From contig CP073744.1 in the NCBI GenBank assembly GCA_024397955.1, positions 2,825,501-2,889,500 on the forward strand: a stretch of DNA of 64,000 nt, in the 5' to 3' direction. The position numbers and the translations under genes are program-made. Under the pieces are notes generated by a model. The model did no database searches and had not been told where the DNA came from. It worked only from the letters and a program-made list of their open reading frames with translations. The first letter of the stretch is position 1. Each line of letters opens with the position of its first letter. Positions 1 to 64,000 of this stretch are shown here, piece after piece. The stretch comes from a bacterium SCSIO 12696 (GTDB lineage: Bacteria; Pseudomonadota; Gammaproteobacteria; Pseudomonadales; Porticoccaceae).

Positions 1-1636
1 TGATATCTAGCTTGGGCTGGTAATGCAATTCCAGTTGATCGTTGGCAATGGCATGGCGAAGCTCATGCAACAAGGCGAGGCGAAATACACTGTGGCTGTC
101 GTGTTTAGGGTCGTAGTGCATCCAGGGGGCGTGTTTTTCCCGAGTGCAGTTGAGAGCAATTTCCGCATAGCGCAGAAGCGCATCGGCACTGTCGCCGTGT
201 TCCGGGTAGCAAGCCACACCGGCGTGAGCCCCCAGCAGTACTGAAATATCGTCTACCTGAAATGGTTCCTTAAACAGGTTCTGCATTTGCGCAAACGCAG
301 ATTGGGTTTGTCGATTACGAGGTAAGAAGGCGGCAAAGCTGTCACTGCCAATGTAAGACAAAATGATTTGGCTGTTTACCTCCTGTAACTGCTGGGCAAT
401 ATGACGCAACAACTGGTCACCCAAACTGTGGCCCAAGGTATGTTTAACTTCTTGCAAACGATCAACAGCAATAACCACCACATCGGCCTCGGCATTGCTG
501 TGGCTATAAAACTTGATTTGTTGTTCTACCGCGCGGAGGAAGCCGGATTGGTTGTATAGCCCGGTGGCTTCGTTGTGGCTGGAGCGGAATACAATTTCCT
601 GTTCACGCAGAGCTACTTTGCGTTGCATGTGGTTAAACTCTTCCGACAGCGCGGCAATCTCCCTGCTGCCGCTGACGCTGATAATCGGGGAGTAGTTGCC
701 AGTACCCACTTTGCCAATGGCTTCCAGCAGTTGCTGAATGGGATTGGTAATGCCTCGGGCAATAAAATAAGCCACGGCAACGGTGAGTAAGGTGCCTACC
801 ACCAAAAGCAATAGCAGGCTGGCCCACCAGGAGCGAAAGCCGGATAGTAGTGGTTCCAGAGGCTGTGACAGTAGCACGTGCAGCTGTTGGTTTTCTCCGC
901 CAGGCATGGGCTTCAGCAAAGCCAGGGTGCCAGCCACACTGACCACCTTGCCTGGGCTCTCAATGGCACTGGCAATCGCCGTCGACAATTCCTGTTTTTG
1001 CTCGCCTGCCAGGGTGCTGGCTAACAGCTTGGGCTGTAAGTCACCGCTGTGTAGATAACTGGTGTCCAGGTTGATCAACTGTTTAAACTGGTTTGCGTGA
1101 GCGTCGCCCAGTTCAAAGCCCATACCTACCCAACCTACGGGCAGTGGCGCTTTTACCGGGGTAAGTACCAATCGATAAATGGAGTCTCCGCTGTGCAGTA
1201 AATGGGTTTGCGGTTCCAGGGTTTGTTGAATGGCGTTGCGCTCAAGTTGACTGAGGGCAATGGTACGCTGGCCAATTTGAGCAACCGGAGTGCCATCAAG
1301 ATCCGTAAACAGTGCTACATCGGCTTCTACACGGGAGCTGTGGTTTAACAGCACACTGCGGATGGTGGCCTGGTCGCGGTTGCCAACCGCTTCGCGAAAG
1401 CTCCAGTCTTTGGCAATGGTGTCAATGGAACGCTGCAAATATTGATTGCTGGTCTGCCATTCGCTATTGAACAGTCGCTGAGAAGATTGCAGCTGGCTGC
1501 GTATGGTTTGATCCAGATTGTCCCTACTGGCTCGGTAAGTGAGGGTGAGGGTGGTCCACTGCAAACACAACAGCAACACAAAGAAGCTGATAAAAATCCG
1601 CCAGCGCAGGGTAGAAAAATGCTTTGGCAGCTTCAC
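1..1636 (-). CDS. Membrane HAMP-GGDEF-EAL protein, 3' end outside window
   Basis: This is a predicted cyclic-di-GMP turnover enzyme of the inner membrane, and its end lies beyond the left edge. The reading frame starts at a GTG at 1636, preceded by an AAGGGG ribosome-binding site, 12 bases after the stop of the cupredoxin gene, so the two form an operon. The order is: first membrane helix (about residues 9-26), a periplasmic sensor region of about 220 residues, a second helix, a HAMP segment, a GGDEF domain, and the beginning of an EAL domain (HYQPKL at the edge). The signature loop of the GGDEF domain reads GSDSF (bases 336-350), so cyclase activity is unlikely. By family knowledge the EAL domain would be the active phosphodiesterase, but its catalytic residues are not in the window. 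Confidence 0.85.
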   Translation of the reverse strand, partial: MKLPKHFSTLRWRIFISFFVLLLCLQWTTLTLTYRASRDNLDQTIRSQLQSSQRLFNSEWQTSNQYLQRSIDTIAKDWSFREAVGNRDQATIRSVLLNHSSRVEADVALFTDLDGTPVAQIGQRTIALSQLERNAIQQTLEPQTHLLHSGDSIYRLVLTPVKAPLPVGWVGMGFELGDAHANQFKQLINLDTSYLHSGDLQPKLLASTLAGEQKQELSTAIASAIESPGKVVSVAGTLALLKPMPGGENQQLHVLLSQPLEPLLSGFRSWWASLLLLLVVGTLLTVAVAYFIARGITNPIQQLLEAIGKVGTGNYSPIISVSGSREIAALSEEFNHMQRKVALREQEIVFRSSHNEATGLYNQSGFLRAVEQQIKFYSHSNAEADVVVIAVDRLQEVKHTLGHSLGDQLLRHIAQQLQEVNSQIILSYIGSDSFAAFLPRNRQTQSAFAQMQNLFKEPFQVDDISVLLGAHAGVACYPEHGDSADALLRYAEIALNCTREKHAPWMHYDPKHDSHSVFRLALLHELRHAIANDQLELHYQPKLDI

Positions 1637-1648
1637 GGTAAGGCCCCT

Positions 1649-2314
1649 TTAGTAGTTGTTGTCGTCAAACGGCTGGTCTGGCGACTGTGGTCGAAATCCT
1701 TTTTTGAGTTTGTGCGCCAAGGTGAAGCGTGCCACTCCTTTATCGCCCTCTACCTCAACGATAATGGGTTTTGAGTCCCGCTTGTCCAGCTGAGGGTGCC
1801 ACAAATGGAATTGGTAGGTTCCTGGTGGCAGATCGTCAAGCTTCTGGTTGTTTGGTGAGAGCAGGGTAAAAAATGGTGTGTCTACCACTATCAGGTAAGC
1901 CAGCATCCAGTCGTGAATATTGCACCCCAGTACGACAATGCCGGTTTTATCAAATACTACGGGGCCGGGCAGCTGTTTTTTGTAAAGGGGCAACTCAAAA
2001 GATTTGGCCGGGGAAAACGAATAAACATGATGGCTGGTGTCGTCTTGATTGGGGAATACTACCTGGGTGCCTCGCTGGATAACCGAAATATAGGGTTCGA
2101 ACTGTAAGTTGCGTTGTACGATGGCGGTTTGCTGAGGTGATGAATCATCGACAGTAAGAGGAGACTGAGCAACCGCGTATACTACTGCTTTGTTTAATTG
2201 AAGGGGTTTGCCCTTGCGGTCAACGATCTCAATATCAATGCTGGCATTGGCGCTGGCATAACTACAGCAAAAAAATACCAGCAGGCAAAAAGGCCAGTGG
2301 CTGGGTCGCAACAT
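1649..2314 (-). CDS. Periplasmic cupredoxin-domain protein (methylamine-utilization-like)
   Basis: A 221-residue secreted protein with an N-terminal signal peptide (cut near residue 22) and a cupredoxin fold. Putative type-1 copper ligands are visible: H95 or H96, C131, H134 and M137, the last three in the spacing CNIHDWM. Relatives are often annotated as methylamine utilization protein, but no methylamine dehydrogenase genes are nearby, so that function is not supported. It is the first gene of a two-gene operon with the GGDEF/EAL protein. I infer that it may feed a copper or redox cue to the membrane enzyme's periplasmic domain. The fold call is firm and the partner role is a guess. Confidence 0.8.
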   Translation of the reverse strand: MLRPSHWPFCLLVFFCCSYASANASIDIEIVDRKGKPLQLNKAVVYAVAQSPLTVDDSSPQQTAIVQRNLQFEPYISVIQRGTQVVFPNQDDTSHHVYSFSPAKSFELPLYKKQLPGPVVFDKTGIVVLGCNIHDWMLAYLIVVDTPFFTLLSPNNQKLDDLPPGTYQFHLWHPQLDKRDSKPIIVEVEGDKGVARFTLAHKLKKGFRPQSPDQPFDDNNY

Positions 2315-2461
2315 GGGTTTCCCTCACAAAAGCGCCATTATTATTAGGGCAGCGCAAACTGCATTCTAAGCGGCGATGACTACAGTGGATATGAACCAGG
2401 TCAAATGGTTCACATTCCGTTGCAAAACTGCCAAGCAGTACACAGTTATCGGCCCAAATGG

Positions 2462-2950
2462 CTATTTCTTAACTTTTGTATCGAGATATCCCATGGCAAA
2501 AGCTGACGCCACGAAGGTGAGGTGAATAATCACATACCATCTCAAGTCACCGTGGTGAAGGTTTTCAATATCCATAAACTTCTTGAGCAGATGGATAGAG
2601 GAAATTGCCACAATGCTGGCGGCAATCTTGGCTTTCAGGGAAGAGGTGTCCAGTTTGCCCAGCCAATTGAGCTTTTCGTCGCTAGTGTCTACATCGAGCT
2701 GGGAAACAAAGTTTTCGTAACCACTCATCATTACCATCACCAGCAGTCCACCCACCATGGCGATATCGATCAGTGACAGCACAACCAAGATCATCTTGGC
2801 TTCGGTGATAAACGGGCTATCTACCAACAGGTGAAACAGCTCTATGAAGAACTTCACACCCAACGCCACTACTGCCAGGCTCAAGCCCAGGTAGATAGGG
2901 GCCAGCAGCCAGCGTGCCCGGTATAGCAGCCCTTCGATCAATCGTTCCAT
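2462..2950 (-). CDS. YqhA/UPF0114 family inner-membrane protein
   Basis: This 162-residue protein matches the UPF0114 (YqhA) family in length and pattern: an [13 protein letters not shown] start, membrane helices near residues 12-38 and 52-78, a loop with SGYENFVS, and further hydrophobic segments near residues 105-120 and 138-156. The family is widespread in Proteobacteria and its biochemical role is unknown. It stands alone, with 147 bases separating it from the cupredoxin operon on the same strand. Confidence 0.85.
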
Positions 2951-3065
2951 AGCGCCCTCAATGCGTCAGTTACGGCAGCGGCTAAATATATCAGAAAGCG
3001 TTAACGGTTTAAGCCCTATCGATGTAGGTCAGAGAGTAAGTGGCTTTCTGTTTTGTTTTTATGTA

Positions 3066-3095
3066 CAGTTATTTCTGTCAATACAGAAATAACTG
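3066..3095. promoter_or_regulatory. Perfect 13-bp inverted repeat, likely operator of the GbsR-like regulator
   Basis: CAGTTATTTCTGT at 3066-3078 is followed by the spacer CAAT and its exact reverse complement at 3083-3095. It lies just before the regulator gene, where a bound dimer would block transcription. MarR/GbsR-type regulators commonly bind such palindromes and repress themselves. Binding by this protein is inferred from position only. Confidence 0.6.
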
Positions 3096-3107
3096 ATGGG
3101 TAGCGTC

Positions 3108-3653
3108 ATGACAATTACGCCATTAATGGAAAGATACATATTGCACTGGGGTGAAATGGGCACTCGCTGGGGTGTGAATCGCACTGTAGCGCAGATACAC
3201 GCGTTACTTTATTTGTGCCCCGAACCGATGAATGCCGAGACCATAGCCTCTCTTCTGTCTGTGGCTCGTTCCAACGTCAGTACTAGCCTTAAAGAGCTGC
3301 ACAGTTGGGATTTGATTCAGGTAAGCCATGTACTGGGCGATCGTCGCGATCATTACAGTGCTCAGGGAGATACCTGGGAAATGTTGTTGACGGTCATTGA
3401 GGGGCGCAAACGTCGGGAGATCGATCCTACTTTGACTATGTTGCGCCGCTGTGAACTGGAAATGATGAACGACAATGACACCCCAGAGCCTGTTAAGGAA
3501 AAAATTAGTCAGATGCTCAACTTTATGTCGACTCTTACAGACTGGTATCAACAAGTAAGGGGTTTACCAAAGCCGACTTTAGTAAAACTAATGAAAATGG
3601 GTGCCAAGGTAGCCCGTTTTATTCCCGGAAAAACAACCTCAAAAAGTGAGTAG
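3108..3653 (+). CDS. GbsR/MarR-like winged-helix transcriptional regulator
   Basis: A 181-residue DNA-binding regulator. The winged helix-turn-helix spans about residues 25-95, with the recognition part around NAETIASLLSVARSNVSTSL followed by a wing containing GDRRDHY, typical of the GbsR branch of MarR-like proteins. I place the start at 3108, with GGG seven bases upstream. An in-frame ATG at 3096 directly abuts the palindrome and would add MGSV. It is probably self-regulated through the 3066-3095 palindrome and likely controls the next two genes, which follow with a 24-base gap and then an overlap. A link to membrane-lipid control is inferred from the desaturase downstream. Confidence 0.8.
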   Translation: MTITPLMERYILHWGEMGTRWGVNRTVAQIHALLYLCPEPMNAETIASLLSVARSNVSTSLKELHSWDLIQVSHVLGDRRDHYSAQGDTWEMLLTVIEGRKRREIDPTLTMLRRCELEMMNDNDTPEPVKEKISQMLNFMSTLTDWYQQVRGLPKPTLVKLMKMGAKVARFIPGKTTSKSE

Positions 3654-3677
3654 AAAATAACTGAGTGGGAAGTAGCG

Positions 3678-4607
3678 ATGAAATTGAAGAGGTATCAGCC
3701 ATTTATATATCTTTTGTTGGCACTCGCGTTCTCAATTTTATTCCGGGTGCTTCATCACTTTAGCTTAGATAAGAGTGCCCTTGTTTATATTGGCTTTCCA
3801 TTTGTCATTGGCGTAGTGCTTTCGGCAATTAAATCTCACGTTGAGAGAAATGATCCAAAAGTAGAAAGCTGGTGGAGAAGAAGCTGGGATCATTTTGTAG
3901 GTTCGAGCGTAGTGGTTCTGGCAAGTTCTTTAATGTTGTTTGAAGGCTTTATTTGCGTATTAATGCTTTTGCCGGTCTATTATTTTGTGATTCTATTCTG
4001 TTTTGGTGTTAGGGAAATGCTGCGCCGTTGTGAGGATGGCACTCGCTTTTTTCCAGCTCACTCGCTTCCCATTGTTATGGTAGCGCTGTCCCTGGAGGGT
4101 GTAGCGCCAGAACTCAGTATTGACCGACATAATCAAGTTGTTATTTCCCAGGATGTTAATCTCGATATTTCCACTATTCGCGAAAACCTAATAAAGCCTA
4201 TAGAGCTGTCTGAAGATCGAAGTGCCTTGCTTAAACTCTTTCCAATGCCTTACCAAATATCAGGCGAGACGCTAAAGCAAGGTGATGTGCACAAAATCGA
4301 TTTTCGCTACCACCGCTGGTTTGTTACCAATACTCATGAAGGTTCGATGTGGTTAAAGCTGTCGGAAGTCGAGGACCAACGTATACGCACGGAGTTTTTA
4401 AAAGACACCAGTTACATTTCTACATACATGAGATTGCAGAGCACAGAAATTAATTTTGAGCCACTCGCCGGTGGGCAAACTCGGGTGTCCTTGTCTATAG
4501 AGTATGAGCGCCGTCTGGATCCCGCTTGGTACTTCGGCCCGCTGCAACGCTATGCAGTTGAACAAATGGCTCACCATTTAATCAAGGAGGTAATGGTTCG
4601 TGAATAA
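3678..4607 (+). CDS. Membrane protein with C-terminal SRPBCC-like domain, unknown function
   Basis: I do not recognise this 309-residue protein by name. The first 120 residues hold hydrophobic segments near 10-25, 36-52, 75-95 and 97-112, after which the protein is soluble. The soluble half ends in a stretch (about residues 230-309) containing TEINFEPLAGGQTRVSLSIEYERRLDPAWYFGPLQRYAVEQMA, shown here only as a landmark split around residue 270; it has the strand-then-long-helix look of START/SRPBCC lipid-binding proteins. Its last eight bases overlap the desaturase gene, so the products are probably translated together. I infer that it aids handling of the desaturase substrate. Base composition is more AT-rich than the neighbours. 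Confidence 0.6.
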   Translation: MKLKRYQPFIYLLLALAFSILFRVLHHFSLDKSALVYIGFPFVIGVVLSAIKSHVERNDPKVESWWRRSWDHFVGSSVVVLASSLMLFEGFICVLMLLPVYYFVILFCFGVREMLRRCEDGTRFFPAHSLPIVMVALSLEGVAPELSIDRHNQVVISQDVNLDISTIRENLIKPIELSEDRSALLKLFPMPYQISGETLKQGDVHKIDFRYHRWFVTNTHEGSMWLKLSEVEDQRIRTEFLKDTSYISTYMRLQSTEINFEPLAGGQTRVSLSIEYERRLDPAWYFGPLQRYAVEQMAHHLIKEVMVRE

Positions 4608-5502
4608 GCGATACAGTAACGAAAGGGTGATTGATGGTTACCCCAATTGTAATGCGTTACAGGGGGATGTGCGCTGGTCACCGGGCAAATCCATTTACAT
4701 TACACTGATGTATTTAAGTGCGATTTTTGGCGGTATTATCTATTTCAGTTGGGGCGCGTTTGTTCTCTTTATTGTGAGCAGTGGTATCACGCTGTGTTTT
4801 GGCCACTCTATCGGTATGCACCGCAAACTGATTCACAGTAGTTTTGACTGCCCCTTATGGTTGGAGCAGGTAATGGTATATCTGGGTACATTGGTGGGAT
4901 TGGGTGGCCCTTTTACTATGACAAAAACTCACGATATGCGCGATTGGGCACAAAGGCAGTCAGAGTGCCACGACTATTACGGCCACCGCCAAGCTATCTG
5001 GAGAGACGGGTGGTGGCAAATTCATTGTGATATCCACTTGCATAACCCGCCGGAATTTCGTTTTGACCAGCGTATGAAAACGGATCGTTTCTATCTTTGG
5101 TTGGAAAAAACGGCTATATGGCAACAGCTTCCTTGGGCGCTTTTATTCTTTTTTGTCGGAGGCTGGGGCTGGTTATTCTGGGGCGTTTGCGCACGTGTTG
5201 CGGTAGGGGTTACCGGTCACTGGTTGGTGGGCTATTTCGCTCATAATCGCGGTGGTCAGCATTGGAAAGTCGATGGCGCCAGTGTGCAAGGATATGACGT
5301 CAAGTTCTGCGGCCTGATCACATTTGGTGAGTGTTGGCATAACAATCACCATGCTTTTCCCGGTTCTGCCAGGTTAGGCCTATGTGAAAATCAATTCGAC
5401 CCTGGCTGGTTAGTGCTCCAAACACTGAAAAAATGCCAGCTTGTTTCTAATTTGAAAACTCCTGCTGATTTACCGAATAGGCCAGAACTTTTGCCGGTAT
5501 AA
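4600..5502 (+). CDS. Fatty-acid (acyl-CoA type) desaturase with variant histidine box
   Basis: A 300-residue integral-membrane di-iron desaturase. Visible elements are the first box H69-SIGM-HR (residues 69-75), a second region reading HDMRDWAQ (residues 111-118) in place of the usual HRxHH box, and the third box HNNHH (residues 247-251). Hydrophobic segments lie near 30-65, 88-105 and 175-212. It starts at a GTG nine bases after a strong AAGGAGG site and overlaps the upstream membrane gene by eight bases. The family introduces double bonds into acyl chains. The altered second box recurs in a subgroup I recall but cannot name precisely, so substrate and position of desaturation are unknown. 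Confidence 0.85.
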   Translation: MNKRYSNERVIDGYPNCNALQGDVRWSPGKSIYITLMYLSAIFGGIIYFSWGAFVLFIVSSGITLCFGHSIGMHRKLIHSSFDCPLWLEQVMVYLGTLVGLGGPFTMTKTHDMRDWAQRQSECHDYYGHRQAIWRDGWWQIHCDIHLHNPPEFRFDQRMKTDRFYLWLEKTAIWQQLPWALLFFFVGGWGWLFWGVCARVAVGVTGHWLVGYFAHNRGGQHWKVDGASVQGYDVKFCGLITFGECWHNNHHAFPGSARLGLCENQFDPGWLVLQTLKKCQLVSNLKTPADLPNRPELLPV

Positions 5503-5583
5503 AATTCTACCTCTGTAAAGTTGTGCCCATGGTGAGGTAGGGCAGTGGTATCATTGCGCTTTATTTGTCTTTAATACCGTTTT

Positions 5584-6795
5584 ATGCCCAATTCTCAATT
5601 TCCTGCAGGCGACCGCCAGTGGCGCAACCCGGAAATGTTTCTGCTGTTGCTCACGTTCGCCATGTCATTGTCGTTTGCTACCTGGCTGTCGCTGCTCAAT
5701 AACTTTGTCATTGAACGGGCGGCGTTTACCGGTGAGGAAATCGGCATTCTCCACAGCTTGCGGGAGGTGCCGGGTTTTCTGGCGTTTACAGCGGTATTTT
5801 TGCTGTTAGTGCTCCGTGAGCAATCCCTGGCTCTAGTGGCCATGGGTATTATGGGCTTGGGTGTGGCGGTTACCGGTTACTTCCCGTCCGCCATTGGCCT
5901 GTATTGCACTACGGTACTGATGTCTATTGGCTTCCATTACTACGAAACCATTCAGCAATCCTTGGCTCTGCAGTGGTTTCCGCGAGAAAGCTCGGCGAAA
6001 AGCTTAGGCAAGTTAGTGGCGAGCAAGTCAGCGGCTGCGGTGTTGGCTTACGGTTTGATCTGGTTGGTGACGACGTTCTTTGCGGTGGAGTATCACTGGG
6101 TGTACTTGATTACCGGGGTGATCTCCATGGGCTTGGTGTTGTTTGCAGCACTGGCTTTTCCGGCGTTTGCTCAGCCTCATGCGCAGCACAAGAAAATTAT
6201 TTTGCGCAAACGTTACTGGCTTTATTATGCGTTGACGTTTATGGGCGGTGCGCGGCGACAGATTTTTGTAGTGTTTGCCGGCTTTCTGATGGTAGAAAAG
6301 TTTGGTTATTCGGTGGCGGATGTGGCGCTGCTGTACCTGGCCAACCATGTGTTGAACGCTTTTATGGGGACGAAGATTGGTGCCTGGATTAGCCGCGTAG
6401 GGGAACGCGTGGCATTGCGTGTGGAGTACATTGGTTTGGCGCTGATTTTTACCGGTTACGCCTTTGTGGAAAGCGCCAATGTGGCCGCAGCTCTTTATAT
6501 TCTTGACCATGTGTTGTTTGCTATGGCTATCGCCATGAAAACCTATTTTCAAAAAATAGCCGACCCCAAGGATATCAGCGCTACAGCGGCAGTGAGCTTT
6601 AGCATTAATCATATCGCCGCAGTCGTCATTCCTGCCGCCTTTGGTTTGATCTGGCTGGTATCTCCAGGTTTGGTATTCCTGCTGGGGGCTGGTATGGCTG
6701 TTATTTCTCTGTTGCTGGCCACCAATGTGCCGGTGGCGCCAGCGCCAGACAATATTACTCACTGGCCATCATCTGGTCGGTTGCAAAAAACCTGA
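5584..6795 (+). CDS. Major facilitator superfamily transporter
   Basis: A 403-residue polytopic protein with about 12 hydrophobic segments and a central cytoplasmic loop around residues 195-210 ([11 protein letters not shown]). It has the size and layout of an MFS permease. No substrate-specific motif is recognisable. It stands 81 bases after the desaturase gene and 16 bases before asnS, so it may be co-transcribed with asnS, but it has no obvious functional tie to it. Confidence 0.8.
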
Positions 6796-6811
6796 TAGAA
6801 GGACAAAAACC

Positions 6812-8203
6812 ATGAGAACCCATGCCATTGCCCAGTTGTTTCGCGGTGACTGCGAATTAGGCACCAAGGTGGTTGTAAAAGGTTGGGTGCGTACTCGGCG
6901 CACCTCCAAAGCGGGTATTTCCTTTGTGGCGGTACACGACGGCAGTTGCTTTGACCCTATTCAGGCGGTGGTGCCAGAGAGTTTAGCGAACTATGAAGAA
7001 GTGACGCACTTGGGGGCCGGTTGTTCGGTCATCATCAGTGGTACTTTGGTGGAATCTCAGGGCCAGGGTCAATCGGTGGAAATTCAGGCGGATGCGGTGG
7101 ACGTGGTCGGCTGGGTAGATGACCCGGAGGCATACCCCATTGCCAAAAAGCGCCACACCTTTGAATATTTACGCACTCAGGCCCATCTGCGCCCGCGCAC
7201 CAATGCCTTTGGCGCCATCACTCGACTGCGCAATACCGTAGCTAACAGCATCCACAACTATTTTTACGACAACGGTTTTCATTGGGTGAATACGCCGTTG
7301 ATTACCAGCAGCGATTGCGAGGGAGCGGGTGAGCTGTTTCGGGTGTCAACTTTGGATATGGCGAATCTGCCTCGCACCGACAAAGGTGGCGTGGATTACA
7401 GCCAGGACTTTTTTGGCAGCGAGAGCTTTCTGACGGTTTCCGGGCAGCTTAACGTGGAGTCCTACTGCCTGGCCATGAGTAAGGTGTACACCTTCGGCCC
7501 TACCTTCCGGGCAGAGAATTCCAACACCTCCCGCCATTTGGCGGAATTCTGGATGGTGGAACCAGAAATTGCCTTTGCGGATTTGGAAGACGACGCGGCC
7601 CTGGCAGAGGATTTTCTCAAGCATGTGTTCCGCCAGGTGCTGGAGCAGCGGCAGGACGACATGGCGTTCTTTGCCCAGCGTGTGGACAAACAGGCCATTG
7701 AGCGCATGCAAAATGTGATCGATTCAAAGTTCGTGCATATGGACTACACAGACGCCATTGAGATTTTGCAAAAGTCCGGCAAAAAGTTTGAATTCCCGGT
7801 GGAGTGGGGCGTAGACATGGCGTCGGAACACGAGCGCTTTTTGTGTGAGCAATACGCCAAAGGACCGGTGGTGGTGAAAAACTACCCGAAAGGCATCAAG
7901 GCGTTTTATATGCGCCTTAACGACGACGACAAAACCGTGGCTGCTATGGATGTGTTGGTACCGGGTGTTGGTGAACTGATTGGCGGTAGCCAACGGGAAG
8001 ATCGCCTCGATGTGCTGGACAGTCGTATGGACGCAGAAATGCGTGAACACCTTTGGTGGTACCGCGACCTGCGTCGCTATGGCACCGTGCCTCACGCCGG
8101 TTTTGGTTTGGGTTTTGAGCGGCTGATTAACTACATTAGTGGCATGGAAAATATTCGCGACGCGATACCATTTCCACGGACGCCGGGGTCGGCGCCGTTT
8201 TAA
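6812..8203 (+). CDS. asnS: Asparagine-tRNA ligase
   Basis: This cytoplasmic class IIb aminoacyl-tRNA synthetase charges tRNA-Asn with asparagine. At 463 residues it is close to the Escherichia coli enzyme. An N-terminal OB-fold anticodon domain (about residues 15-100) is followed by the catalytic domain. Motif 2 is seen around [21 protein letters not shown] (landmark only) and motif 3 around GFGLGFERL near the C-terminus. The start at 6812 follows AGAAGGA; the longer open frame from 6725 would overlap the transporter gene and lacks homology. Confidence 0.97.
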
Positions 8204-8234
8204 CTGAAATGCCATGGAAGGCATAAGTGATCAA

Positions 8235-9002
8235 TTAAAGCGTCTTAATCATTGCCCAGCTTTGTTCGCAACCGCTCAAATAACTGCGGCCAAATAAGTT
8301 GTAGTGGTTTAAACGGTGGTACAGATTGTAAATTTCCCGCTTGGTTGAATAGGCCTCGGTGCGTGGATAAGTTGCATCGTAAGCGCGGTAAAACTCGCGA
8401 TCAAAGCCGCCAAACAGTTCAGTCATGGCCAGATCTGCCTCGCGGTCACCGCAGTAGGCCGCTGGGTCAATCAACCATACGCCGTCGCTACTAAACAGCA
8501 CATTGCCGCTCCACAAATCCCCGTGCAGCAAACTGGGGTGCTGGCAGTAATGGTTAAGAAAGCCCCGCAATGGCTCACGGGCTTTTTTTAATCTCTGCTG
8601 ATAATTCTGTTTTAGTGCGTTGTCTGCAATCAGTGATATCTGATGACCCAAACGCTGTTCAACGAAAAAGGTGCCCCAATCCTTTGAGATGCCATTGGGT
8701 TGGGGATTAAGACCGATGTAGTTATCTGTTTCCAGACCGTAATAAGGCTGCAGCTGTTGATGCAACAGGGCCAAGCCCACACCCAGTTGCTGCCACTGGT
8801 GTGATGATGGCGACACGGCTTTGATGGCTGTCATCGATAGAGTGTTTTCTGAAACCCGAGCCACATCCGGTATGCGCAGTGGGTTTTCCGCTTGCTGAGC
8901 AATGCAGTGACGCAACAGCGTCAAGCCTTCAGCTTCCCTGAGCAGGGCGTCCCGATAACCGGACTGGTTTTGCTTGTGGTACAACGGATGTCCCTCAATC
9001 AA
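8235..9002 (-). CDS. Fructosamine/ketosamine-3-kinase family protein, N-terminally short
   Basis: A 255-residue relative of the YniA/fructosamine-kinase family, which phosphorylates ketosamines so that glycated protein can be repaired. The kinase catalytic loop HGDLWSGN and the metal site IDPA (as DPAAYCGDREADLAM) are present. Compared with the usual length of about 285 residues, roughly the first 35-40 residues, including the nucleotide-binding loop strands, are missing. The frame is closed by a stop codon just upstream (9015-9017), the only start is a TTG at 9002, and the neighbouring divergent gene begins 46 bases away. It may be a 5'-truncated or decaying gene, or the nucleotide loop may be dispensable here. 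Confidence 0.75.
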   Translation of the reverse strand: MIEGHPLYHKQNQSGYRDALLREAEGLTLLRHCIAQQAENPLRIPDVARVSENTLSMTAIKAVSPSSHQWQQLGVGLALLHQQLQPYYGLETDNYIGLNPQPNGISKDWGTFFVEQRLGHQISLIADNALKQNYQQRLKKAREPLRGFLNHYCQHPSLLHGDLWSGNVLFSSDGVWLIDPAAYCGDREADLAMTELFGGFDREFYRAYDATYPRTEAYSTKREIYNLYHRLNHYNLFGRSYLSGCEQSWAMIKTL

Positions 9003-9048
9003 TGGCCAAGGATGTTACCATGGCTGAAAAAACAGAGGGTAAACGCTT

Positions 9049-9516
9049 ATGAGTGAGCAAGACAAAACCCTGGAGCAGGTCAATCGCGAGGCTATGCGCG
9101 AGGCGGTAGAATCCATGGGAATGGTGTGTGTACCGACCATTGCCAACGTGCCGTTGCCGCAAACCAGTATTGCCCAGGCACCCAGTGAAGAGGAAGTCAG
9201 CAATGACTACCGTTCTGCCGGGGTGTTGATGCGGCGTTTGGCGGATACGGTTATCCAGTGGCGGGAGCAGCTACCTAAGGACCAACAACCAGCTATCCTT
9301 GCTGTGCTCAATGGCGGTATTCAAATCAATGTTCTGCGTTTGGCGCAAGAGAGCTTTCACGGTATACGCATAGAAGGCACCATCAATGGCAGCCCTTGTA
9401 TGTTGCTGTCGCACCAATCCAGCGTGCAGCTATTGTGCTATGTGGAAAAAGTGGAGAAAGAAGAATTTCGCCGTCGCATTGGTTTTATTATTGATGGCGA
9501 AGAGGAAGAGGTTTAA
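9049..9516 (+). CDS. Conserved hypothetical protein
   Basis: I do not recognise this 155-residue protein. It has no signal peptide or membrane segment. The N-terminal 60 residues are polar and probably flexible, residues 80-150 look folded (ILAVLNGGIQINVLRLAQ, then strands around IRIEGTINGSPCMLL), and it ends in an acidic tail DGEEEEV. The next gene begins on the base after its stop codon, so the two are translated together. Confidence 0.6.
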   Translation: MSEQDKTLEQVNREAMREAVESMGMVCVPTIANVPLPQTSIAQAPSEEEVSNDYRSAGVLMRRLADTVIQWREQLPKDQQPAILAVLNGGIQINVLRLAQESFHGIRIEGTINGSPCMLLSHQSSVQLLCYVEKVEKEEFRRRIGFIIDGEEEEV

Positions 9517-9957
9517 TTGAAAACTCAACAGCAGTGGTTTCAGCAATACGCCGAAAGCCACCGTGATTCCACCAATAAGCGCATTCACAAAATTGCGGTG
9601 CCCGCCATTTACTGGTCGATAGTGGCGTTGCTGTGGTCTGTTTCCCTGTTCGGCGTCAACCTTGCCCTGGTTGTAACAATACCGGTGCTGGTGTTTTACG
9701 CGCGCCTGTCGCGGCAGGTATTTATTCGCATGCTGTTGTTTACACTTGTTTGTTGGGCGCTCTGTGCGTTGCTTGAATACGGTTTTGGCGGGCTATGGCA
9801 ATGGGCGCTGGCGGTGTTTGTGATTGCCTGGGTTGCCCAGTTCATAGGCCACCACATTGAAGGCAAACGTCCTTCATTTCTTACTGACCTGGCTTTTTTA
9901 TTAATCGGCCCGGCGTGGATATTTTTGGGAAGTCCCGATGCTGAAACTCAAACCTGA
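9517..9957 (+). CDS. Mpo1-like (DUF962/YGL010w) membrane protein
   Basis: A 146-residue protein of the Mpo1/DUF962 family with an N-terminal conserved stretch (HRDSTNKRIHKIAVP), about four hydrophobic segments between residues 30 and 135, and the hallmark QFIGHHIEGKRPSF near residues 108-121. The yeast member is an iron-dependent dioxygenase in alpha-oxidation of 2-hydroxy fatty acids; bacterial members are mostly uncharacterised. The start is a TTG immediately after the previous gene's TAA, with a purine-rich AGAGGAAGAGG ahead. The last 20 bases overlap the next gene. Confidence 0.8.
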   Translation: MKTQQQWFQQYAESHRDSTNKRIHKIAVPAIYWSIVALLWSVSLFGVNLALVVTIPVLVFYARLSRQVFIRMLLFTLVCWALCALLEYGFGGLWQWALAVFVIAWVAQFIGHHIEGKRPSFLTDLAFLLIGPAWIFLGSPDAETQT

Positions 9958-10150
9958 ATGTGAGCGTTGCCACAAATCGCTACCGCCAGAGTCCACCGAG
10001 GCAATGATCTGTTCGTTTGAATGTACCTTCTGCAAAGATTGTGTGCAGGGTGAACTGGCAGGTGCGTGTCCGAACTGTGGCGGCAATTTTCAGTTAAGGC
10101 CGATAAGGCCAAGGAAGCTTTTGGAAAAGTACCCTCCTGAGAGACTTTAA
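9938..10150 (+). CDS. DUF1272 small zinc-ribbon-like protein
   Basis: This 70-residue protein has the DUF1272 pattern: CERCHKSLPP at the start, then CSFECTFCKDCV and CPNCGG, giving three paired cysteine knuckles that probably bind zinc. The function of the family is unknown. It overlaps the Mpo1-like gene by 20 bases and closes this small operon. Confidence 0.85.
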   Translation: MLKLKPECERCHKSLPPESTEAMICSFECTFCKDCVQGELAGACPNCGGNFQLRPIRPRKLLEKYPPERL

Positions 10151-10219
10151 ATACTAAGTATTTTTTCTGCTAACTTTTTAGTAAATCAATTGTTGGGAAG
10201 CTGAGGGACAAGGAGAAAA

Positions 10220-11008
10220 ATGAAAAAAATATTCTGGTCAATCGTTTTATGCCTAATAACATTCTTGAGCTGCCAAGCAGATAAGCTGCAGGTCAATGAC
10301 GTTGTTCTCTATTACGAAGTTCATGGGAATGGTAAGCCACTGCTGTTGATTCATGGCGGGTCAGGATCGGTGGATAGCGTTAGAGATTTAATTGCGCCAT
10401 TGGCCGAGAATCACAAGGTCATTGCTATCGATTTAAGAGAACATGGTTACAGTACGCCGTCTGACAAATCACTTTCCTACGCATTGGAAGGCGAAGATAT
10501 TATCGAGTTGATTAAAAAACTGGATTTAGGGAAGGTTGATTTTGTTGGGCACAGTGATGGTGGGATTGTTGGTTTATACATTGCTATGAAAAACCCCGAT
10601 ATGATAAACCGCCTTGCAGTCGTGGGTACAAATTACCACTTTGATGGTTTGCCAGGCGGCATTCGCGACTATATAGCAGCTCTGACTGAAGAAAACATGA
10701 GCGCTGATGCACGGCAAGATTATTTAAAGCACTCGGACAATATGGACGGATTTGCAGAATTTGTGGCTGAACTAAAAAATTTATGGCTCACAGGCCCGGT
10801 GTGGACAGAGAAGGATCTTGAAAATATACAAGCAAAAACTCTAGTAGCAGTTGGCGACAAGGATTTTATTACTCTTGAACATACAATCAGCATGTACCGC
10901 GCTATTAAAAAATCTGAGCTTGCGGTCATACCCGGGTCAGAACATTCGATTCATAAAATCAATGTGCCATTACTGAACGCTATCCTCGTAGATTTTTTCA
11001 GTAAGTAA
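10220..11008 (+). CDS. Secreted alpha/beta hydrolase
   Basis: A 262-residue alpha/beta-hydrolase with an N-terminal export signal ending near C18 (FLSC), possibly a lipoprotein. The oxyanion loop HGGSGS lies near residues 45-50, the nucleophile elbow GHSDGG places the serine at residue 112, an aspartate is found in GDKDF near 215, and the histidine is in GSEHSIHK near 243. The catalytic triad is therefore complete. The substrate is unknown. The gene is clearly AT-richer than its neighbours and stands alone behind an AAGGAG site, which suggests recent acquisition. Confidence 0.85.
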   Translation: MKKIFWSIVLCLITFLSCQADKLQVNDVVLYYEVHGNGKPLLLIHGGSGSVDSVRDLIAPLAENHKVIAIDLREHGYSTPSDKSLSYALEGEDIIELIKKLDLGKVDFVGHSDGGIVGLYIAMKNPDMINRLAVVGTNYHFDGLPGGIRDYIAALTEENMSADARQDYLKHSDNMDGFAEFVAELKNLWLTGPVWTEKDLENIQAKTLVAVGDKDFITLEHTISMYRAIKKSELAVIPGSEHSIHKINVPLLNAILVDFFSK

Positions 11009-11112
11009 TAACCTACCTTATACAGGGGGGTATCGCATGGCAATGAGGAAAAAACCTGCGACTAAATCCCCCTCGATCTGCTCGCCGCCCGAGGTTCGCA
11101 ACCCGCAGCTTG

Positions 11113-13281
11113 TTAATCATCAACTCCGATCAAATCAAACATAAACGCATAAACCAGCGCGGTTTCATGGAGCCGTTTAAAACGTCCGGATGCGCCGCCA
11201 TGGCCGGCTTCCATGTCGGTTTTAAACAGCAGGCGATTATTGTCGGTTTTTAACTCTCGCAGTTTCGCTACCCATTTCATGGGCTCGAAGTATTGTACCT
11301 GTGAGTCATGCAATCCCGTGGTGACCAACAGGTTGGGGTAATCTTGCGCTTTTACTTGGTCGTAGGGGGAGTAGGAGAGCATATAGTCGTAGCTGTCTTT
11401 GTTGTTGGGGTTGCCCCATTCGCCGTATTCGTTGGTGGTGAGTGGGATACTTGCATCCAGCATGGTGGTCACTACGTCCACAAAGGGTACCGCTGCGTGC
11501 ATGCCCTGGTACAGGTCTGGTGCCATATTGGCCACGGCACCCATCAACAGCCCCCCGGCGCTACCGCCTTGGGCAAATACTTTATCGCTGGCGGCATAGC
11601 CTCGTTCCACCAGAGCCTTGGTGACATCAATGTAATCGGTGAATGTATTGATCTTTTCAAACATGCGGCCTTGTTCGTACCATTGCTGGCCGAGCATTTT
11701 GCCGCCACGAATATGGACAATGGCGTACACAAAACCCCGGTCCAATAGAGACAGGCGTGAGGAGCGAAATTCCGGCTCGATGGTGGCGCCGTAAGAACCG
11801 TATGCGTACTGCCACAACGGGTTGCTGCCGTCTTTTTTGAACAAGGACTTTTTGTACACCAGGCTTACCGGCACTTCCACACCGTCTCGGGCGGAGACAA
11901 AAAGTCGCTCGGCGCGATAATCCGATGGATCGAAGTCACCCAGCACTTTCTGTTGCTTTTTCAGGTCTTTGGCGCCACTGACTAAATTGATGTCGTACGT
12001 GCTATTGGGGGTGGTGAGTGACGTGTATTGCACTCTCACCGTATCGCTGTCCAGCTCCGGGTTGTTGCCGAACTCGGCAACGTACAACGGTTCATCAAAG
12101 CGAATAGGAAGACTGTCGCCGTTGTCTAATTGCAGAACGGTCAGCTGGGTTTGCCCCCAGGTCTTCTGACTGAGTACCGCGTGATTTTTAAACAGCTCTA
12201 CGGATTCCAGATAAACCTCTGGGTTGTGGGGAACCACTTCCTGCCATTGGTTTTTATCACCGCTGTGTTGCTGGTGTACCTTCATCAGGCGGTAATTTTC
12301 AGCGTTCCAGTTGGTGTGTATGTAGTACCAATCGCCATTTTTTTGAACGCTGTATTTGAGATTTTTTTCCATGGCGTGGAAGGCCTTGAACTCACCTTTC
12401 GGGGTGTTCGCGTCCAATACCAGCATGGCTTCCTCATTGGTGCCATCCTGGTAGATATAGACCGTACTGTCGTCTTTGGATTTGCTGATGCCAATATAGA
12501 GTTCGTTGTTGGCCTCCTCGTAAACCAGCACGTCATCGGTTTGCGGCGTACCCAAGGTATGGCGATACACTTGGTAGCCCAGTAAGGTTACAGGGTCTTT
12601 TTTAATGTAGAAAACGGTCTTGTTGTCGTTGGCCCATACCACTGAACCGCTGGTGCCGGTCAGCTTGTCATTCAGCAGCGTATCGGTACCCAGGTTTTTA
12701 AAACGAATGTCGTAAATGCGGCGGCTGAGTGTGTCGGCAGAATAGGCCAGCATGCGATTGTCACTGCTGACACTGAAAGTACCCAGGTTAAAGAAGCTGT
12801 GTTCGGCAGCCAGCTGGTTAACGTCCAGCAGCACTTCGTGCTCGGCATCGACCTGGTCTTTGCGGCGGCTGTAAATCGGGTAATCCTTGTCGCCGTTAAA
12901 TTCTCGCTGATACCAGTAGCCATTGCTGCGCACGGGCACCGAGCTGTCGTCTTTATCAATGCGGCTTACCAGCTCGTTATACAGTTTGTCCTGCAGTGGT
13001 TTGGTGTGCGCCATTACCTGTTCCTGGTAGGCGTTTTCCGCTTCCAGGTGGGCCAGTACTTCCGGATCTTTGCGCTGGTCATCGCGCATCCAGTGGTATT
13101 TGTCGATACGAGTGTGGCCGTGAGTGACGAATTCGTAGGGAATCTGTTTGGCAACCGGTGGCGTTAAAGCCTTGCTGTGGCTCATAGGAGTGCTCGTTGT
13201 ATCGGAGTTATCAGTGCAACCGCCGATCAGTGCCGAGGTAACAATGGCGGCGAACAGTGACGTTTTATGAGTGAGGTTCAT
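11113..13281 (-). CDS. S9 family oligopeptidase B-like lipoprotein
   Basis: This 722-residue prolyl-oligopeptidase-family serine peptidase has an N-terminal beta-propeller (about residues 90-430) and a C-terminal alpha/beta-hydrolase domain. The nucleophile is S574 in GGSAGG, the aspartate D659 in GLHDSQV and the histidine H694 in EAGHGG. A lipobox (LIGGC, C22) suggests outer-membrane or periplasmic anchoring, unlike the classical cytoplasmic oligopeptidase B. By family it cleaves short peptides, often after basic residues; specificity here is inferred. Confidence 0.9.
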   Translation of the reverse strand: MNLTHKTSLFAAIVTSALIGGCTDNSDTTSTPMSHSKALTPPVAKQIPYEFVTHGHTRIDKYHWMRDDQRKDPEVLAHLEAENAYQEQVMAHTKPLQDKLYNELVSRIDKDDSSVPVRSNGYWYQREFNGDKDYPIYSRRKDQVDAEHEVLLDVNQLAAEHSFFNLGTFSVSSDNRMLAYSADTLSRRIYDIRFKNLGTDTLLNDKLTGTSGSVVWANDNKTVFYIKKDPVTLLGYQVYRHTLGTPQTDDVLVYEEANNELYIGISKSKDDSTVYIYQDGTNEEAMLVLDANTPKGEFKAFHAMEKNLKYSVQKNGDWYYIHTNWNAENYRLMKVHQQHSGDKNQWQEVVPHNPEVYLESVELFKNHAVLSQKTWGQTQLTVLQLDNGDSLPIRFDEPLYVAEFGNNPELDSDTVRVQYTSLTTPNSTYDINLVSGAKDLKKQQKVLGDFDPSDYRAERLFVSARDGVEVPVSLVYKKSLFKKDGSNPLWQYAYGSYGATIEPEFRSSRLSLLDRGFVYAIVHIRGGKMLGQQWYEQGRMFEKINTFTDYIDVTKALVERGYAASDKVFAQGGSAGGLLMGAVANMAPDLYQGMHAAVPFVDVVTTMLDASIPLTTNEYGEWGNPNNKDSYDYMLSYSPYDQVKAQDYPNLLVTTGLHDSQVQYFEPMKWVAKLRELKTDNNRLLFKTDMEAGHGGASGRFKRLHETALVYAFMFDLIGVDD

Positions 13282-13358
13282 AGATCCAATCCTGAGTATT
13301 TAATCTATAACGCACAACGCCGCCCGATCCTCAATGAATGCTGCCAGGCCCTAAAACG

Positions 13359-14075
13359 TTAACCCGCGACTTCTGTGGTGCGGATACGTTTGCTGCCCGC
13401 CTTGATGGGCCCTTGTTTCAGAGCGTTGCGTCGTTGGTTACGCTGGTCGATGGCGTTTTTTAAAGCAATTAAAAAACCGGTCACCAGAAAGGCTCCCGGT
13501 GGCAATATGGCCACCAAAAAACTGTAGTCCTGGGGCAGCAGGCGAATGGTCCAGCTTTCAGCTGTTGGGCCAAACAACAACTGCATGTCCGCAAACAGAG
13601 TACCGCTGCCCAGCAGTTCACGCAGTGCACCAATGGCCAGCAACACCAGGGCGAAGCCAGCGCCCATCATCAAACCATCCAGGGCTGAGGCCCAGACACC
13701 ATTTTTGCTGGCAAAGGCTTCTGCTCGGCCCAGAATCGCGCAGTTGGTAACGATCAGTGGGATAAAGATGCCCAACACCGTGTACAACTCGAAGGTGTAG
13801 GCTTTCATCAGCAGTTCGGTACAGGTGGTAAAGGTGGCAATGACCATCACAAACGCGGGCAAGCGCACGGCGTCGGATACCTGATGGCGAATCAGTGAGA
13901 CCACCACATTGGAACCCACCAGTACCAGCAGTGTGGCCAGCCCCAACCCCAGCGCATTGACCACCGAACCGGTCACCGCCAGCAGAGGGCACAACCCCAG
14001 CAATTGAACCAGTGCCGGGTTGTTTTTCCACAAACCGTTGACCACCAGTTCCCGGTAGCTGCTGCTATCACTCAT
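13359..14075 (-). CDS. rnfE: Rnf electron transport complex subunit E
   Basis: This integral-membrane subunit (238 residues, about six helices) belongs to the Rnf/Rsx complex that couples ferredoxin:NAD+ electron transfer to ion movement. It carries the conserved [16 protein letters not shown] start and the [16 protein letters not shown] stretch shared with RnfA. Its start overlaps the rnfG stop by four bases (ATGA). It is the last gene of the operon here; the endonuclease III gene that often follows is absent. Confidence 0.95.
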
Positions 14076-14746
14076 GGGGTTTCTCCGCTGTTGCTGGGAA
14101 GGGCTTTGACGGACTGACTGGCCTTCAGCAGTTGCTCTTTATGTTGTTCAAAATACTGCAGCGCTTTTTTCACCTGATTGATCACCGCTCTCGGGGTAAT
14201 AGTGGCTCCGGTAAACTGGTCGAATTCACCGCCGTCTTTTTTCACTGCCCAGTTGCCAGCGTCTGGATCGTTCAGGGATTTGCCGTTGAAAGCCAACACC
14301 CAATCGCTTTTCTTTAGCTCCACTTTGTCACCCAGCCCGGGGGTTTCCCGGTGCTCGGTAATACGAATGCCTGCCACAGTGCCGTCTACGCGGATGCCGA
14401 TAATCATATGAATATCACCACTGTAACCGTCTTTAGCCACTGCGGGCATAATCAATGCGTTTACCTGGCCATTGGCTTCGCGACCAATGTGTATATTGCC
14501 GCCTCGGTCTAACCCCAGGGTTTCCCGCTGTTGTTTTGGAATTGGCACAACATCCATCAACAAATCGTTGCTGTGTTGCTCCAGTGGCAAAATTTCCAAC
14601 AGTGCTTTTTGCTCAGCCTGGCGCTGAGCGTCGGCAATTTTATCCGCTGTGGCCAGGTACGTGGTGGCCAATAAAGTGCCTGTTACCAGTGCAACGGCAC
14701 CCAGAATCAGGCTGTTTTTGCGAATGGAGTCGCGCTCTTGAAACAT
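14072..14746 (-). CDS. rnfG: Rnf electron transport complex subunit G
   Basis: RnfG is a periplasm-facing flavoprotein anchored by one N-terminal helix (about residues 10-32). The FMN is attached covalently to the last threonine of the TGATIT motif ([13 protein letters not shown]) near residue 172. I set the start at 14746 (224 residues), eight bases after rnfD and behind a CAGGAG site; the longer frame reads back into rnfD without homology. Confidence 0.95.
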
Positions 14747-14753
14747 AATAGCG

Positions 14754-15824
14754 CTACTCCTGCTGCTCGGTGGCCCGGCGGCGGCGCTCATGGCCATAAC
14801 TGCGGGGCAGGGTGTAGTAATCGATAAACGGAGCCGCAAAGTTCGCAAGCAGTACCGCAAAGGCCACCGCATCCGGGTAGTTGCCCCAGGCGCGAATCAC
14901 GTAAACCAACAGGCCAATCAGGGCACCGTAAATCAACCGTCCCAAATTACTGGTGGCGGATGTGACCGGATCAGTAACGATAAAAAACGCGCCCAGCATG
15001 GTCGCCCCGCTGAGCAAATGCAGGGCGGGTGAGCCGAGGCTGTGGGAGCTGCCGCCGTCGTGAAACAGCAGGGCCATCAGTAGCAGGGTAACCAGCATGG
15101 CCACTGGGCCGTGCCAGGTAAAAATGCGCTGCCACAGCAGGAAAATACCGCCTATCAGGAAGCCGATGTTTACCCACTCCCAGCCCACTCCGGCCCAACG
15201 GCCTTGGTCAAACAGGGTGTGACTGGCGTAAAACTGTTCCACCATTTGGCCGCTGTTGTGTTTGAACAAATCCAACGGGGTCGCGCCGCTGACACCATCG
15301 ACAATTGGGCTTCCGGCAAATACCACCGCCAGGCTTTGTTTGAGCCCCGGCAGGTCAATACCTTCTGCCAACAACGGTGCTGGATTCAGCCAGCGGGTCA
15401 TTTCTACCGGGAATGAGATCAGCAACACCACATAGCCCACCATAGCGGGGTTAAACGGGTTGAAGCCCAGGCCACCGTACAATTGTTTGGCGATGGCAAT
15501 AGCAAACAGAGTGCCTACCACCACCAGCCACCAGGGGGCGAGGGGAGGCAGTGCCAACGCTAATAGCACCGCAGTGACCAGCGCACTGTAATCCTTTAAA
15601 TAAAAGCCAACGGGCTTGTGGCGTAGCTTGAGCAACGCCGCTTCCGTGGCCAGCGCGGTGATACTGGCCAGTATCAGATTGATCCATACACCCCAGCCAA
15701 AAAATACCGTGAGTGCCACAACGCCGGGCACCGTGGCCAGCAACACCAGCTGCATCACCCGCGCGGTGCTGCGGCCCGTGTGAGCGTGTGGAGAGCTGGC
15801 CTGTTGTTGCGATGCGTGCATCAT
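14754..15824 (-). CDS. rnfD: Rnf electron transport complex subunit D
   Basis: This polytopic subunit (356 residues) holds a covalently bound FMN at the threonine of SGAT in DGVSGATPLD, near residue 192. Hydrophobic segments occupy most of the chain, with the charged RRRR tail in the cytoplasm. The rnfC stop and rnfD start overlap by four bases. In the Rnf complex RnfD and RnfG form the membrane flavin relay. Confidence 0.95.
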   Translation of the reverse strand: MMHASQQQASSPHAHTGRSTARVMQLVLLATVPGVVALTVFFGWGVWINLILASITALATEAALLKLRHKPVGFYLKDYSALVTAVLLALALPPLAPWWLVVVGTLFAIAIAKQLYGGLGFNPFNPAMVGYVVLLISFPVEMTRWLNPAPLLAEGIDLPGLKQSLAVVFAGSPIVDGVSGATPLDLFKHNSGQMVEQFYASHTLFDQGRWAGVGWEWVNIGFLIGGIFLLWQRIFTWHGPVAMLVTLLLMALLFHDGGSSHSLGSPALHLLSGATMLGAFFIVTDPVTSATSNLGRLIYGALIGLLVYVIRAWGNYPDAVAFAVLLANFAAPFIDYYTLPRSYGHERRRRATEQQE

Positions 15825-18055
15825 GGTTGTGTGTTTTCCAGTGCCTTTTTGGCGTCGGCAAGTTTTTGTTTGAGGTTGGCCAAGGAGGTGTTGAGGGCGT
15901 CCACTTGTACTGGGTCCGTCAGGGACGTCAGCCGCTGTTCTGCTTTGGCAATGCGATTCTGTAGCCGCTCAACCTGCTGCTGAGGCGTTACTGGCGCTTT
16001 GGCCGCGCTGCGCGATACCACTTGCTGGGCAGCAGTGATCGTGGCTGGGTCAGAAACCGGTTGCTGGTCTTCAGATCCCAGCTGAGCGATTTCCTGGCGG
16101 GCGTCTTGGAGCTTGCTGCGAAACTTGTTGGCGCTGTTTTCCAGAGCCTGACGCAGGTCGTCGTCATCGCAATTGGCCAGCTTTTCCTCGATGCCTGCCA
16201 AGCGCTTTTCCAGAGAGGCGACTTTTTTATCCAGAGTTTCCTTGGGCGAGGCCAGTACTTTGGCCATCACTTTCTGTTCCTGCGATGCCCCCTGAGTTTG
16301 TTCAAACTCCGCCAATTTTTGCTGAGCTTCGCTCAGCTTCAGGCGAGCACTTTCTATCTGCGCCTGATACCCGGCAATTTGTTCATCGCTCAGTGGTGTG
16401 TCATCGCCAGCTGCCAACTTACTTTCCAGCCGTTGCAGGCGGTTTTCAGCACTGTTGACGCTACGCTCCAATTTGGCCCGCTGTTGTTCCGGGCTGGCTT
16501 GTTTGGCGGCGACTTTTTGCAATGCGGCCTGCACCACATCACTGGCAGCGTTTTTCGGGGCAGCACCGCCACCTTGTTCGGCGATGGCTGCCTTGGCTTG
16601 TTCTGATGCCAGGCGGCGGGCTTCCCGTTTGGCGGCTTTTTCCGCTTCCGCTTGTTGCTTGCGCAGCTTGTTGAATTCAAACCGCTCCCGGGCGCGATCG
16701 GATTTGATTTTGTCTCGCGCTGCCTGGCGCAATTCAGACTTGGCTGCCCGGTAGTGCTGCACCAGAGGAATGTGGCTGGGGCATACGTAGGCACAGGCGC
16801 CGCATTCAATGCAGTCGAACAGGTTGTGGGCTTGCAAACGCTGATGGTTGCGGGATTGGGCATACCACAACAATTGTTGGGGCAGCAGGCCAGCGGGGCA
16901 AGCTTCAGAGCACATGCCACAGCGGATGCAGGGTTGCGCCGGCTGGGGCGGCGGCATTTCTGTGCTGCTGGGGGCCAACAGGCAGTTGGTGGTTTTTACC
17001 ACCGGGGCTGTCAGGTCGTGCAAGGCAAAACCCATCATCGGCCCGCCCATGACCACCGGTTGGTTGCCTTCGGATTGATAGCCGCAGTGCGCCAGCACTT
17101 GCTCAATCGGCGTGCCGATCAGCACCTCCAGATTTTGCGGTTCACGGCAGGCGTCACCGGTCACGGTGGTAATCCGGGAAATCAGTGGTGTGCCTTCCAC
17201 TACCGCCCGATACACCGCGTGTGCGGTACCGATGTTTTGGCAGACGATGCCAATGTCAGCAGGCAGGCGGCCGTTGGGCAATTCTTTGCCAGTGAGTATC
17301 TGGATCAGCTGTTTTTCACCGCCGGACGGGTATTTGGTGGGAAATTCCACCAGCTGGATCGAGGTGTCGGCCAAGTAGGGCTCAAGGACGTCGTAAGCAT
17401 CCGCTTTGTTGTCCTCAATGCCAATCAGAATACGCTGTGGCTGGCCGAGGATATGGGCCAGTATCTGGATACCCGTCACAATTTGTTGCGGGTAGCTGAG
17501 CATCAATTGGTGGTCGGCGGTGATGTACGGCTCGCATTCCGTGGCGTTGATTATCAAGGTATCGATGGTTTGGCCGTTTTCACTGGCAGACAGCTTGATA
17601 TCTGTTGGGAAACCCGCGCCGCCCATGCCGGCGATACCTGCCTCGCGAATGGTGGTTAGCAGCTGTTTTGGCGACTGGCTGGCGAAATCCGTTGTACCTT
17701 GGCGGTCAACCCATTGCTCCTTACCGTCACTGGCAATGATGATGCAGGGTGTAGTCATGCCCGATGGGTGAGCAACCGGTTGCGGGCTTATGGCTGTCAC
17801 AGTGCCCGATGTGGGGGCGTGTAGAGTCGCGCTGACCCGGCCAGTGGCGGCGGCGATTTTTTGCCCTTTCAGAACGTTGTCGCCCACGGCTACCCTGGGT
17901 GTTGCCGGGGCGCCACTGTGTTGGTTCAGGGGGACGATCAATTGCTGTGGCAGGGGCAGGGCGCCAAGGCCCCTTTGCAGGGACTGTTGTTTGTTCTCCG
18001 GGGGATGAATGCCGCCGGGAATCTCATAAATTTTAATGATATCCGCGCTGCTCAC
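15821..18055 (-). CDS. rnfC: Rnf electron transport complex subunit C with long coiled-coil tail
   Basis: RnfC is the NADH/FMN-binding peripheral subunit. The Gly-rich flavin region [13 protein letters not shown] (about residues 143-155), the [10 protein letters not shown] stretch, and two 4Fe-4S clusters (cysteines 376-386 and 415-425) are visible. After residue 440 the protein continues with about 300 residues rich in Ala, Gln, Lys and Glu that should form coiled coil. The length of 744 residues matches other gammaproteobacterial RnfC proteins with such tails, whose purpose is unclear. Confidence 0.95.
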
Positions 18056-18672
18056 CCGGTCACCTCACTGGTGGCCATCTGGCCGCGCTTGTCAGTAGCA
18101 ATGAGGTTGTTGGGCCGCTGCCAGCTCCAGGTGTCGATGGTTTGTGCCACCGGAATCATGTCGATACAGTCCACCGGGCAGGGTTCCACACACAGGTCGC
18201 AGCCGGTGCATTCATCGGCAATAACGGTGTGCATCAGTTTTGCCGCGCCCAAAATTGCGTCTACCGGACAGGCCTGAATGCACTTGGTGCAGCCGATGCA
18301 CTCGTCTTCGCGGATATAGGCGACAGTGGGTATGTCACTGGCTTCGCCGTGTTCCGCATCCAGGGGTATGGCTTCCACCCCCAGCAGATTGGCCAGGGCG
18401 TCGATGGTGTCCTGGCCGCCGGGGGGGCAGTGGTTGATGGCTTCGCCGTTGGCGATGGCTTCGGCGTAGGGGCGACAGCCGGGGTGGCCGCACTGGCCGC
18501 ACTGGGTTTGTGGCAGCAATTCGTCGATCTGGTCGACAATGGGGTCGCCTTCCACCTTGTAACGTACGGCCGCGAAGCCGAGGATGCCGCCGAACAAAAT
18601 CGCCAGCCCCACCATCGCATAGAGAGCGGCCAGCAGCGGTTCCTGGGCGACAATGTTGTAGAGTCGATCCAC
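18052..18672 (-). CDS. rnfB: Rnf electron transport complex subunit B
   Basis: This iron-sulfur subunit (206 residues) has one N-terminal membrane helix (about residues 12-35), a 4Fe-4S motif with C58, C61, C66 and C82, and two ferredoxin-type clusters at C125/128/131/135 and C155/158/161/165. It is the presumed entry point for electrons from ferredoxin. It overlaps rnfC by four bases and follows rnfA with three bases between. Confidence 0.96.
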
Positions 18673-18675
18673 GGT

Positions 18676-19251
18676 TTACACCAGCCCCCCAAAGCCCATA
18701 AACGCCAGTGACATCAGCCCGGCGGTAATCATGGCAATGGCGGCGCCTTTAAAGGGGGCGGGCACATCAGCCACCGCCAACCGTTCGCGCATGGCGGTAA
18801 ACAGAATCAACACCACCGAAAAACCCACTGCCGCACCAAAGCCATAGAGAGCGGATTGGAAAAAGTTGTGGGCTTTGGTGGTGTTTTGCAAGGCTACCCC
18901 AAGGACTGCGCAATTGGTGGTGATTAGCGGCAGAAACACCCCCAGGGTGCGGTACAACAACGGGCTGGTTTTTTCGATAAACAGGCGGGTGAATTGCACC
19001 ACCGCGGCGATCACCATGATAAAGGCGATGGTACGCAGGTACTCGATACCCAAGGGCTCCAGCAAAACAACATTGACAAGGTAACTGGCGATAGAGGCCA
19101 GTGTCAGCACAAAGGTGGTAGCTGCGGACATGCCGATGGCGCTTTCCAGCTTATTGGATACCCCCATAAACGGGCAAAGGCCAAGAAACTGCACCAGCAC
19201 AAAATTGTTCACCAGAATGGTGCTGATGAGTATGACGGCAAATTCTTGCAT
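18676..19251 (-). CDS. rnfA: Rnf electron transport complex subunit A
   Basis: This first gene of the operon encodes a 191-residue polytopic subunit with the family's [18 protein letters not shown] start and [12 protein letters not shown] stretch. RnfA and RnfE are homologous and face opposite ways in the membrane; together they are thought to carry an iron-sulfur centre across it. The promoter should lie in 19252-19356, where I see no clear consensus. Confidence 0.96.
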
Positions 19252-19356
19252 GTGTGTCCCAGTGTGAACCCGGTGCTCTGAACAACGGCGTATTATCGGC
19301 TATGATGGCGTTTCCCGTCTATTGCCTTAAAACCCTAAAAGTTCCATGGAATTACT

Positions 19357-19893
19357 ATGAGCAAGCTCAACCACTACCTATCGATGATCATGTTTATGGC
19401 GGCGGTTATGTTGGGGGTTCAGGTGCCGAATTTTGTGGATCAGTACGTCAAACGAGTAGATGCTCATTTGGTGGAAGTAGAGACCAACTTCAGCAAGTAT
19501 CAAGAGGCGGCGGATGAGTTTCACGATGGCTCAATCGAAGCGCTAATCGACTTATACGATTCTGAAAATAACCCCTCGTTTCAATGGGGTGCTGAGGCCA
19601 TTCGCAACAGCCACCAGCGTTTACAACGATTTCGTTTGGAACGCAGCAGCTTACAAGCCGGCTTTTGGCAACAACTGAAATTTGTGGCACTGCATGGCGA
19701 TCGGGAGCTGATTTCAGATACTCAGCGCAATTACTCCCCCAACGTGCCACTAAACGCCAATGCGGCGATTTGCGGATTGGGTGCCGGGGTGTTGGCGGCT
19801 ATGTTGTATGAGTTGCTGTTGCTGCTGATTAAATTGCCGTTTCGACGCCGCTACCGGCCCATCCCTCAGACCCGGCAGCGGCACACCCACTAG
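19357..19893 (+). CDS. DUF2937 family membrane protein
   Basis: A 178-residue protein with a hydrophobic N-terminal segment (about residues 8-24), a long polar, partly helical middle (residues 30-130, FVDQYVKRVDAHLVEVE onward) and a second membrane helix near 135-158, followed by a basic tail. This matches DUF2937, of unknown function. The TAG stop is formed where the MITE-like repeat begins, so the insertion may have altered the original C-terminus. Confidence 0.7.
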   Translation: MSKLNHYLSMIMFMAAVMLGVQVPNFVDQYVKRVDAHLVEVETNFSKYQEAADEFHDGSIEALIDLYDSENNPSFQWGAEAIRNSHQRLQRFRLERSSLQAGFWQQLKFVALHGDRELISDTQRNYSPNVPLNANAAICGLGAGVLAAMLYELLLLLIKLPFRRRYRPIPQTRQRHTH

Positions 19894-20173
19894 GGCCTGT
19901 TCACACTAATTGAATCATCGCTGCTGGGAGCTATTTTTTTGCCCAGCAAGGCAGAAGGAGTGCTGTGTAGTCATTCTACATAAGCGACTGATAACGCAGC
20001 TGGACGGACTTCCTGTTTCTAAACCAGGGGCCCCAGCCCTTCGGGTTGCGGCTAAAAAAGCGTCACTCGGTGTTGCTCGTCGCTCATTTGGAGTGACCAA
20101 ACCACACGACTCGCGCCTTGATTGACGCTTTTTTAGTCACAACAGTGGCGATTCAATTAGTGTGAACAGGCCC
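19893..20173. mobile_element. MITE-like element, copy 1 (281 bp)
   Basis: A non-coding repeat with perfect 24-bp terminal inverted repeats that begin GGGCCTGTTCACAC. It is flanked by TA on both sides, as expected for TA-targeting (IS630/mariner-like) transposition. An inner 14-bp inverted repeat (CTAAAAAAGCGTCA at 20052-20065 and its complement at 20123-20136) could fold and act as a two-way terminator. A related copy lies inverted at 61163-61428. No transposase is present, so mobility would need one in trans. Confidence 0.8.
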
Positions 20174-20187
20174 TAAGCTGGCGCTGG

Positions 20188-21984
20188 TTACTGTTCCGCT
20201 ACCCAGGCATTCACCTGTTGTTCCAGCATTGGCAGAGGCAGGGGGCCGCTGCTTAGTATCAGGTCGTGGAAGCCGCGAATATCGAATTTATCGCCCAGTT
20301 GCGCTTTGGCATTTTCTCGCAGTTCGAGAATTTTGAGCATGCCAATTTTGTAGGCCGTGGCCTGGCCGGGGATCACCATATAGCGCTCAATCTCTTTAAC
20401 CACTTCTTCCTTTGGGTTGGGGCCGTTGTCCAGGAACCATTGGATCGCTTGCTCGCGGGTCCACTTCTTGCTGTGCATGCCGGTATCCACCACCAGCCGG
20501 ATGGCGCGCATCAGTTCCAGGGTCAGGCGGCCAAAGTCGGAGTAAGGGTCTTCATAAAAGCCCATTTCCTTTGCCAGTAATTCTGTGTACAGCGCCCAGC
20601 CTTCCACATAAGCGGTGTAACGGCCCTGCTTGCGGAATTCGGGAATGCCGTCGAGCTCTTGGGCGATGGCAATTTGCATGTGATGGCCCGGCACGGCTTC
20701 ATGAAACGCCACAGCATCGATCTGATAGTTGGGCATGGCACGCATGTCGTACAGGTTGGTGTAATAGATGCCAGGGCGGGAGCCATCCAGAGACGGCTGC
20801 TGGTAAAAAGCAATACCTGCAGTGGCCTCACGGAAAGGCTCTACGGCTTTCACCACCACATCGGCTTTGGGCAAAATGCCAAACTGTTCGCTCAAGCGTG
20901 CTTTCATGGCATTGATGGCATCCACACTGCGCTTCAGGAACTGCGCCCGGCCTTCTTCTGTATCGGGGTAGAAGAACTGGTCATCGGTGCGGAAGAAATC
21001 AAAAAATGCTTTCAAATCCCCATCGAACCCCACTTTTTGGCGAATCTGATCCATCTCCCCGTGGATGCGCTTCACTTCCGCGAGCCCAAGTTCGTGGATT
21101 TCGTCCGCAGTCATATCCGTTGTGGTGTATAGCTTGAGAAGGTAAGCGTAGTACTCATCTCCCTGGGGTAGTTTCCAAATGCCTGTGCGCTCGTCGGCAC
21201 TGCGTTGCATGGCCCCCACAAAGGCAATCAGTTTGGAGTAGGCGCGGTAAGTGACATTTTTCAGGGTGGTGCTTGCGCGCTCAATCAATTCCTCTTTACG
21301 GGCGGTATCGATATCCAGAGCGTTAACTTTAGTGCGAAAGTCTGCCAGCAGAGGGCTGTCTGAGCCGTCATCAAAGGGTGCGCCGGAAATCACATTCAGG
21401 CTGGATTGCACCACCTGTTCGAGCACAAAAGCCGGCGGCATCACGCCTTTGGCCTGGCGGGTACGCAGCTGTTGTACCATCTGGTCGAACAGGGTCTGGG
21501 TGCGCCCGAGTCGCGAAATATAGGCTTCGGCATCTTCCTCATTGCTGATGCTGTGCTGGTTGATCAGCACATCTGGCAAGGTGGTATGAATACCCCACAT
21601 TTGGGTTAGTGGGTAATCGTGATGGCGCCAGCGGTAGCCCTCTATGTTGCGTTGCAGTTCCGCTTTGGCCAGTTCCAGGCTGAGTTTGGCTTGTGGGTAC
21701 AGGTTGTCTGCTGCTATCGCATTCAGCTCATTGAGGTGTTGCAAATGCAGTGAATGCAAGCGCTCTTCGCCCTTGCCAGAGATGTCATCCCACTCGTGGT
21801 AGCGATCTTTGCTACCCAGTACCGTCAGCTCGATAGGGCTGAGTTGCAAGCGGGTGTTGTATTGTTCATCCAGCAGCTGATTGACACTTTGGGAGGCCAG
21901 CTCTGGGTCATTGGTGGATGAATCGCCACAGGCGACCATCAACAGAGTGGCGGAAAGTAGCGAAGCGGCAGGCAGCAGTTTCAT
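20188..21984 (-). CDS. DUF885 family metallopeptidase-like lipoprotein
   Basis: This 598-residue protein has a lipoprotein signal (LLMVACGDS, C19) and is otherwise a long helical DUF885 protein. The metal site is visible as HEAVPGHHMQIA in the C-terminal third, an HExxxGH variant typical of this family, with a conserved EGWALY stretch downstream that supplies a further ligand. Family members are thought to be peptidases of the periplasm. It stands alone. Confidence 0.85.
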   Translation of the reverse strand: MKLLPAASLLSATLLMVACGDSSTNDPELASQSVNQLLDEQYNTRLQLSPIELTVLGSKDRYHEWDDISGKGEERLHSLHLQHLNELNAIAADNLYPQAKLSLELAKAELQRNIEGYRWRHHDYPLTQMWGIHTTLPDVLINQHSISNEEDAEAYISRLGRTQTLFDQMVQQLRTRQAKGVMPPAFVLEQVVQSSLNVISGAPFDDGSDSPLLADFRTKVNALDIDTARKEELIERASTTLKNVTYRAYSKLIAFVGAMQRSADERTGIWKLPQGDEYYAYLLKLYTTTDMTADEIHELGLAEVKRIHGEMDQIRQKVGFDGDLKAFFDFFRTDDQFFYPDTEEGRAQFLKRSVDAINAMKARLSEQFGILPKADVVVKAVEPFREATAGIAFYQQPSLDGSRPGIYYTNLYDMRAMPNYQIDAVAFHEAVPGHHMQIAIAQELDGIPEFRKQGRYTAYVEGWALYTELLAKEMGFYEDPYSDFGRLTLELMRAIRLVVDTGMHSKKWTREQAIQWFLDNGPNPKEEVVKEIERYMVIPGQATAYKIGMLKILELRENAKAQLGDKFDIRGFHDLILSSGPLPLPMLEQQVNAWVAEQ

Positions 21985-22115
21985 GGAAGTGTCCTTGTGA
22001 AAGGTCTTTGGGCGAAATTTGATGACGAGTCGGGCATCAAGAATAACAGAATTTGCCGTTTGGTTGGCCCCGCAGCTACAGTAACCACTCCTTTTTTGAT
22101 GGAACTCAACTACTC

Positions 22116-22784
22116 ATGACCCGCTTTGAAACCCTGTATTGCGCCGCAGCCAAAAAGCTCGGTGGTGAGCCGCAACTGCTGGAGCAGTTACCGCAAGTGT
22201 TGACGGATACGCAATTGCGTGAAATACCGGATGATCGCTATCTGTCGATGATGACTCGCTGTGTGTTTCGGGCGGGCTTTGTGTGGCGGGTGATCAATAA
22301 CAAATGGCCCGGCTTCGAAGCCGCTTTTGATCACTTTCACCCACTGGTTATTGCCCACTACTCGGATGAAAAACTGGAGCAACTGGGTAAAGACGAACGT
22401 ATCGTGCGCAATTTTCAGAAGATTAAAACTGTGCGAGAAAACGCTACCTTCGTGCTCGATATCGCCCGCAAGCATGGCAGCGTGGGTGCCTGGTTGGCGG
22501 AGTGGCCATCAGACCGTATTGTCGATCTTTGGTTGACGCTGAAAAAACAAGGGTCGCGGTTGGGTGGTAACAGTGGCCCTGGTTTTTTGCGCAATATGGG
22601 TGTGGACACCTTCATGCTCACTGGCGATGTGAAATCGGCACTGATAAATCACGGCTTGATTGATCGCATCAGCCCGTCATCAAAGCGGGATCTTGTTCGG
22701 GTTCAGCAGGTGTTTAATGAGTTGCAGCAACAAAGCGGTCGGCCATTGGCGCATATCAGCAAAATACTGGCTTACACCGTGTAA
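22116..22784 (+). CDS. DNA-3-methyladenine glycosylase I family protein
   Basis: A cytoplasmic base-excision-repair enzyme homologue of 222 residues. The TAG-family features seen are FRAGFVWRVINNKWPGFEAAF near residues 53-73 (landmark), the hydrophobic helical segment around IVRNFQKIKTVRENA, and the RLGGNSGPGFLRNMGVDTFMLT stretch that mirrors the C-terminal TAG helices. It is diverged from classical tag, so I leave the symbol empty. I set the start at the ATG at 22116; the longer frame from 22053 lacks homology. Confidence 0.75.
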   Translation: MTRFETLYCAAAKKLGGEPQLLEQLPQVLTDTQLREIPDDRYLSMMTRCVFRAGFVWRVINNKWPGFEAAFDHFHPLVIAHYSDEKLEQLGKDERIVRNFQKIKTVRENATFVLDIARKHGSVGAWLAEWPSDRIVDLWLTLKKQGSRLGGNSGPGFLRNMGVDTFMLTGDVKSALINHGLIDRISPSSKRDLVRVQQVFNELQQQSGRPLAHISKILAYTV

Positions 22785-22841
22785 TGAATTCCGCTTGCTG
22801 TTGTCTGAAACCTGTCGATCAATCATACGGAGAAAAAGGAC

Positions 22842-23372
22842 ATGCAATTCAAAACAGTGCTTTTGCTGCTGGCAATGATTTTTGCCGTGGGCAGTGCATG
22901 GGGGCAGGTGGACGATGATAACCATGAAGTCGCGCCTCCGGGGATGACTCAAAAGCAGCTGAACGATCTGATTGAGCACTATGGTGACGATGTAAAGCTG
23001 GTGGGCAATGCGGGGGAGTTTCGTTTTAACGATGTCGAAATGCTGGTGGTCAGTGATGCCAATGCGGATCGTATGCGGATTATCAGCCCCATTGCGCATA
23101 TCTCTAACGTGGAGCCGCAAATGGTGGTGCAGGCCATGGCGGCCAATTTTCATTCGGTATTAGATGCGCGCTATGCCATTGGTGATGATGGCACCATTTA
23201 CGCCGCCTTTATTCACCCGCTGTCGCCTCTAACCGAACAGCAACTGGCATCGGCATTGCGCCAGGTGGCTTCGGCTCATGAAACCTTTGGCAGCAGCTTT
23301 AGCAGTGGTGAATTGGTGTTTCCAGGCCCAGGTGGTCAACAACAGCCAGCGCCACCACCGGATTCCATATAA
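22842..23372 (+). CDS. Secreted protein with YbjN-like (chaperone-like) fold
   Basis: A 176-residue protein with a clear signal peptide (cut after about residue 21, SAWG). The mature part has alternating strands and helices (MLVVSDANADRMRIISPI, then a helix and LDARYAIGDDGTIYAAFIHP) resembling YbjN and type III secretion chaperone folds. It ends in a Gly/Pro/Gln-rich tail. The role is unknown. It has its own AGGAG-like site (GGAGAAAAAGGAC) and stands alone. Confidence 0.6.
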   Translation: MQFKTVLLLLAMIFAVGSAWGQVDDDNHEVAPPGMTQKQLNDLIEHYGDDVKLVGNAGEFRFNDVEMLVVSDANADRMRIISPIAHISNVEPQMVVQAMAANFHSVLDARYAIGDDGTIYAAFIHPLSPLTEQQLASALRQVASAHETFGSSFSSGELVFPGPGGQQQPAPPPDSI

Positions 23373-23454
23373 AAAGTGTCGAGCATCGGGCTGCTGGCTG
23401 CGAGCAGGCTGGGTAGTGCTGCCCGTTGCCCGTAGCAAGAAGCCAGCAGCTGAA

Positions 23455-24642
23455 TCAGTACCACACGGATAAAAACAGGCGGATAACGTCTGCGTCAAAG
23501 CTGTAGAGGGGCTCACTACCCACGGCAAACGCTCCAGGGTTGGTGTTATGTACAGTCACGTCTCGAAAATTATCGTAGTCGAATGCAATTCGATCCCAAA
23601 ACAGATTCACCGTACTTTTCTTTGCTAATCCCCAGAGTTTATTTGGGATTTCATAGCTGACACCAATACCGATGGTGTTAGAGGTAAATGTACTGAGCTC
23701 TTTGTCTCGGGCAAGAAAGTTTTGTGCGCCCTCGAAGGCAAAAATATCGCTGTAAAAGTCGGCATCGTCCTGTTTGTAGTGGCGCAGTTTGGCTTCAAAG
23801 GTGAGGCCGTGTTTCCAAGGGTGGGTATAGCCAAATTCCACACTATCCGCTTCAATGCCCCAGCTGTCGGCAAAACGGCGGTATTCGCCTTTTAGCGATG
23901 CGTGCCAGGGTAAGTAATAAAGGCTGCGTAAGGCCACAGCGTCACTGTTGCGAGTGCGTGGATACAGTTCCAGTGCGTAGCCAAAGCCCAGGGGCTCACT
24001 GGCATCAACAAAGCGGTACTGCCGGTAGGGGTTATTCAAAAAACCCTCATCCACAATACTTTCCACCGCCAGGCTGGCCACCAGTTTTTGGGTAAGAATC
24101 TGAGTGAATGTAAGGCTGAATTGCTGGCGGTCAATCTCATCTTCAAAGACGTCATCATCGCGGCGGCGCACGGTGTCGCTGCCGACAGCGTAGCTCAGTG
24201 CCAGTGTGCTCAGGTCGCCAAAAAAATCCTGGCTGATGGAAAAACCCACGGTTTGTGCTTCGTAATCGTTCTCGCTACTGGAGGTGACGTTGAGGCTCAT
24301 GGTGGTTTTATTGTGCAGGTAGTCCATGCCCACACTGAATTCGTTGCGTTCCTCTTCGTAGGCGCTGGCGGTGGCAATCACATCAATAGAGGCACTGCTG
24401 ACAAAATCCGTGTAGTAGTTGGCTCGCACCGATACTTTGTCGGCAAAGGTTTTTCGCACCAATACCGATGGTCCATCAATGGTGGCGCCACCACCTTTGT
24501 AGCCGTGGTAGAGAATATCCAGGCGGTCATCCGGCAGAGTGGCCGCGGTGGCACTGAGCGAGAACAGCGCGAAAAATAAAGTACCGAGCGCTGATCGGGT
24601 AGTCAGGCGTGCGTTTCGCGACCAAAAATCAGTTACACCCAC
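23455..24642 (-). CDS. DUF3570 outer-membrane beta-barrel protein
   Basis: A protein of about 395 residues with an export signal (RSALGTLFFALFSLSATAA) and many alternating amphipathic strands ending in an aromatic FLSVWY, the usual terminus of an outer-membrane barrel. The opening LPDDRLDILYHGYKGGGATIDGP matches DUF3570. I favour the GTG at 24642 behind GGGAGG, inside the end of the DUF4266 gene, which implies translational coupling; an ATG at 24699 is possible but gives a 71-base overlap and an awkward signal. It is the last gene of the HzsA-like operon. Related barrels recur with DUF4266 and TlpA-like proteins in other bacteria. Confidence 0.8.
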   Translation of the reverse strand: MGVTDFWSRNARLTTRSALGTLFFALFSLSATAATLPDDRLDILYHGYKGGGATIDGPSVLVRKTFADKVSVRANYYTDFVSSASIDVIATASAYEEERNEFSVGMDYLHNKTTMSLNVTSSSENDYEAQTVGFSISQDFFGDLSTLALSYAVGSDTVRRRDDDVFEDEIDRQQFSLTFTQILTQKLVASLAVESIVDEGFLNNPYRQYRFVDASEPLGFGYALELYPRTRNSDAVALRSLYYLPWHASLKGEYRRFADSWGIEADSVEFGYTHPWKHGLTFEAKLRHYKQDDADFYSDIFAFEGAQNFLARDKELSTFTSNTIGIGVSYEIPNKLWGLAKKSTVNLFWDRIAFDYDNFRDVTVHNTNPGAFAVGSEPLYSFDADVIRLFLSVWY

Positions 24643-24859
24643 AGCCGCCTCCCGAACCACCTTCTGCACCTCGCGCGCCTTCGCGCGACTGGAATACATG
24701 ATGCAGGTAACCAGAGGCCACTGGGTCGCGATCGAATTGCATAATGTCTGACGCCAGATAGTGGCGTTCGTACGGCTTTACCCAGGGTTCGATGCTGCTG
24801 CAACCGCTGAGGGTGAGCAGGACTGTAGCTGTTAATACTGTGCGCTTAATCAGTTTCAT
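24629..24859 (-). CDS. DUF4266 small lipoprotein with Gly/Cys tail
   Basis: A 76-residue lipoprotein (LLTLSGC, C20) with the DUF4266 core VKPYERHYLASDIMQFD and a tail GAEGGSGGGCGCN. Such Gly-rich CxC tails recur in the family and could bind metal or be modified, but this is inference. It lies ten bases after the TlpA-like gene and overlaps the DUF3570 start, so the three genes form a tight unit. Confidence 0.85.
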   Translation of the reverse strand: MKLIKRTVLTATVLLTLSGCSSIEPWVKPYERHYLASDIMQFDRDPVASGYLHHVFQSREGARGAEGGSGGGCGCN

Positions 24860-24869
24860 GGCGCCTCCG

Positions 24870-25361
24870 TTATTCCCGGATCAGTTGTTTAATTTGTTTG
24901 CGGTATTCGTCTTCGTAGCCGGGTTTGTAGCCCTTGTGCAGGTGACGAATATTGCCGTCCCGGTCGATCATCACGGTAGTGGGCATGGCGCTGACGTCGT
25001 AGGCTTTGCTCACAATGCTTTCGGTATCGAACAGAATGGGAAAAGTAACTGGAATGTCATTGAGTACTTGCAGTGCGTCTTCAGTATCTCGCTCTACATT
25101 GACACCGAGAATGGTGAACCCGGCGCGGGAATAGCGTTGGTACAGTTCATCCAACAACGGCATTTCTTGTTTGCAGGGGCCACACCAGGACGCCCAGAAA
25201 TTCAGCATCACCACATTGCCCCGTTGTTCAGCCAAACGCAGGTTGTCGCCACCGTGGCTTTTGAGGGTAAAGTCCGGTGCTTCATCTGCGGCGTTCACGG
25301 TAGTGGCAATAACACCGAGGCTGATAATGGCACTGATAAAAATTTTGGCTAATTTATCCAT
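24870..25361 (-). CDS. TlpA/ResA-type periplasmic thioredoxin
   Basis: A 163-residue exported thioredoxin-like protein. A signal or anchor segment (about residues 5-24, IFISAIISLGVIATTVNA) is followed by the thioredoxin fold with WCGPC (C60 and C63) and the cis-proline loop SAMPTT. The start at 25361 follows a good AGGAG site. By family such proteins reduce disulfides, for example to prepare CxxCH motifs for haem attachment. In this cluster it may serve the haem-carrying lipoproteins or the CxC tail of DUF4266. Confidence 0.9.
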   Translation of the reverse strand: MDKLAKIFISAIISLGVIATTVNAADEAPDFTLKSHGGDNLRLAEQRGNVVMLNFWASWCGPCKQEMPLLDELYQRYSRAGFTILGVNVERDTEDALQVLNDIPVTFPILFDTESIVSKAYDVSAMPTTVMIDRDGNIRHLHKGYKPGYEDEYRKQIKQLIRE

Positions 25362-25380
25362 TGTTATTCTCCTGATTTTT

Positions 25381-25405
25381 GTCATTACCGCTTACGCGGG
25401 ATGAC
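25381..25405. repeat. REP-like palindrome inside operon
   Basis: An imperfect palindrome of the GTCATTCCCGCNNNNGCGGGAATGAC type lies between the beta-barrel gene and the TlpA-like gene. Related units occur at 55930-55951 and 55997-56021. It could modulate message decay within the operon. Confidence 0.5.
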
Positions 25406-25412
25406 GGCGTTT

Positions 25413-26081
25413 TTAAAAAAACGCGGTAAAGCCGAGGGTAAATTCCAGGTTGTTGAGGGTTTTGTCTTCCCCCAACAAATCACTGTTAAATACGTGGTTG
25501 CGCATATCCAGGTGCGCGCTGAGCCAGTCAGTGGCGTAAAAGCGATAGCCCACACCTAAGTTGTAGGTAAAGTGGCTGCTGTCGGCAAAGTCGGTGTTGC
25601 CGGCACCGGCAATCAGGTACAGATTGGTATTGAAAGCACGGCCTTTGCCCAAAAATACCTCACCGGGAAACAGGTTGTAGCCCACCGATAAGTTGTAATA
25701 GGTCAAGTCGCGCTGATCGTCTGGCAGAATTTGAACATTGCCACTCAAATCTTCAAAACTGGTGGTGCCCAGCTCTGTAGTGCCGAGAGTCGCCTCCAGG
25801 AAAAAGTCCTCAGTGGCGTGGTAGGCAGCGCGAATCCCGTATACCGGGTTGGTGCCAAAGTCTTCCACGTTCATAAAACCGGCAAAGCCACCGATTTCAA
25901 AGTTTTCGCTGTCGATGTCAGATTCTTTAATGGTGCGCCTTTCCAGGTCCGGCAACACAATTTGGTCGAGGCCGCGTTCATCGTCGCTCTGTTCCTGAGC
26001 GTCTGCCGTTATAGGCAGTAGTGTCAGGCAGAACACTGCGGCAATGGTTTTTAATAAAAGATGCTGATTCCGAGTGTCCAT
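25413..26081 (-). CDS. Outer-membrane beta-barrel protein
   Basis: A 222-residue protein with a signal peptide (cut after ITADA, about residue 28), a polar linker with ERRTIKESDIDSENFEIGGFAG, and about eight amphipathic strands ending in LEFTLGFTAFF, whose final phenylalanine is the usual barrel-assembly signal. It resembles the small OmpA-like barrels annotated as outer membrane beta-barrel domain-containing. The start is fixed by a perfect AGGAGG seven bases ahead, inside the end of the preceding gene (31-base overlap). It pairs with the SH3-carrying paralogue next to it. Confidence 0.8.
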   Translation of the reverse strand: MDTRNQHLLLKTIAAVFCLTLLPITADAQEQSDDERGLDQIVLPDLERRTIKESDIDSENFEIGGFAGFMNVEDFGTNPVYGIRAAYHATEDFFLEATLGTTELGTTSFEDLSGNVQILPDDQRDLTYYNLSVGYNLFPGEVFLGKGRAFNTNLYLIAGAGNTDFADSSHFTYNLGVGYRFYATDWLSAHLDMRNHVFNSDLLGEDKTLNNLEFTLGFTAFF

Positions 26082-26989
26082 TCTTTTACCTCCTCGTTTT
26101 GGTCGCGGCTGGTCAGGATGACGTGATTGCGATACTCCGCTCGCAATACCATGTTTCGTGTGATGTAGGCTCTGGCGCCAATGCCCACGTTAAGAGTGCT
26201 GTCGGTGCGATCTTCCACCTGCACCAAAGTGGCGTTGGGTTGGGTGCGAATCACACCGGCCCCCAAACTGAAATATGGCGATACCCGCCACTGCGGGAAT
26301 GGCTGGTTCTGAATATTAATGCTGGCCAGAGTGTTGTCGGAAAAATTACCAATGGCGTGAGTAAGGCGCAGTTCGGTGGTAATGTTTTCTGTAATGCGAT
26401 AACCCAGATTGCCATTAAGGGATGATGCGCCTTCGAAATCGCCGGCAGAAATTCCCATTTCCCAACGGCTGTTTTTGAAGTCATCGAAACCGGCGTGCTG
26501 CAATCCCAACTGCTCGCCATTGGGAGACAGGGTTCGCCCCATCTGGCTGCGGTGTACCCAGCCCACCCGTTCACGACCGTCGATACCTTTTTGAACCCGA
26601 ACCTTGAACCAGTCAGTGCGGCTTTTCAGGGTTTCTACGGTTTCGCCTTTTTCCACCACATGAAAAATTGGGTAACCGCGACCAGGGCCGGAATGCATTT
26701 CCAGATAGGGGTCTGCGACGGTAGCGATCAGCGGAGCCTTGTCAGCAAAGGCCGGGTTGTTTGGCAGGGCAATGAGCAGAATGCTCGCTAGCAGTGCTTG
26801 AAATAGAACTGGCAGTCGCGTGCTCCACTTTGTTAAAGAATGCAGCCGGAAAGGTACCCAACACAAACGCGAAGAGGAGGGGGACTCTACGTTTGTGACT
26901 ACGGGCACCAAACCAGCTGCGGGGGAGACCGGTTGCGCAAAAAAACTTTGCAGTGTGCGCCAAAAATTATTGGCCATTTTTATTATCAT
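26051..26989 (-). CDS. SH3-domain outer-membrane beta-barrel protein
   Basis: A protein of up to 312 residues. A hydrophobic export segment (residues 60-82, ending NPAFA) is preceded by an unusually long N-terminal region, so the true start may differ from 26989; no better start with a ribosome site is visible. Residues 85-150 form a bacterial SH3 domain (LEMHSGPGRGYPIFHVVEKGE, landmark), and residues 170-312 form an eight-stranded barrel ending LGISIFY, similar to the adjacent barrel protein. SH3 domains of this type often bind peptidoglycan or protein partners in the periplasm. Confidence 0.75.
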   Translation of the reverse strand: MIIKMANNFWRTLQSFFAQPVSPAAGLVPVVTNVESPSSSRLCWVPFRLHSLTKWSTRLPVLFQALLASILLIALPNNPAFADKAPLIATVADPYLEMHSGPGRGYPIFHVVEKGETVETLKSRTDWFKVRVQKGIDGRERVGWVHRSQMGRTLSPNGEQLGLQHAGFDDFKNSRWEMGISAGDFEGASSLNGNLGYRITENITTELRLTHAIGNFSDNTLASINIQNQPFPQWRVSPYFSLGAGVIRTQPNATLVQVEDRTDSTLNVGIGARAYITRNMVLRAEYRNHVILTSRDQNEEVKEWTLGISIFY

Positions 26990-27000
26990 TTTTTGTTGTT

Positions 27001-29745
27001 CTAGTTTTGCGGTACATCAAACGGGTTGTTGTAGTACTGCCCACCAATATCGATCCATTCCGACAGTAACTTGAGTTCAGCGTCGTCCAGATAGCCCTCG
27101 TGGCTGCCGCCAGTGGCAAAGCGCGAGAAAAGTCGCGGGCTTGCCAAGGCACCGTTTACGGACAGGCTGGCGGGCACGGTCACCGGGTCGAGAATGGGAA
27201 TTGGGTCGCCATTGGCATCCAATACCTGGTTGCCGTCGGCATCCAGCAAAAACAGCAGGTTGCCATTGGCATCGGTGCGCTGAACCATCACGTCTTGCAG
27301 AGTGTTGGTGTCAATATCAAGAAATTGTTCGTTGTCCGGGAACAGCAGCTCCCGGTAGGAAGTGAGGTGATCCGGTTCATCGGTCGAAGGAGTACCCGCC
27401 AAATTGAGCTGTCCCAACGGCTCCATGGGCATATTGTTGTCGTCGACAATATTGTGGCAGCTGGTGCAGGTATTGTCCTGCAACAAAGTGATGCCGTCGG
27501 TATCAAAAATCTGGCGGTCGCGATCCCACAGTGGCTGAATGTGTACCGGGTAATTGACCACGATGCGGCAGTTGCTGGTCCAGTTGGTCTGGCACGCCAA
27601 TGAGGTGGGGTGAGGCGTGGCCAGGTCGGCGTACTGATATTGGATATCCGGGTCAGGCGTGCTGATATTGGCGTCGCTCCACACATCACTAAATATCAAA
27701 TCCACAGTCAGTTCGCTAACACCGTTAATGCGTCCCAGGGTTTGCGCCATGGTTTCGCCGGCATCGGGAAACAGAGTGCTGGTGGTGTTGGGGAAGGCTA
27801 CGCCGGTCACCATAGCACCGGTGTTAATGCTCGGCGCTTCGCCATTAGGGCGGCCGTGAGGCAGCTCACTGGTGCGGCTGTGACAGCCGCTGCATTCACG
27901 CTCTTCGCCGGGGCGCAGTTGCAGCCAGTTGTTGTGACGGCCACCAATGGGCTGGTTACTGATGCGTCTGCCGTCGGCGTCCAGTACTGACACCATAAAA
28001 GGTACATTGGCGGGAATTTTTACCTGCACAGAGCCGTCTGGCTGGATGGGTGTGTAACCCAGCACTTCCCGCATCAATTGGTTTTGGCTGCGGCCAAATG
28101 CGGTGTTGTCAAAGTCCAGTATGTCTTCGTCCGGCATGGGTACTGCTTTTACCACCCGCAAAAAGCGCGCAGAGCGAGTGGCAAAGTCGGCCTGTAGAGG
28201 GTCTGCGGTTGCAGCAATGCCATTGGCGGTGGTGTCGGTACCATCCAGGTCGTAAACACTGCGAATATGCAGCACACCGACATTTTCGCTGAGCAAGTCG
28301 TTATCCAGAGTGACGCCGGGTACGCCATCTTCAATGTTGGCGGGCAGGCTGCGTGGCTGCATGGCGACGACTTCGGTAAACATGATGTCTTCAATACCAT
28401 TGACGATCGGCTGCTGGGATTGGTCCGTCAGGTTGTAGCTCCAGATGCCGTACAGAGGTGCTGCCTCTTGTACGTTGGGCAGGGCCAGGTTGGCATCGGT
28501 GCAGGGAATAATGGTGGTGCCGTCAGCCGGGTCAATCAGGCGGCACTGTGCCCAGCTTACCAGCAGACGATCGGTGCCGTCGAGCAAGGGAAATATCGAA
28601 CTGAAGTGGCCATGAGGGGAGGGTGTGCCGTCGGTAAACACTTCCGCAAACGCCAGGGATTGTTGGCCTTCACCACTGTTGGGCGCTGCGGGATTGGACA
28701 GCTCTGACTGACCAATTTCGGTAAATCCGGCAAAATTCACCGCCACCATATCACCCCCCAAACGGTCGCTTTGCGTGGGGCGTAGCGATACCAGCACTTG
28801 GCCATTGGGGAGTTCGCGAGGGTGCAAGAAGCGACCTTCGCTGTTGTTGGTGCCGGTATCTTGGCTGTGAAAGCCATAGACAAAATCCAGCTGGCGACCG
28901 TCGGGATTCATCTTGTACAGGCTGATGCTGTTGTTGCCTGCGGCGTTGTCCCAACGGCTGAACATCACTTCGCCGGTGCTTAATACGGTGGGATCCAGGT
29001 CGTGACTCTGGTTATAGGAAACCTGGCGAATATTGCTGCCGTCACTTTCCATCACGTGAAGCACAAACGCTTCGGTATCGCGGTCTTCAGTGAGGCCAGA
29101 GTACTGAGGTTTGCCTTCGTCCAGCAAAATGGAGCGTGCCTGGCGTTGGCGGGTAGAGGAAAATACGATGCGACCATCTGCCAGGTAGTGAGGCGCAATA
29201 TCCTGGCCAGCGCGGGCGTTGGTGTCGGATTCGATAATGCGCCGCAGGGTATTCGTTGTCAGGTCGTATTCCCAGATATTCCAGGTGGGCTGTTCGTCGT
29301 CATCGGCGTTGGGTATTTCCGGGGCGCGCATGGAAAACAGCAAGCGTTCGCCATCAAAGGAAGGTTCCAGGTCTTTGACATCGTAGAGCTCGTCTTCGGC
29401 AAACACTTCAGCGGTAATCACCCGCTGCGGTGAACTTGGTGAAGCGCGATCGCGAATCACCAGCTCGGCGCCGGGACGGAAAGCTGCGGGCTCGAGCACA
29501 TCGTCTGCTTCACGGTTGCCATTGTCATCTACCGGTAAAGGGCGTTGTACGAAAAAAATGGGTATATCCAGCACCACCGGATCCGGGCTTTGACCGCTGC
29601 CCAGCCCGGCGCCAGAGCCACCTTCGCCACCACCGCTACACGCTACCAGTAATAGTGAACTGATGGCTGCGCAACTTTTTTTCAAAAAAGCTTTTTTTAG
29701 AAAAACTCTTTGCAAAAAAGAAAGGCTAAGCGCGGAGTGGCTTGT
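27001..29745 (-). CDS. HzsA-related dihaem lipoprotein with PD40 propeller
   Basis: A large exported lipoprotein (914 residues from the GTG at 29745, with GAGGAG nine bases ahead; the ATG at 29856 would add a non-signal-like stretch). The lipobox LLVAC places C36 at the mature end. Residues of about 110-330 carry PD40/propeller-type repeats (SDGSNIRQVS, STGEVMFSRWD). The C-terminal half resembles the hydrazine-synthase alpha-subunit family (RHNNWLQLRPGEERECSGCH), with c-type haem motifs at C618-C621-H622 and C760-C763-H764. No other hydrazine-synthase subunit is present, so the chemistry is unknown. It is the first gene of the six-gene minus-strand operon. Confidence 0.8.
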   Translation of the reverse strand, partial: TSHSALSLSFLQRVFLKKAFLKKSCAAISSLLLVACSGGGEGGSGAGLGSGQSPDPVVLDIPIFFVQRPLPVDDNGNREADDVLEPAAFRPGAELVIRDRASPSSPQRVITAEVFAEDELYDVKDLEPSFDGERLLFSMRAPEIPNADDDEQPTWNIWEYDLTTNTLRRIIESDTNARAGQDIAPHYLADGRIVFSSTRQRQARSILLDEGKPQYSGLTEDRDTEAFVLHVMESDGSNIRQVSYNQSHDLDPTVLSTGEVMFSRWDNAAGNNSISLYKMNPDGRQLDFVYGFHSQDTGTNNSEGRFLHPRELPNGQVLVSLRPTQSDRLGGDMVAVNFAGFTEIGQSELSNPAAPNSGEGQQSLAFAEVFTDGTPSPHGHFSSIFPLLDGTDRLLVSWAQCRLIDPADGTTIIPCTDANLALPNVQEAAPLYGIWSYNLTDQSQQPIVNGIEDIMFTEVVAMQPRSLPANIEDGVPGVTLDNDLLSENVGVLHIRSVYDLDGTDTTANGIAATADPLQADFATRSARFLRVVKAVPMPDEDILDFDNTAFGRSQNQLMREVLGYTPIQPDGSVQVKIPANVPFMVSVLDADGRRISNQPIGGRHNNWLQLRPGEERECSGCHSRTSELPHGRPNGEAPSINTGAMVTGVAFPNTTSTLFPDAGETMAQTLGRINGVSELTVDLIFSDVWSDANISTPDPDIQYQYADLATPHPTSLACQTNWTSNCRIVVNYPVHIQPLWDRDRQIFDTDGITLLQDNTCTSCHNIVDDNNMPMEPLGQLNLAGTPSTDEPDHLTSYRELLFPDNEQFLDIDTNTLQDVMVQRTDANGNLLFLLDADGNQVLDANGDPIPILDPVTVPASLSVNGALASPRLFSRFATGGSHEGYLDDAELKLLSEWIDIGGQYYNNPFDVPQN

Positions 29746-29829
29746 CACGTCGATTGGCTCCTCGATGGGGTACAACAGTTTTGTATTTCTGGTTTTATAT
29801 TTTTTGTGTGGGCTATTTTTCGTTGCCAG

Positions 29830-29843
29830 CGGCATTAATGCCG
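29830..29843. promoter_or_regulatory. Perfect 14-bp palindrome in divergent promoter region
   Basis: CGGCATTAATGCCG is an exact palindrome in the 308-bp gap between the two divergent arms of the HzsA-like cluster. Its position suits an operator for a regulator of both arms. No regulator gene is encoded nearby, so the protein is unknown. The rest of the gap is AT-rich with no clear sigma-70 consensus. Confidence 0.4.
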
Positions 29844-30053
29844 TGCGCTCTGTCACGAATTAGTGGTTGTTGGTGCGGATGAATGGCAGTGGGCAGGGTT
29901 TTTGTGCGGAACTGAGAAAGAGGTCTCAAGTTGGGGGATAACGCAGCGGTATTTCCCAATGGGTGGTGGGAATAGTATGCCAATCAATAAATACAAATAT
30001 AAACAGTAAATAACGAATAACCCAGCCACGACACAACTATTAAGGCGAGGCAA

Positions 30054-31268
30054 ATGAATAAAAAGCCACTCCTCACCATCAGCCTGCTCAGCCTTGCTCT
30101 TGTCAGCACCGCTGTTTTTGCCGGGCCTCGCGAGCAGGCAAAGCGTATTCACGACCGTATTGCCGGTGTGCCACCTTCTGATCAGGTGCTCGCAAATATG
30201 GAAGCGCTGTTGGCGGATGCCAACCCCGACAATGATATTGATGCTGCGTTAATGGCCACGGCAAACCCGGAGTTTTATCGGGTGAGCCTGAAAAATTTTG
30301 CTGCCAGCTGGACCAACAGGGACCAGAGTCAGTTTGTTGCGCTTAACGATTACACTGCCACCGTTATCGGTCTGGTGCGAGACGAATTGGATTTCCGCCA
30401 GGTGCTGTACGGCGACATCATTTATATCGGCAATCCCAGCCTGGGGTTACCCGCCTACGCCAATGGCAACAATAATCACTATGAAGCATTGGAAAACCAG
30501 GGCATCGACTTGCAGGCAGAGTTGGTGCAGCGCACGCAATCATCGGTCAATGGACTACCCAGTGAAGCGACTGCCGGAGTAATGACCACCCGCGCAGGTG
30601 CTCAGGCATTCTTTATTGCGGGCACCAATCGGGCAATGTTGCGTTTTACCTTGCTCAATCACTTGGGGCGGGATCTGGAGCAATTACAGGATACCAGTCG
30701 TTCGCCAGATCGTATCCGCCAGGATGTGTCCCGTAGCCCTGGTGGTGACAGCCGTATCTTTCTCAATAACTGTGTGTCTTGCCACAGTGGTATGGACCCA
30801 CTGGCTCAGGCATTTGCCTATTACAATTTTAGCTACGATGCCAACAACGACCCCACCGGTATCAATGGCCAACTGGTCTACAACAGTGCTGGCCAGACAG
30901 ACCCGGATACCGGCACCCGGGTGGTGGGCAAATACCATATTAACAGTAACAACTTCCCGTTCGGTTACATCACCCCTGATGACGGTTGGGACAACTACTG
31001 GCGAGCGGGCGTCAACAGCCTGTTGGGCTGGGACAGTACGCTCACAGGCAGTGGCAATGGTGCCAAGTCACTGGGTATGGAACTGGCCCACAGTCGCGCC
31101 TTTGCCGAATATCAAGTAACCAAAGTATTCCGATCGGTCTGCTTACGTGAACCCGGTGATAGCAACGACCGCGGCCAGGTAACGACCATCACTAATTCAT
31201 TTATTGCCAATGGCCACAATCTCAAGCGAGTGTGGGCGGAAGTGGCTCTGTACTGTAAGGGGGAGTAA
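30054..31268 (+). CDS. Secreted monohaem protein, unknown function
   Basis: A 404-residue protein with a clean signal peptide (cut after AFA, residue 23). One c-type haem motif, CVSCH (C240, C243, H244), follows RIFLNN and precedes SGMDPLAQAFAYYNF, a layout reminiscent of planctomycete-type cytochrome domains (DUF1585/DUF1588-like), although I cannot assign the family surely. Residues 24-240 are mostly helical. A good AAGGCGAGG site precedes the ATG. It heads the plus-strand arm and is followed after four bases by the LamG lipoprotein. Confidence 0.7.
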   Translation: MNKKPLLTISLLSLALVSTAVFAGPREQAKRIHDRIAGVPPSDQVLANMEALLADANPDNDIDAALMATANPEFYRVSLKNFAASWTNRDQSQFVALNDYTATVIGLVRDELDFRQVLYGDIIYIGNPSLGLPAYANGNNNHYEALENQGIDLQAELVQRTQSSVNGLPSEATAGVMTTRAGAQAFFIAGTNRAMLRFTLLNHLGRDLEQLQDTSRSPDRIRQDVSRSPGGDSRIFLNNCVSCHSGMDPLAQAFAYYNFSYDANNDPTGINGQLVYNSAGQTDPDTGTRVVGKYHINSNNFPFGYITPDDGWDNYWRAGVNSLLGWDSTLTGSGNGAKSLGMELAHSRAFAEYQVTKVFRSVCLREPGDSNDRGQVTTITNSFIANGHNLKRVWAEVALYCKGE

Positions 31269-31272
31269 GACA

Positions 31273-33750
31273 GTGACCAATTTGCAGATTACTCGACTCC
31301 TTAAAGCCACTGTACTGCCTGCGGCTGTATTGTTGTTGACCGCCTGTAGCGGTGGCAGTGGCTCACCTACCACTGCACTGCCTAACCCCAACCCCGGTGG
31401 TGGTGGCAATGTTGGCGGCGTGGTCTATAACGGGCCGGCGCCACAAACAGCGGATGTACAAAGCTTCCGAATTCATGTTTGGGATAACCTGGTTGAAGAT
31501 AACCGCTGTGGTCAGTGTCACGGCGACAGCTTGCAGTCCCCGGCCTTTGTACGCACCGACGATATCAACACGGCCTACAACGCCGCTAACGCGGTTGTGG
31601 ATTTAAATAACCCGGCCAACTCTGTACTGGTTACCCAGGTGGCCGGTGGTCACAACTGCTGGTTGGCCAGTGACCAGGCCTGTGCCGATATTATTCAGGG
31701 CTATATCGAAGACTGGGCCAACGACAGTGTGGGTGGCAGCGGTTCGGTGATTTCCCTGACTGCACCTGCTATCAGAGACGTGGGTGACAGTAAAACTTTT
31801 CCTGCCGATAGCGCTGACTTTGGCAGCACCGTTTACCCGCTGCTGACTCAGTATTGCTCCAATTGCCACAGCGACGACGCGGGTACTCCCCAGCAGCCTT
31901 ATTTTGCCGCTGCGGATGTGGACGTGGCTTACGCTGCGGTACAGAGCAGAATCGATTTGGACGATCCGGCTCGCTCACGGTTGGTGGTTCGCTTGCGCAA
32001 CGAATTCCACAACTGCTGGGACGATTGCTCAAGTAATGCCACTGAAATGGAAAATGCCATTACCGCATTTGCCGATGGCATTCCCCTTACCACCGTCGAT
32101 CCTCAGCTGGTGATCAGTAAAGCGTTGACCCTGTTCGACGGTGTGCTGGCCAATACCGGTGGCCGCCACGAGAGCAACGCCATTGCCAAGTACGAATTCA
32201 AAACTGGCAGCGGCTTTACCGCCTTTGATACCAGTGGTGTCGACCCGGCCATGGATCTGACCATCAGCGGCAACGTGGAATGGGTGGGTGGTTTCGGTAT
32301 TCGCATTAACGACGGCAAAGCGCAAGCAACAACCGCTGCCAGCGCTAAATTGCATAACTTGATTGCCGGTAGCTCTGGAACCGGTGAGTACAGTATCGAG
32401 GCTTGGGTGGCACCGGGTAACGTCACCCAGGATGGCCCGGCGGGTATTGTCAGCTACTCCGGTGGCAACAACATCCGCAACTTTACCTTGGGGCAGACAC
32501 TGTATAACTATGACTTCCTCAACCGCAGCAGCACGACTGATGGCAACGGCGAACCAGCCCTGTCTACAGCGGATGCAGACGAACGCCTGCAAGCGACCTT
32601 GCAGCATGTGGTGGTGAATTACGATCCAGTGAATGGCCGTCGCATTTATGTAAACGGCGAATACACCGGCGACCTGGACAGTGTCGGTGGCGGTAACCTC
32701 AGTGACTGGGACGACACCTTTGCTTTTGTGCTGGGCAATGAAGTTTCCAATCAGCGCTTGTGGCAAGGGGTATTCCGCCTGGTGGCGATTCACAATCGGG
32801 TGCTCACCGATGAGCAGATTCAAGATAACTTTGACGCCGGAGTAGGTGCCAAATACCTGCTGCTGTTTAGTGTCAGCGACCTAGTGTCTGTGCCCGACGC
32901 TTATATCGTGGTGGAAGTCAGTCAATTCGACAGTTACAGCTACCTGTTTAATGCGCCTTACTTTATCAGCCTGGATAGCACGGCCACGCCGGACAATATT
33001 CCGGTGCAGGGTATGCGTATTGGCATCAATGGTCGCGAGGCGCCAGTAGGGCAGGCGTACCAGAACCTGGACATCACCCTTAACGCCAATGACTATAGCG
33101 CCAGCGGCCAGGTAATGTCTGATCGCGGCACCATTGTCGCACTGGAAAAAGGCCCGGAATCCGACGAGTTTTTCCTCACCTTCGAGCGTATTGGCAGCAA
33201 TACCAATGTGGTATTGGAGCCGGTTCCGCCAACACCGGCAACGCCAGCAGATCTTGACCCTCAATCGGATATTGGCCTGCGAACCTTCGACGAGATCAAC
33301 GCCACTATGGCGGCGGCCACCGGGGTCAGTGCTACTCAGACCGATGTGCAAAACACCTTTAATACTGTGCGCCAGCAGTTGCCGACGGTGGAAAGCATTA
33401 ACGGGTTTTTGTCTGCTCACCAGATGGGTGTTACCCAGCTGGCTATTGAGTACTGCAATGCCCTGGTGGAGGACACCAGCCTGCGCACCAGTTATTTCAA
33501 TAGCTTTAACTTTGCTGCCAGTGCCGCCACAGCGTTTGATACTCAGGGCGAAAGGGATCTGATTATCACGCCGCTGTTGAACAATATTGTGGGCACCAAT
33601 CTGAGCAGTCAGCCGGATGATGCAGCGATGCGTACTGAACTCAATAACCTGATCGGCACTATGACTGCCAACCCGGCTACCGATACCAGCACTGTGGTAA
33701 AAGCCACCTGTGCCGCGGTACTGGCCAGTGCCACTATGTTAATCCAGTGA
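31273..33750 (+). CDS. LamG-domain lipoprotein with two tandem haem modules
   Basis: An 825-residue lipoprotein starting at a GTG behind AAGGGGGAG (lipobox LLTAC, C25). Two repeated modules of about 115 residues each carry one haem motif (C79-C82-H83; C195-C198-H199) followed by a D(L/I)(N/D) box and an HNCW motif (127-130 and 246-249) whose histidine may be the second iron ligand. Residues of about 305-525 form a LamG/concanavalin-like beta-sandwich (YSIEAWVAPGN), which often binds carbohydrate or protein. The C-terminal 300 residues are unrecognised. It is probably attached to the outer membrane. Confidence 0.8.
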   Translation: MTNLQITRLLKATVLPAAVLLLTACSGGSGSPTTALPNPNPGGGGNVGGVVYNGPAPQTADVQSFRIHVWDNLVEDNRCGQCHGDSLQSPAFVRTDDINTAYNAANAVVDLNNPANSVLVTQVAGGHNCWLASDQACADIIQGYIEDWANDSVGGSGSVISLTAPAIRDVGDSKTFPADSADFGSTVYPLLTQYCSNCHSDDAGTPQQPYFAAADVDVAYAAVQSRIDLDDPARSRLVVRLRNEFHNCWDDCSSNATEMENAITAFADGIPLTTVDPQLVISKALTLFDGVLANTGGRHESNAIAKYEFKTGSGFTAFDTSGVDPAMDLTISGNVEWVGGFGIRINDGKAQATTAASAKLHNLIAGSSGTGEYSIEAWVAPGNVTQDGPAGIVSYSGGNNIRNFTLGQTLYNYDFLNRSSTTDGNGEPALSTADADERLQATLQHVVVNYDPVNGRRIYVNGEYTGDLDSVGGGNLSDWDDTFAFVLGNEVSNQRLWQGVFRLVAIHNRVLTDEQIQDNFDAGVGAKYLLLFSVSDLVSVPDAYIVVEVSQFDSYSYLFNAPYFISLDSTATPDNIPVQGMRIGINGREAPVGQAYQNLDITLNANDYSASGQVMSDRGTIVALEKGPESDEFFLTFERIGSNTNVVLEPVPPTPATPADLDPQSDIGLRTFDEINATMAAATGVSATQTDVQNTFNTVRQQLPTVESINGFLSAHQMGVTQLAIEYCNALVEDTSLRTSYFNSFNFAASAATAFDTQGERDLIITPLLNNIVGTNLSSQPDDAAMRTELNNLIGTMTANPATDTSTVVKATCAAVLASATMLIQ

Positions 33751-33790
33751 TAGAGTCAAAACTGAGCAGAATAAAGAGCGGAATAAGAAA

Positions 33791-35431
33791 ATGATTATTA
33801 AAAAACAAAGCCCGAGAGCCCATGGCCTGAATGAGCCTTTGTTCCACGCAGACCATTCACGGCCGGTTACCCGCCGTGACTTTCTCGCCCAAGGTTTCTG
33901 TGCCGGTGCGGGTACCGTACTGGGTGGCTCGGTATTGAGTTTATTTGCCAGCCCTCGTAAGGCTCATGCTCTTTCTCAGGATTTGATCGATGCCATGGCT
34001 GACGCTGGTTGTTCTTCTGGCCTGGGAGCAGGAAAAATCCCCTTTATCTGCTTTGATTTGGCCGGCGGTGTGAATGTTGCCGGTTCCAACGTATTAATCG
34101 GTGGCCAGGGCGGGCAGATGGATTTTCTCAGCACCGCGGGTTATTCCAAGCTGGGTTTGCCCGGCGATATGATTCCCGGCGTGGCGGAAGTAAACGGTGC
34201 CGGCTCGTCGGAAACCGGCACCAGTAATGGCGACCATACGGATACCACCCTGGGTTTGGCATTTCACAGCGACAGTTCGTTTTTGCGCGGCATTCTGGAA
34301 AAACTGTCGCCGGGAACCGCAGCCAATATCAACGGCGCCATTATTCCCGCGCGTTCGGAAAACGACACCGGCAACAACCCCCACAACCCCATGTACGGCA
34401 TTGCTACCGCTGGTGCTGAAGGCTCTATCCTGAGTTTGATCGGCTCTCGCAGCAGCGACTCCGGAGGCAACTCGATGGCGCCCATGGCCATGATCGACCC
34501 CACCATTCGCCCCACCAAAGTGGATCGCCCCACGGATGTCACCGGTATGGTAGATATTGGTGATCTGGTTGGCTTGTTGAATCAATCCGATGCAGTGGCG
34601 GTGATGGAATCCGTCTATCGACTCAGCAACGCCAAACTGGGCGCAGTGAATACCCGTTTGACCAACGATGCGGTGATCAAGGATTTGATTGAGTGCGGCT
34701 ACCTGAGCAGTGCGGATCTGGCAGAGCGTTTTGGTGACCCGAATACTCTGAATCCGGATGATCGCAATGCGCCCAACCCGATTATCGTTAGCGACAATGG
34801 CGGTATTTTCTCCACCGCCGAATTTGATGGCGAAGGCGAATTCCGCAAAACCGCGTCAGTGATGAAAATGGTGATCGACGGCTTTGCCGGTGCCGGCACC
34901 ATTACCATGGGCGGCTATGACTACCACACCGGCGAGCGCGCCACCGGCGAAATTCGCGATCTGCGCGCTGGCCGTTGCATGGGTGCCTGTCTGGAATACG
35001 CCGCGCGTACCAACACACCGCTGATGATGTACGTTATGAGCGACGGCTCAGTGGCCAGTAATGGCCGTATCGACAATTCCGTGGATGGTCGCGGTAAAGG
35101 AGAGTGGACGGGCGATAACCAGTCTACCGCGTCTTCTTTCTTTATGGTGTACAACCCCAATGGCCGCCCGCAGCTACTGGGTGCCACTCCAGAAGAGCAG
35201 GCCCGCCACCAGCAAATTGGCTTTATGCGCAACGATGCCTCTGTAGAAACCGCTGCTACACCTGCGGCCAACAATGTGAATTTGCTGGTAGAAACCGTGA
35301 TCCTGAACTATATGGCGCTGCACGGTGAGCAGGGTAATTTTGCCAATCTGTTCCCGGCGAATGGCTTGGGTAATTCTGCGTTAATGGATTCACTGACCGC
35401 GTTCCAGCCAATTGTGAATGGGACGATTTGA
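33791..35431 (+). CDS. Tat-exported DUF1501-like protein
   Basis: A 546-residue protein with a twin-arginine signal (TRRDFL, R28-R29, then a long hydrophobic stretch to AHA near residue 60), so it is exported folded and may hold a cofactor. The mature part resembles the DUF1501 group of sulfatase-fold proteins, with a Gly/Asp-rich FDLAGGVNVAGSNVLIGGQGGQMDFL region and GGYDYHTGERATGE with a conserved HTG. Relatives are sometimes misnamed as secretion proteins. It follows the LamG gene after 40 bases. In other bacteria DUF1501 proteins also pair with c-haem and LamG proteins. Confidence 0.7.
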   Translation: MIIKKQSPRAHGLNEPLFHADHSRPVTRRDFLAQGFCAGAGTVLGGSVLSLFASPRKAHALSQDLIDAMADAGCSSGLGAGKIPFICFDLAGGVNVAGSNVLIGGQGGQMDFLSTAGYSKLGLPGDMIPGVAEVNGAGSSETGTSNGDHTDTTLGLAFHSDSSFLRGILEKLSPGTAANINGAIIPARSENDTGNNPHNPMYGIATAGAEGSILSLIGSRSSDSGGNSMAPMAMIDPTIRPTKVDRPTDVTGMVDIGDLVGLLNQSDAVAVMESVYRLSNAKLGAVNTRLTNDAVIKDLIECGYLSSADLAERFGDPNTLNPDDRNAPNPIIVSDNGGIFSTAEFDGEGEFRKTASVMKMVIDGFAGAGTITMGGYDYHTGERATGEIRDLRAGRCMGACLEYAARTNTPLMMYVMSDGSVASNGRIDNSVDGRGKGEWTGDNQSTASSFFMVYNPNGRPQLLGATPEEQARHQQIGFMRNDASVETAATPAANNVNLLVETVILNYMALHGEQGNFANLFPANGLGNSALMDSLTAFQPIVNGTI

Positions 35432-35531
35432 TCGCTCGGTCGTTTCATTTCCATTATTGCGAGAAGTATTCTTGTAAAGAAAGCGACGCGGCTAGTAGCT
35501 CTTTTGAACGTCTTTTGGTATGTGATCTGCG

Positions 35532-35629
35532 ACCTCGGTATCTCTTCCCGTGACACGCTGTAAATCCTTCCCTGGAGGCTCGACGCCAGCATCCCTGCTG
35601 GCGACGGTCACGGAAAGTGATGCCGAGGT
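35532..35629. repeat. Long hairpin repeat in 411-bp intergenic region
   Basis: Arms at 35532-35554 and 35607-35629 pair over 23 bases with three mismatches. The interior holds a second hairpin (CGCCAGC, ATCCCT loop, GCTGGCG). The stem starts ACCTCGG and the inner part reads TGTAAATCCTTCCCTGGAGG, reminiscent of a repeat seen between genes in other gammaproteobacteria. It may end transcription of the cytochrome arm. I see nothing else in 35432-35842 apart from the ribosome site of the next gene. Confidence 0.6.
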
Positions 35630-35842
35630 CACTTGCCTTCGCAGTTCTTAATACAGCTTTTCAATCGACCTTCGACTAAATTACGTGATACTTTCTGCCT
35701 GCGTCACTTCGCCGAATGCGGGAGCCCATGTATATGAAATTACAATGAATACCTGACTTACCAGCAATGGCGTGATTCAGAGTGGCTTAGTTGTAATTTT
35801 TGGTCTTTCGGTTAGTATTGCCCGCTGAGCAGGGAGAGCTAA

Positions 35843-36052
35843 ATGATTGTCTTTCGATTCTTTTTCTACGGTTTTTTTCTATTTGGTTGTTTTGCTGTTC
35901 TTTTGAAATGGCCGCATGTGCCATTCGATAGCATCAGTACCAAATTAATTATTTACCTGGGTCTTGCCGGTGGACTTAGCTTTGTTGTGTCATATGGCTC
36001 ATGTGTTGTTTTATACCGCCTGATAAAGGATTTGGTTTGTGGGACTACTTGA
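35843..36052 (+). CDS. Small AT-rich membrane protein
   Basis: A 69-residue protein with two hydrophobic helices (about residues 4-22 and 35-60). A strong AGGGAGAG site precedes the ATG and the base composition is far more AT-rich than the cytochrome genes. I do not recognise it. It overlaps the next membrane gene by 14 bases, so the two form a unit of likely foreign origin. Confidence 0.5.
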   Translation: MIVFRFFFYGFFLFGCFAVLLKWPHVPFDSISTKLIIYLGLAGGLSFVVSYGSCVVLYRLIKDLVCGTT

Positions 36053-36401
36053 ATATATCTTGGCAGTTGTTCTTGTTATCACAACGCTGTTTATTTTCTT
36101 CTATATTTTTTACAAAAAAATTGAGAACAAGCTATTTTTTCTTGCAGCTTGCTTCGGGGTTTATTGTTTCATTGAAATACTGCTAATAGTTGCTACTGCG
36201 CCTTTTTCACTCTTTTTTATCAAAATCCTTCCTCAGTTAGCGGAACAAGAACAGGTAGAATATTTGATACCCTTTTTAGCTGTATCTGAATTTGTTCAGG
36301 AGTATTGGTATGTGGTGTTTCACCCTATATTAGCTGTTTGGATTCCTGTGGCTATACACAAGAGATACGATTTGTTTCAGTCTGTTCGTAGGGTGGATTA
36401 G
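36039..36401 (+). CDS. Small AT-rich membrane protein
   Basis: A 120-residue protein with three to four hydrophobic helices (about residues 3-25, 31-60, 90-110), starting at a GTG with AAAGGA about eight bases ahead. It is unrecognised. Its last codons (RRVD and the stop) come from the GTAGGGTGGATTAG repeat at 36388-36417, which suggests that the original C-terminus has been replaced. Confidence 0.5.
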   Translation: MGLLEYILAVVLVITTLFIFFYIFYKKIENKLFFLAACFGVYCFIEILLIVATAPFSLFFIKILPQLAEQEQVEYLIPFLAVSEFVQEYWYVVFHPILAVWIPVAIHKRYDLFQSVRRVD

Positions 36402-36417
36402 CAAAGCGTAATCTACC
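36388..36417. repeat. Intergenic palindromic repeat, copy A
   Basis: A 30-base unit, GTAGGGTGGATTAG then CAAAGCG then TAATCTACC, that is largely palindromic and matches 51454-51483 in reverse with three differences. It overlaps the end of the preceding gene. Confidence 0.7.
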
Positions 36418-36463
36418 AGATTTTTGATGTTTCTCTTATCGAAGTTCATCATCACGAGCGTAG

Positions 36464-36508
36464 CGCGGCGATCCAGTGTCTTTGAAGTGAAATCACTAGA
36501 TTGCCGCG
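36464..36508. repeat. REP-like inverted repeat
   Basis: CGCGGCGATCCAGTG (36464-36478) pairs with CACTAGATTGCCGCG (36494-36508) with two mismatches. It sits between convergent genes and may serve as a two-way transcript end. Confidence 0.5.
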
Positions 36509-36573
36509 TCACTATGTTTCTCGCAATGACGGGTTTAGGGTTTCGTTACGGATCTACCGTAATATATGCCCTA

Positions 36574-38010
36574 TTACTTCAACAGCAATGAACGCAATAC
36601 CTTAAATACCAAATCTCGATTCTTGAGAATAAATCGGTTTTTGGGCAGGGATGCTTTGGAGTACAAGACTGTCTTTGCTTTCGAAAATGTCAAAAAACCT
36701 TCATGGCCGTGATAGTGCCCCATGCCTGATGGGCCGACACCGCCAAAGGGGGCATCGTCAGCAGCTACGTGCATGGCTGTATCGTTGATGGCAACACCGC
36801 CACTGTGGGTATTTTTCAAAATGCGATCAATCAGCGCGTTGTTTTTGGACATGATATACAGTGCCAACGGGCGTGGGCGCGCGTTGATATAGTCAATCAC
36901 TTCACCAACGTCCTGATAGGTTTTGACCGGCAGTATAGAACCAAAAATTTCCTCCTCCATAACCCGCATATCTTGGCTGACGTTAGTTACGATGTGTGGG
37001 TAGATCAGCCTGCCATCACCGTCTTTGTATTCCTTAACAGGGTGAATGTCCGCACCTTTCTCTTTGGCGTCGTCCAAAAATCCTTTCAGACGTGTAAATT
37101 GCCGGTCAGTCACAATATGTGTTTGGGTATTTTTGTTGTCGCCAGAAAGGTGATACTCCGCGTAACGTTTTTTGAATGTCTCTACAAATTCCTGCTTTCT
37201 GTGCTCGGGAACGAATACGTAATCCGGAGATACACAAATTTGCCCAGAGTTGGTCGACTTGCCGATGCTGATGGCATCCACAGCAGTGTCCATGCTGATG
37301 TCGTTATCGATAATTGTTGGGGACTTACCGCCCATTTCCAGAGTGATTGGCGTAAGGTTGTCAGCAGCGGCTTTGGCGACCAGCTTTCCAACGTTGGTTG
37401 AGCCCGTAAATATCAAATGGTCGAAGGGTAATGCTGAGAAGGCGGCGCCAATGCCAGCTTCGCCTTCAATAATAACGACATGCTCGGAGATAACGTCCAC
37501 TACCTTGCGCAACGCTTTATTGGCATTGGGAGTGAATTCACTCATTTTAATCATAACCCGGTTCCCTGCAGCGAGAGCTTGTACAGCTGGCCCCAGGGCC
37601 AGGAAGAAAGGGAAGTTCCAGGGAGTGATGACGCCAACAACACCCAGTGGCTGGTAATGTACACGAACCTTGGATGGGGCCAACATTAGGCCCGCATGCC
37701 GCTTTGACGGCTTCATCCATTTTTTCAGATTTTTCAGCGCGTAATTGATACCTGCCACACTGGGTAATACATCGGCAATTAGCGAGTCAAATTCACTGCG
37801 ATAACCATAATCTTGTTTGACGGCGTCATAGATGAGTTGTTCGTTGTCTATCAGCGATTTCTTGAGTTTTAGCAATATGTCTCTGCGTTGCTCATAACTG
37901 AGATAAGGTGCGTTGTTGTAAGCGGATTTAATGCTATTAAATTGCGCCTGAAGCTGTTCCTCTTGAACAGCGCTATCTTGTTGTAAAACGGTGCTTGCAA
38001 TGGCGTTCAT
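36574..38010 (-). CDS. Coniferyl-aldehyde-dehydrogenase-like aldehyde dehydrogenase
   Basis: A 478-residue NAD(P)-dependent aldehyde dehydrogenase that oxidises aldehydes to acids. The NAD-binding region (ITPWNFPF, FTGSTNVGKLV), the general base in LEMGGKSP and the catalytic cysteine in NSGQICVSPDYV are visible. The size, the lack of an N-terminal extension and the C-terminal hydrophobic tail fit the coniferyl aldehyde dehydrogenase group, which acts on aromatic and long-chain aldehydes. I start it at 38010 after AAGGA. It is the third gene of an operon with the Fe-alcohol dehydrogenase and a TetR gene, so alcohol to aldehyde to acid can be done by one operon. Confidence 0.9.
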   Translation of the reverse strand: MNAIASTVLQQDSAVQEEQLQAQFNSIKSAYNNAPYLSYEQRRDILLKLKKSLIDNEQLIYDAVKQDYGYRSEFDSLIADVLPSVAGINYALKNLKKWMKPSKRHAGLMLAPSKVRVHYQPLGVVGVITPWNFPFFLALGPAVQALAAGNRVMIKMSEFTPNANKALRKVVDVISEHVVIIEGEAGIGAAFSALPFDHLIFTGSTNVGKLVAKAAADNLTPITLEMGGKSPTIIDNDISMDTAVDAISIGKSTNSGQICVSPDYVFVPEHRKQEFVETFKKRYAEYHLSGDNKNTQTHIVTDRQFTRLKGFLDDAKEKGADIHPVKEYKDGDGRLIYPHIVTNVSQDMRVMEEEIFGSILPVKTYQDVGEVIDYINARPRPLALYIMSKNNALIDRILKNTHSGGVAINDTAMHVAADDAPFGGVGPSGMGHYHGHEGFLTFSKAKTVLYSKASLPKNRFILKNRDLVFKVLRSLLLK

Positions 38011-38044
38011 GGCCTTTTCCTTCAAAATCAAATGTAAGTTGAAT

Positions 38045-38602
38045 TCAGTTTTTGCCTTTGGAAAGGCTTTCAATAATTAATGTCATCTGTTCGAGAAGTT
38101 TTTCTCTTGATGATTCTTCCAGTAAGAGGCCTTTTGCGGCACATATCAGTGTGAAGGCTATGCCGTCTGCGTTAGCGTTCGAGGCATAGCAATGGTATTC
38201 AAGGAACTCCGCAAGCCGTGCTCGATAGCGTAATGGCCAGTCTTCCTCTGATTTCCAGGTTTCATTCAGCACATTGTCCATCACCGCAGTACCGTGGGAG
38301 TGGCTGACAATATCGATGGCTTCTCCCGTGGAAATGTCAAAAACTTTAAGTAGTGTGGACAACGGGTCTTGGTGGCCATTGCTTAATACGGTAAAGATTT
38401 CCCTGTACATGGCGGCCAGGTACACATTAATCACTCGCTTGTAGCATTGTTCTTTCGATCCAAACTTTTTGTATATCGACTGTCTGGATAAGCCAGCAGA
38501 GCGAGCGATATCTTCCATCGAAGTTTTCTGGAAGCCATACTGAGCAAATGTGGTCAGTATGGCTTTTGCCATTAACTCCTCGTTTTTTGCTGTACTAGCC
38601 AT
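38045..38602 (-). CDS. TetR family transcriptional regulator (paralogue 1)
   Basis: A 185-residue TetR-type repressor. The helix-turn-helix reads SMEDIARSAGLSRQSIYKKFG (about residues 28-48) and the C-terminal ligand domain is helical. It starts at 38602 (GAGG ahead), 13 bases after the alcohol dehydrogenase stop and 34 bases before the aldehyde dehydrogenase, so it is embedded in the operon it probably controls. A close paralogue lies at 40242-40793, with almost identical helix-turn-helix and C-terminus. A likely operator lies at 39915-39933. Confidence 0.85.
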   Translation of the reverse strand: MASTAKNEELMAKAILTTFAQYGFQKTSMEDIARSAGLSRQSIYKKFGSKEQCYKRVINVYLAAMYREIFTVLSNGHQDPLSTLLKVFDISTGEAIDIVSHSHGTAVMDNVLNETWKSEEDWPLRYRARLAEFLEYHCYASNANADGIAFTLICAAKGLLLEESSREKLLEQMTLIIESLSKGKN

Positions 38603-38615
38603 TGGTGCCTCATTC

Positions 38616-39830
38616 CTATTGCGCAAATGACAAATCACAGTGGCCATCGACGATGGATTGCAAAATGGATTTGATGTCGCTGCGTTTCATGCGCTTTGGC
38701 ACTGCGTAGGTTTGTCGAGCTTCTTTCAATGCATCACTGGTGATCTTGTCAAAATCCTTTTCTTTGAGTTCAGTGAGACTTGAGGGAATGCCGATTTCTT
38801 TGGCTAGCTGATCCACCCGTGCGATAAATTTGTCTGCCAGTATCTGCGTATCGGCAGTGGATTGCTGGCCACTTAACATCGTTTCAAGCTGAGCAAAACG
38901 CTGTGCGCAAACGGTTTGATTGAATCGCAACACCCTTGGCAATATCACTGCGTTGGTCAAACCGTGGGGGGTGTCATAATGTGCACTCACCTGATGTGAG
39001 ATAGCGTGTACATAGCCCAAGCTGGCTTTGGTAAAGGCGTGGCCTGCGAGCAAGGCAGCCTGGGCAACCATTTCTCGTGCTTTCAAGTTGTTGCCGTCGG
39101 TGTAAGCCAAGGGTAGGAAGTCAAACAACAACTTGATTGCAGTGGCCGCCTCCCGGTCAGTGTCAGTAAAGTTATTGCGTGATGTATAGGCCTCAATGGC
39201 ATGGGTCAACGTGTCCATACCCACAGCGGCTGTCATGTGAGGCGGCAATGATTTCAATAGCTCTGGGTCGAGAGCAACAGCCAAGGGAATGTATTTGGGG
39301 TCAACAAAAAATTTCTTTTTGTGAGTCTCCGGCTCCGAAATAACGGCCGTATTGGTTGCTTCAGACCCGGTTCCCGAGGTTGTTGGAGCCACATAGAAGG
39401 GCAGCGGTGGTTTTTTGACCTTAAGGATGCCGGCCAGCTTTTCCAGGCTGCGGTTATTAGTACTGGCAGCAGCAATCACTTTTGCCACATCAATGATAGA
39501 ACCACCGCCAATAGCAATAACGCTGTCACAGTTGTGTTCTTTGCTCAACGCAAGCCCAGCTTCCACATCTTTGTATGTGGGGTTGGGAGTGACACCATCG
39601 TATATGGTGACTTCACAGCCATTTACCTTGAAGTGATTAAGCAGCTCATCCAACTTCCCATTTTTTAGCAAAAAGCCTCCGGTAAGCAGTAGAGGTCTGC
39701 TTTGCCCACTGGCGATGATCAGGTCTGCCAATTGCTGACTCGATCCAACTCCGGAAAATGCCAATGGCTTTTGTGATGGCCAAAATGTTGAAAATGCACG
39801 AAGCACATAGGTGATTGCAGTGGACATCAT
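38616..39830 (-). CDS. Iron-containing alcohol dehydrogenase
   Basis: A 404-residue group III alcohol dehydrogenase. The NAD-binding GGGSIIDVAK and the TTSGTGSEATNTAV segment are present, and metal ligands are expected in GMDTLTHAIEAY and in GYVHAISHQVSAHYDTPHG. A good AAAGGA site precedes tandem ATG codons. It heads an operon with TetR and aldehyde dehydrogenase genes. The substrate is unknown; the partner suggests aromatic or medium-to-long-chain alcohols. Confidence 0.9.
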   Translation of the reverse strand: MMSTAITYVLRAFSTFWPSQKPLAFSGVGSSQQLADLIIASGQSRPLLLTGGFLLKNGKLDELLNHFKVNGCEVTIYDGVTPNPTYKDVEAGLALSKEHNCDSVIAIGGGSIIDVAKVIAAASTNNRSLEKLAGILKVKKPPLPFYVAPTTSGTGSEATNTAVISEPETHKKKFFVDPKYIPLAVALDPELLKSLPPHMTAAVGMDTLTHAIEAYTSRNNFTDTDREAATAIKLLFDFLPLAYTDGNNLKAREMVAQAALLAGHAFTKASLGYVHAISHQVSAHYDTPHGLTNAVILPRVLRFNQTVCAQRFAQLETMLSGQQSTADTQILADKFIARVDQLAKEIGIPSSLTELKEKDFDKITSDALKEARQTYAVPKRMKRSDIKSILQSIVDGHCDLSFAQ

Positions 39831-39914
39831 TGATTCCTTTAAACGTTGTGTTGAGGCCTTGTAAGCGCTCTTTGCTGTTGTCTATAGCTCGAATAATACT
39901 AAAATCTTTATTTA

Positions 39915-39933
39915 TGTCAATTTAAAAGTTACA
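39915..39933. promoter_or_regulatory. Likely TetR operator upstream of the alcohol dehydrogenase operon
   Basis: TGTCAATTTAAAAGTTACA is an imperfect palindrome in the AT-rich promoter region about 85 bases ahead of the alcohol dehydrogenase. It shares the left half and spacing with the perfect 7-bp-arm palindrome upstream of the second TetR gene (40882-40900). The rest of 39831-40241 shows nothing I can name. Confidence 0.55.
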
Positions 39934-40241
39934 AAAAATATATAAAATGTAAATTAAAGGATAAAAATATTTTGAAATCAAAGGGTTAAATCTGCCCGGA
40001 TGTTGAGACATATTCAGTGTCAGGTATCGGTAGAACGCCTGGAAGGAACACTAGATTATTCCGCACCACCACTTTTTATGGTGCTAGCCAGCCGATTGTC
40101 TCTTTTGTAAATCAGGCGTTTGCACAGCGGCGGGCAAACCAATGGATGAGTCTGCTATCGTCAGTGATGTTAGTTTGCAGGGTAGGGAAGGTAGGGTTGT
40201 GTGAACAACCTCTCTCAACCAATAGAAAGGTCGCCTTGAGG

Positions 40242-40793
40242 TTATTGGGCGGTGATGCTTTCGATAATTAATGTCATTTTTTCCAGAAATTTTTCTCTGG
40301 ACGATTCTTCCAGTAACAGGCCTTTTGCAGAACATATGAGTGCAAATGCAACTCCGTCGGCCCTGTTCCCAGGTGCGTAGTTGTTCTGTTCAAGGAATTC
40401 AGCGAGCCGTGATCGATATCGCAATGGCCAGTCTTCTTCAGATGCCCAGGTTTCCTCCAGTACATCATCCATCACTTCGGTACCGTTGGGATTGCTGACC
40501 ACATCAATGGATTCGCCCATGGATATGTCAAATGCGTTGAGCAGCGTGCTGAGGGAGTTGTCGTCGCTACTGCCCAAGGTGGCAAAAATTTGTGTGTACA
40601 TATTGGCAAGGTAGGTGCGTATGCTCCATTGGTAGCACTTTTCTTTGGAGCCAAATTTCTTGTAGATAGACTGTCTGGACAGGCTTGCAGCGCGAGCGAT
40701 ATCTTCCATGGAGGTTTTTTGGAATCCCCTTTGAGCAAAGGCAATTAATACGTCCTTCGCCATCTGTGCCTCTTTATTGATACCGCTTTTCAT
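40242..40793 (-). CDS. TetR family transcriptional regulator (paralogue 2)
   Basis: A 183-residue TetR-type regulator very similar to the 38045 gene: the HTH segment SMEDIARAASLSRQSIYKKFG differs by only two residues and the end KGLLLEESSREKFLEKMTLIIES is nearly the same. The start at 40793 has AGAAG ahead; an upstream TTG at 40805 is less likely. The gene lies upstream of the alcohol dehydrogenase on the same strand, separated by 411 bases, and has its own palindrome at 40882-40900. A duplication with possible cross-regulation is inferred. Confidence 0.85.
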   Translation of the reverse strand: MKSGINKEAQMAKDVLIAFAQRGFQKTSMEDIARAASLSRQSIYKKFGSKEKCYQWSIRTYLANMYTQIFATLGSSDDNSLSTLLNAFDISMGESIDVVSNPNGTEVMDDVLEETWASEEDWPLRYRSRLAEFLEQNNYAPGNRADGVAFALICSAKGLLLEESSREKFLEKMTLIIESITAQ

Positions 40794-40881
40794 GGTTCTT
40801 CTCAAAGAATTTAAAAGTAAGGTGAGAGTGAGCTTAAACAGCCACTTGAATCGATAGTGATATTGCCAATATAGGTGCTGC

Positions 40882-40900
40882 TGTCAATGATAAATTGACA
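40882..40900. promoter_or_regulatory. Likely TetR operator upstream of the second tetR gene
   Basis: TGTCAAT, five bases, ATTGACA form a perfect 19-bp palindromic site 89 bases ahead of the tetR gene. It matches the imperfect site at 39915-39933. The 360-bp gap 40794-41153 also contains the upstream region of the divergent permease, so the site could affect both genes. Confidence 0.6.
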
Positions 40901-41153
40901 AGAAATTAGAATAGTGTACATCGTTAGTCACTGCTGTTGGCTATATGGAGCTGGGTCTCGACGCGACCCTCATGTCAGCTGTCGATATAGCGCCGTTAAT
41001 CAGGTTGCAGAGGCTATTTGCCACCGCCTCTTTGGGTTTGCAGTAAACGCATCCAAACAATTTTTGAAACGAGGCAGTTGTCACCTTATGCTTGGCCAAT
41101 GCCGCGATAGGTGTAAGGCAAGTATTGAATACAGTTGATCACAGGAACAGAAA

Positions 41154-42503
41154 ATGGTGCAGGAAAATCAATTTTCCAGGGTGCTGAATGGCCGAGATAC
41201 GTTGACTTTGGCGTTTGGCGCAATGATCGGTTGGGGCTGGGTGGTACTGGCCGGCGACTGGGTTGAAACCGCAGGCACATTGGGTGCCGTTGTTGCGTTT
41301 GTTATTGGTGGTGCACTGGTGTGCCTGATTGCCTGCACCTATGCGGAGCTGGCTACGGCTATGCCCAAGGCCGGTGGTGAGCATGTGTACAGCCACCGGG
41401 CGTTAGGGAATTTTGGGTCTTTTATTTGTACCTGGACCATTATTCTCGGCTATGTTTCTGTATCAGCCTTTGAGGCGGTCGCACTGCCAACAGTGCTAGA
41501 TCATATTTTTGATTTTGAGCATCTTGGGCACCTGTGGCAAATCGCCGGCTCGGACGTCTATTTTACGTGGGCGCTTATTGGCAGTTTGGGGGCGGTGTTG
41601 GTTACGGTGGTCAATATTTTTGGTGTAAAACCGGCGGCGTTTTTACAAACGGTTCTGGTAACGCTGCTGATTGCTGGCGGGCTAATGCTGATGACCGGAT
41701 CCGTGGTGGGCGGTAACACTGAAAACCTGACACCGCTATTTGCCGATGGTTTTGCCGGGGTGAGTGCGGTCATTATTATGGTGCCCTTCATGCTGGTGGG
41801 CTTTGATGTGATACCTCAAGCGGCGGAAGAAATTAATCTGCCGTTCAAGAAGATCGGCAAAACTCTGTTGGCGGCACTGGCGTTGGCGGTTGCCTGGTAT
41901 GTTTTGATTATTCTCAGTGTCAGCCTGGCGTTGCCGGCTGAGCAAATAGCCAATGCTGAACTGGTCACCGCTGCAGCCAGCGAGGCGGGCTGGAACAGCA
42001 AGCTCGCGGGTACCTTTCTGGTGATTGCCGGTGTTGGCGGAATTATTACCAGTTGGAACGCGTTTATGGTGGGCGGCAGCCGCGCTATTTTCGCCATGGC
42101 CAGAGCCAAACAGTTGCCCGGTTTTTTGGCGTACCTTCACCCAAAACACAATACTCCGGTTAACGCCATTTTGTTGATTGGTGTGCTTTCCGCGTTGGCA
42201 CCATTACTGGGCAGTAAAGCACTGGTGTGGTTTGTGAATGCCGGTGGCCTGGGTATTGTGATTGCCTATGGCTTTGTGGCCCTGTCCTTTTTGGTGCTTA
42301 GGAAAAACGAGCCAGAGATGGAGCGCCCTTACAAGCTCAAGTATGGCAATACCGTGGGCTTTCTTGCGTTGGCAGCAGCGGTTGGGCTGGTTGCTCTGTA
42401 CTTGCCAGGCAGCCCTTCGGCATTGGTCTGGCCCTGGGAGTGGCTGATATTTATTGGCTGGAGCCTGCTGGGCTTTGTCTTTTACACGATGACCAAACGC
42501 TAG
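41154..42503 (+). CDS. APC family amino-acid permease
   Basis: A 449-residue inner-membrane transporter with about 12 hydrophobic segments. The amino acid-polyamine-organocation signature is visible in the first helix (TLAFGAMIGWGWVVLAGDWV) and in the conserved ELATAMPKAGGEHVY loop. The substrate is uncertain. A CAGGAACAG site precedes the ATG. It is not obviously tied to the alcohol operon next to it. Confidence 0.85.
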   Translation: MVQENQFSRVLNGRDTLTLAFGAMIGWGWVVLAGDWVETAGTLGAVVAFVIGGALVCLIACTYAELATAMPKAGGEHVYSHRALGNFGSFICTWTIILGYVSVSAFEAVALPTVLDHIFDFEHLGHLWQIAGSDVYFTWALIGSLGAVLVTVVNIFGVKPAAFLQTVLVTLLIAGGLMLMTGSVVGGNTENLTPLFADGFAGVSAVIIMVPFMLVGFDVIPQAAEEINLPFKKIGKTLLAALALAVAWYVLIILSVSLALPAEQIANAELVTAAASEAGWNSKLAGTFLVIAGVGGIITSWNAFMVGGSRAIFAMARAKQLPGFLAYLHPKHNTPVNAILLIGVLSALAPLLGSKALVWFVNAGGLGIVIAYGFVALSFLVLRKNEPEMERPYKLKYGNTVGFLALAAAVGLVALYLPGSPSALVWPWEWLIFIGWSLLGFVFYTMTKR

Positions 42504-42517
42504 TGGATAGGGCAGGG

Positions 42518-42961
42518 TTAAGTGATTTCGTCTAGTATCACGGGACCTTTATGGTTTGTGCCTAGTTTATCCCCTTCGTTGTAAATGGGGCAGCTTTTCA
42601 TCGACAGGCAGCCGCAGCCAATGCAGCCGGTAATCAGGTCGCGCAACCGCTCCAGATAGGCGATGCGATTGTTTAAATCTTCTCGCCATTCTTTTGACAG
42701 CTTTTTCCAGTCGCTGGCGGTCGGGGTGCGACTGTCGGGAAGGCTGTCAAAGGTTTGCTTGATCCCCTCCAGAGTAAAGCCTACCTTTTGTGCCGCCTTG
42801 ATCAAGGATACCCTCCTTACCACATCCGCTTTATAGCGACGCTGGTTACCGCTATTTCGATAACTTTGGATTAGCCCTTTTTGTTCGTAAAAATGCAGGG
42901 CGCTGACTTTCACCCCGCAACGTTTGGCGACTTTGCCCACGGTCCAGTTACTGTCGTTCAT
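42518..42961 (-). CDS. soxR: Redox-sensitive transcriptional activator SoxR
   Basis: A 147-residue MerR-family regulator. The N-terminal helix-turn-helix (WTVGKVAKRCGVKVSALHFY) and the 2Fe-2S site C113, C116, C118, C124 (CIGCGCLSMKSC) identify SoxR, which activates genes when its cluster is oxidised, often by redox-cycling compounds. I set the start at 42961 by homology; the longer frame would overlap the operator side. It is divergent from the VOC/FMN-reductase pair, with a matching sox box between. Confidence 0.95.
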   Translation of the reverse strand: MNDSNWTVGKVAKRCGVKVSALHFYEQKGLIQSYRNSGNQRRYKADVVRRVSLIKAAQKVGFTLEGIKQTFDSLPDSRTPTASDWKKLSKEWREDLNNRIAYLERLRDLITGCIGCGCLSMKSCPIYNEGDKLGTNHKGPVILDEIT

Positions 42962-43014
42962 AACGGTTATTTCACCATAAAGATTCCCAATCAAAACCAT
43001 AGTCAAAAATCCTC

Positions 43015-43045
43015 TTTACCTCAAGTTAGGTTGAGGTTTTATAGT
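43015..43045 (+). promoter_or_regulatory. SoxR-controlled promoter with sox box
   Basis: The -35 TTTACC (43015-43020) and the -10 TATAGT (43040-43045) are separated by 19 bp, the long spacer typical of MerR-family promoters. The sox box CCTCAAGTTAGGTTGAGG (43019-43036) fills the spacer and differs little from the known SoxR consensus. It drives the rightward VOC and FMN-reductase genes and probably influences soxR itself. Confidence 0.85.
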
Positions 43046-43081
43046 GGCCTCACTTTATCAACGACCACGGAGGAGAGAGCA

Positions 43082-43510
43082 ATGATTCGTATAGAACATA
43101 TTAACTTGGTGATCAAAAACCTGGATCAATCCATGGCGTTTTACAAAGCGGCTTTTCCCCATTGGGGCGTGCGCACTCAGGGTGGCGGCGAATGGTACGG
43201 AAAGCCCCGTAAGTGGGTGCATTTTGGTGACGATTATCAATACCTGGCGTTGAATGAATTTGGCGAGGGAGAGAACCGCAATCTGCAGGGTCATCAGGTG
43301 GGTTTGGCGCATTTTGCGTTTGAAACCAACGACCTGGATGCCCTTATTAAACGCATGAAAAACGCGGGCTTTGATGTGGATAAAGACGGCTCTGATGAGC
43401 CATACCGCAAAAACATCTACTATATTGACCCCGATGGTTTTGAAGTAGAGTTTGTGGAATATTTGAGCGACCTACCTGCCGAGCGTAATTTGAGCACAGA
43501 GGAAGAATAA
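43082..43510 (+). CDS. VOC (glyoxalase/dioxygenase-fold) family protein
   Basis: A 142-residue single-unit VOC protein. The beta-alpha-beta modules start IRIEHINLVIKNLDQSMAFY and GHQVGLAHFAFETNDLDAL and end in DPDGFEVEFVEY, giving likely metal ligands H6, H73 and a glutamate near the end. The start has GGAGGAGAG ahead. It is the first gene downstream of the sox box, so it probably detoxifies or modifies a redox-cycling compound. The exact substrate is unknown. Confidence 0.9.
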   Translation: MIRIEHINLVIKNLDQSMAFYKAAFPHWGVRTQGGGEWYGKPRKWVHFGDDYQYLALNEFGEGENRNLQGHQVGLAHFAFETNDLDALIKRMKNAGFDVDKDGSDEPYRKNIYYIDPDGFEVEFVEYLSDLPAERNLSTEEE

Positions 43511-44037
43511 TGAGAGTTTTAGCGTTTTCATCCAGTAACAGCAAGCAGTCTATTAACCGAGTTCTGGCGGCTTACACAGCCAATCTTGTACAGGGTGCAA
43601 CCGTAGAAGTACTGGATATTCACGACTACGAACTGCCATTGTTTAGCCCGGAACGTGAGGCCGAATTAGGGCAACCGCAGTTGGCTCGGGACTTTCTCGA
43701 CAAAATCGCCTCAGTAGATGCACTGGTTATCTCTCATGCCGAACACAACGGGTCGTATACTGCGGCTTACAAAAATTTGTTTGACTGGGCGTCCCGGGCA
43801 GAGCGCAAGGTGTTTCAGGGTAAACCCACTTTGCTGCTGGCCACTTCTCCGGGGCCGGGTGGCGCAAAAAACGTTTTGGCATTGGCGGAATCGTCAGCTC
43901 CCCATTTTGGTGCTGAGGTAGTGGCAGCCGTTTCAGTGCCAAAATTTCAGGATAATTTTGATGCAGAGGCAAATGAAATCACCAACCCGGAAATCAACGC
44001 TCAGTTGTTGGCGGCGGTAGAGAAGCTGAACTCTTAA
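43510..44037 (+). CDS. NAD(P)H-dependent FMN reductase family protein
   Basis: A 175-residue flavodoxin-like reductase. The FMN phosphate loop SSSNSKQSINR (about residues 7-17) and the ISHAEHNGSYTAAYKNLFDW stretch (near residue 74) place it in the SsuE/ChrR/ArsH superfamily. Its ATG overlaps the VOC stop by one base, so the pair is co-translated under SoxR control. The likely role is two-electron reduction of quinones or similar, avoiding redox cycling. Confidence 0.9.
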   Translation: MRVLAFSSSNSKQSINRVLAAYTANLVQGATVEVLDIHDYELPLFSPEREAELGQPQLARDFLDKIASVDALVISHAEHNGSYTAAYKNLFDWASRAERKVFQGKPTLLLATSPGPGGAKNVLALAESSAPHFGAEVVAAVSVPKFQDNFDAEANEITNPEINAQLLAAVEKLNS

Positions 44038-44077
44038 CCTGGCAAATTGCGTGAAGTTTCTTGATTTTACTGTGCTC

Positions 44078-44102
44078 GTGCCGACTTTGTCGGGGTCGGC
44101 AC
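44078..44102. terminator. Possible hairpin terminator after the SoxR regulon pair
   Basis: GTGCCGAC and GTCGGCAC pair over eight bases with a nine-base loop, 41 bases after the FMN reductase gene. No run of T follows, so termination is uncertain. Confidence 0.3.
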
Positions 44103-44205
44103 ATCCATATGCCGGGTTATTAACACTTCATACATTCTATTGCCGCGTTAATAAGTAATCTGGAATTGTTGGATTAGTGGCCTGCGGCGTTCTAAACTGA
44201 CATCT

Positions 44206-45504
44206 ATGGTTAGCGGTTTATTGAGTAAACGTTTATTTTGGGGCGCTGCTTTTTGCTTGTTGTTAATATCTTGTGGCGGTGGCGGCGGTTCTTCTAACTC
44301 GCCGAGCTCTCCAGCGCCACCGCCGCCTACTCCACCACCTCCCGGTGGTGGCAATCCACCTCCGGTAGCGACAGCGGAATTTTCCTGGCCCTTGTGCGGG
44401 CGCATTTCCGAAAACCCGCCAGCTGGGTGGATGGTAGGGGATGATTGTCCCAGTGATCGACTGACGGCAGCATTTGATGACTCTCCCATGTCCAGCACTT
44501 TTGGCCCTCGCCAGCTGGCCAGCCAGGGGTTGCGCTACGATTTTCATCGTGGCATTGATTTGCCAACGGATCAAAATACACCGCTTTTCGCCATTGCTGC
44601 TGGTGAGGTGATTAAAGCTGGTGCCGATCCCGCTTTTGCGGACAGTGTGATTCAGGTTCGTCACTACGATCCAGACACGGATGATTGCGATGCTATTAAG
44701 TGCATCAGCAGTGTCTACCTGCATGTGAATAGCCCTGTAGTAAGTATTGGTGAGCAGGTGGTTCAGGGTCAGATGTTGGGTTACAGCGGAGCCAGTGCCA
44801 GCGGTTTTGCGCATCTGCATTTTGAAATTCGCCAGGCACCGGGCAATCACGATATCCGCAGTAATTGGCAGCGCGATTGTCGCCATCCATTGGCGTTTTT
44901 GGAGTACGACGATACCGGTGCAGCCAATATGTTGGTGACTATTGAATCGGTAGACAGTGCCAATCCGCTGCTTCCGGTTGTGACGGTCAGTGTTGAGCAA
45001 ACCAACGGCGTGGAGTTGGATGTCAATAGGCTGGAAGTGGAAGTGCGCGAGAACCAATCCGGCGGCGGTTCTGTACTGGTGGCTCAGGCCCAACATCAGC
45101 CGCAAGGCAATACGCCGGAAAGTGTTCCTTACCAGGTCAATCCCCCGTTCTTTGATACCCAGCTTTTCAATCGTCAGTACACGTACAAAGACAGTTCGTT
45201 ATTTCCCTGGTCAGTGTTTCAGACTGGCGGTTTGCACCAAAGTCCATTTCATCTTTTGCTGCCTGCGTCTTACGACCCCCATGTACACCTGGATGCCCAA
45301 TTGCCCAGTGATTCGCAGATTGGCTTTTTCAATGGTTTGACCATTGCCCCGCAACGCTTTACATCGACGTCCTCTGAGTATCGTTTGGAAGTTACGTTTA
45401 ATGAGCTGACTGGTGTTATGAACGCGGCGGACTTGTGCGTGCGCGCACGAGCTGTAGATGCTTTGGGAAATGCCACCGATTGGGTAGATAGCGGCTGTCA
45501 ATAA
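44206..45504 (+). CDS. M23 family metallopeptidase lipoprotein
   Basis: A 432-residue lipoprotein (LLISC, C23) with a Gly/Ser/Pro-rich linker (residues 24-55, proline runs) and an M23/LytM domain. The zinc ligands are visible as H114 and D118 (HRGID) and H205 in HLH, with H203 and H173 as further conserved histidines, so the domain should be active on peptidoglycan cross-links. Residues 230-432 are a separate beta-rich region I do not recognise. It converges with the Nudix gene, seven bases between stops. Confidence 0.85.
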   Translation: MVSGLLSKRLFWGAAFCLLLISCGGGGGSSNSPSSPAPPPPTPPPPGGGNPPPVATAEFSWPLCGRISENPPAGWMVGDDCPSDRLTAAFDDSPMSSTFGPRQLASQGLRYDFHRGIDLPTDQNTPLFAIAAGEVIKAGADPAFADSVIQVRHYDPDTDDCDAIKCISSVYLHVNSPVVSIGEQVVQGQMLGYSGASASGFAHLHFEIRQAPGNHDIRSNWQRDCRHPLAFLEYDDTGAANMLVTIESVDSANPLLPVVTVSVEQTNGVELDVNRLEVEVRENQSGGGSVLVAQAQHQPQGNTPESVPYQVNPPFFDTQLFNRQYTYKDSSLFPWSVFQTGGLHQSPFHLLLPASYDPHVHLDAQLPSDSQIGFFNGLTIAPQRFTSTSSEYRLEVTFNELTGVMNAADLCVRARAVDALGNATDWVDSGCQ

Positions 45505-45511
45505 GGTCGAG

Positions 45512-46096
45512 CTACGTGTCTTCGTGATTGGTCCACTTCCAACGACCACATTCGGTGGGGCCAGTCCAGCCAGATCTCAGAGGAAATTGCCCCTTAACCC
45601 GGTCCCGGAAGTAGTTTTGAAGAGTGACCTTTACGGACGTAAAGGCAATGTCGTGCCAAGGCACTTCGTGTTCGCGGAATAAGGCCACTTCCAGGCTTTC
45701 CGGGCTGATGTCAAAATCTGGCTTGGGTAGCTGAGCCAGAAAAAACAGATGTACTTGATTGACTCCCGGAATGCTGGTCATGGTGTATAGCTGGCCAATC
45801 TCTACTTTTGCTCGAGCTTCTTCCCAGCATTCTCTGGCAGCGCCCTGTTCGGTGGTTTCCCCGTTTTCCATAAAGCCTGCAGGCAGCGTCCACTTATTTG
45901 CCTGGGGCTCTATGGCGCGTTTGCACAGCAGTACCCGCTGTTCGTTGCCATCGTCGTAAACGGGTAGGCAGCCGCTGATAATCAACGGATTTTGATAGTG
46001 AATGGTGTCGCAACTGTCGCAAACATGACGTTCATGATCGTCACCTTCGGGAATGGTGAGCCTAACCGGTTGTCCACAGTTACTGCAGTAGTTCAT
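45512..46096 (-). CDS. Nudix hydrolase with zinc ribbon
   Basis: A 194-residue Nudix hydrolase. An N-terminal zinc ribbon (CSNCGQ and CDSCD, residues 4-30) precedes the catalytic Nudix box GFMENGETTEQ, REC, WEEA at about residues 74-96. The layout is similar to NudC-like and other zinc-ribbon Nudix enzymes that clean nucleotides or dinucleotide cofactors; the substrate is not certain. The divergent CoA pyrophosphatase gene starts 65 bases away. Confidence 0.85.
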   Translation of the reverse strand: MNYCSNCGQPVRLTIPEGDDHERHVCDSCDTIHYQNPLIISGCLPVYDDGNEQRVLLCKRAIEPQANKWTLPAGFMENGETTEQGAARECWEEARAKVEIGQLYTMTSIPGVNQVHLFFLAQLPKPDFDISPESLEVALFREHEVPWHDIAFTSVKVTLQNYFRDRVKGQFPLRSGWTGPTECGRWKWTNHEDT

Positions 46097-46161
46097 AGTA
46101 GCCCGGCCTGTATTCAGTTAAACGAGTATTGGTCGACAGTATACAAGAGCTTATAAATTCA

Positions 46162-46794
46162 ATGGATCCCATGCTGACTACCATTACACAAAATTTAAGA
46201 CAATTGCCGGTGCAAGCTGCACAACCAGAAGGTGGTGATGAGCGTGAGGCGGCAGTATTACTGGCGTTAACTGAAGAGCCAAGTTCTCAATTGATACTGA
46301 CTCGCCGAGCGCGCCATCTCAACGACCACGCTGGCGAAGTGGCGCTGCCCGGTGGTATGTGGGAGCCGCAGGATGGCAGTTTGCTGGATACGGCCCTGCG
46401 AGAGAGCCACGAAGAAATTGGTTTGCCGCCAAACGACGTAAAGTTGTTCGCTACCTTGCCGCCAAGGGATACTCGTCTCGGGGTCAGGGTGACACCCTTT
46501 GTAGGCCGCATCGCCGCAGATGCAAAACTAATCCCTGAACTGGCGGAGTTGGACGCTATCTTCCGTGTGCCATTGGAGTATTTGTTGGATACTAACAACC
46601 TGACTCGTGCGACGTTTGATATCAACGGCAAAGACTACTCGTTGCCCTGTTATCAGTATCAGGAGTACACCATCTGGGGGTTTACCCTGGCGTTGTTGGT
46701 AGAGTTTCTCAATTGTTCACTTCACGCCGGTATCCGGTTAAAGTACCCGGCCATTAAAAACTTCCCCCAAACTTGGCCAGAACATTCATCATGA
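46162..46794 (+). CDS. CoA pyrophosphatase-type Nudix hydrolase
   Basis: A protein of about 210 residues. The CoA-specific motif LTRRARHLNDHAGEVALPGG is followed by the Nudix box ALRESHEEIGL, matching the YeaB/NudL group that hydrolyses CoA and its derivatives. The start is uncertain: ATG at 46162 or 46171, or TTG at 46129; I use 46162. Its stop overlaps the DUF1289 start by four bases. Confidence 0.85.
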   Translation: MDPMLTTITQNLRQLPVQAAQPEGGDEREAAVLLALTEEPSSQLILTRRARHLNDHAGEVALPGGMWEPQDGSLLDTALRESHEEIGLPPNDVKLFATLPPRDTRLGVRVTPFVGRIAADAKLIPELAELDAIFRVPLEYLLDTNNLTRATFDINGKDYSLPCYQYQEYTIWGFTLALLVEFLNCSLHAGIRLKYPAIKNFPQTWPEHSS

Positions 46795-46982
46795 GTAACG
46801 ACGAAAAACCCATTAACTCCCCCTGCATCTCTATCTGTGCTTTGGACGACGATGATGTTTGTGTGGGCTGCTATCGTACTGCCGATGAAATTCGTGGCTG
46901 GATGGCGATGGATAATGTCGAGCGCAAAGAGGTGTTGAAGAAGAGCATGTTGCGATCGCGCCAAGCCAATCCTTTCGCCTAA
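46791..46982 (+). CDS. DUF1289 small Cys-containing protein
   Basis: A 63-residue protein with the DUF1289 pattern SPCISICALDDDDVCVGCYRT, whose four cysteines probably bind a metal. The function is unknown. It overlaps the previous gene (ATGA), as is common for this family next to Nudix genes, and is followed by a strong terminator. Confidence 0.85.
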   Translation: MSNDEKPINSPCISICALDDDDVCVGCYRTADEIRGWMAMDNVERKEVLKKSMLRSRQANPFA

Positions 46983-47029
46983 GAAAGCAGGCGAGACTCG
47001 GAAGATGTGAGACGTTAAAGTCCGGACAA

Positions 47030-47059
47030 CAAAAAAGGCGGCTAATGCCGCCTTTTTTG
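47030..47059. terminator. Strong bidirectional terminator
   Basis: AAAAAAGGCGGC, TAAT, GCCGCCTTTTTT forms a perfect hairpin with T runs on both strands. It serves the DUF1289 operon on the plus strand and the HU-like gene on the minus strand. Confidence 0.95.
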
Positions 47060-47079
47060 TCTCTAATACTACGAGAACA

Positions 47080-47490
47080 TCAGTTCGCCATATCTTTGAG
47101 TTTCTTCAGTGCCAGCACTTTTACGGCAGTGCTGGCTGGGCGAGCGGCAAAGGTCGTCTCTTCACCGGTGAACGGGTTAATGCCTTTACGCGCTTTGCGG
47201 GCGGGCTTTTTAACCGTCTTGATTTTCAGCAGGCCGGGCAGGGCAAATTCGCCCACAGCACGCTTCTTGATGTGACGTTCAATCACCACGCCCAGCTCGT
47301 CCAGTACTGCGCCAACCTCTTTTTTGCTCAGGCCGGTGTTGTCAGCGATTTCGGTAAGAATTTGGGTTTTGGTGTAGCGGGTTTTAACGGCGGTTACCTT
47401 GCGGGCAGGTGCTGCGGCTTTGGCGGGAGCCTTTTTCGCAGCAGGTTTTTTAGCAGGGGCTTTCTTTGCAGGGGCTTTTTTGGCGGCCAT
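47080..47490 (-). CDS. HU-family DNA-binding protein with histone-H1-like Lys/Ala/Pro tail
   Basis: A 136-residue nucleoid protein. The first 35-40 residues are repeats of KAPAKK and similar, like histone H1 tails; residues of about 45-136 are an HU/IHF fold (TKTQILTEIADNTGLSKKEV, and the arm region ARKARKGINPFTGEE). It binds and bends DNA; the tail should add non-specific affinity. The start at 47490 follows AAGGATAG; the longer frame lacks support. A good promoter lies about 140 bases upstream. Confidence 0.9.
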   Translation of the reverse strand: MAAKKAPAKKAPAKKPAAKKAPAKAAAPARKVTAVKTRYTKTQILTEIADNTGLSKKEVGAVLDELGVVIERHIKKRAVGEFALPGLLKIKTVKKPARKARKGINPFTGEETTFAARPASTAVKVLALKKLKDMAN

Positions 47491-47628
47491 CTCACTATCC
47501 TTTATTCGTTGTTGGTGTTGAGTTTGGTGCAGACTCTGTGGCACATCGCAACACATGCAGGGGTTAGAGCGGGGGTGAACCATAAACGCTTTTAAGTACA
47601 CTCACAGTTCGTGTTGCAGCCGAGCCTA

Positions 47629-47657
47629 TATATAAAGCATCGTTAAGGTGCAGGCAA
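47629..47657 (-). promoter_or_regulatory. Sigma-70-like promoter of the HU-like gene
   Basis: Reading leftwards, TTGCCT, 17 bases and TATATA fit a sigma-70 promoter. The 5' leader to the ATG at 47490 would be about 130 bases. Confidence 0.6.
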
Positions 47658-47760
47658 CCGTAAAGCGCTTAAAAATAGGGGTTTTTGTCAGTTTTTTGTG
47701 ATCGCTATTGTTTTTCCGGGTTCGCTTTTTTGCGGCGGTGCATGTCGCTGGGCCCTAGGG

Positions 47761-47766
47761 TATAAT
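47761..47766 (+). promoter_or_regulatory. -10 element of the aspS promoter
   Basis: A consensus TATAAT lies 70 bases before aspS. The best -35 match (TGCATG, 16 bases upstream) is weak. Confidence 0.5.
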
Positions 47767-47835
47767 GCCCGGCTTTTTGCATGGCCAGTTGGTCTGCTCA
47801 CTATCACTTTATTCAGAGAATAGCGGGAATCGATT

Positions 47836-49611
47836 ATGCGCACCGGTTATTGTGGCGCCCTCAACAAAACCAATATTGACGAAGTAGTCACCTTGTGTGG
47901 CTGGGTGGATCGCCGTCGTGACCACGGTGGCGTGATTTTTATTGACCTGCGGGACCGCGAAGGCGTGGCCCAGGTGGTGTTCGACCCGGATTGTGGTGAG
48001 CACTTTACCACTGCTGAACGCCTGCGCAGCGAGTACGTGATTCGTGTGACCGGTAAGGTACGTGCTCGCGATGCCGCTGCCGTAAACACCAATATGAAAA
48101 CCGGCGAGATCGAAGTATTCGCCAGCGAGCTGAGCATTCTCAACAGCTCGGAAACGCCTCCGTTTCCCTTGGACGAGCACCATAAGGTGGGTGAGGACGT
48201 GCGTCTGAAGTACCGTTACCTGGATTTGCGTCGCCCGGAGATGCTGGGCAACCTCAAGTTCCGCTCTGACGTCACCACCGCCATCCGCAGCCACTTGGCT
48301 GACCGCGGTTTTATGGATGTGGAAACCCCCATGCTCACCCGCGCCACTCCGGAAGGTGCCCGTGACTACCTGGTGCCCAGCCGCACCCACGAGCATAAGT
48401 TCTTTGCTCTGCCGCAGTCGCCGCAGCTGTTTAAGCAACTGTTGATGATGTCTGGTGTGGATCGCTACTACCAGATCGTCAAATGCTTCCGCGATGAAGA
48501 CCTGCGCGCCGACCGCCAGCCAGAGTTTACCCAGATCGATATGGAATTCGCCTTCGTTGAAGAAGACGACATTATGGGCCTCAGCGAAGACATGGTTCGC
48601 AGCGTGTTCCGCGATGTTAAAGACATTGAACTGGGTGACTTCCCACGCATGCCCTACAGCGAGGCCATGGAAAAGTACGGCTCCGACAAGCCGGACCTGC
48701 GCATTCCCCTGGAGCTGGTGGAAATCAAAGACCTGGTTAAAGACGTCGACTTTAAAGTGTTCTCTGGCCCGGCCAATGATCCGAAAGGTCGCGTGGCGGC
48801 TCTTAAGGTACCCAAGGGTGGCGAGCAGTTGGCCCGTAAAAAGGTGGATGCCTATGGCAAATTTGTCAGCACCTATGGTGCCAAAGGCCTGGCCTGGATC
48901 AAAGTCAACGACCGCGACGATCTGGAAAACGGTTTACAGTCGCCCATCGTTAAACACTTGGGGGTAGAGAACTGCGAACCAATCCTTGAGCGCCTGGGTG
49001 CCGAGTCCGGCGATATTATTTTCTTTGGTGCAGATAAAGCCAACATCGTGTCCGATGCACTGGGCGCACTGCGCTGCAAGTTGGGTGAAGACCTGAATCT
49101 GTATACCCGCGAATGGGCACCCCTGTGGGTGGTGGACTTCCCCATGTTTGAAGAACTGGATGGTGGTGCCTTAACGCCATTGCACCACCCATTCACTCAA
49201 GCGTCCTGTTCGCTGGAAGAACTGAAGGCCAACCCGGCGGAAGCGCTGTCCCGCGCCTACGATATGGTGTTGAACGGTACCGAACTGGGCGGTGGCTCCA
49301 TTCGTATTTATGACCCGCAGATGCAGTCTGAAGTGCTGAGCATTCTGGGTATCAGCGAAGAGCAGGCCCGAGAGAAATTTGGCTTCTTGCTTGACGCTCT
49401 CAACTACGGCTGTCCGCCCCACGGCGGTATCGCCTTTGGTCTCGACCGTTTGATTATGTTGATGGTGGGTGCTGATTCCATTCGCGATGTTATCGCCTTC
49501 CCGAAAACCCAGACTGCCCACTGCGCCATGACCGACGCACCGGGCTTGGTGGAAAATACTCAGTTGCGGGAACTTAATATTCGCCTTCGTGAGAAGGTAA
49601 CTGAAGCATAA
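47836..49611 (+). CDS. aspS: Aspartate-tRNA ligase
   Basis: A 591-residue class IIb synthetase charging tRNA-Asp. The N-terminal OB domain (residues 1-105, [20 protein letters not shown]), the bacterial GAD insertion domain (about 290-420) and the class II core with motif 2 ([15 protein letters not shown]) and motif 3 (GIAFGLDRL) are present. It heads the aspS-yebC cluster, ten bases before a tight ribosome site for yebC. Confidence 0.97.
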
Positions 49612-49626
49612 CCGGAGGTTTTGACA

Positions 49627-50373
49627 ATGGCAGGTCACAGTAAATGGGCCAATATCAAACACCGCAAGGCGGCTCAGGATGCCAAGCGGGGCAAGGTATT
49701 TACCAAAATTATTCGCGAGCTGGTGGTTGCCGCCAAAGCCGGTGGCCCCAACCCGGAAGATAACCCCAGCCTGCGCGCCTGTGTTGACAAGGCGCTGGGC
49801 GCCAACATGAAACGAGACACCATCGACAAAGCCATCGCTCGCGGTGCTGGCACCGGTGATGGTGATGATTACGAAGCGGCCACCTACGAAGGTTACGGGG
49901 TTGGTGGCGTAGCGGTGTTGGTGGAATGCCTGACCGATAACCGCAATCGCACCGTGGCGGAAGTGCGCCATGCGTTTAGTAAGCGCGGTGGCAACCTCGG
50001 CACCGACGGTTCGGTGGCTTACCTGTTCTCTAAAATCGGTCAGCTCAGCTATGGCGAAGGTGCTGATGAAGACCAGATTATGGAATTGGCCCTGGAGGCC
50101 GGTGCTGACGATGTGGTTGCCAACGACGATGGCTCCATCGATGTGGTCACCGCCTGGGAAGACTTTCTGTCGGTAAAAGATGCCATGGTCGCCGCCGGCC
50201 TGACGCCAGAGCATGCGGAAGTCACCATGCAGCCTTCCACCAGTGTTGAGCTGGACAAGTCTGGTGCGGAAAAGGTGATGGGCCTGGTGGATATGCTGGA
50301 AGATTTGGACGATGTCCAAAACGTCTATACCAACGCGGATATTCCGGAATCGGTATTGGCGGAAATGGAGTAA
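49627..50373 (+). CDS. yebC: YebC/PmpR-type regulator or translation factor
   Basis: A 248-residue YebC-family protein starting [20 protein letters not shown], with the family's RAIARGAG and YEGYGVGG blocks. Members have been described as DNA-binding regulators and, more recently, as translation factors easing ribosome stalling. I start it at 49627, nine bases after GGAGG; a TTG six bases earlier is possible. Confidence 0.95.
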
Positions 50374-50436
50374 GAGCCTTGCTTGGCATGGCTAGCGTTG
50401 AAACATTTAACCAAAGACTTTTAAAAAGGTAACAAC

Positions 50437-50682
50437 ATGAAAACCATCAAGAAAACTGCTGATTACACTATCTTCCAAAAGCGCAATGAGCGCTACGCCG
50501 TAAAAGGCGCCGACAGCAAGTGGATCAATGGTGAAGAGAAAGCCAAAATCCTGTTGGCGGAAGAGCTGATCAAACTGTCTGTTGCCGCTCCTGCGGAAGA
50601 GCCAGTAGAAGAGGTAGCAGAAGAAGCAACTGAAGAAGCTGTTGCTGAAGAAGAGGCTACTGAAGAGGACGCGAAAGAGTAA
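50437..50682 (+). CDS. Small conserved protein with acidic tail
   Basis: An 81-residue protein. The N-terminal 45 residues (KKTADYTIFQKRNERYAVKGA, then a helix KAKILLAEELIKL) look folded, and the rest is a low-complexity Glu/Ala/Val tail. I know similar proteins only as hypothetical. AAAAGGT lies ahead of the ATG. A terminator follows, so it may end the aspS-yebC transcript. Confidence 0.65.
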   Translation: MKTIKKTADYTIFQKRNERYAVKGADSKWINGEEKAKILLAEELIKLSVAAPAEEPVEEVAEEATEEAVAEEEATEEDAKE

Positions 50683-50703
50683 TTTTCTCTTCGATGTTTA
50701 AAG

Positions 50704-50728
50704 CGGGCAGCCAACGGCTGCCCGTTTT
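50704..50728 (+). terminator. Rho-independent terminator
   Basis: CGGGCAGCC, AAC, GGCTGCCCG, then TTTT is a perfect nine-base stem directly after the acidic-tail gene. Confidence 0.9.
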
Positions 50729-50788
50729 CGTTCTGGATACCGTTAAGGTATCCTCGTCTCTCGTTTCCTGTCTCCCATTTCTCACGTT

Positions 50789-51310
50789 ATGACCCGTATT
50801 CTCGGTATTGACCCAGGTTCCCAACGCACCGGCTTCGGTGTGATTGATGTGGCGGGTTCTCGGGAAAGTTACGTCACTAGCGGTATTATCAAACTGCCAC
50901 CACAGGCCAGCCTGCCGGAAAAATTAAAAATCATCTACGCCGGTGTCAGCGAAATTATTGCTGAGACTTCCCCAAATTTAATGGCGGTGGAAGAGGTGTT
51001 TTTTGCCAAAGATCCCCGCGCGGCGCTCAAGCTGGGTCAGGCCCGTGGCACCGCTATTGTGGCGGGTATGAATGCGGATATTCCTGTGGGTGAATACTCT
51101 GCCCGCACCGTGAAACAGGCGGTTGTGGGCACTGGCGCGGCTACCAAAGAGCAAGTGCAGGAAATGGTGGTGCGCCTGTTAAAACTCTCCGCCACCCCCA
51201 AAGAAGATGCCGCCGATGCGTTGGCGGTAGCCTTGTGCCACGCGCAAAGCAGCCGCACTCAGGCGAATATGGCGGGGGTAAGTCGGTATGCGCGGGGGAG
51301 GAATAGGTGA
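50789..51310 (+). CDS. ruvC: Holliday junction resolvase RuvC
   Basis: A 173-residue endonuclease that cuts Holliday junctions during recombination repair. The catalytic acids are visible: D7 in LGIDPG, E68 in AVEEVFFAKD, and the aspartates of KEDAADALAVALCHA. The usual following ruvA and ruvB genes are absent: after 169 bases of repeats comes the convergent dxs gene. Confidence 0.96.
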   Translation: MTRILGIDPGSQRTGFGVIDVAGSRESYVTSGIIKLPPQASLPEKLKIIYAGVSEIIAETSPNLMAVEEVFFAKDPRAALKLGQARGTAIVAGMNADIPVGEYSARTVKQAVVGTGAATKEQVQEMVVRLLKLSATPKEDAADALAVALCHAQSSRTQANMAGVSRYARGRNR

Positions 51311-51453
51311 CGGTGTGCTTATGCATAACCTCATCCTGAGGAGCCCTTTCATTTATGAAAAAGGGGCGACGTGAGGATCTCACGACTAGCCGCCCCTGAG
51401 ATTCTCACGGTCACTGCGTTCCCTCAGAATGACAGTAGACAGTGCTGGCATTT

Positions 51454-51483
51454 GGTGGATTACGCTGCGCTAATCCACCCTAC
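51454..51483. repeat. Intergenic palindromic repeat, copy B
   Basis: The reverse complement of this 30-base unit matches 36388-36417 with three differences (GTAGGGTGGATTAG at its right end). It contains the stop codon of dxs. The adjoining 51311-51453 also holds a repeat-like stretch (CATCCTGAGG ... CCTCAGAATGAC), so the junction between ruvC and dxs is repeat-rich. Confidence 0.7.
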
Positions 51484-53411
51484 AGCGCCGCCGATTGTTT
51501 CCCATCCAGCAACTGCAAGCGCGCCTCAATGGCCCGCTCGATGCCCGCTGCGTCCAAACCCACTTGAGCTAACTGCTCGCTGTGGCTGGCGTGGTCAATA
51601 TAGCTGTCTGGCAAGCCCAGATGTAACACTGGCATCACCACGCCGGACTGGGCCAAGTATTCGCTGACTGCCGCACCGGCACCGCCGTGGATGCTGTTTT
51701 CTTCCAGGGTCACCAGCAGATCGTGATCCATAGCCAGTTGTGCAACCAACTCTTCATCCAGCGGTTTCACAAAGCGCATATCAGCGACAGTGGCGTTGAG
51801 GTTGTCCGCCGCCTGCAAGCCGTGATGGAGCAGGGTGCCAAAATTGAGGATGGCCACTTTGCGGCCCTGGCGCTTGAGTTCACCGCGGCCAATGGGCAGA
51901 GCAGTCATTTGTTGCTGGATGGCAACACCGGGACCAGTGCCTCGAGGGTAACGTACTGCGGCCGGGCCTTTGTGAATAAAGCCGGTATACAGCAGTTGGC
52001 GGCACTGGTCTTCGTCAGACGGTGCCATCACCAGCATATTGGGTACGCAGCGCAGGTAGCTGAGATCAAAGCTGCCTGCGTGAGTAGCGCCGTCTTCGCC
52101 GACCAGTCCGGCGCGATCAATGCCAAAAGTCACATCCAGATTTTGCAGGGCCACATCGTGAATCAGCTGGTCGTAGGCACGCTGTAAAAAGCTGGAATAA
52201 ATGGCCACTACGGGCTTCTGGCCTTCGCAGGCCATTCCGGCGGCCAGAGTAACCGCGTGCTGCTCGGCAATGGCGACATCGTGGTAACGATCTGCAAAGC
52301 GTTTTGAAAATTCCACCATGCCCGAGCCTTCGCACATGGCCGGGGTAATCCCCACCAATTTTTCGTCCTGCTCGGCCATATCGCAAAGCCAGTCGCCAAA
52401 AATGTCTTGGTACTTTTTCTTCGCGGGTTTGCGTGGTTGTGCTGGACTTTCAGTGGGCTCCAGCGCCGGGGTTGGCTCAATTTTACTGAGCGCGTGGTAA
52501 CCCACCGGGTCATCTTCCGCTGGTGTAAACCCTTGGCCCTTGCAGGTAATGCAGTGCAGTAATACCGGCCCGGTCAAGTGTTGCAGATTTTCGATGGTGT
52601 GAATCAGCTGTGGCAGGTCGTGGCCATCAATAGGGCCGATGTAGGTAAAGCCCAGTTCTTCAAATAACGTGCCTGGAGCCACCATACCCTTCATGTGCTC
52701 TTCGGTGCGGCGCACAAACGCGGCCGCTGAGGGAATGGCTTTTAAGACTTTTTTGCCGCCTTCGCGAATGGTGTTGTAAAACCGGCTCGCCCATATCTTC
52801 GAGAAATAGGTAGCCAGCCCGCCCACATTGTGGGAGATGGACATATTGTTGTCGTTGAGCACTACCAGCATATCCGCGTCGGTATGGGCAGCGTGGTTCA
52901 GTGCTTCGAACGCCATGCCGGCGGTCATCGCGCCATCGCCAATTACCGCCACGGTGCGACGTTGCTCTTTAGCCATTTGCGCACCCAGAGCCATACCCAA
53001 GGCGGCGCTAATGGAGGTGCTGGAATGCCCTACACCAAAGGTGTCGTATTCACTTTCACTGCGTTTGGGGAAGCCGGATAGGCCACCTTTGTGGCGGATG
53101 CCATCCATTTGCTCGCGGCGGCCAGTAAGGATTTTGTGGGGGTAGGTTTGGTGGCCCACATCCCATACCAGGCGATCCACAGGGGTGTTGTAGGCATAGT
53201 GCAGGGCGATGGTCAGTTCCACCACACCCAGGCCCGCGCCGAAATGCCCGCCAGTACGGCCCACAGTAAACATTAGATAGGCGCGCAGCTCGTCCGCCAG
53301 TTGCAGCAGCTGCTCTTCGCTGAAATTGCGTAAATGCGCTGGCTCCCCACTGCTATCCAGCAGCGGGGTAGTGGGGCGGGTCAGAGGAATGTCGGTAAAT
53401 TTCTTTGCCAT
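51480..53411 (-). CDS. dxs: 1-deoxy-D-xylulose-5-phosphate synthase
   Basis: A 643-residue thiamine-diphosphate enzyme making the first intermediate of the MEP isoprenoid pathway from pyruvate and glyceraldehyde 3-phosphate. The TPP motif [15 protein letters not shown] ... NDN and the transketolase-type AEQHAVT glutamate are seen. An Ala/Pro/Lys linker (near residues 310-330) separates the first two domains. I start it at 53411 by homology. It follows xseB and ispA on the same strand, the usual order. Confidence 0.96.
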
Positions 53412-53549
53412 TGCCGTGTTGGGGCACTCTTTCAAACAGGTCGGCAATATTACATTAATTTGACCAAGTTAGCCCCATTGGTTTGAGCAGGTTTGTGGGG
53501 ATACTGTGGAGATTAAAGGGACGTTATACACAACGGCTATCGGGTTTAC

Positions 53550-54434
53550 TTAAAACTCTCTGGATACAATGTAATCCGCAACGGCCCTTAATCCGTCTGC
53601 TTGATGATCAAAGTCTGCTAAGGCTTGCAAGCTGTTGTCACAGAGTTCTCTGGCTTTTTGCTTGGCGGCAGATACTCCCAGCAGGGAGGTGTACGTTGGT
53701 TTGTTGAGTGCCTGGTCGGCGCCTTGGGTTTTGCCCAGTGTTGCCGTGTTGCCTTCTACATCCAGAATATCGTCCTGCACCTGAAAGGCCAGGCCAATAC
53801 AGCGGCTGTATTCCGCCAGAGCTGTAAGCTGTGCAGTAGTAGCGCCAGCGCTGGTAGCGCCCAATTGAATACTGGCGTCAATCAAGGCACCGGTTTTCAG
53901 GTTATGCATTTGCTGCAGCTGCTCCAGCGACAAGGTGTGGTCGACAGCGGCTAGATCGATGGCCTGGCCAGCTACCATACCGTGGGAGCCTGCGGCTCTA
54001 GCGAGTGTGGCCACCATCTGCAGTGCCTGCTGGGTAGAGGTTTCGGTGAGCTGAGTCAGTTGTTCGAACGCCAGTGCCTGCAGGGCATCACCTGCGAGGA
54101 TGGCCGTGGCCTCGTCAAACTGAATATGGCAGGTGGGTTTGCCGCGGCGCAGTTCGTCGTCGTCCATGGCGGGCAGGTCGTCGTGAATCAGAGAGTAAGC
54201 ATGTGTCAGCTCTACAGCGCAGGCGACTTTGTCCGTATCCGCGTTTATGCAGCCCACTGCCTGGGCAGCGCCGTAGGTCAGCATGGGACGAACTCGCTTG
54301 CCACCGTTGAGTACGCTGTAACGCATGGCTTTTGACAGGGCTTTGGCTTGTGGGTGCGCGACGACGGTGTCGGATAGTTGCCGATCAACCCTTTCTACAG
54401 CAAGGGACTGGAGCTGTTGTAACGCGGTGTTCAT
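53550..54434 (-). CDS. ispA: Farnesyl diphosphate synthase (short-chain polyprenyl synthase)
   Basis: A 294-residue all-helical prenyl transferase joining isopentenyl and allylic diphosphates. Both Asp-rich motifs are visible: DDLPAMDDD (first) and DDILD (second). The start at 54434 overlaps the xseB stop by four bases; the longer frame reads into xseB. It supplies the isoprenoid chain downstream of dxs. Confidence 0.95.
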   Translation of the reverse strand: MNTALQQLQSLAVERVDRQLSDTVVAHPQAKALSKAMRYSVLNGGKRVRPMLTYGAAQAVGCINADTDKVACAVELTHAYSLIHDDLPAMDDDELRRGKPTCHIQFDEATAILAGDALQALAFEQLTQLTETSTQQALQMVATLARAAGSHGMVAGQAIDLAAVDHTLSLEQLQQMHNLKTGALIDASIQLGATSAGATTAQLTALAEYSRCIGLAFQVQDDILDVEGNTATLGKTQGADQALNKPTYTSLLGVSAAKQKARELCDNSLQALADFDHQADGLRAVADYIVSREF

Positions 54435-54706
54435 GTATCGCTGCTGCCTGGCTCGAAGGGCTTCTCGTCTAGTTCGCCTTGGTTGTTTTGCGTCAGTATG
54501 GAGACTTTTTGTTCGGCATCGCTCAATGCCTGTTGGCATTGGCGGGTGATTTGAATGCCTTTTTCAAAGGCTTTCAATGATTCCTCCAAAGACATGTCGC
54601 CACTTTCCATGTGGTTAACCAGAGCCTCCAGTTCGCTCAATTTTTGCTCAAAGTTAATGGATTTTTGTTTGCTGGATGATTTGCTGCTGGCCACGCTGAA
54701 TTCCAA
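54431..54706 (-). CDS. xseB: Exodeoxyribonuclease VII small subunit
   Basis: A 91-residue subunit with the family core FEQKLSELEALVNHMESGDM ... SLEESLKAFEKGIQITRQCQQ, forming two helices that wrap the large XseA subunit. It heads the xseB-ispA-dxs operon. The large-subunit gene is not in the window. Confidence 0.93.
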   Translation of the reverse strand: MEFSVASSKSSSKQKSINFEQKLSELEALVNHMESGDMSLEESLKAFEKGIQITRQCQQALSDAEQKVSILTQNNQGELDEKPFEPGSSDT

Positions 54707-54847
54707 AATGACGAAAGCCTGCCACCCTAGCGGAGCGCACTTAATGGGTCAATCGGTCAGTGCTTGAAACCCTGGATCTGTTGATCTCAGTAGGGGTAGG
54801 AAAAAGATTACATAAAAAACAGATTTTTACCGATAGTATCCAGAGCC

Positions 54848-54925
54848 ATGTATGGGCACACTGAGCGTGCTTTGGATGCATTTACCAAGGACGTACCCCC
54901 CACGGATGACATGGACGTATTGTAA
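54848..54925 (+). CDS. Possible 25-residue small ORF
   Basis: A short frame MYGHTERALDAFTKDVPPTD and onward is followed by a hairpin (AACTCC/GGAGTT, 54930-54947) and then a strong terminator. No clear ribosome site precedes it. The codons look plausible but the length gives little power; the unit could equally be a small RNA. A weak TAGTAT lies about ten bases upstream. Confidence 0.3.
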   Translation: MYGHTERALDAFTKDVPPTDDMDVL

Positions 54926-54960
54926 CGGTAACTCCACGGTTGGAGTTCTATACTGCTTTA

Positions 54961-54990
54961 AACCCCGGGTGTAACAACCCGGGGTTTTCT
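54961..54990 (+). terminator. Rho-independent terminator
   Basis: ACCCCGGGT, seven bases, ACCCGGGGT followed by TTTTCTTT. It ends an unannotated short transcript arising in 54790-54960. Confidence 0.85.
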
Positions 54991-55010
54991 TTATGTCGGC
55001 AGTCTTTATG

Positions 55011-55038
55011 TTGACAGCACTCCCGATGCAGGTATGCT
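55011..55038 (+). promoter_or_regulatory. Sigma-70 promoter ahead of the leader RNA
   Basis: A consensus TTGACA (55011-55016), 16 bases and TATGCT (55033-55038). Transcription should start near 55045, at the 5' base of a short hairpin. Confidence 0.75.
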
Positions 55039-55044
55039 TACAAC

Positions 55045-55229
55045 ATTGACTGGATACCAGTCATGGTTTGTTTTGTAGAGGAGGATGCACCTTCTACAGC
55101 GTCTATTGCGCACAACTCAGATGGCGTTGCCCATCTGCCAGTTATCGTCATCGGATGTGGTCGTCCGTTGCAAGCAGTCTCTTTCGCGCTTTTATAAAAC
55201 CCCGCCCGGATACCCTGGCGGGGTTTTTT
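55045..55229 (+). ncRNA. Predicted small RNA or attenuated leader upstream of the HNH gene
   Basis: A unit of about 185 nt bounded by a consensus promoter and a strong terminator. It begins with the hairpin GACTGG-ATA-CCAGTC (55048-55062), contains a GAGGAGG run at 55077-55084 and ends in a GC-rich hairpin with six T. It either makes an independent small RNA or regulates read-through into the HNH endonuclease gene 33 bases further on. It matches no RNA family I can name. Confidence 0.5.
55196..55229 (+). terminator. Rho-independent terminator or attenuator
   Basis: CCCCGCC (55200-55206) pairs with GGCGGGG (55217-55223), followed by six T. It stands between the promoter at 55011 and the HNH gene. 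Confidence 0.9.
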
Positions 55230-55261
55230 GTTGCCGTTCGTTTGTTTACAGGAGTGATATT

Positions 55262-55822
55262 GTGCAGCCGATGATCTTACGTTTGAACCTCGCTGGGCAG
55301 CCCATTGAATGGCTTGGCTGGCAGGACGCAGTTTGTATGTATTCTCGTGAGCTGGTGCTGTGGACCATGGGGGATACCGTACAGCGAGTACGCGGTGGAT
55401 TTTCTCGTTTTACCGGTGAACGTACGATAGTAGAGCTGCCCAGTATCATGGCCTGTGGTGGTGAGCGTATGGCCCAACCACGAAAGTGCTATCCGCTAAG
55501 CAATCAGGCGCTGTTCGTGCGCGACTCTTATCTGTGTATGTATTGTGGGCGAGACTTTTCAGCCAATGAGTTGACCCGGGATCATATTCGCCCCACCTCC
55601 CGTGGTGGTGAAGATTGCTGGAACAACGTGGTGGCGGCATGTCGGCGCTGCAACCAACACAAAGCGGACTATTTGCTGGAAGAGATTGGCATGGAATTAA
55701 TCGCGTTGCCCTATAGCCCCAATAACGCCGAGTACCTTGCGTTGATTAACAGCCGGCGAATCTTGGGCGATCAAATGGAGTTTTTACGGGGTCAATTTTC
55801 TAAAAATGCTCGGTGGTTATAA
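55262..55822 (+). CDS. HNH endonuclease
   Basis: A 186-residue protein starting at a GTG (CAGGAG eight bases ahead); a longer frame from 55085 would run through the terminator hairpin and is unlikely. The C-terminal half is an HNH nuclease with a zinc site: CMYCGRDF, TRDHIRPTSRGG, NNVVAACRRCNQHKAD. The N-terminal 90 residues (MILRLNLAGQPIEWLGWQDA) are conserved in this stand-alone HNH group of housekeeping-like proteins with unknown duty. No intron, phage or toxin partner is seen nearby. Confidence 0.9.
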   Translation: MQPMILRLNLAGQPIEWLGWQDAVCMYSRELVLWTMGDTVQRVRGGFSRFTGERTIVELPSIMACGGERMAQPRKCYPLSNQALFVRDSYLCMYCGRDFSANELTRDHIRPTSRGGEDCWNNVVAACRRCNQHKADYLLEEIGMELIALPYSPNNAEYLALINSRRILGDQMEFLRGQFSKNARWL

Positions 55823-55929
55823 AGCTGCGGGCCGCGCGCTTCGGGCTGCGAGCAGATCGAGCGTACTTGTCATTCTGAGTGGCTCAGCGACGTGAGTATC
55901 TGGTAGCTCGTTCAGGACTCAAAAAGATT

Positions 55930-56021
55930 GTCATCCCCGCGCAGGCGGGGAACCATGTTTAGTCTGGCACTAAAGTTCGCAAATACCGAAGTATGTGGAT
56001 TCCCGCTTTCGCGGGAATGAC
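55930..56021. repeat. Pair of REP-like palindromes
   Basis: GTCATCCCCGCGCAGGCGGGG (split landmark at 55930-55951) and GGATTCCCGC, TTTC, GCGGGAATGAC at 55997-56021 are inverted relative to each other, as in paired REP units. They occupy the gap between convergent genes; the rest of 55823-56087 shows nothing more. Confidence 0.65.
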
Positions 56022-56087
56022 GACAACGGGAGTTTTACCTAACTGTGGCACAATGTGCTCGCAGCCCGTAGCTAGTAGCCCGCAGCG

Positions 56088-56390
56088 TTAGTTTTCAAAT
56101 TCATAACACCGCTCAACCTTCACCACTTCTACCTTATATTTCTGGTACCACTGCTCCCGCCCCAGCCGTTGTGCATCCAGGTGTTCACTGTTCGCCTTCC
56201 AGGCTTTGATGGCAGCCAATGACTCCCAGTAGGAAACCGTAATTTCGGTATCGCCTTCAAAGGCACTGCTGATGCCGATAAAACCCGGTTGCTGCTCTGC
56301 CAAATGGCGCATGCGCTGGGCCGTTTGGCTGTAACTATCGCCCTTGCCTTGGGGGGTGGGTGTGGCCGTGAATATAACTGCGTAGGTCAT
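56088..56390 (-). CDS. Antibiotic-biosynthesis-monooxygenase (ABM) fold protein
   Basis: A 100-residue dimeric alpha+beta barrel type protein: YAVIFTATPT, RMRHLAEQQPGFIG, EITVSYWESLAAIKAWK match the ABM pattern. Members are small monooxygenases or haem-degrading or quinone-oxidising enzymes; the function here is unknown. Its ATG overlaps the transporter stop by four bases. Confidence 0.85.
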   Translation of the reverse strand: MTYAVIFTATPTPQGKGDSYSQTAQRMRHLAEQQPGFIGISSAFEGDTEITVSYWESLAAIKAWKANSEHLDAQRLGREQWYQKYKVEVVKVERCYEFEN

Positions 56391-57739
56391 GCTCGCAGGC
56401 TCTGGATAAAGGTGATGGCTATCAGTGTTGGGCAGAAGTAGCGAACGTACGCCGGCCACACCTTCCAAAACAGAGTTTGTTCTGCATTGGGCAGCCCCTG
56501 ACGAATCTCCTCAAGTATTTTATGGCGATGCATGACCCAACCTGCAAATAAGCAGATGGCGATTCCCAGTAATGGTTGGCTGTAACGGGTGGTTAAGTGC
56601 ACAACAAATAGGAACAGGGATTCAAAATTGAGGATAATCAATGTGCTTATGGCGAGGATGATCAGACCAATAATCCAGGTGGCAGTGCGGCGTTTCATGC
56701 TGTGAGCTTCTACGGCGTAGGAAACCGGTACTTCAAGCATGGAAATCGACGACGTTAACGCAGCAATCGACATCAACGTAAAAAATGCGAATGCCACAAA
56801 CAGGCCAGCACTTCCCATGGTTTTAAACAGCGCTGGCAGGGTTTGAAAAATCAGCGTGTCCTCCGAAATCAGTGCGCCTGCCTCTGAGTAGATTTGCACA
56901 CCATTGTGCTGAGCCACAAACATGGCGGGTAAAATCAACAGTCCAGCAAAAAAAGCGATACTGATATCTACCCCGGTGACAATAGCGCCGAGTTTGGGCA
57001 AATTCTCTTGTTTGCTGATGTAGGAACCATAGATCAGCATGGTGCCAACCCCCAGCGACAGCGAAAAGAACGCCTGCCCCAGTGCGCTGATCATTAATTG
57101 CGGGTCGGTAATGCGGGCAAAGTCGGGTACCAGGTAGTGTTTGAGGCCATCGATAGCGCCGTCTTGAAACAGCACATAAACGATGAGCAGCATCAAGATG
57201 ATCAACAGCGACGGCATCAGCCGGCTGGACCACTTCTCAATGCCATTTTCCACCCCGGCGCTGATTACCCAGATGGTCAGCAGCGAAAACAGTCCGGCGA
57301 ACAGCAGGTTTCGGGTTGTACCAAAGTCCGTCAACCAGCCCGCTAATTCCGCGAAGCCCATTGCGGTGGCAACTGGCTCAATGGTGTGTGAGATCATCCA
57401 GCCAGCGACAATGCTGTAAAAACTGAGAATCAGGCTGGCAACGATCAGTCCGCAGAACCCGGTGAGTTGGCCAAAGCGGCTTATCAGGCGGCTGGTAGCC
57501 ACTTTCTGCAGCGCGCTAACCATATTGGATTTGGTGTGGCGGCCGATCACCAGCTCCGCCATCAATGCCGGATAAGCCAGGCAGAACGCCAACACTAAAT
57601 ACATGAGCAGGAAGGCACCACCGCCGTTGCTGGCAGTATTGGTTGGGAAACCCCACACATTGCCCAGCCCCACCGCTGAACCGGCCGCAGCCATAATAAA
57701 GCCAAAGCGTGATGAAAACTGGCCGCGAGTACTGCCCAT
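56387..57739 (-). CDS. Sodium-dependent transporter (NSS/SNF family)
   Basis: A 450-residue symporter with about 11 hydrophobic segments. The first helix carries the sodium-site motif AAAGSAVGLGNVWGFPTNTASNGGGAFLL (landmark, residues 17-44) typical of neurotransmitter:sodium symporter relatives such as LeuT. The substrate is likely an amino acid. It is co-transcribed with the ABM gene. Confidence 0.92.
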   Translation of the reverse strand: MGSTRGQFSSRFGFIMAAAGSAVGLGNVWGFPTNTASNGGGAFLLMYLVLAFCLAYPALMAELVIGRHTKSNMVSALQKVATSRLISRFGQLTGFCGLIVASLILSFYSIVAGWMISHTIEPVATAMGFAELAGWLTDFGTTRNLLFAGLFSLLTIWVISAGVENGIEKWSSRLMPSLLIILMLLIVYVLFQDGAIDGLKHYLVPDFARITDPQLMISALGQAFFSLSLGVGTMLIYGSYISKQENLPKLGAIVTGVDISIAFFAGLLILPAMFVAQHNGVQIYSEAGALISEDTLIFQTLPALFKTMGSAGLFVAFAFFTLMSIAALTSSISMLEVPVSYAVEAHSMKRRTATWIIGLIILAISTLIILNFESLFLFVVHLTTRYSQPLLGIAICLFAGWVMHRHKILEEIRQGLPNAEQTLFWKVWPAYVRYFCPTLIAITFIQSLRA

Positions 57740-57913
57740 GGTCTACCCTCATAGTTATAGTTTTGGCCTATGATAACGGCACTAAACCCACTGCCACAAT
57801 TGAAAACGACTTTCAATCACATGGCACATTAAGGTAAAAAGAACACTGGTACGTCCATTTGGTCGACCGCCAGCAAAATAATGACCAATAACTAACCGAT
57901 AAAAGAGTCTCCC

Positions 57914-59566
57914 ATGAAAGCATCTGACCTGTTTGTAAAATGTCTGGAAGAAGAGGGTATCGAATACATTTTTGGTGTTCCCGGTGAGGAAAACGCCGAC
58001 TTTATGATGTCCCTGGAAAAGAGCGACCAGATTCGCTTTATTCTGACCCGCCACGAACAGGGTGCGGCTTTTATGGCAGAAATTTACGGGCGACTTACCG
58101 GTGACCCGGCAGGTTGTTTGGGCACACTGGGTCCGGGGGCTACTAACCTGATTACCGGCGTCGCCGATTCCAATATGGACCGCGCGCCCATGTTAGTGCT
58201 GACAGGGCAGGGCGCATCGACCCGCCTGCACAAAGAATCCCACCAGGTGATGGACGTGGTCGGCATGTTTGAGCCAGTGACCAAGTGGGCCACGCAGGTG
58301 ATTCACGCCGACAGTATTCCCGAGATTACCCGTAAGGCAGTGCGCCTGGCGCGTACCGAGAAGCCAGGTGCTGTGCACGTGGAACTGCCGGAAGATATTG
58401 CCAAGTGGGAGACTGACAAAAAGCCCCTGGCGGTGAAGAAGTTCCGCCGTTCAGTACCGGATGACAAAGCCGTCGACCGCGCCTTTGAAAAAATCAAAAA
58501 CGCCAAACGCCCATTGATCGTTGCTGGTAACGGCTGTATCCGCCGCCGCGCCAGCAAGCAGCTGCGCATGCTCTGCGAAAAAACCGGTATCGGTGTGGTC
58601 AGCACGTTTATGGCCAAGGGCTGTGTGGACATGGACGAGGACTACTGCCTGTACACCATTGGCCTCGGTGCCAAGGATTTTGTCTCCTGTGCGGTGGATG
58701 CAGCCGATCTGGTGATTACCATTGGTTACGATATGGTGGAATACCACCCCAGCCTGTGGAACCCGGAAGGCAATAAAGAAATCGTGCATATCGACTTCCT
58801 GCCTGCGGAAATTGATGAAAACTACCACCCGGAAGTGGAAGTGGTCGGCGACCTGGCCCACGCTTTGTGGATGCTCAATGAACGTGTCGATGCCGCCGGT
58901 GGCCTGGAGTACGACCTCAGCCAGCAAAAAGCCGTGCGCCGGGATATGTGGGCTGAGTTTACTGCCCACAAAGACGACGATACCGAAAATTCAATTCGCC
59001 CACAGAAGGTTTTGTGGGATTGCCGCCAGGTGATGGGGCCGAATGACATTCTGCTTTCCGACGTGGGTGCCCACAAAATGTGGATTGCCCGTCACTACCA
59101 ATGTCACGAACCCAATACCTGCCTGATTCCCAACGGCTTCTGCTCCATGGGCTTTGCGCTACCTGGTGCCATTGCCGCTTCATTGGTGCACCCTGACAAA
59201 CGCATTCTGGCGATCTCTGGGGATGCCGGTTTTATGATGAATGTGCAGGAGATGGAAACCGCTCGCCGCCTCAACAGCAACTTGGTGGCCATGGTTTGGG
59301 AAGACAACGCTTACGGCCTTATCGCCTGGAAGCAGGACAACGAATTTGGCAAACACACTGAGCTGGATTTTGGCAACCCGGACTGGATTCAACTGGCCAA
59401 TGCGTTTGGCTGGCACGGCCATTTTGTGTCCAACAGTCGCGATTTACAAAGCTCACTGGAGGCTGCTTTTAACGAGTCTGGCCCGAGCCTGGTGGTTGTT
59501 CCCATCGATTACCGTGAAAACAACATTCTGACTGAGCGTTTGGGGCAGGTGACCTGCTCTATTTAA
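57914..59566 (+). CDS. Acetolactate-synthase-like thiamine-diphosphate enzyme
   Basis: A 550-residue TPP enzyme with the layout of acetohydroxyacid synthase large subunits: Rossmann-type PYR domain with the catalytic glutamate E48 (TRHEQGAAFMAE), the central domain, and the PP domain with GDAGFMMNVQEMETARR. No small regulatory subunit follows, so a catabolic (AlsS-like) or other alpha-keto-acid role is likely. An aldehyde dehydrogenase lies 118 bases downstream, and the pair seems to be conserved together in related bacteria. Confidence 0.85.
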   Translation: MKASDLFVKCLEEEGIEYIFGVPGEENADFMMSLEKSDQIRFILTRHEQGAAFMAEIYGRLTGDPAGCLGTLGPGATNLITGVADSNMDRAPMLVLTGQGASTRLHKESHQVMDVVGMFEPVTKWATQVIHADSIPEITRKAVRLARTEKPGAVHVELPEDIAKWETDKKPLAVKKFRRSVPDDKAVDRAFEKIKNAKRPLIVAGNGCIRRRASKQLRMLCEKTGIGVVSTFMAKGCVDMDEDYCLYTIGLGAKDFVSCAVDAADLVITIGYDMVEYHPSLWNPEGNKEIVHIDFLPAEIDENYHPEVEVVGDLAHALWMLNERVDAAGGLEYDLSQQKAVRRDMWAEFTAHKDDDTENSIRPQKVLWDCRQVMGPNDILLSDVGAHKMWIARHYQCHEPNTCLIPNGFCSMGFALPGAIAASLVHPDKRILAISGDAGFMMNVQEMETARRLNSNLVAMVWEDNAYGLIAWKQDNEFGKHTELDFGNPDWIQLANAFGWHGHFVSNSRDLQSSLEAAFNESGPSLVVVPIDYRENNILTERLGQVTCSI

Positions 59567-59684
59567 TCGCCATCAATATGTCGTCATTCTCGCTGTTGCG
59601 GGAGTGGCGACGGCTGCGTTCAGGATGACCGCTTGAACTCATTGGGGGCAATTGGGATTCCCCACAACTGTACTGCTGAATACT

Positions 59685-61112
59685 ATGGCCACTCATTACC
59701 CACTGATGATTCCCGGTACCTCAGAAACCGCTGAACCGGAAGCGGTTTTCTCTCCCTACACCGGTGAGCAAATTGCAACGGTTGCTCGCGCCGACGAACA
59801 GCAAGTGGAACTTGCCCTCAATACCGCCCATGAATTGTTTCGCGACCGCGACCAGTGGCTGCCGTTACAGCAGCGCGTGGAAATACTGGAAGCCACCGCG
59901 GTACTGATGGCTGAGCATTTTGATGAGCTAGCCAACGGCGCTGCCCAGGAAGGTGGCAAGCCGCTGCTGGATTCCCGAGTGGAAGTGCAGAGGGCCATTG
60001 ATGGGGTGAAGCTTTGTGTTGAGCACATCGCCCAACATGCAGGCGGTGTGGTGCCTATGCCTCTGGCTGACCGCATGGCATTTACTCAGAAGGAGCCTAT
60101 CGGGGTAGTGGTTGCGGTAAGTGCCTTCAACCACCCATTGAATCTGATCGTTCACCAAGTGGGCCCGGCGATTGCTGCGGGTTGCCCAGTGATTGTCAAA
60201 CCGGCACACGATACGCCGATTTCCTGTGTACGCTTTGTCGAGTTATTGCATCGAGCCGGCTTGCCGCCGCAATGGTGCCAAGTGGTGATGCCCACCACAC
60301 TGGAATTGGCTACGGCCTTGGTCAGTGATAAGCGGGTTGGTTTTTTCTCCTTTATTGGCAGCTCCAGAGTGGGTTGGATGTTGCGCAGTAAACTGGCGCC
60401 GGGCACCCGTTGTGCTCTGGAACACGGCGGTGCCGCTCCGGTTATCGTAGACGCCAGCGCGGATTTGGGTAAATTGATTCCGTCGCTGCTGAAAGGGGGC
60501 TTTTACCACGCCGGCCAGGTGTGCGTGTCGGTACAGCGGGTGTATGTGCCCAATGCCCTGTTGCAAAAGGTCGCTGAACAGTTGGCCAAAGGGGCTTCCA
60601 AGCTGGCAGTGGGTGACCCACTGGATGATGCCACTGAAGTGGGGCCGTTGATTCGCGCTGCGGAAGTGGAACGTGTGCACCAGTGGGTTCAAGAAGCCCA
60701 GCAGCAGGGAGCGCGTTTAAAAGCCGGTGGCAAAATATTGGGCAATAACTGCTACGCGCCCACCGTGTTGGTGAACCCGCCCGACGATGCCCAGGTGAGC
60801 ACGCAGGAAGTGTTCGGCCCAGTGGTTTGCCTGTACGGCTACAACAAACTGGATGAGGCTATTCGTCGAGCCAACAGCCTGGATGTGGCCTTCCAGGCTG
60901 CGGTATTCAGCCAGGACATCGACCGCGCCATGACCATTTGCTATTGGTTGGATGCGTCTGCAGTGATGATTAACGAACATACTGCCTTTCGTCACGATGG
61001 CATGCCGTTCGCGGGCCTGCGGCACTCAGGGCTTGGCGTCGGTGGCATAGGCCACACCATTGACGAAATGCAGATCGACAAAATGACGGTGATACGCGTC
61101 ACATCACACTGA
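59685..61112 (+). CDS. NAD(P)-dependent aldehyde dehydrogenase
   Basis: A 475-residue aldehyde dehydrogenase. The cofactor site (VSAFNHPLNL, FIGSSRVGWML), the glutamate in LEHGGAAP and the catalytic cysteine in HAGQVCVSVQRVYV are visible; the last is in the family's typical FxxAGQxC context. The start at 59685 is chosen by homology; a TTG at 59652 gives 11 more residues. It probably works with the acetolactate-synthase-like enzyme, oxidising an aldehyde made or released by it, but the pathway is not clear. Confidence 0.88.
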   Translation: MATHYPLMIPGTSETAEPEAVFSPYTGEQIATVARADEQQVELALNTAHELFRDRDQWLPLQQRVEILEATAVLMAEHFDELANGAAQEGGKPLLDSRVEVQRAIDGVKLCVEHIAQHAGGVVPMPLADRMAFTQKEPIGVVVAVSAFNHPLNLIVHQVGPAIAAGCPVIVKPAHDTPISCVRFVELLHRAGLPPQWCQVVMPTTLELATALVSDKRVGFFSFIGSSRVGWMLRSKLAPGTRCALEHGGAAPVIVDASADLGKLIPSLLKGGFYHAGQVCVSVQRVYVPNALLQKVAEQLAKGASKLAVGDPLDDATEVGPLIRAAEVERVHQWVQEAQQQGARLKAGGKILGNNCYAPTVLVNPPDDAQVSTQEVFGPVVCLYGYNKLDEAIRRANSLDVAFQAAVFSQDIDRAMTICYWLDASAVMINEHTAFRHDGMPFAGLRHSGLGVGGIGHTIDEMQIDKMTVIRVTSH

Positions 61113-61162
61113 TTTTTCCGGTTTGCTGTCGTAGTCCGTTGCTTTATGGCTGTGCTAATCTA

Positions 61163-61428
61163 GGGCCTGTTAACACTAATTGAATCGCCACTGTTGTGAC
61201 TAAAAAAGCGCCAATCAAGGCGCGAGTCGTGTGGTTTGGTCACTCCAAATGAGCGACGAGCAACACCGAGTGACGCTTTTTTAGCCGCAACCCGAAGGGC
61301 TGGGGCCATTTTTCCGCCCAGCTGTGTTATCAGTCGCTTATGTAGAATGACTACACGGCACTCTTTCTGCCTTGCTGGGCAAAAAAATGGCTCCCAGCAG
61401 TGATGATTCAATTAGTGTTAACAGGCCC
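61163..61428. mobile_element. MITE-like element, copy 2 (266 bp, inverted)
   Basis: A reverse-oriented relative of the 19893-20173 element, with perfect 24-bp terminal repeats beginning GGGCCTGTTAACAC and flanking TA. Both ends carry A at position 10 where both ends of copy 1 carry C. It ends 40 bases before the HDOD gene, filling the gap 61113-61468 together with no other gene; its reverse frame of 83 codons resembles the one in copy 1 but is probably not a gene. Confidence 0.8.
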
Positions 61429-61468
61429 TAACACCATAATAATTAACAACAACGGACTGCCGCTCACC

Positions 61469-62293
61469 ATGACTATCGACGAAATCTTTAAACGGGTTCA
61501 ACAACTGCCTCCCGGGCTTCCGCAAATTGCCCAGGAAATTCTACTGGCGTTTGAAAGTAACGCGGATGTAGATCTCAAGGTGATTGCCGACAAAATATCC
61601 CAAGATCAGGTTATTGCTGCCAAGGTACTGCGCTTGGCCAACTCCGCTTATTTTGGTGGGGCTCGCAATGTGGCCACTCTCGATCAGGCCGTGGTATTGC
61701 TGGGCATGTCGGCACTGCGTACCTTAGTGGTGGCTTCCAGTGCCACGGGTCTGTTCCCGGATATGCCAGGTTTCAACAAAGAAGCCTTTTGGAAACACAG
61801 CTTCCAGGTCGCCAGTCTGAGTCAGAAGCTGGCAAAAGTAGCTGGTCTGGATGCCAACGTGGCGTTTATGTGCGGCATGCTGCACCGCATTGGTGACCTG
61901 CTGATCCGGATGGCCAATCCGTCTTTGAGCGCGGATATCGACAGTTACGAAGAAATGGGTGCCTGCCGCGCCGAAAGCCAGAAAAATCTGATGGGCCTCG
62001 ATTACGCCGAAGTGGGTGAAGCCCTGGCGCAGCGCTGGGACTTTCCAGAAGTGATTCAACAGGCCATCGCCCACCAACTGGAGCCACAGGCTTACGAAGG
62101 CGACGAAAATTACGCTGCATTACTGGCGGTTGCCGACCACTTATTGTGTTCAGCAACCAAAGAACTGGATGAAAATGACGAAGAGTACTACCCCGAGGTA
62201 GCAGCCAATCTGCTGGCGTTGTCGCGGGATAAAGTGCTGGATCGGTTGGAAGAAGTGATGGAGGCTAGTGGGGAAGAGCTGGCGGTGGTTTGA
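61469..62293 (+). CDS. HDOD-domain signalling protein
   Basis: A 274-residue HDOD protein (LPPGLPQIAQEILLAFESN at the start, then AAKVLRLANSAYFGG and LHRIGDLLIRMANP). HDOD proteins of this kind are regulatory and often catalytically inactive HD relatives, linked to signalling or stress. It starts at 61469; the longer frame includes part of the MITE. Its stop overlaps the ATG of the methyltransferase gene. The MITE inserted upstream may have changed its promoter. Confidence 0.85.
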   Translation: MTIDEIFKRVQQLPPGLPQIAQEILLAFESNADVDLKVIADKISQDQVIAAKVLRLANSAYFGGARNVATLDQAVVLLGMSALRTLVVASSATGLFPDMPGFNKEAFWKHSFQVASLSQKLAKVAGLDANVAFMCGMLHRIGDLLIRMANPSLSADIDSYEEMGACRAESQKNLMGLDYAEVGEALAQRWDFPEVIQQAIAHQLEPQAYEGDENYAALLAVADHLLCSATKELDENDEEYYPEVAANLLALSRDKVLDRLEEVMEASGEELAVV

Positions 62294-62913
62294 TGGGTGT
62301 TCAAAAAAACAAAAGCACTGTACGCGAGCGGGCTGATGAGATAAAAGATTTTCGTTGCAAGAACCTAATTGCAGTAATAGAAAATCCGATGGATATCAAA
62401 AATATCGGTACGGTGATAAGAAATGTCAATGCATTGGGTGCTGAGAAAACCTATATCATCGACTCTCGAAAATCTTTGCCGGATGATTGGCAGGAAATGA
62501 GAGATAAAAAATCTTTGTCTAAAACCTCTGTGTCTGCGATTAAATGGAGTTTCGTTAAGAGATTTGATAGTACTGAAGAATGCTTGGCCCATTTAGAAAA
62601 AAATCGATTTTCTTCGATTGTCACGTCTCCACATATCAAGGGCAAAGATAATGTTGTTTTACATGAAGGAGACTACACAGCTTATACAAAATTAGCCGTA
62701 TGGTTTGGCAATGAGGCAAGAGGTGTCAGTGATATCGCTGTTGAAAAGAGTGATATGTGTGTACAAATTCCGATGTATGGAATTATTGAAAGCCTTAACT
62801 TAGGGACAACATCAGGAATTGTTTTGTACGAAGTTACCAAACAACGGCGTGAGTATCAGAAGCGCTTTAAGCGAGCTAAACAAAAGCGGCCGATACCCGA
62901 AATAGACAATTAG
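62293..62913 (+). CDS. TrmH/SpoU family RNA methyltransferase
   Basis: A 206-residue SPOUT methyltransferase. Motif 1 (ENPMDIKNIGTVIRNVNALG), motif 2 (WFGNEARGVSD) and motif 3 (IPMYGIIESLNLGTTSGIVLYE, landmark) are present, and the C-terminal tail is basic (RRREYQKRFKRAKQKRP). It should 2'-O-methylate a tRNA or rRNA ribose. It is AT-richer than the HDOD gene to which it is joined by a stop/start overlap, so it may have been acquired. Confidence 0.9.
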   Translation: MGVQKNKSTVRERADEIKDFRCKNLIAVIENPMDIKNIGTVIRNVNALGAEKTYIIDSRKSLPDDWQEMRDKKSLSKTSVSAIKWSFVKRFDSTEECLAHLEKNRFSSIVTSPHIKGKDNVVLHEGDYTAYTKLAVWFGNEARGVSDIAVEKSDMCVQIPMYGIIESLNLGTTSGIVLYEVTKQRREYQKRFKRAKQKRPIPEIDN

Positions 62914-62980
62914 TGCTTTTTCTTTGAATAGATAATAAGCTGCCGCGTCGCGGTGTTCCCCACAATAACAAAGCGGGAAA

Positions 62981-64000
62981 CTACTCCTCAGTCTCCCACT
63001 TCTCCATAAACCGTTTCGCTCCGTCCTTACCCAAATACCGCTTCAGGTAACGGCCTGGCATTTTGCGCATATCCACCAGAATCAAACCGTCCAGTGAGTC
63101 GTTAAACACTTTGTTGACGGAGAAGCAGACAAACTTGCCGTTCAGAGACAGGTAGTGGCGCAGCAAGGTGGGTAGGCCCTTGTCCGGGTCGCAGCGACCC
63201 ACCAGTTTGTTAAGGGCAGAGACGTGCTTGAGGGATTTCAGCATGGCCTGTGACCAAGGTTTTTTCGACACCTTTAATGGCACGATAGGGTGTACGTCTT
63301 CCATATACTCTTTGTCTGCCGGGAAGGCCGTGACCATGCTTTCGGCGATCAGGGCGCGAGCAAAGTTGGAATACTCCCGGGAGATGCTAACCGCACCAAA
63401 CAAAGTGTGGTACTGGGGGTGTTTTGCCACGTAGGCGCCGATACCACGCCACAGCAAGTCCAGCACCATCGGGTGGCGTTGATACTCGGGGTAAACAAAC
63501 GAGCGGCCCATTTCCAGTGAGCAACCCACTTTGTCCAGGTAGTCCCGGTTAAAGTTAAACAGGGTACGTGCGTACAGAGCGTCCATACCGTGTTCGTCGG
63601 CAATGGAGTGAGGGTGTCCAATGCGGTAGCCGCCGGCAATGCGCTGCTCTTCCTTATCCCAGATAAACAAGTGCAGGTAGTGAGGGTCGAAGCGGTCTGT
63701 GTCGATCGGGTTGCCAGTGCCTTCACCTACGTCGCGGAAGGTGACTTCCCGAGCAATACCAATTTCGGTCATTACCGGGCCCAGCTGATCGTAGGGTACG
63801 CAATACACATCAAATGTGTCGCTTTCGATCAGGCGAAATTCAGTAATGGTCTGCAGGTGTTCGTGGGCGTCGCCGCCGGGCTCGGAAATTTCGGCAAACT
63901 GCAAAGTGGACGGGGCGCCAGTGCGCTCGTACTGCAGGTTGAGAAAGTCGGTGGCCAAGCGTATGTAATCGGTAATGGCACGTTCGTTTTCCAGGTGCCT
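62981..64000 (-). CDS. GNAT-type N-acyltransferase (OlsB-like), 5' end outside window
   Basis: At least 340 residues; the frame stays open to the right edge with ...HLENERAITDYIRLATDFLNL, so the start lies outside. The part seen resembles the ornithine/hydroxy N-acyltransferase branch of the GNAT fold (LHLFIWDKEEQRIAGGYRIG, MGRSFVYPEYQR, then LLWRGIGAYV). In similar genes this domain follows an N-terminal PlsC-type acyltransferase, and the two together make amide-linked lipids. The internal TTG at 63958 is not a start. Confidence 0.75.
   Translation of the reverse strand, partial: RHLENERAITDYIRLATDFLNLQYERTGAPSTLQFAEISEPGGDAHEHLQTITEFRLIESDTFDVYCVPYDQLGPVMTEIGIAREVTFRDVGEGTGNPIDTDRFDPHYLHLFIWDKEEQRIAGGYRIGHPHSIADEHGMDALYARTLFNFNRDYLDKVGCSLEMGRSFVYPEYQRHPMVLDLLWRGIGAYVAKHPQYHTLFGAVSISREYSNFARALIAESMVTAFPADKEYMEDVHPIVPLKVSKKPWSQAMLKSLKHVSALNKLVGRCDPDKGLPTLLRHYLSLNGKFVCFSVNKVFNDSLDGLILVDMRKMPGRYLKRYLGKDGAKRFMEKWETEE

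Follow-up and report, generated by a model that had tools for sequence, protein, structure and literature searches.

Planctomycete-type PSCyt (DUF1585/1588) cytochromes are found paired with Tat-exported partners. Sets of DUF3570, DUF4266, a thioredoxin-like protein and the flavin transferase ApbE have been proposed to be electron-transfer systems; 25 of these clusters include a ferrous iron transporter, and the DUF3570 family includes an experimentally shown ApbE (FMN) substrate (PMC8238504). In hydrazine synthase HzsA, the ligand of the catalytic haem is Tyr591 (PMC12607021 and PMC12758564). In Myxococcus, the Agl-Nfs machinery moves spore-coat glycan (Wartel 2013, PMC3858216), and the function of a gammaproteobacterial core complex composed of gltC-D-E-G and aglRQS was given as unknown (Luciano 2011, PMC3169522).

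The window, a 64,000-nucleotide stretch of the bacterium SCSIO 12696 chromosome (contig CP073744.1), contains nine open reading frames (ORFs) at positions 23455..35431. All nine were recovered at the coordinates and on the strands reported for them in an earlier note on this DNA:

23455..24699, minus strand: DUF3570 outer-membrane barrel (PF12094, E 3.5e-37)
24629..24859, minus strand: DUF4266 small lipoprotein with a CGCN end (CxC motif; PF14086, E 1.5e-22)
24870..25385, minus strand: TlpA/ResA-like secreted thioredoxin with WCGPC (Redoxin, 7.7e-30)
25413..26081, minus strand: outer-membrane beta-barrel of TIGR04565 (OMP_myx_plus; 2.3e-51, 174 bits against a cut-off of 60)
26051..26989, minus strand: SH3 domain, then a second outer-membrane barrel (SH3_3, 4.6e-8; OMP_b-brl, 3.2e-10)
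27001..29856, minus strand: HzsA-like dihaem lipoprotein (HZS_alpha PF18582, 1.9e-14; two CxxCH)
29857..30053, no strand: intergenic region separating the two divergent arms (197 bp counted from the longest ORF)
30054..31268, plus strand: secreted monohaem protein, a probable remote PSD2/PSCyt3 (DUF1585/DUF1588) relative (one CxxCH)
31273..33750, plus strand: dihaem lipoprotein with a LamG (lectin-like) domain (PF13385, 2.5e-19)
33791..35431, plus strand: Tat-exported protein with a predicted alkaline-phosphatase-superfamily fold (no Pfam family)

The start of the HzsA-like gene is uncertain (29856 for the longest ORF, 29748 for a GTG, or 29715), and the previously claimed gap of 308 bp depends on this choice, measuring 197 bp from 29856 and 305 bp from the GTG at 29748. 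For the LamG lipoprotein gene, the GTG at 31273 was taken as the start; the longest ORF begins at 31204. The Tat RRDF motif, the Sec signals and the lipoboxes were identified by visual inspection. The identities proposed for the DUF3570, DUF4266, TlpA, SH3/barrel, second barrel and LamG proteins are supported by Pfam and NCBIfam matches; DUF3570 scored 128.7 bits against PF12094 (cut-off 25), and the SH3/barrel protein scored 50.5 bits against TIGR04565, below the cut-off of 60. The CxxCH count agreed with the five c-haem motifs claimed (2 + 1 + 2), and it revealed no large multihaem cytochrome in the set.

Compared with HzsA, the HzsA-like protein keeps the layout of a propeller, a middle haem domain and a C-terminal haem domain with two c-haem motifs, and the matches follow the same order along these domains. 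A profile of the family (A2) was collinear with PDB 5c2v chain A over the whole chain (E 6.8e-17), although the score came mostly from the middle domain and the outer stretches were weak alone. The relationship to HzsA claimed earlier holds for the domain layout and does not extend to the catalytic haem ligand: no tyrosine was found at +1 to +6 past the haem motif, where HzsA has Tyr591, in any of the 70 readable homologues. Because this ligand is missing, the protein is not a hydrazine synthase. The layout and the HZS_alpha match would favour a nitrogen enzyme of the hydrazine synthase type, but the missing tyrosine and a score of 40.8 bits against NF052339, the hydrazine synthase equivalog with a cut-off of 800, largely refute this reading, to which we give almost no weight. 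The protein also differs from HzsA in being a lipoprotein by its lipobox, in its gene partners and in its gammaproteobacterial host.

The DUF3570 end of the left arm resembles the clusters of PMC8238504 in having a CxC-ended DUF4266, a thioredoxin-like protein and, in many relatives, a nearby ApbE gene. In contrast to those clusters, which occur with or without DsbD, the set is here joined to an HzsA-like lipoprotein, two further barrels, the right arm and a motor operon described below; the nine genes lack DsbD, and the flavinylation motif of the window protein is degenerate. The C-terminal CGCN of DUF4266 was conserved in 68 of 69 homologues and the WCxxC of TlpA in 67 of 67; DUF4266 was also present without an HzsA-like gene in 31 genomes of an even draw of 274 genomes of the class. 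In DUF3570, one [ST]GA[ST] motif was found in 36 of 67 homologues and none in the other 31, and no homologue (0/67) carried two such motifs, as reported for flavinylated DUF3570 proteins. DUF3570 is probably flavinylated in some members. The window protein has no [ST]GA[ST] motif, the site reading SSAS instead of SGAS, and its own flavinylation is therefore doubtful.

An ApbE of the cluster type was detected in 28 of the 39 genomes of the draw with an HzsA-like gene, compared with 6 of the 235 others, and was not detected at E 1e-40 in the remaining 11. It was located within 5 kb of the HzsA-like, right-arm or TPR2 gene (TPR2 being the motor operon marker) in 24 of 34 genomes, in some loci at the end of the right arm. 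The window genome encodes two ApbE proteins, neither of them linked to the cluster and one of them 49% identical to the cluster type. A simple tie between an adjacent ApbE and the SGAS form of DUF3570 was considered and rejected on the 80 loci described below: a downstream ApbE accompanied 18 of 36 SGAS loci, compared with 10 of 22 SSAS loci.

In the right arm, CxxCH was present in all 75 homologues of the monohaem protein. PSD2 was matched at E<=1 by 37 of 40 family members (best 2.1e-6) and PSCyt3 by 26 of 40, the window protein reaching 12.8 bits against the PSCyt3 cut-off of 27; its modelled structure yielded no PDB fold match, and the haem loop of the model was of low confidence. These profile matches suggest that the protein is a probable remote relative of DUF1585/DUF1588. 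Two CxxCH motifs were found in 75 of 79 homologues of the LamG lipoprotein. The Tat-exported protein had been described as DUF1501-like, an assignment that could not be retained: there was no Pfam match, DUF1501 was matched at E<=1 by neither the window protein nor any of the 41 family members, and three more distant members had no match at E<=0.05. Membership in DUF1501 was rejected on these sequence models; the predicted structure has an alkaline-phosphatase-superfamily fold. The right arm recalls the Planctomycete-type PSCyt sets in that a probable remote DUF1585/DUF1588 monohaem protein shares an operon with a Tat protein, but this Tat protein matches neither DUF1501 nor any other Pfam family, a LamG dihaem lipoprotein lies in between, and the operon is usually flanked by the HzsA-like arm.

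Both arms belong to a single unit. Among 80 loci retrieved with the last gene (the Tat protein), which represent the closest relatives and not a random draw, the same nine genes were found in the same order and orientation in 62; in five others TlpA was the only difference (moved in one, missing in four), and 13 were interrupted by contig ends. The left arm was missing from none of the 67 loci without such a break. Because 62 of the 80 loci preserve gene order and orientation at a best-segment identity of about 40-55% between HzsA-like proteins (one congener reached 92%), the conservation of the arms is beyond chance. In the even draw of 274 genomes, treated as independent for the co-occurrence statistics, the right-arm protein was found in 35, the HzsA-like protein in 39 and both in 32; the arms were within 20 kb of each other in 24 of the 27 genomes with both on the same contig, and 23 of these fell at 3.97-4.75 kb. 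The arms are thus neighbours elsewhere, as the single-system idea of the earlier note had demanded, and a pair of unrelated neighbours was rejected on the conserved gene order across loci. Two independent systems sharing only a divergent promoter region could account for the absence of a detectable right arm in 7 of the 39 HzsA-like genomes and for its location 48-360 kb from the HzsA-like gene in three others (G259, G270 and G101). However, we regard this as very improbable in view of both neighbour counts (62/80 and 24/27), of the ApbE gene sometimes found at the right-arm end, and of genome G194, in which the genes stay together in a different arrangement, running monohaem-LamG-AP-fold-ApbE-HzsA-SH3/barrel-barrel-TlpA-DUF3570 on the same strand, while the motor operon is transcribed divergently from them. 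In G039, a single stretch holds both arms together with the ApbE and motor genes.

The system is larger than the nine genes: the earlier reading missed two partners, ApbE and an Agl/Glt-like proton-motor operon. This operon encodes a secreted protein of ~177 aa, two large TPR proteins, a TPR lipoprotein, an ExbB-like protein, two ExbD-like proteins and a TonB-like transducer. In the window genome it is intact and lies 1.96 Mb from the nine-gene cluster (L124, assigned by homology to the Microbulbifer operon). With TPR2 as the marker, the operon was found in 38 of the 39 HzsA-like genomes of the draw, compared with 25 of the 235 others, and within 20 kb of the HzsA-like gene in 27 of the 28 genomes where one contig carries the two; in G091, the HzsA-like and right-arm genes were present and TPR2 was not found. 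Among 58 relatives, TPR2 was present in all eight genomes with a strong HzsA-like match, and a same-genus genome assembled as one contig (G001) lacked both HzsA-like and TPR2 genes, even though in the window genome these loci are not linked to each other.

The putative orthology of this operon to the M. xanthus glt/agl genes rests on its composition and on models scoring below their cut-offs (GltG, 50 bits against 650; GltE, 34 bits against 225). At the level of protein types, it holds the gene set of the Agl/Glt core complex: ExbB and two ExbD, a TonB-like GltG, TPR proteins for GltC and GltD, and a TPR lipoprotein for GltE, with an AgmX/PglI C-terminal domain at 67.5 bits (cut-off 40). It resembles the gammaproteobacterial core complex of PMC3169522. 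As in the Myxococcus Agl-Glt and Agl-Nfs systems, genes of the ExbB-like, two ExbD-like and TonB/AgmX-PglI-like types share one operon with two large TPR genes, one TPR-lipoprotein gene and small extra genes, and one barrel of the window belongs to the OMP_myx_plus family. The present system differs from those, as far as the available parts of PMC3169522 and PMC3858216 describe them, in its extra haem, flavin-barrel, thioredoxin and alkaline-phosphatase-fold proteins.

The nine genes fit an outer-membrane or surface redox assembly. We lean, with modest confidence, towards the view that they form one half, the outer-membrane and surface redox part, of an envelope machine coupled to a motor, the other half being the Agl/Glt-like operon elsewhere on the chromosome plus the ApbE flavin transferase. 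For its electron path, motor coupling and substrate, we infer the following scheme. TlpA in the periplasm would hand reducing equivalents to the CxC lipoprotein DUF4266 and the DUF3570 barrel (probably flavinylated in some members), from which they would reach the haem lipoproteins on the cell surface. The substrate would be handled by the monohaem and alkaline-phosphatase-fold proteins together with the LamG dihaem lipoprotein. Driven by protons, the motor would work on the barrels by way of its TPR proteins and TonB-like arm, and may in this manner power the assembly, movement or opening of the complex. A surface glycan or an extracellular metal or electron acceptor is the most plausible substrate. 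Counterpoints to such a machine are the SSAS site of the window protein, the ApbE gaps (11/39), G091 without TPR2, the distant or absent right arms, the 25 genomes with TPR2 and the 31 with DUF4266 that have no HzsA-like gene, and the 1.96 Mb between the window cluster and its motor.

We also suggest, more tentatively and with somewhat less confidence than doubt, that in many lineages the gammaproteobacterial Agl/Glt-like core complex is a proton-driven engine that moves, assembles or gates a surface redox machine, whose thioredoxin, CxC lipoprotein, DUF3570 barrel (flavinylated in some members) and haem lipoproteins would deliver electrons to an extracellular substrate or take them from it. 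Such a role would be a third use of this class of motor, beside gliding and spore-coat transport. The cluster links two puzzles, namely the role of such core complexes where gliding is not documented, and that of the DUF3570/DUF4266 redox set and non-anammox HzsA-like proteins; a conserved haem, flavin-barrel and surface set that travels with a gliding-related envelope motor hints at what the motor does in bacteria not known to glide. If motor and redox module are one complex, proton-driven mechanical work would be coupled to surface redox chemistry. No description of the joined system was found in titles and abstract openings of the open-licence literature, which does not prove its absence. 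The gene set is defined, widespread and present in marine isolates (Microbulbifer, Paraglaciecola, Aliiglaciecola and Colwellia), so deletions could address both puzzles.

The motor could instead belong to an Nfs-like polymer machine that moves or anchors a secreted glycan, which LamG would bind, the alkaline-phosphatase-fold protein would edit and the haem and flavin proteins would oxidise or cross-link. The carriage of spore-coat glycan by Agl-Nfs (PMC3858216), the LamG domain and the predicted fold are consistent with this proposal. However, LamG and alkaline-phosphatase-fold genes were absent from the left-arm-only loci that were inspected, it is the redox genes that vary less, and no glycosyltransferase was recognized by eye in the 15 commonest downstream gene groups (downstream flanks, not all of them family-searched). 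We therefore consider a polymer machine rather unlikely.

The motor-coupled redox machine also has to be weighed against a system that does no more than conduct electrons across the outer membrane or reduce metals, in the service of extracellular respiration or iron assimilation; the motor operon would then be only a frequent genomic companion. The five haem motifs and the DUF3570/DUF4266/thioredoxin-like/ApbE sets proposed for electron transfer, 25 of them with a ferrous iron transporter (PMC8238504), speak for a conduit; nevertheless, we find it doubtful, given the tight linkage of the motor operon and its presence in 38 of 39 HzsA-like genomes, the absence of a large multihaem cytochrome from the nine genes, and the content of the divergent intergenic region. 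When 74 such regions were scanned with 11 regulator-site patterns, FNR, Fur core, ArcA, sigma-54 and LexA patterns were found in none, and a looser Fur-like pattern was found in four (expected 3.0), which is at chance. No regulator site was common to many of the 74 regions, and they shared no dyad. The full CRP pattern (expected 0.1), a PhoB-like pattern (0.0) and an OxyR-like pattern (0.6) occurred once each, and CRP-like half-site pairs were present in 6 of the 74 regions (expected 0.2).

The genome that carries the window comprises 2.93 Mb on a single contig, of which the window covers 64 kb. The nine open reading frames in two arms that the earlier note had described are present as it had them, with export signals assigned by eye. 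They are listed here with three genes of an Rnf operon (window 13359-19251, minus strand) that lies ~4 kb away from the cluster:

Left arm, minus strand: DUF3570 barrel, DUF4266 CxC lipoprotein, TlpA, OMP_myx_plus barrel, SH3 plus barrel, HzsA-like dihaem lipoprotein
Right arm, plus strand: monohaem protein, LamG dihaem lipoprotein, Tat protein
13359-14075, minus strand: Rnf-Nqr subunit (Pfam)
15821-18055, minus strand: RnfC (Pfam)
18676-19251, minus strand: RnfA-like (by eye)

The cluster is adjoined at 36574-39830 (minus strand) by three consecutive genes, for an aldehyde dehydrogenase, a TetR regulator and an iron-type alcohol dehydrogenase.

The two arms belong together; the proposal that they form one unit is supported by their neighbourhoods. 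When the Tat protein was searched against named genomes in one scan, 473 relatives were found, and among the best 80 loci, which were retained and whose titles were gammaproteobacterial or compatible with that, all nine genes kept their order and orientation in 62, TlpA was relocated in one and missing in four, and a contig end cut 13. Made up of the query's nearest relatives, this sample is biased; a set of 274 genomes drawn evenly from the class was less so. There, the Tat protein was found in 35 genomes (a few as contig-edge fragments), the HzsA-like protein in 39, spread over 27 families (family labels, counted by hand), and both in 32 (Fisher p 1.6e-31, with genomes treated as independent). 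The two genes shared a contig in 27 genomes; in 23 of these they lay 3.97-4.75 kb apart, and the remaining pairs were at 1.1 kb (G194) and, in three genomes, at 48-360 kb. The Tat protein occurred without an HzsA-like protein in three genomes of this draw: G158, G058, where the match is a contig-edge fragment, and G092, where TlpA and DUF3570 are still close to the right arm. DUF4266 was more widespread (66/274), being present in 35 of the 39 HzsA-like genomes and within 4 kb of the HzsA-like gene in all 34 same-contig cases. In a sparser sample of the phylum, 200 genomes in all, the HzsA-like profile matched five, all from the window's own class.

The loci missing TlpA were L083, L088, L094 and L098, and a TlpA-like gene was nearby but elsewhere in L042, L089 and L141. 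Pairs of CRP-like half-sites were present in 6 of 74 divergent intergenic regions, against 0.2 expected.

The system is larger than nine genes. When each of the 80 loci was read to 10 kb past the Tat gene, two large TPR genes were found downstream in 28 and, beyond these, ExbB-like (18), ExbD-like (15) and TonB-like (16) genes, with domains taken from a Microbulbifer example. A search with TPR2, the larger TPR protein, matched 12 of 58 relatives, namely all eight with a strong HzsA-like match and four with none; the two relatives whose HzsA match was weak gave no TPR2 hit, and G001, of the same genus as the window, had neither protein. In the class draw, TPR2 was present in 63 genomes, including 38 of the 39 with the HzsA-like protein (p 1.5e-28, genomes taken as independent; G091 was the sole one without), and lay within 20 kb of the HzsA-like gene in 27 of 28 same-contig cases. 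The exception is the window's own genome, in which the motor operon is intact and 1.96 Mb from the nine-gene cluster:

G000:C1:890.2-899.6 kb (L124): ~177-aa protein, TPR1, TPR2, TPR lipoprotein, ExbB, two ExbD, TonB-like protein ending in an AgmX/PglI C-terminal domain

Weak HZS_alpha-type proteins of ~840 aa (E about 1e-6) were seen at L025 and L026 (G016:C6 and G032:C6); neither genome had a TPR2 match in the TPR2 search.

In protein types and single-operon layout, the motor operon resembles the gammaproteobacterial core complex gltC/D/E/G plus aglRQS; its likeness lies at that level, and matches to the GltG and GltE models were below the model cut-offs. Luciano et al. describe the core complex as one region plus an additional gene and term it of unknown function (PMC3169522), and Wartel et al. 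suggest that it may be a basal transport machinery (PMC3858216).

ApbE ties pieces of the system together. A DUF3570 protein of Chlorobium was flavinylated by ApbE experimentally (PMC8238504). Among the best 80 loci, read to 10 kb past the Tat gene, 29 held ApbE: in 15 it lay no more than 50 bp from the Tat gene and in 4 ~9 kb on, in both cases on the Tat gene's strand, and in 10 it was on the opposite strand. Cluster-type ApbE occurred in 28 of the 39 HzsA-like genomes versus 6 of the 235 others, and was within 5 kb of a Tat, HzsA-like or TPR2 gene in 24 of these 34. Its position varies by genome: after the Tat gene, before the motor operon (G040) or directly before the HzsA-like gene, as in six of nine left-arm-only loci (L022, L023 and L136-L142). 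Both arms, ApbE and the motor operon are all contiguous in G039; in G194, both arms and ApbE share one strand and the motor operon is divergent. This tie is weakened because the [ST]GA[ST] motif is often missing from DUF3570 (absent from the window's protein and from 31 of 67 homologues, the other 36 having one copy, not two) and because the two ApbE genes of the window's genome are both unlinked to the cluster.

The system is established at the level of gene content, motifs, linkage and co-occurrence. We infer an electron path through TlpA, DUF4266, DUF3570 and the haem lipoproteins, which could run in either direction; DUF3570 would carry FMN where the flavinylation motif is kept, the right arm would handle a surface substrate, and the motor would act on the barrels via the TonB-like arm. 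Known relatives exist for each separate module, and a search of open-licence papers found no description of the joined system, which we rate as a variant of the Agl/Glt kind with a redox cargo; it may be a distinct class.

The window represents a linked, 2+1+2-haem subtype. In the nine left-arm-only loci read, from which the right arm is absent, the HzsA-like protein carries three CxxCH motifs, the third located inside a C-terminal extension in the two proteins aligned, and in most of these loci it is followed by a cysteine lipoprotein of ~170 aa. In G101 and G270, where the right arm is far from the HzsA-like gene, the LamG protein carries a single haem motif rather than two. A single genome, G057, holds three HzsA-like loci (L021, L023 and L024/L129): one is a nine-gene cluster, another comprises the left arm only, and the third is a copy at a contig end that immediately follows a motor operon.
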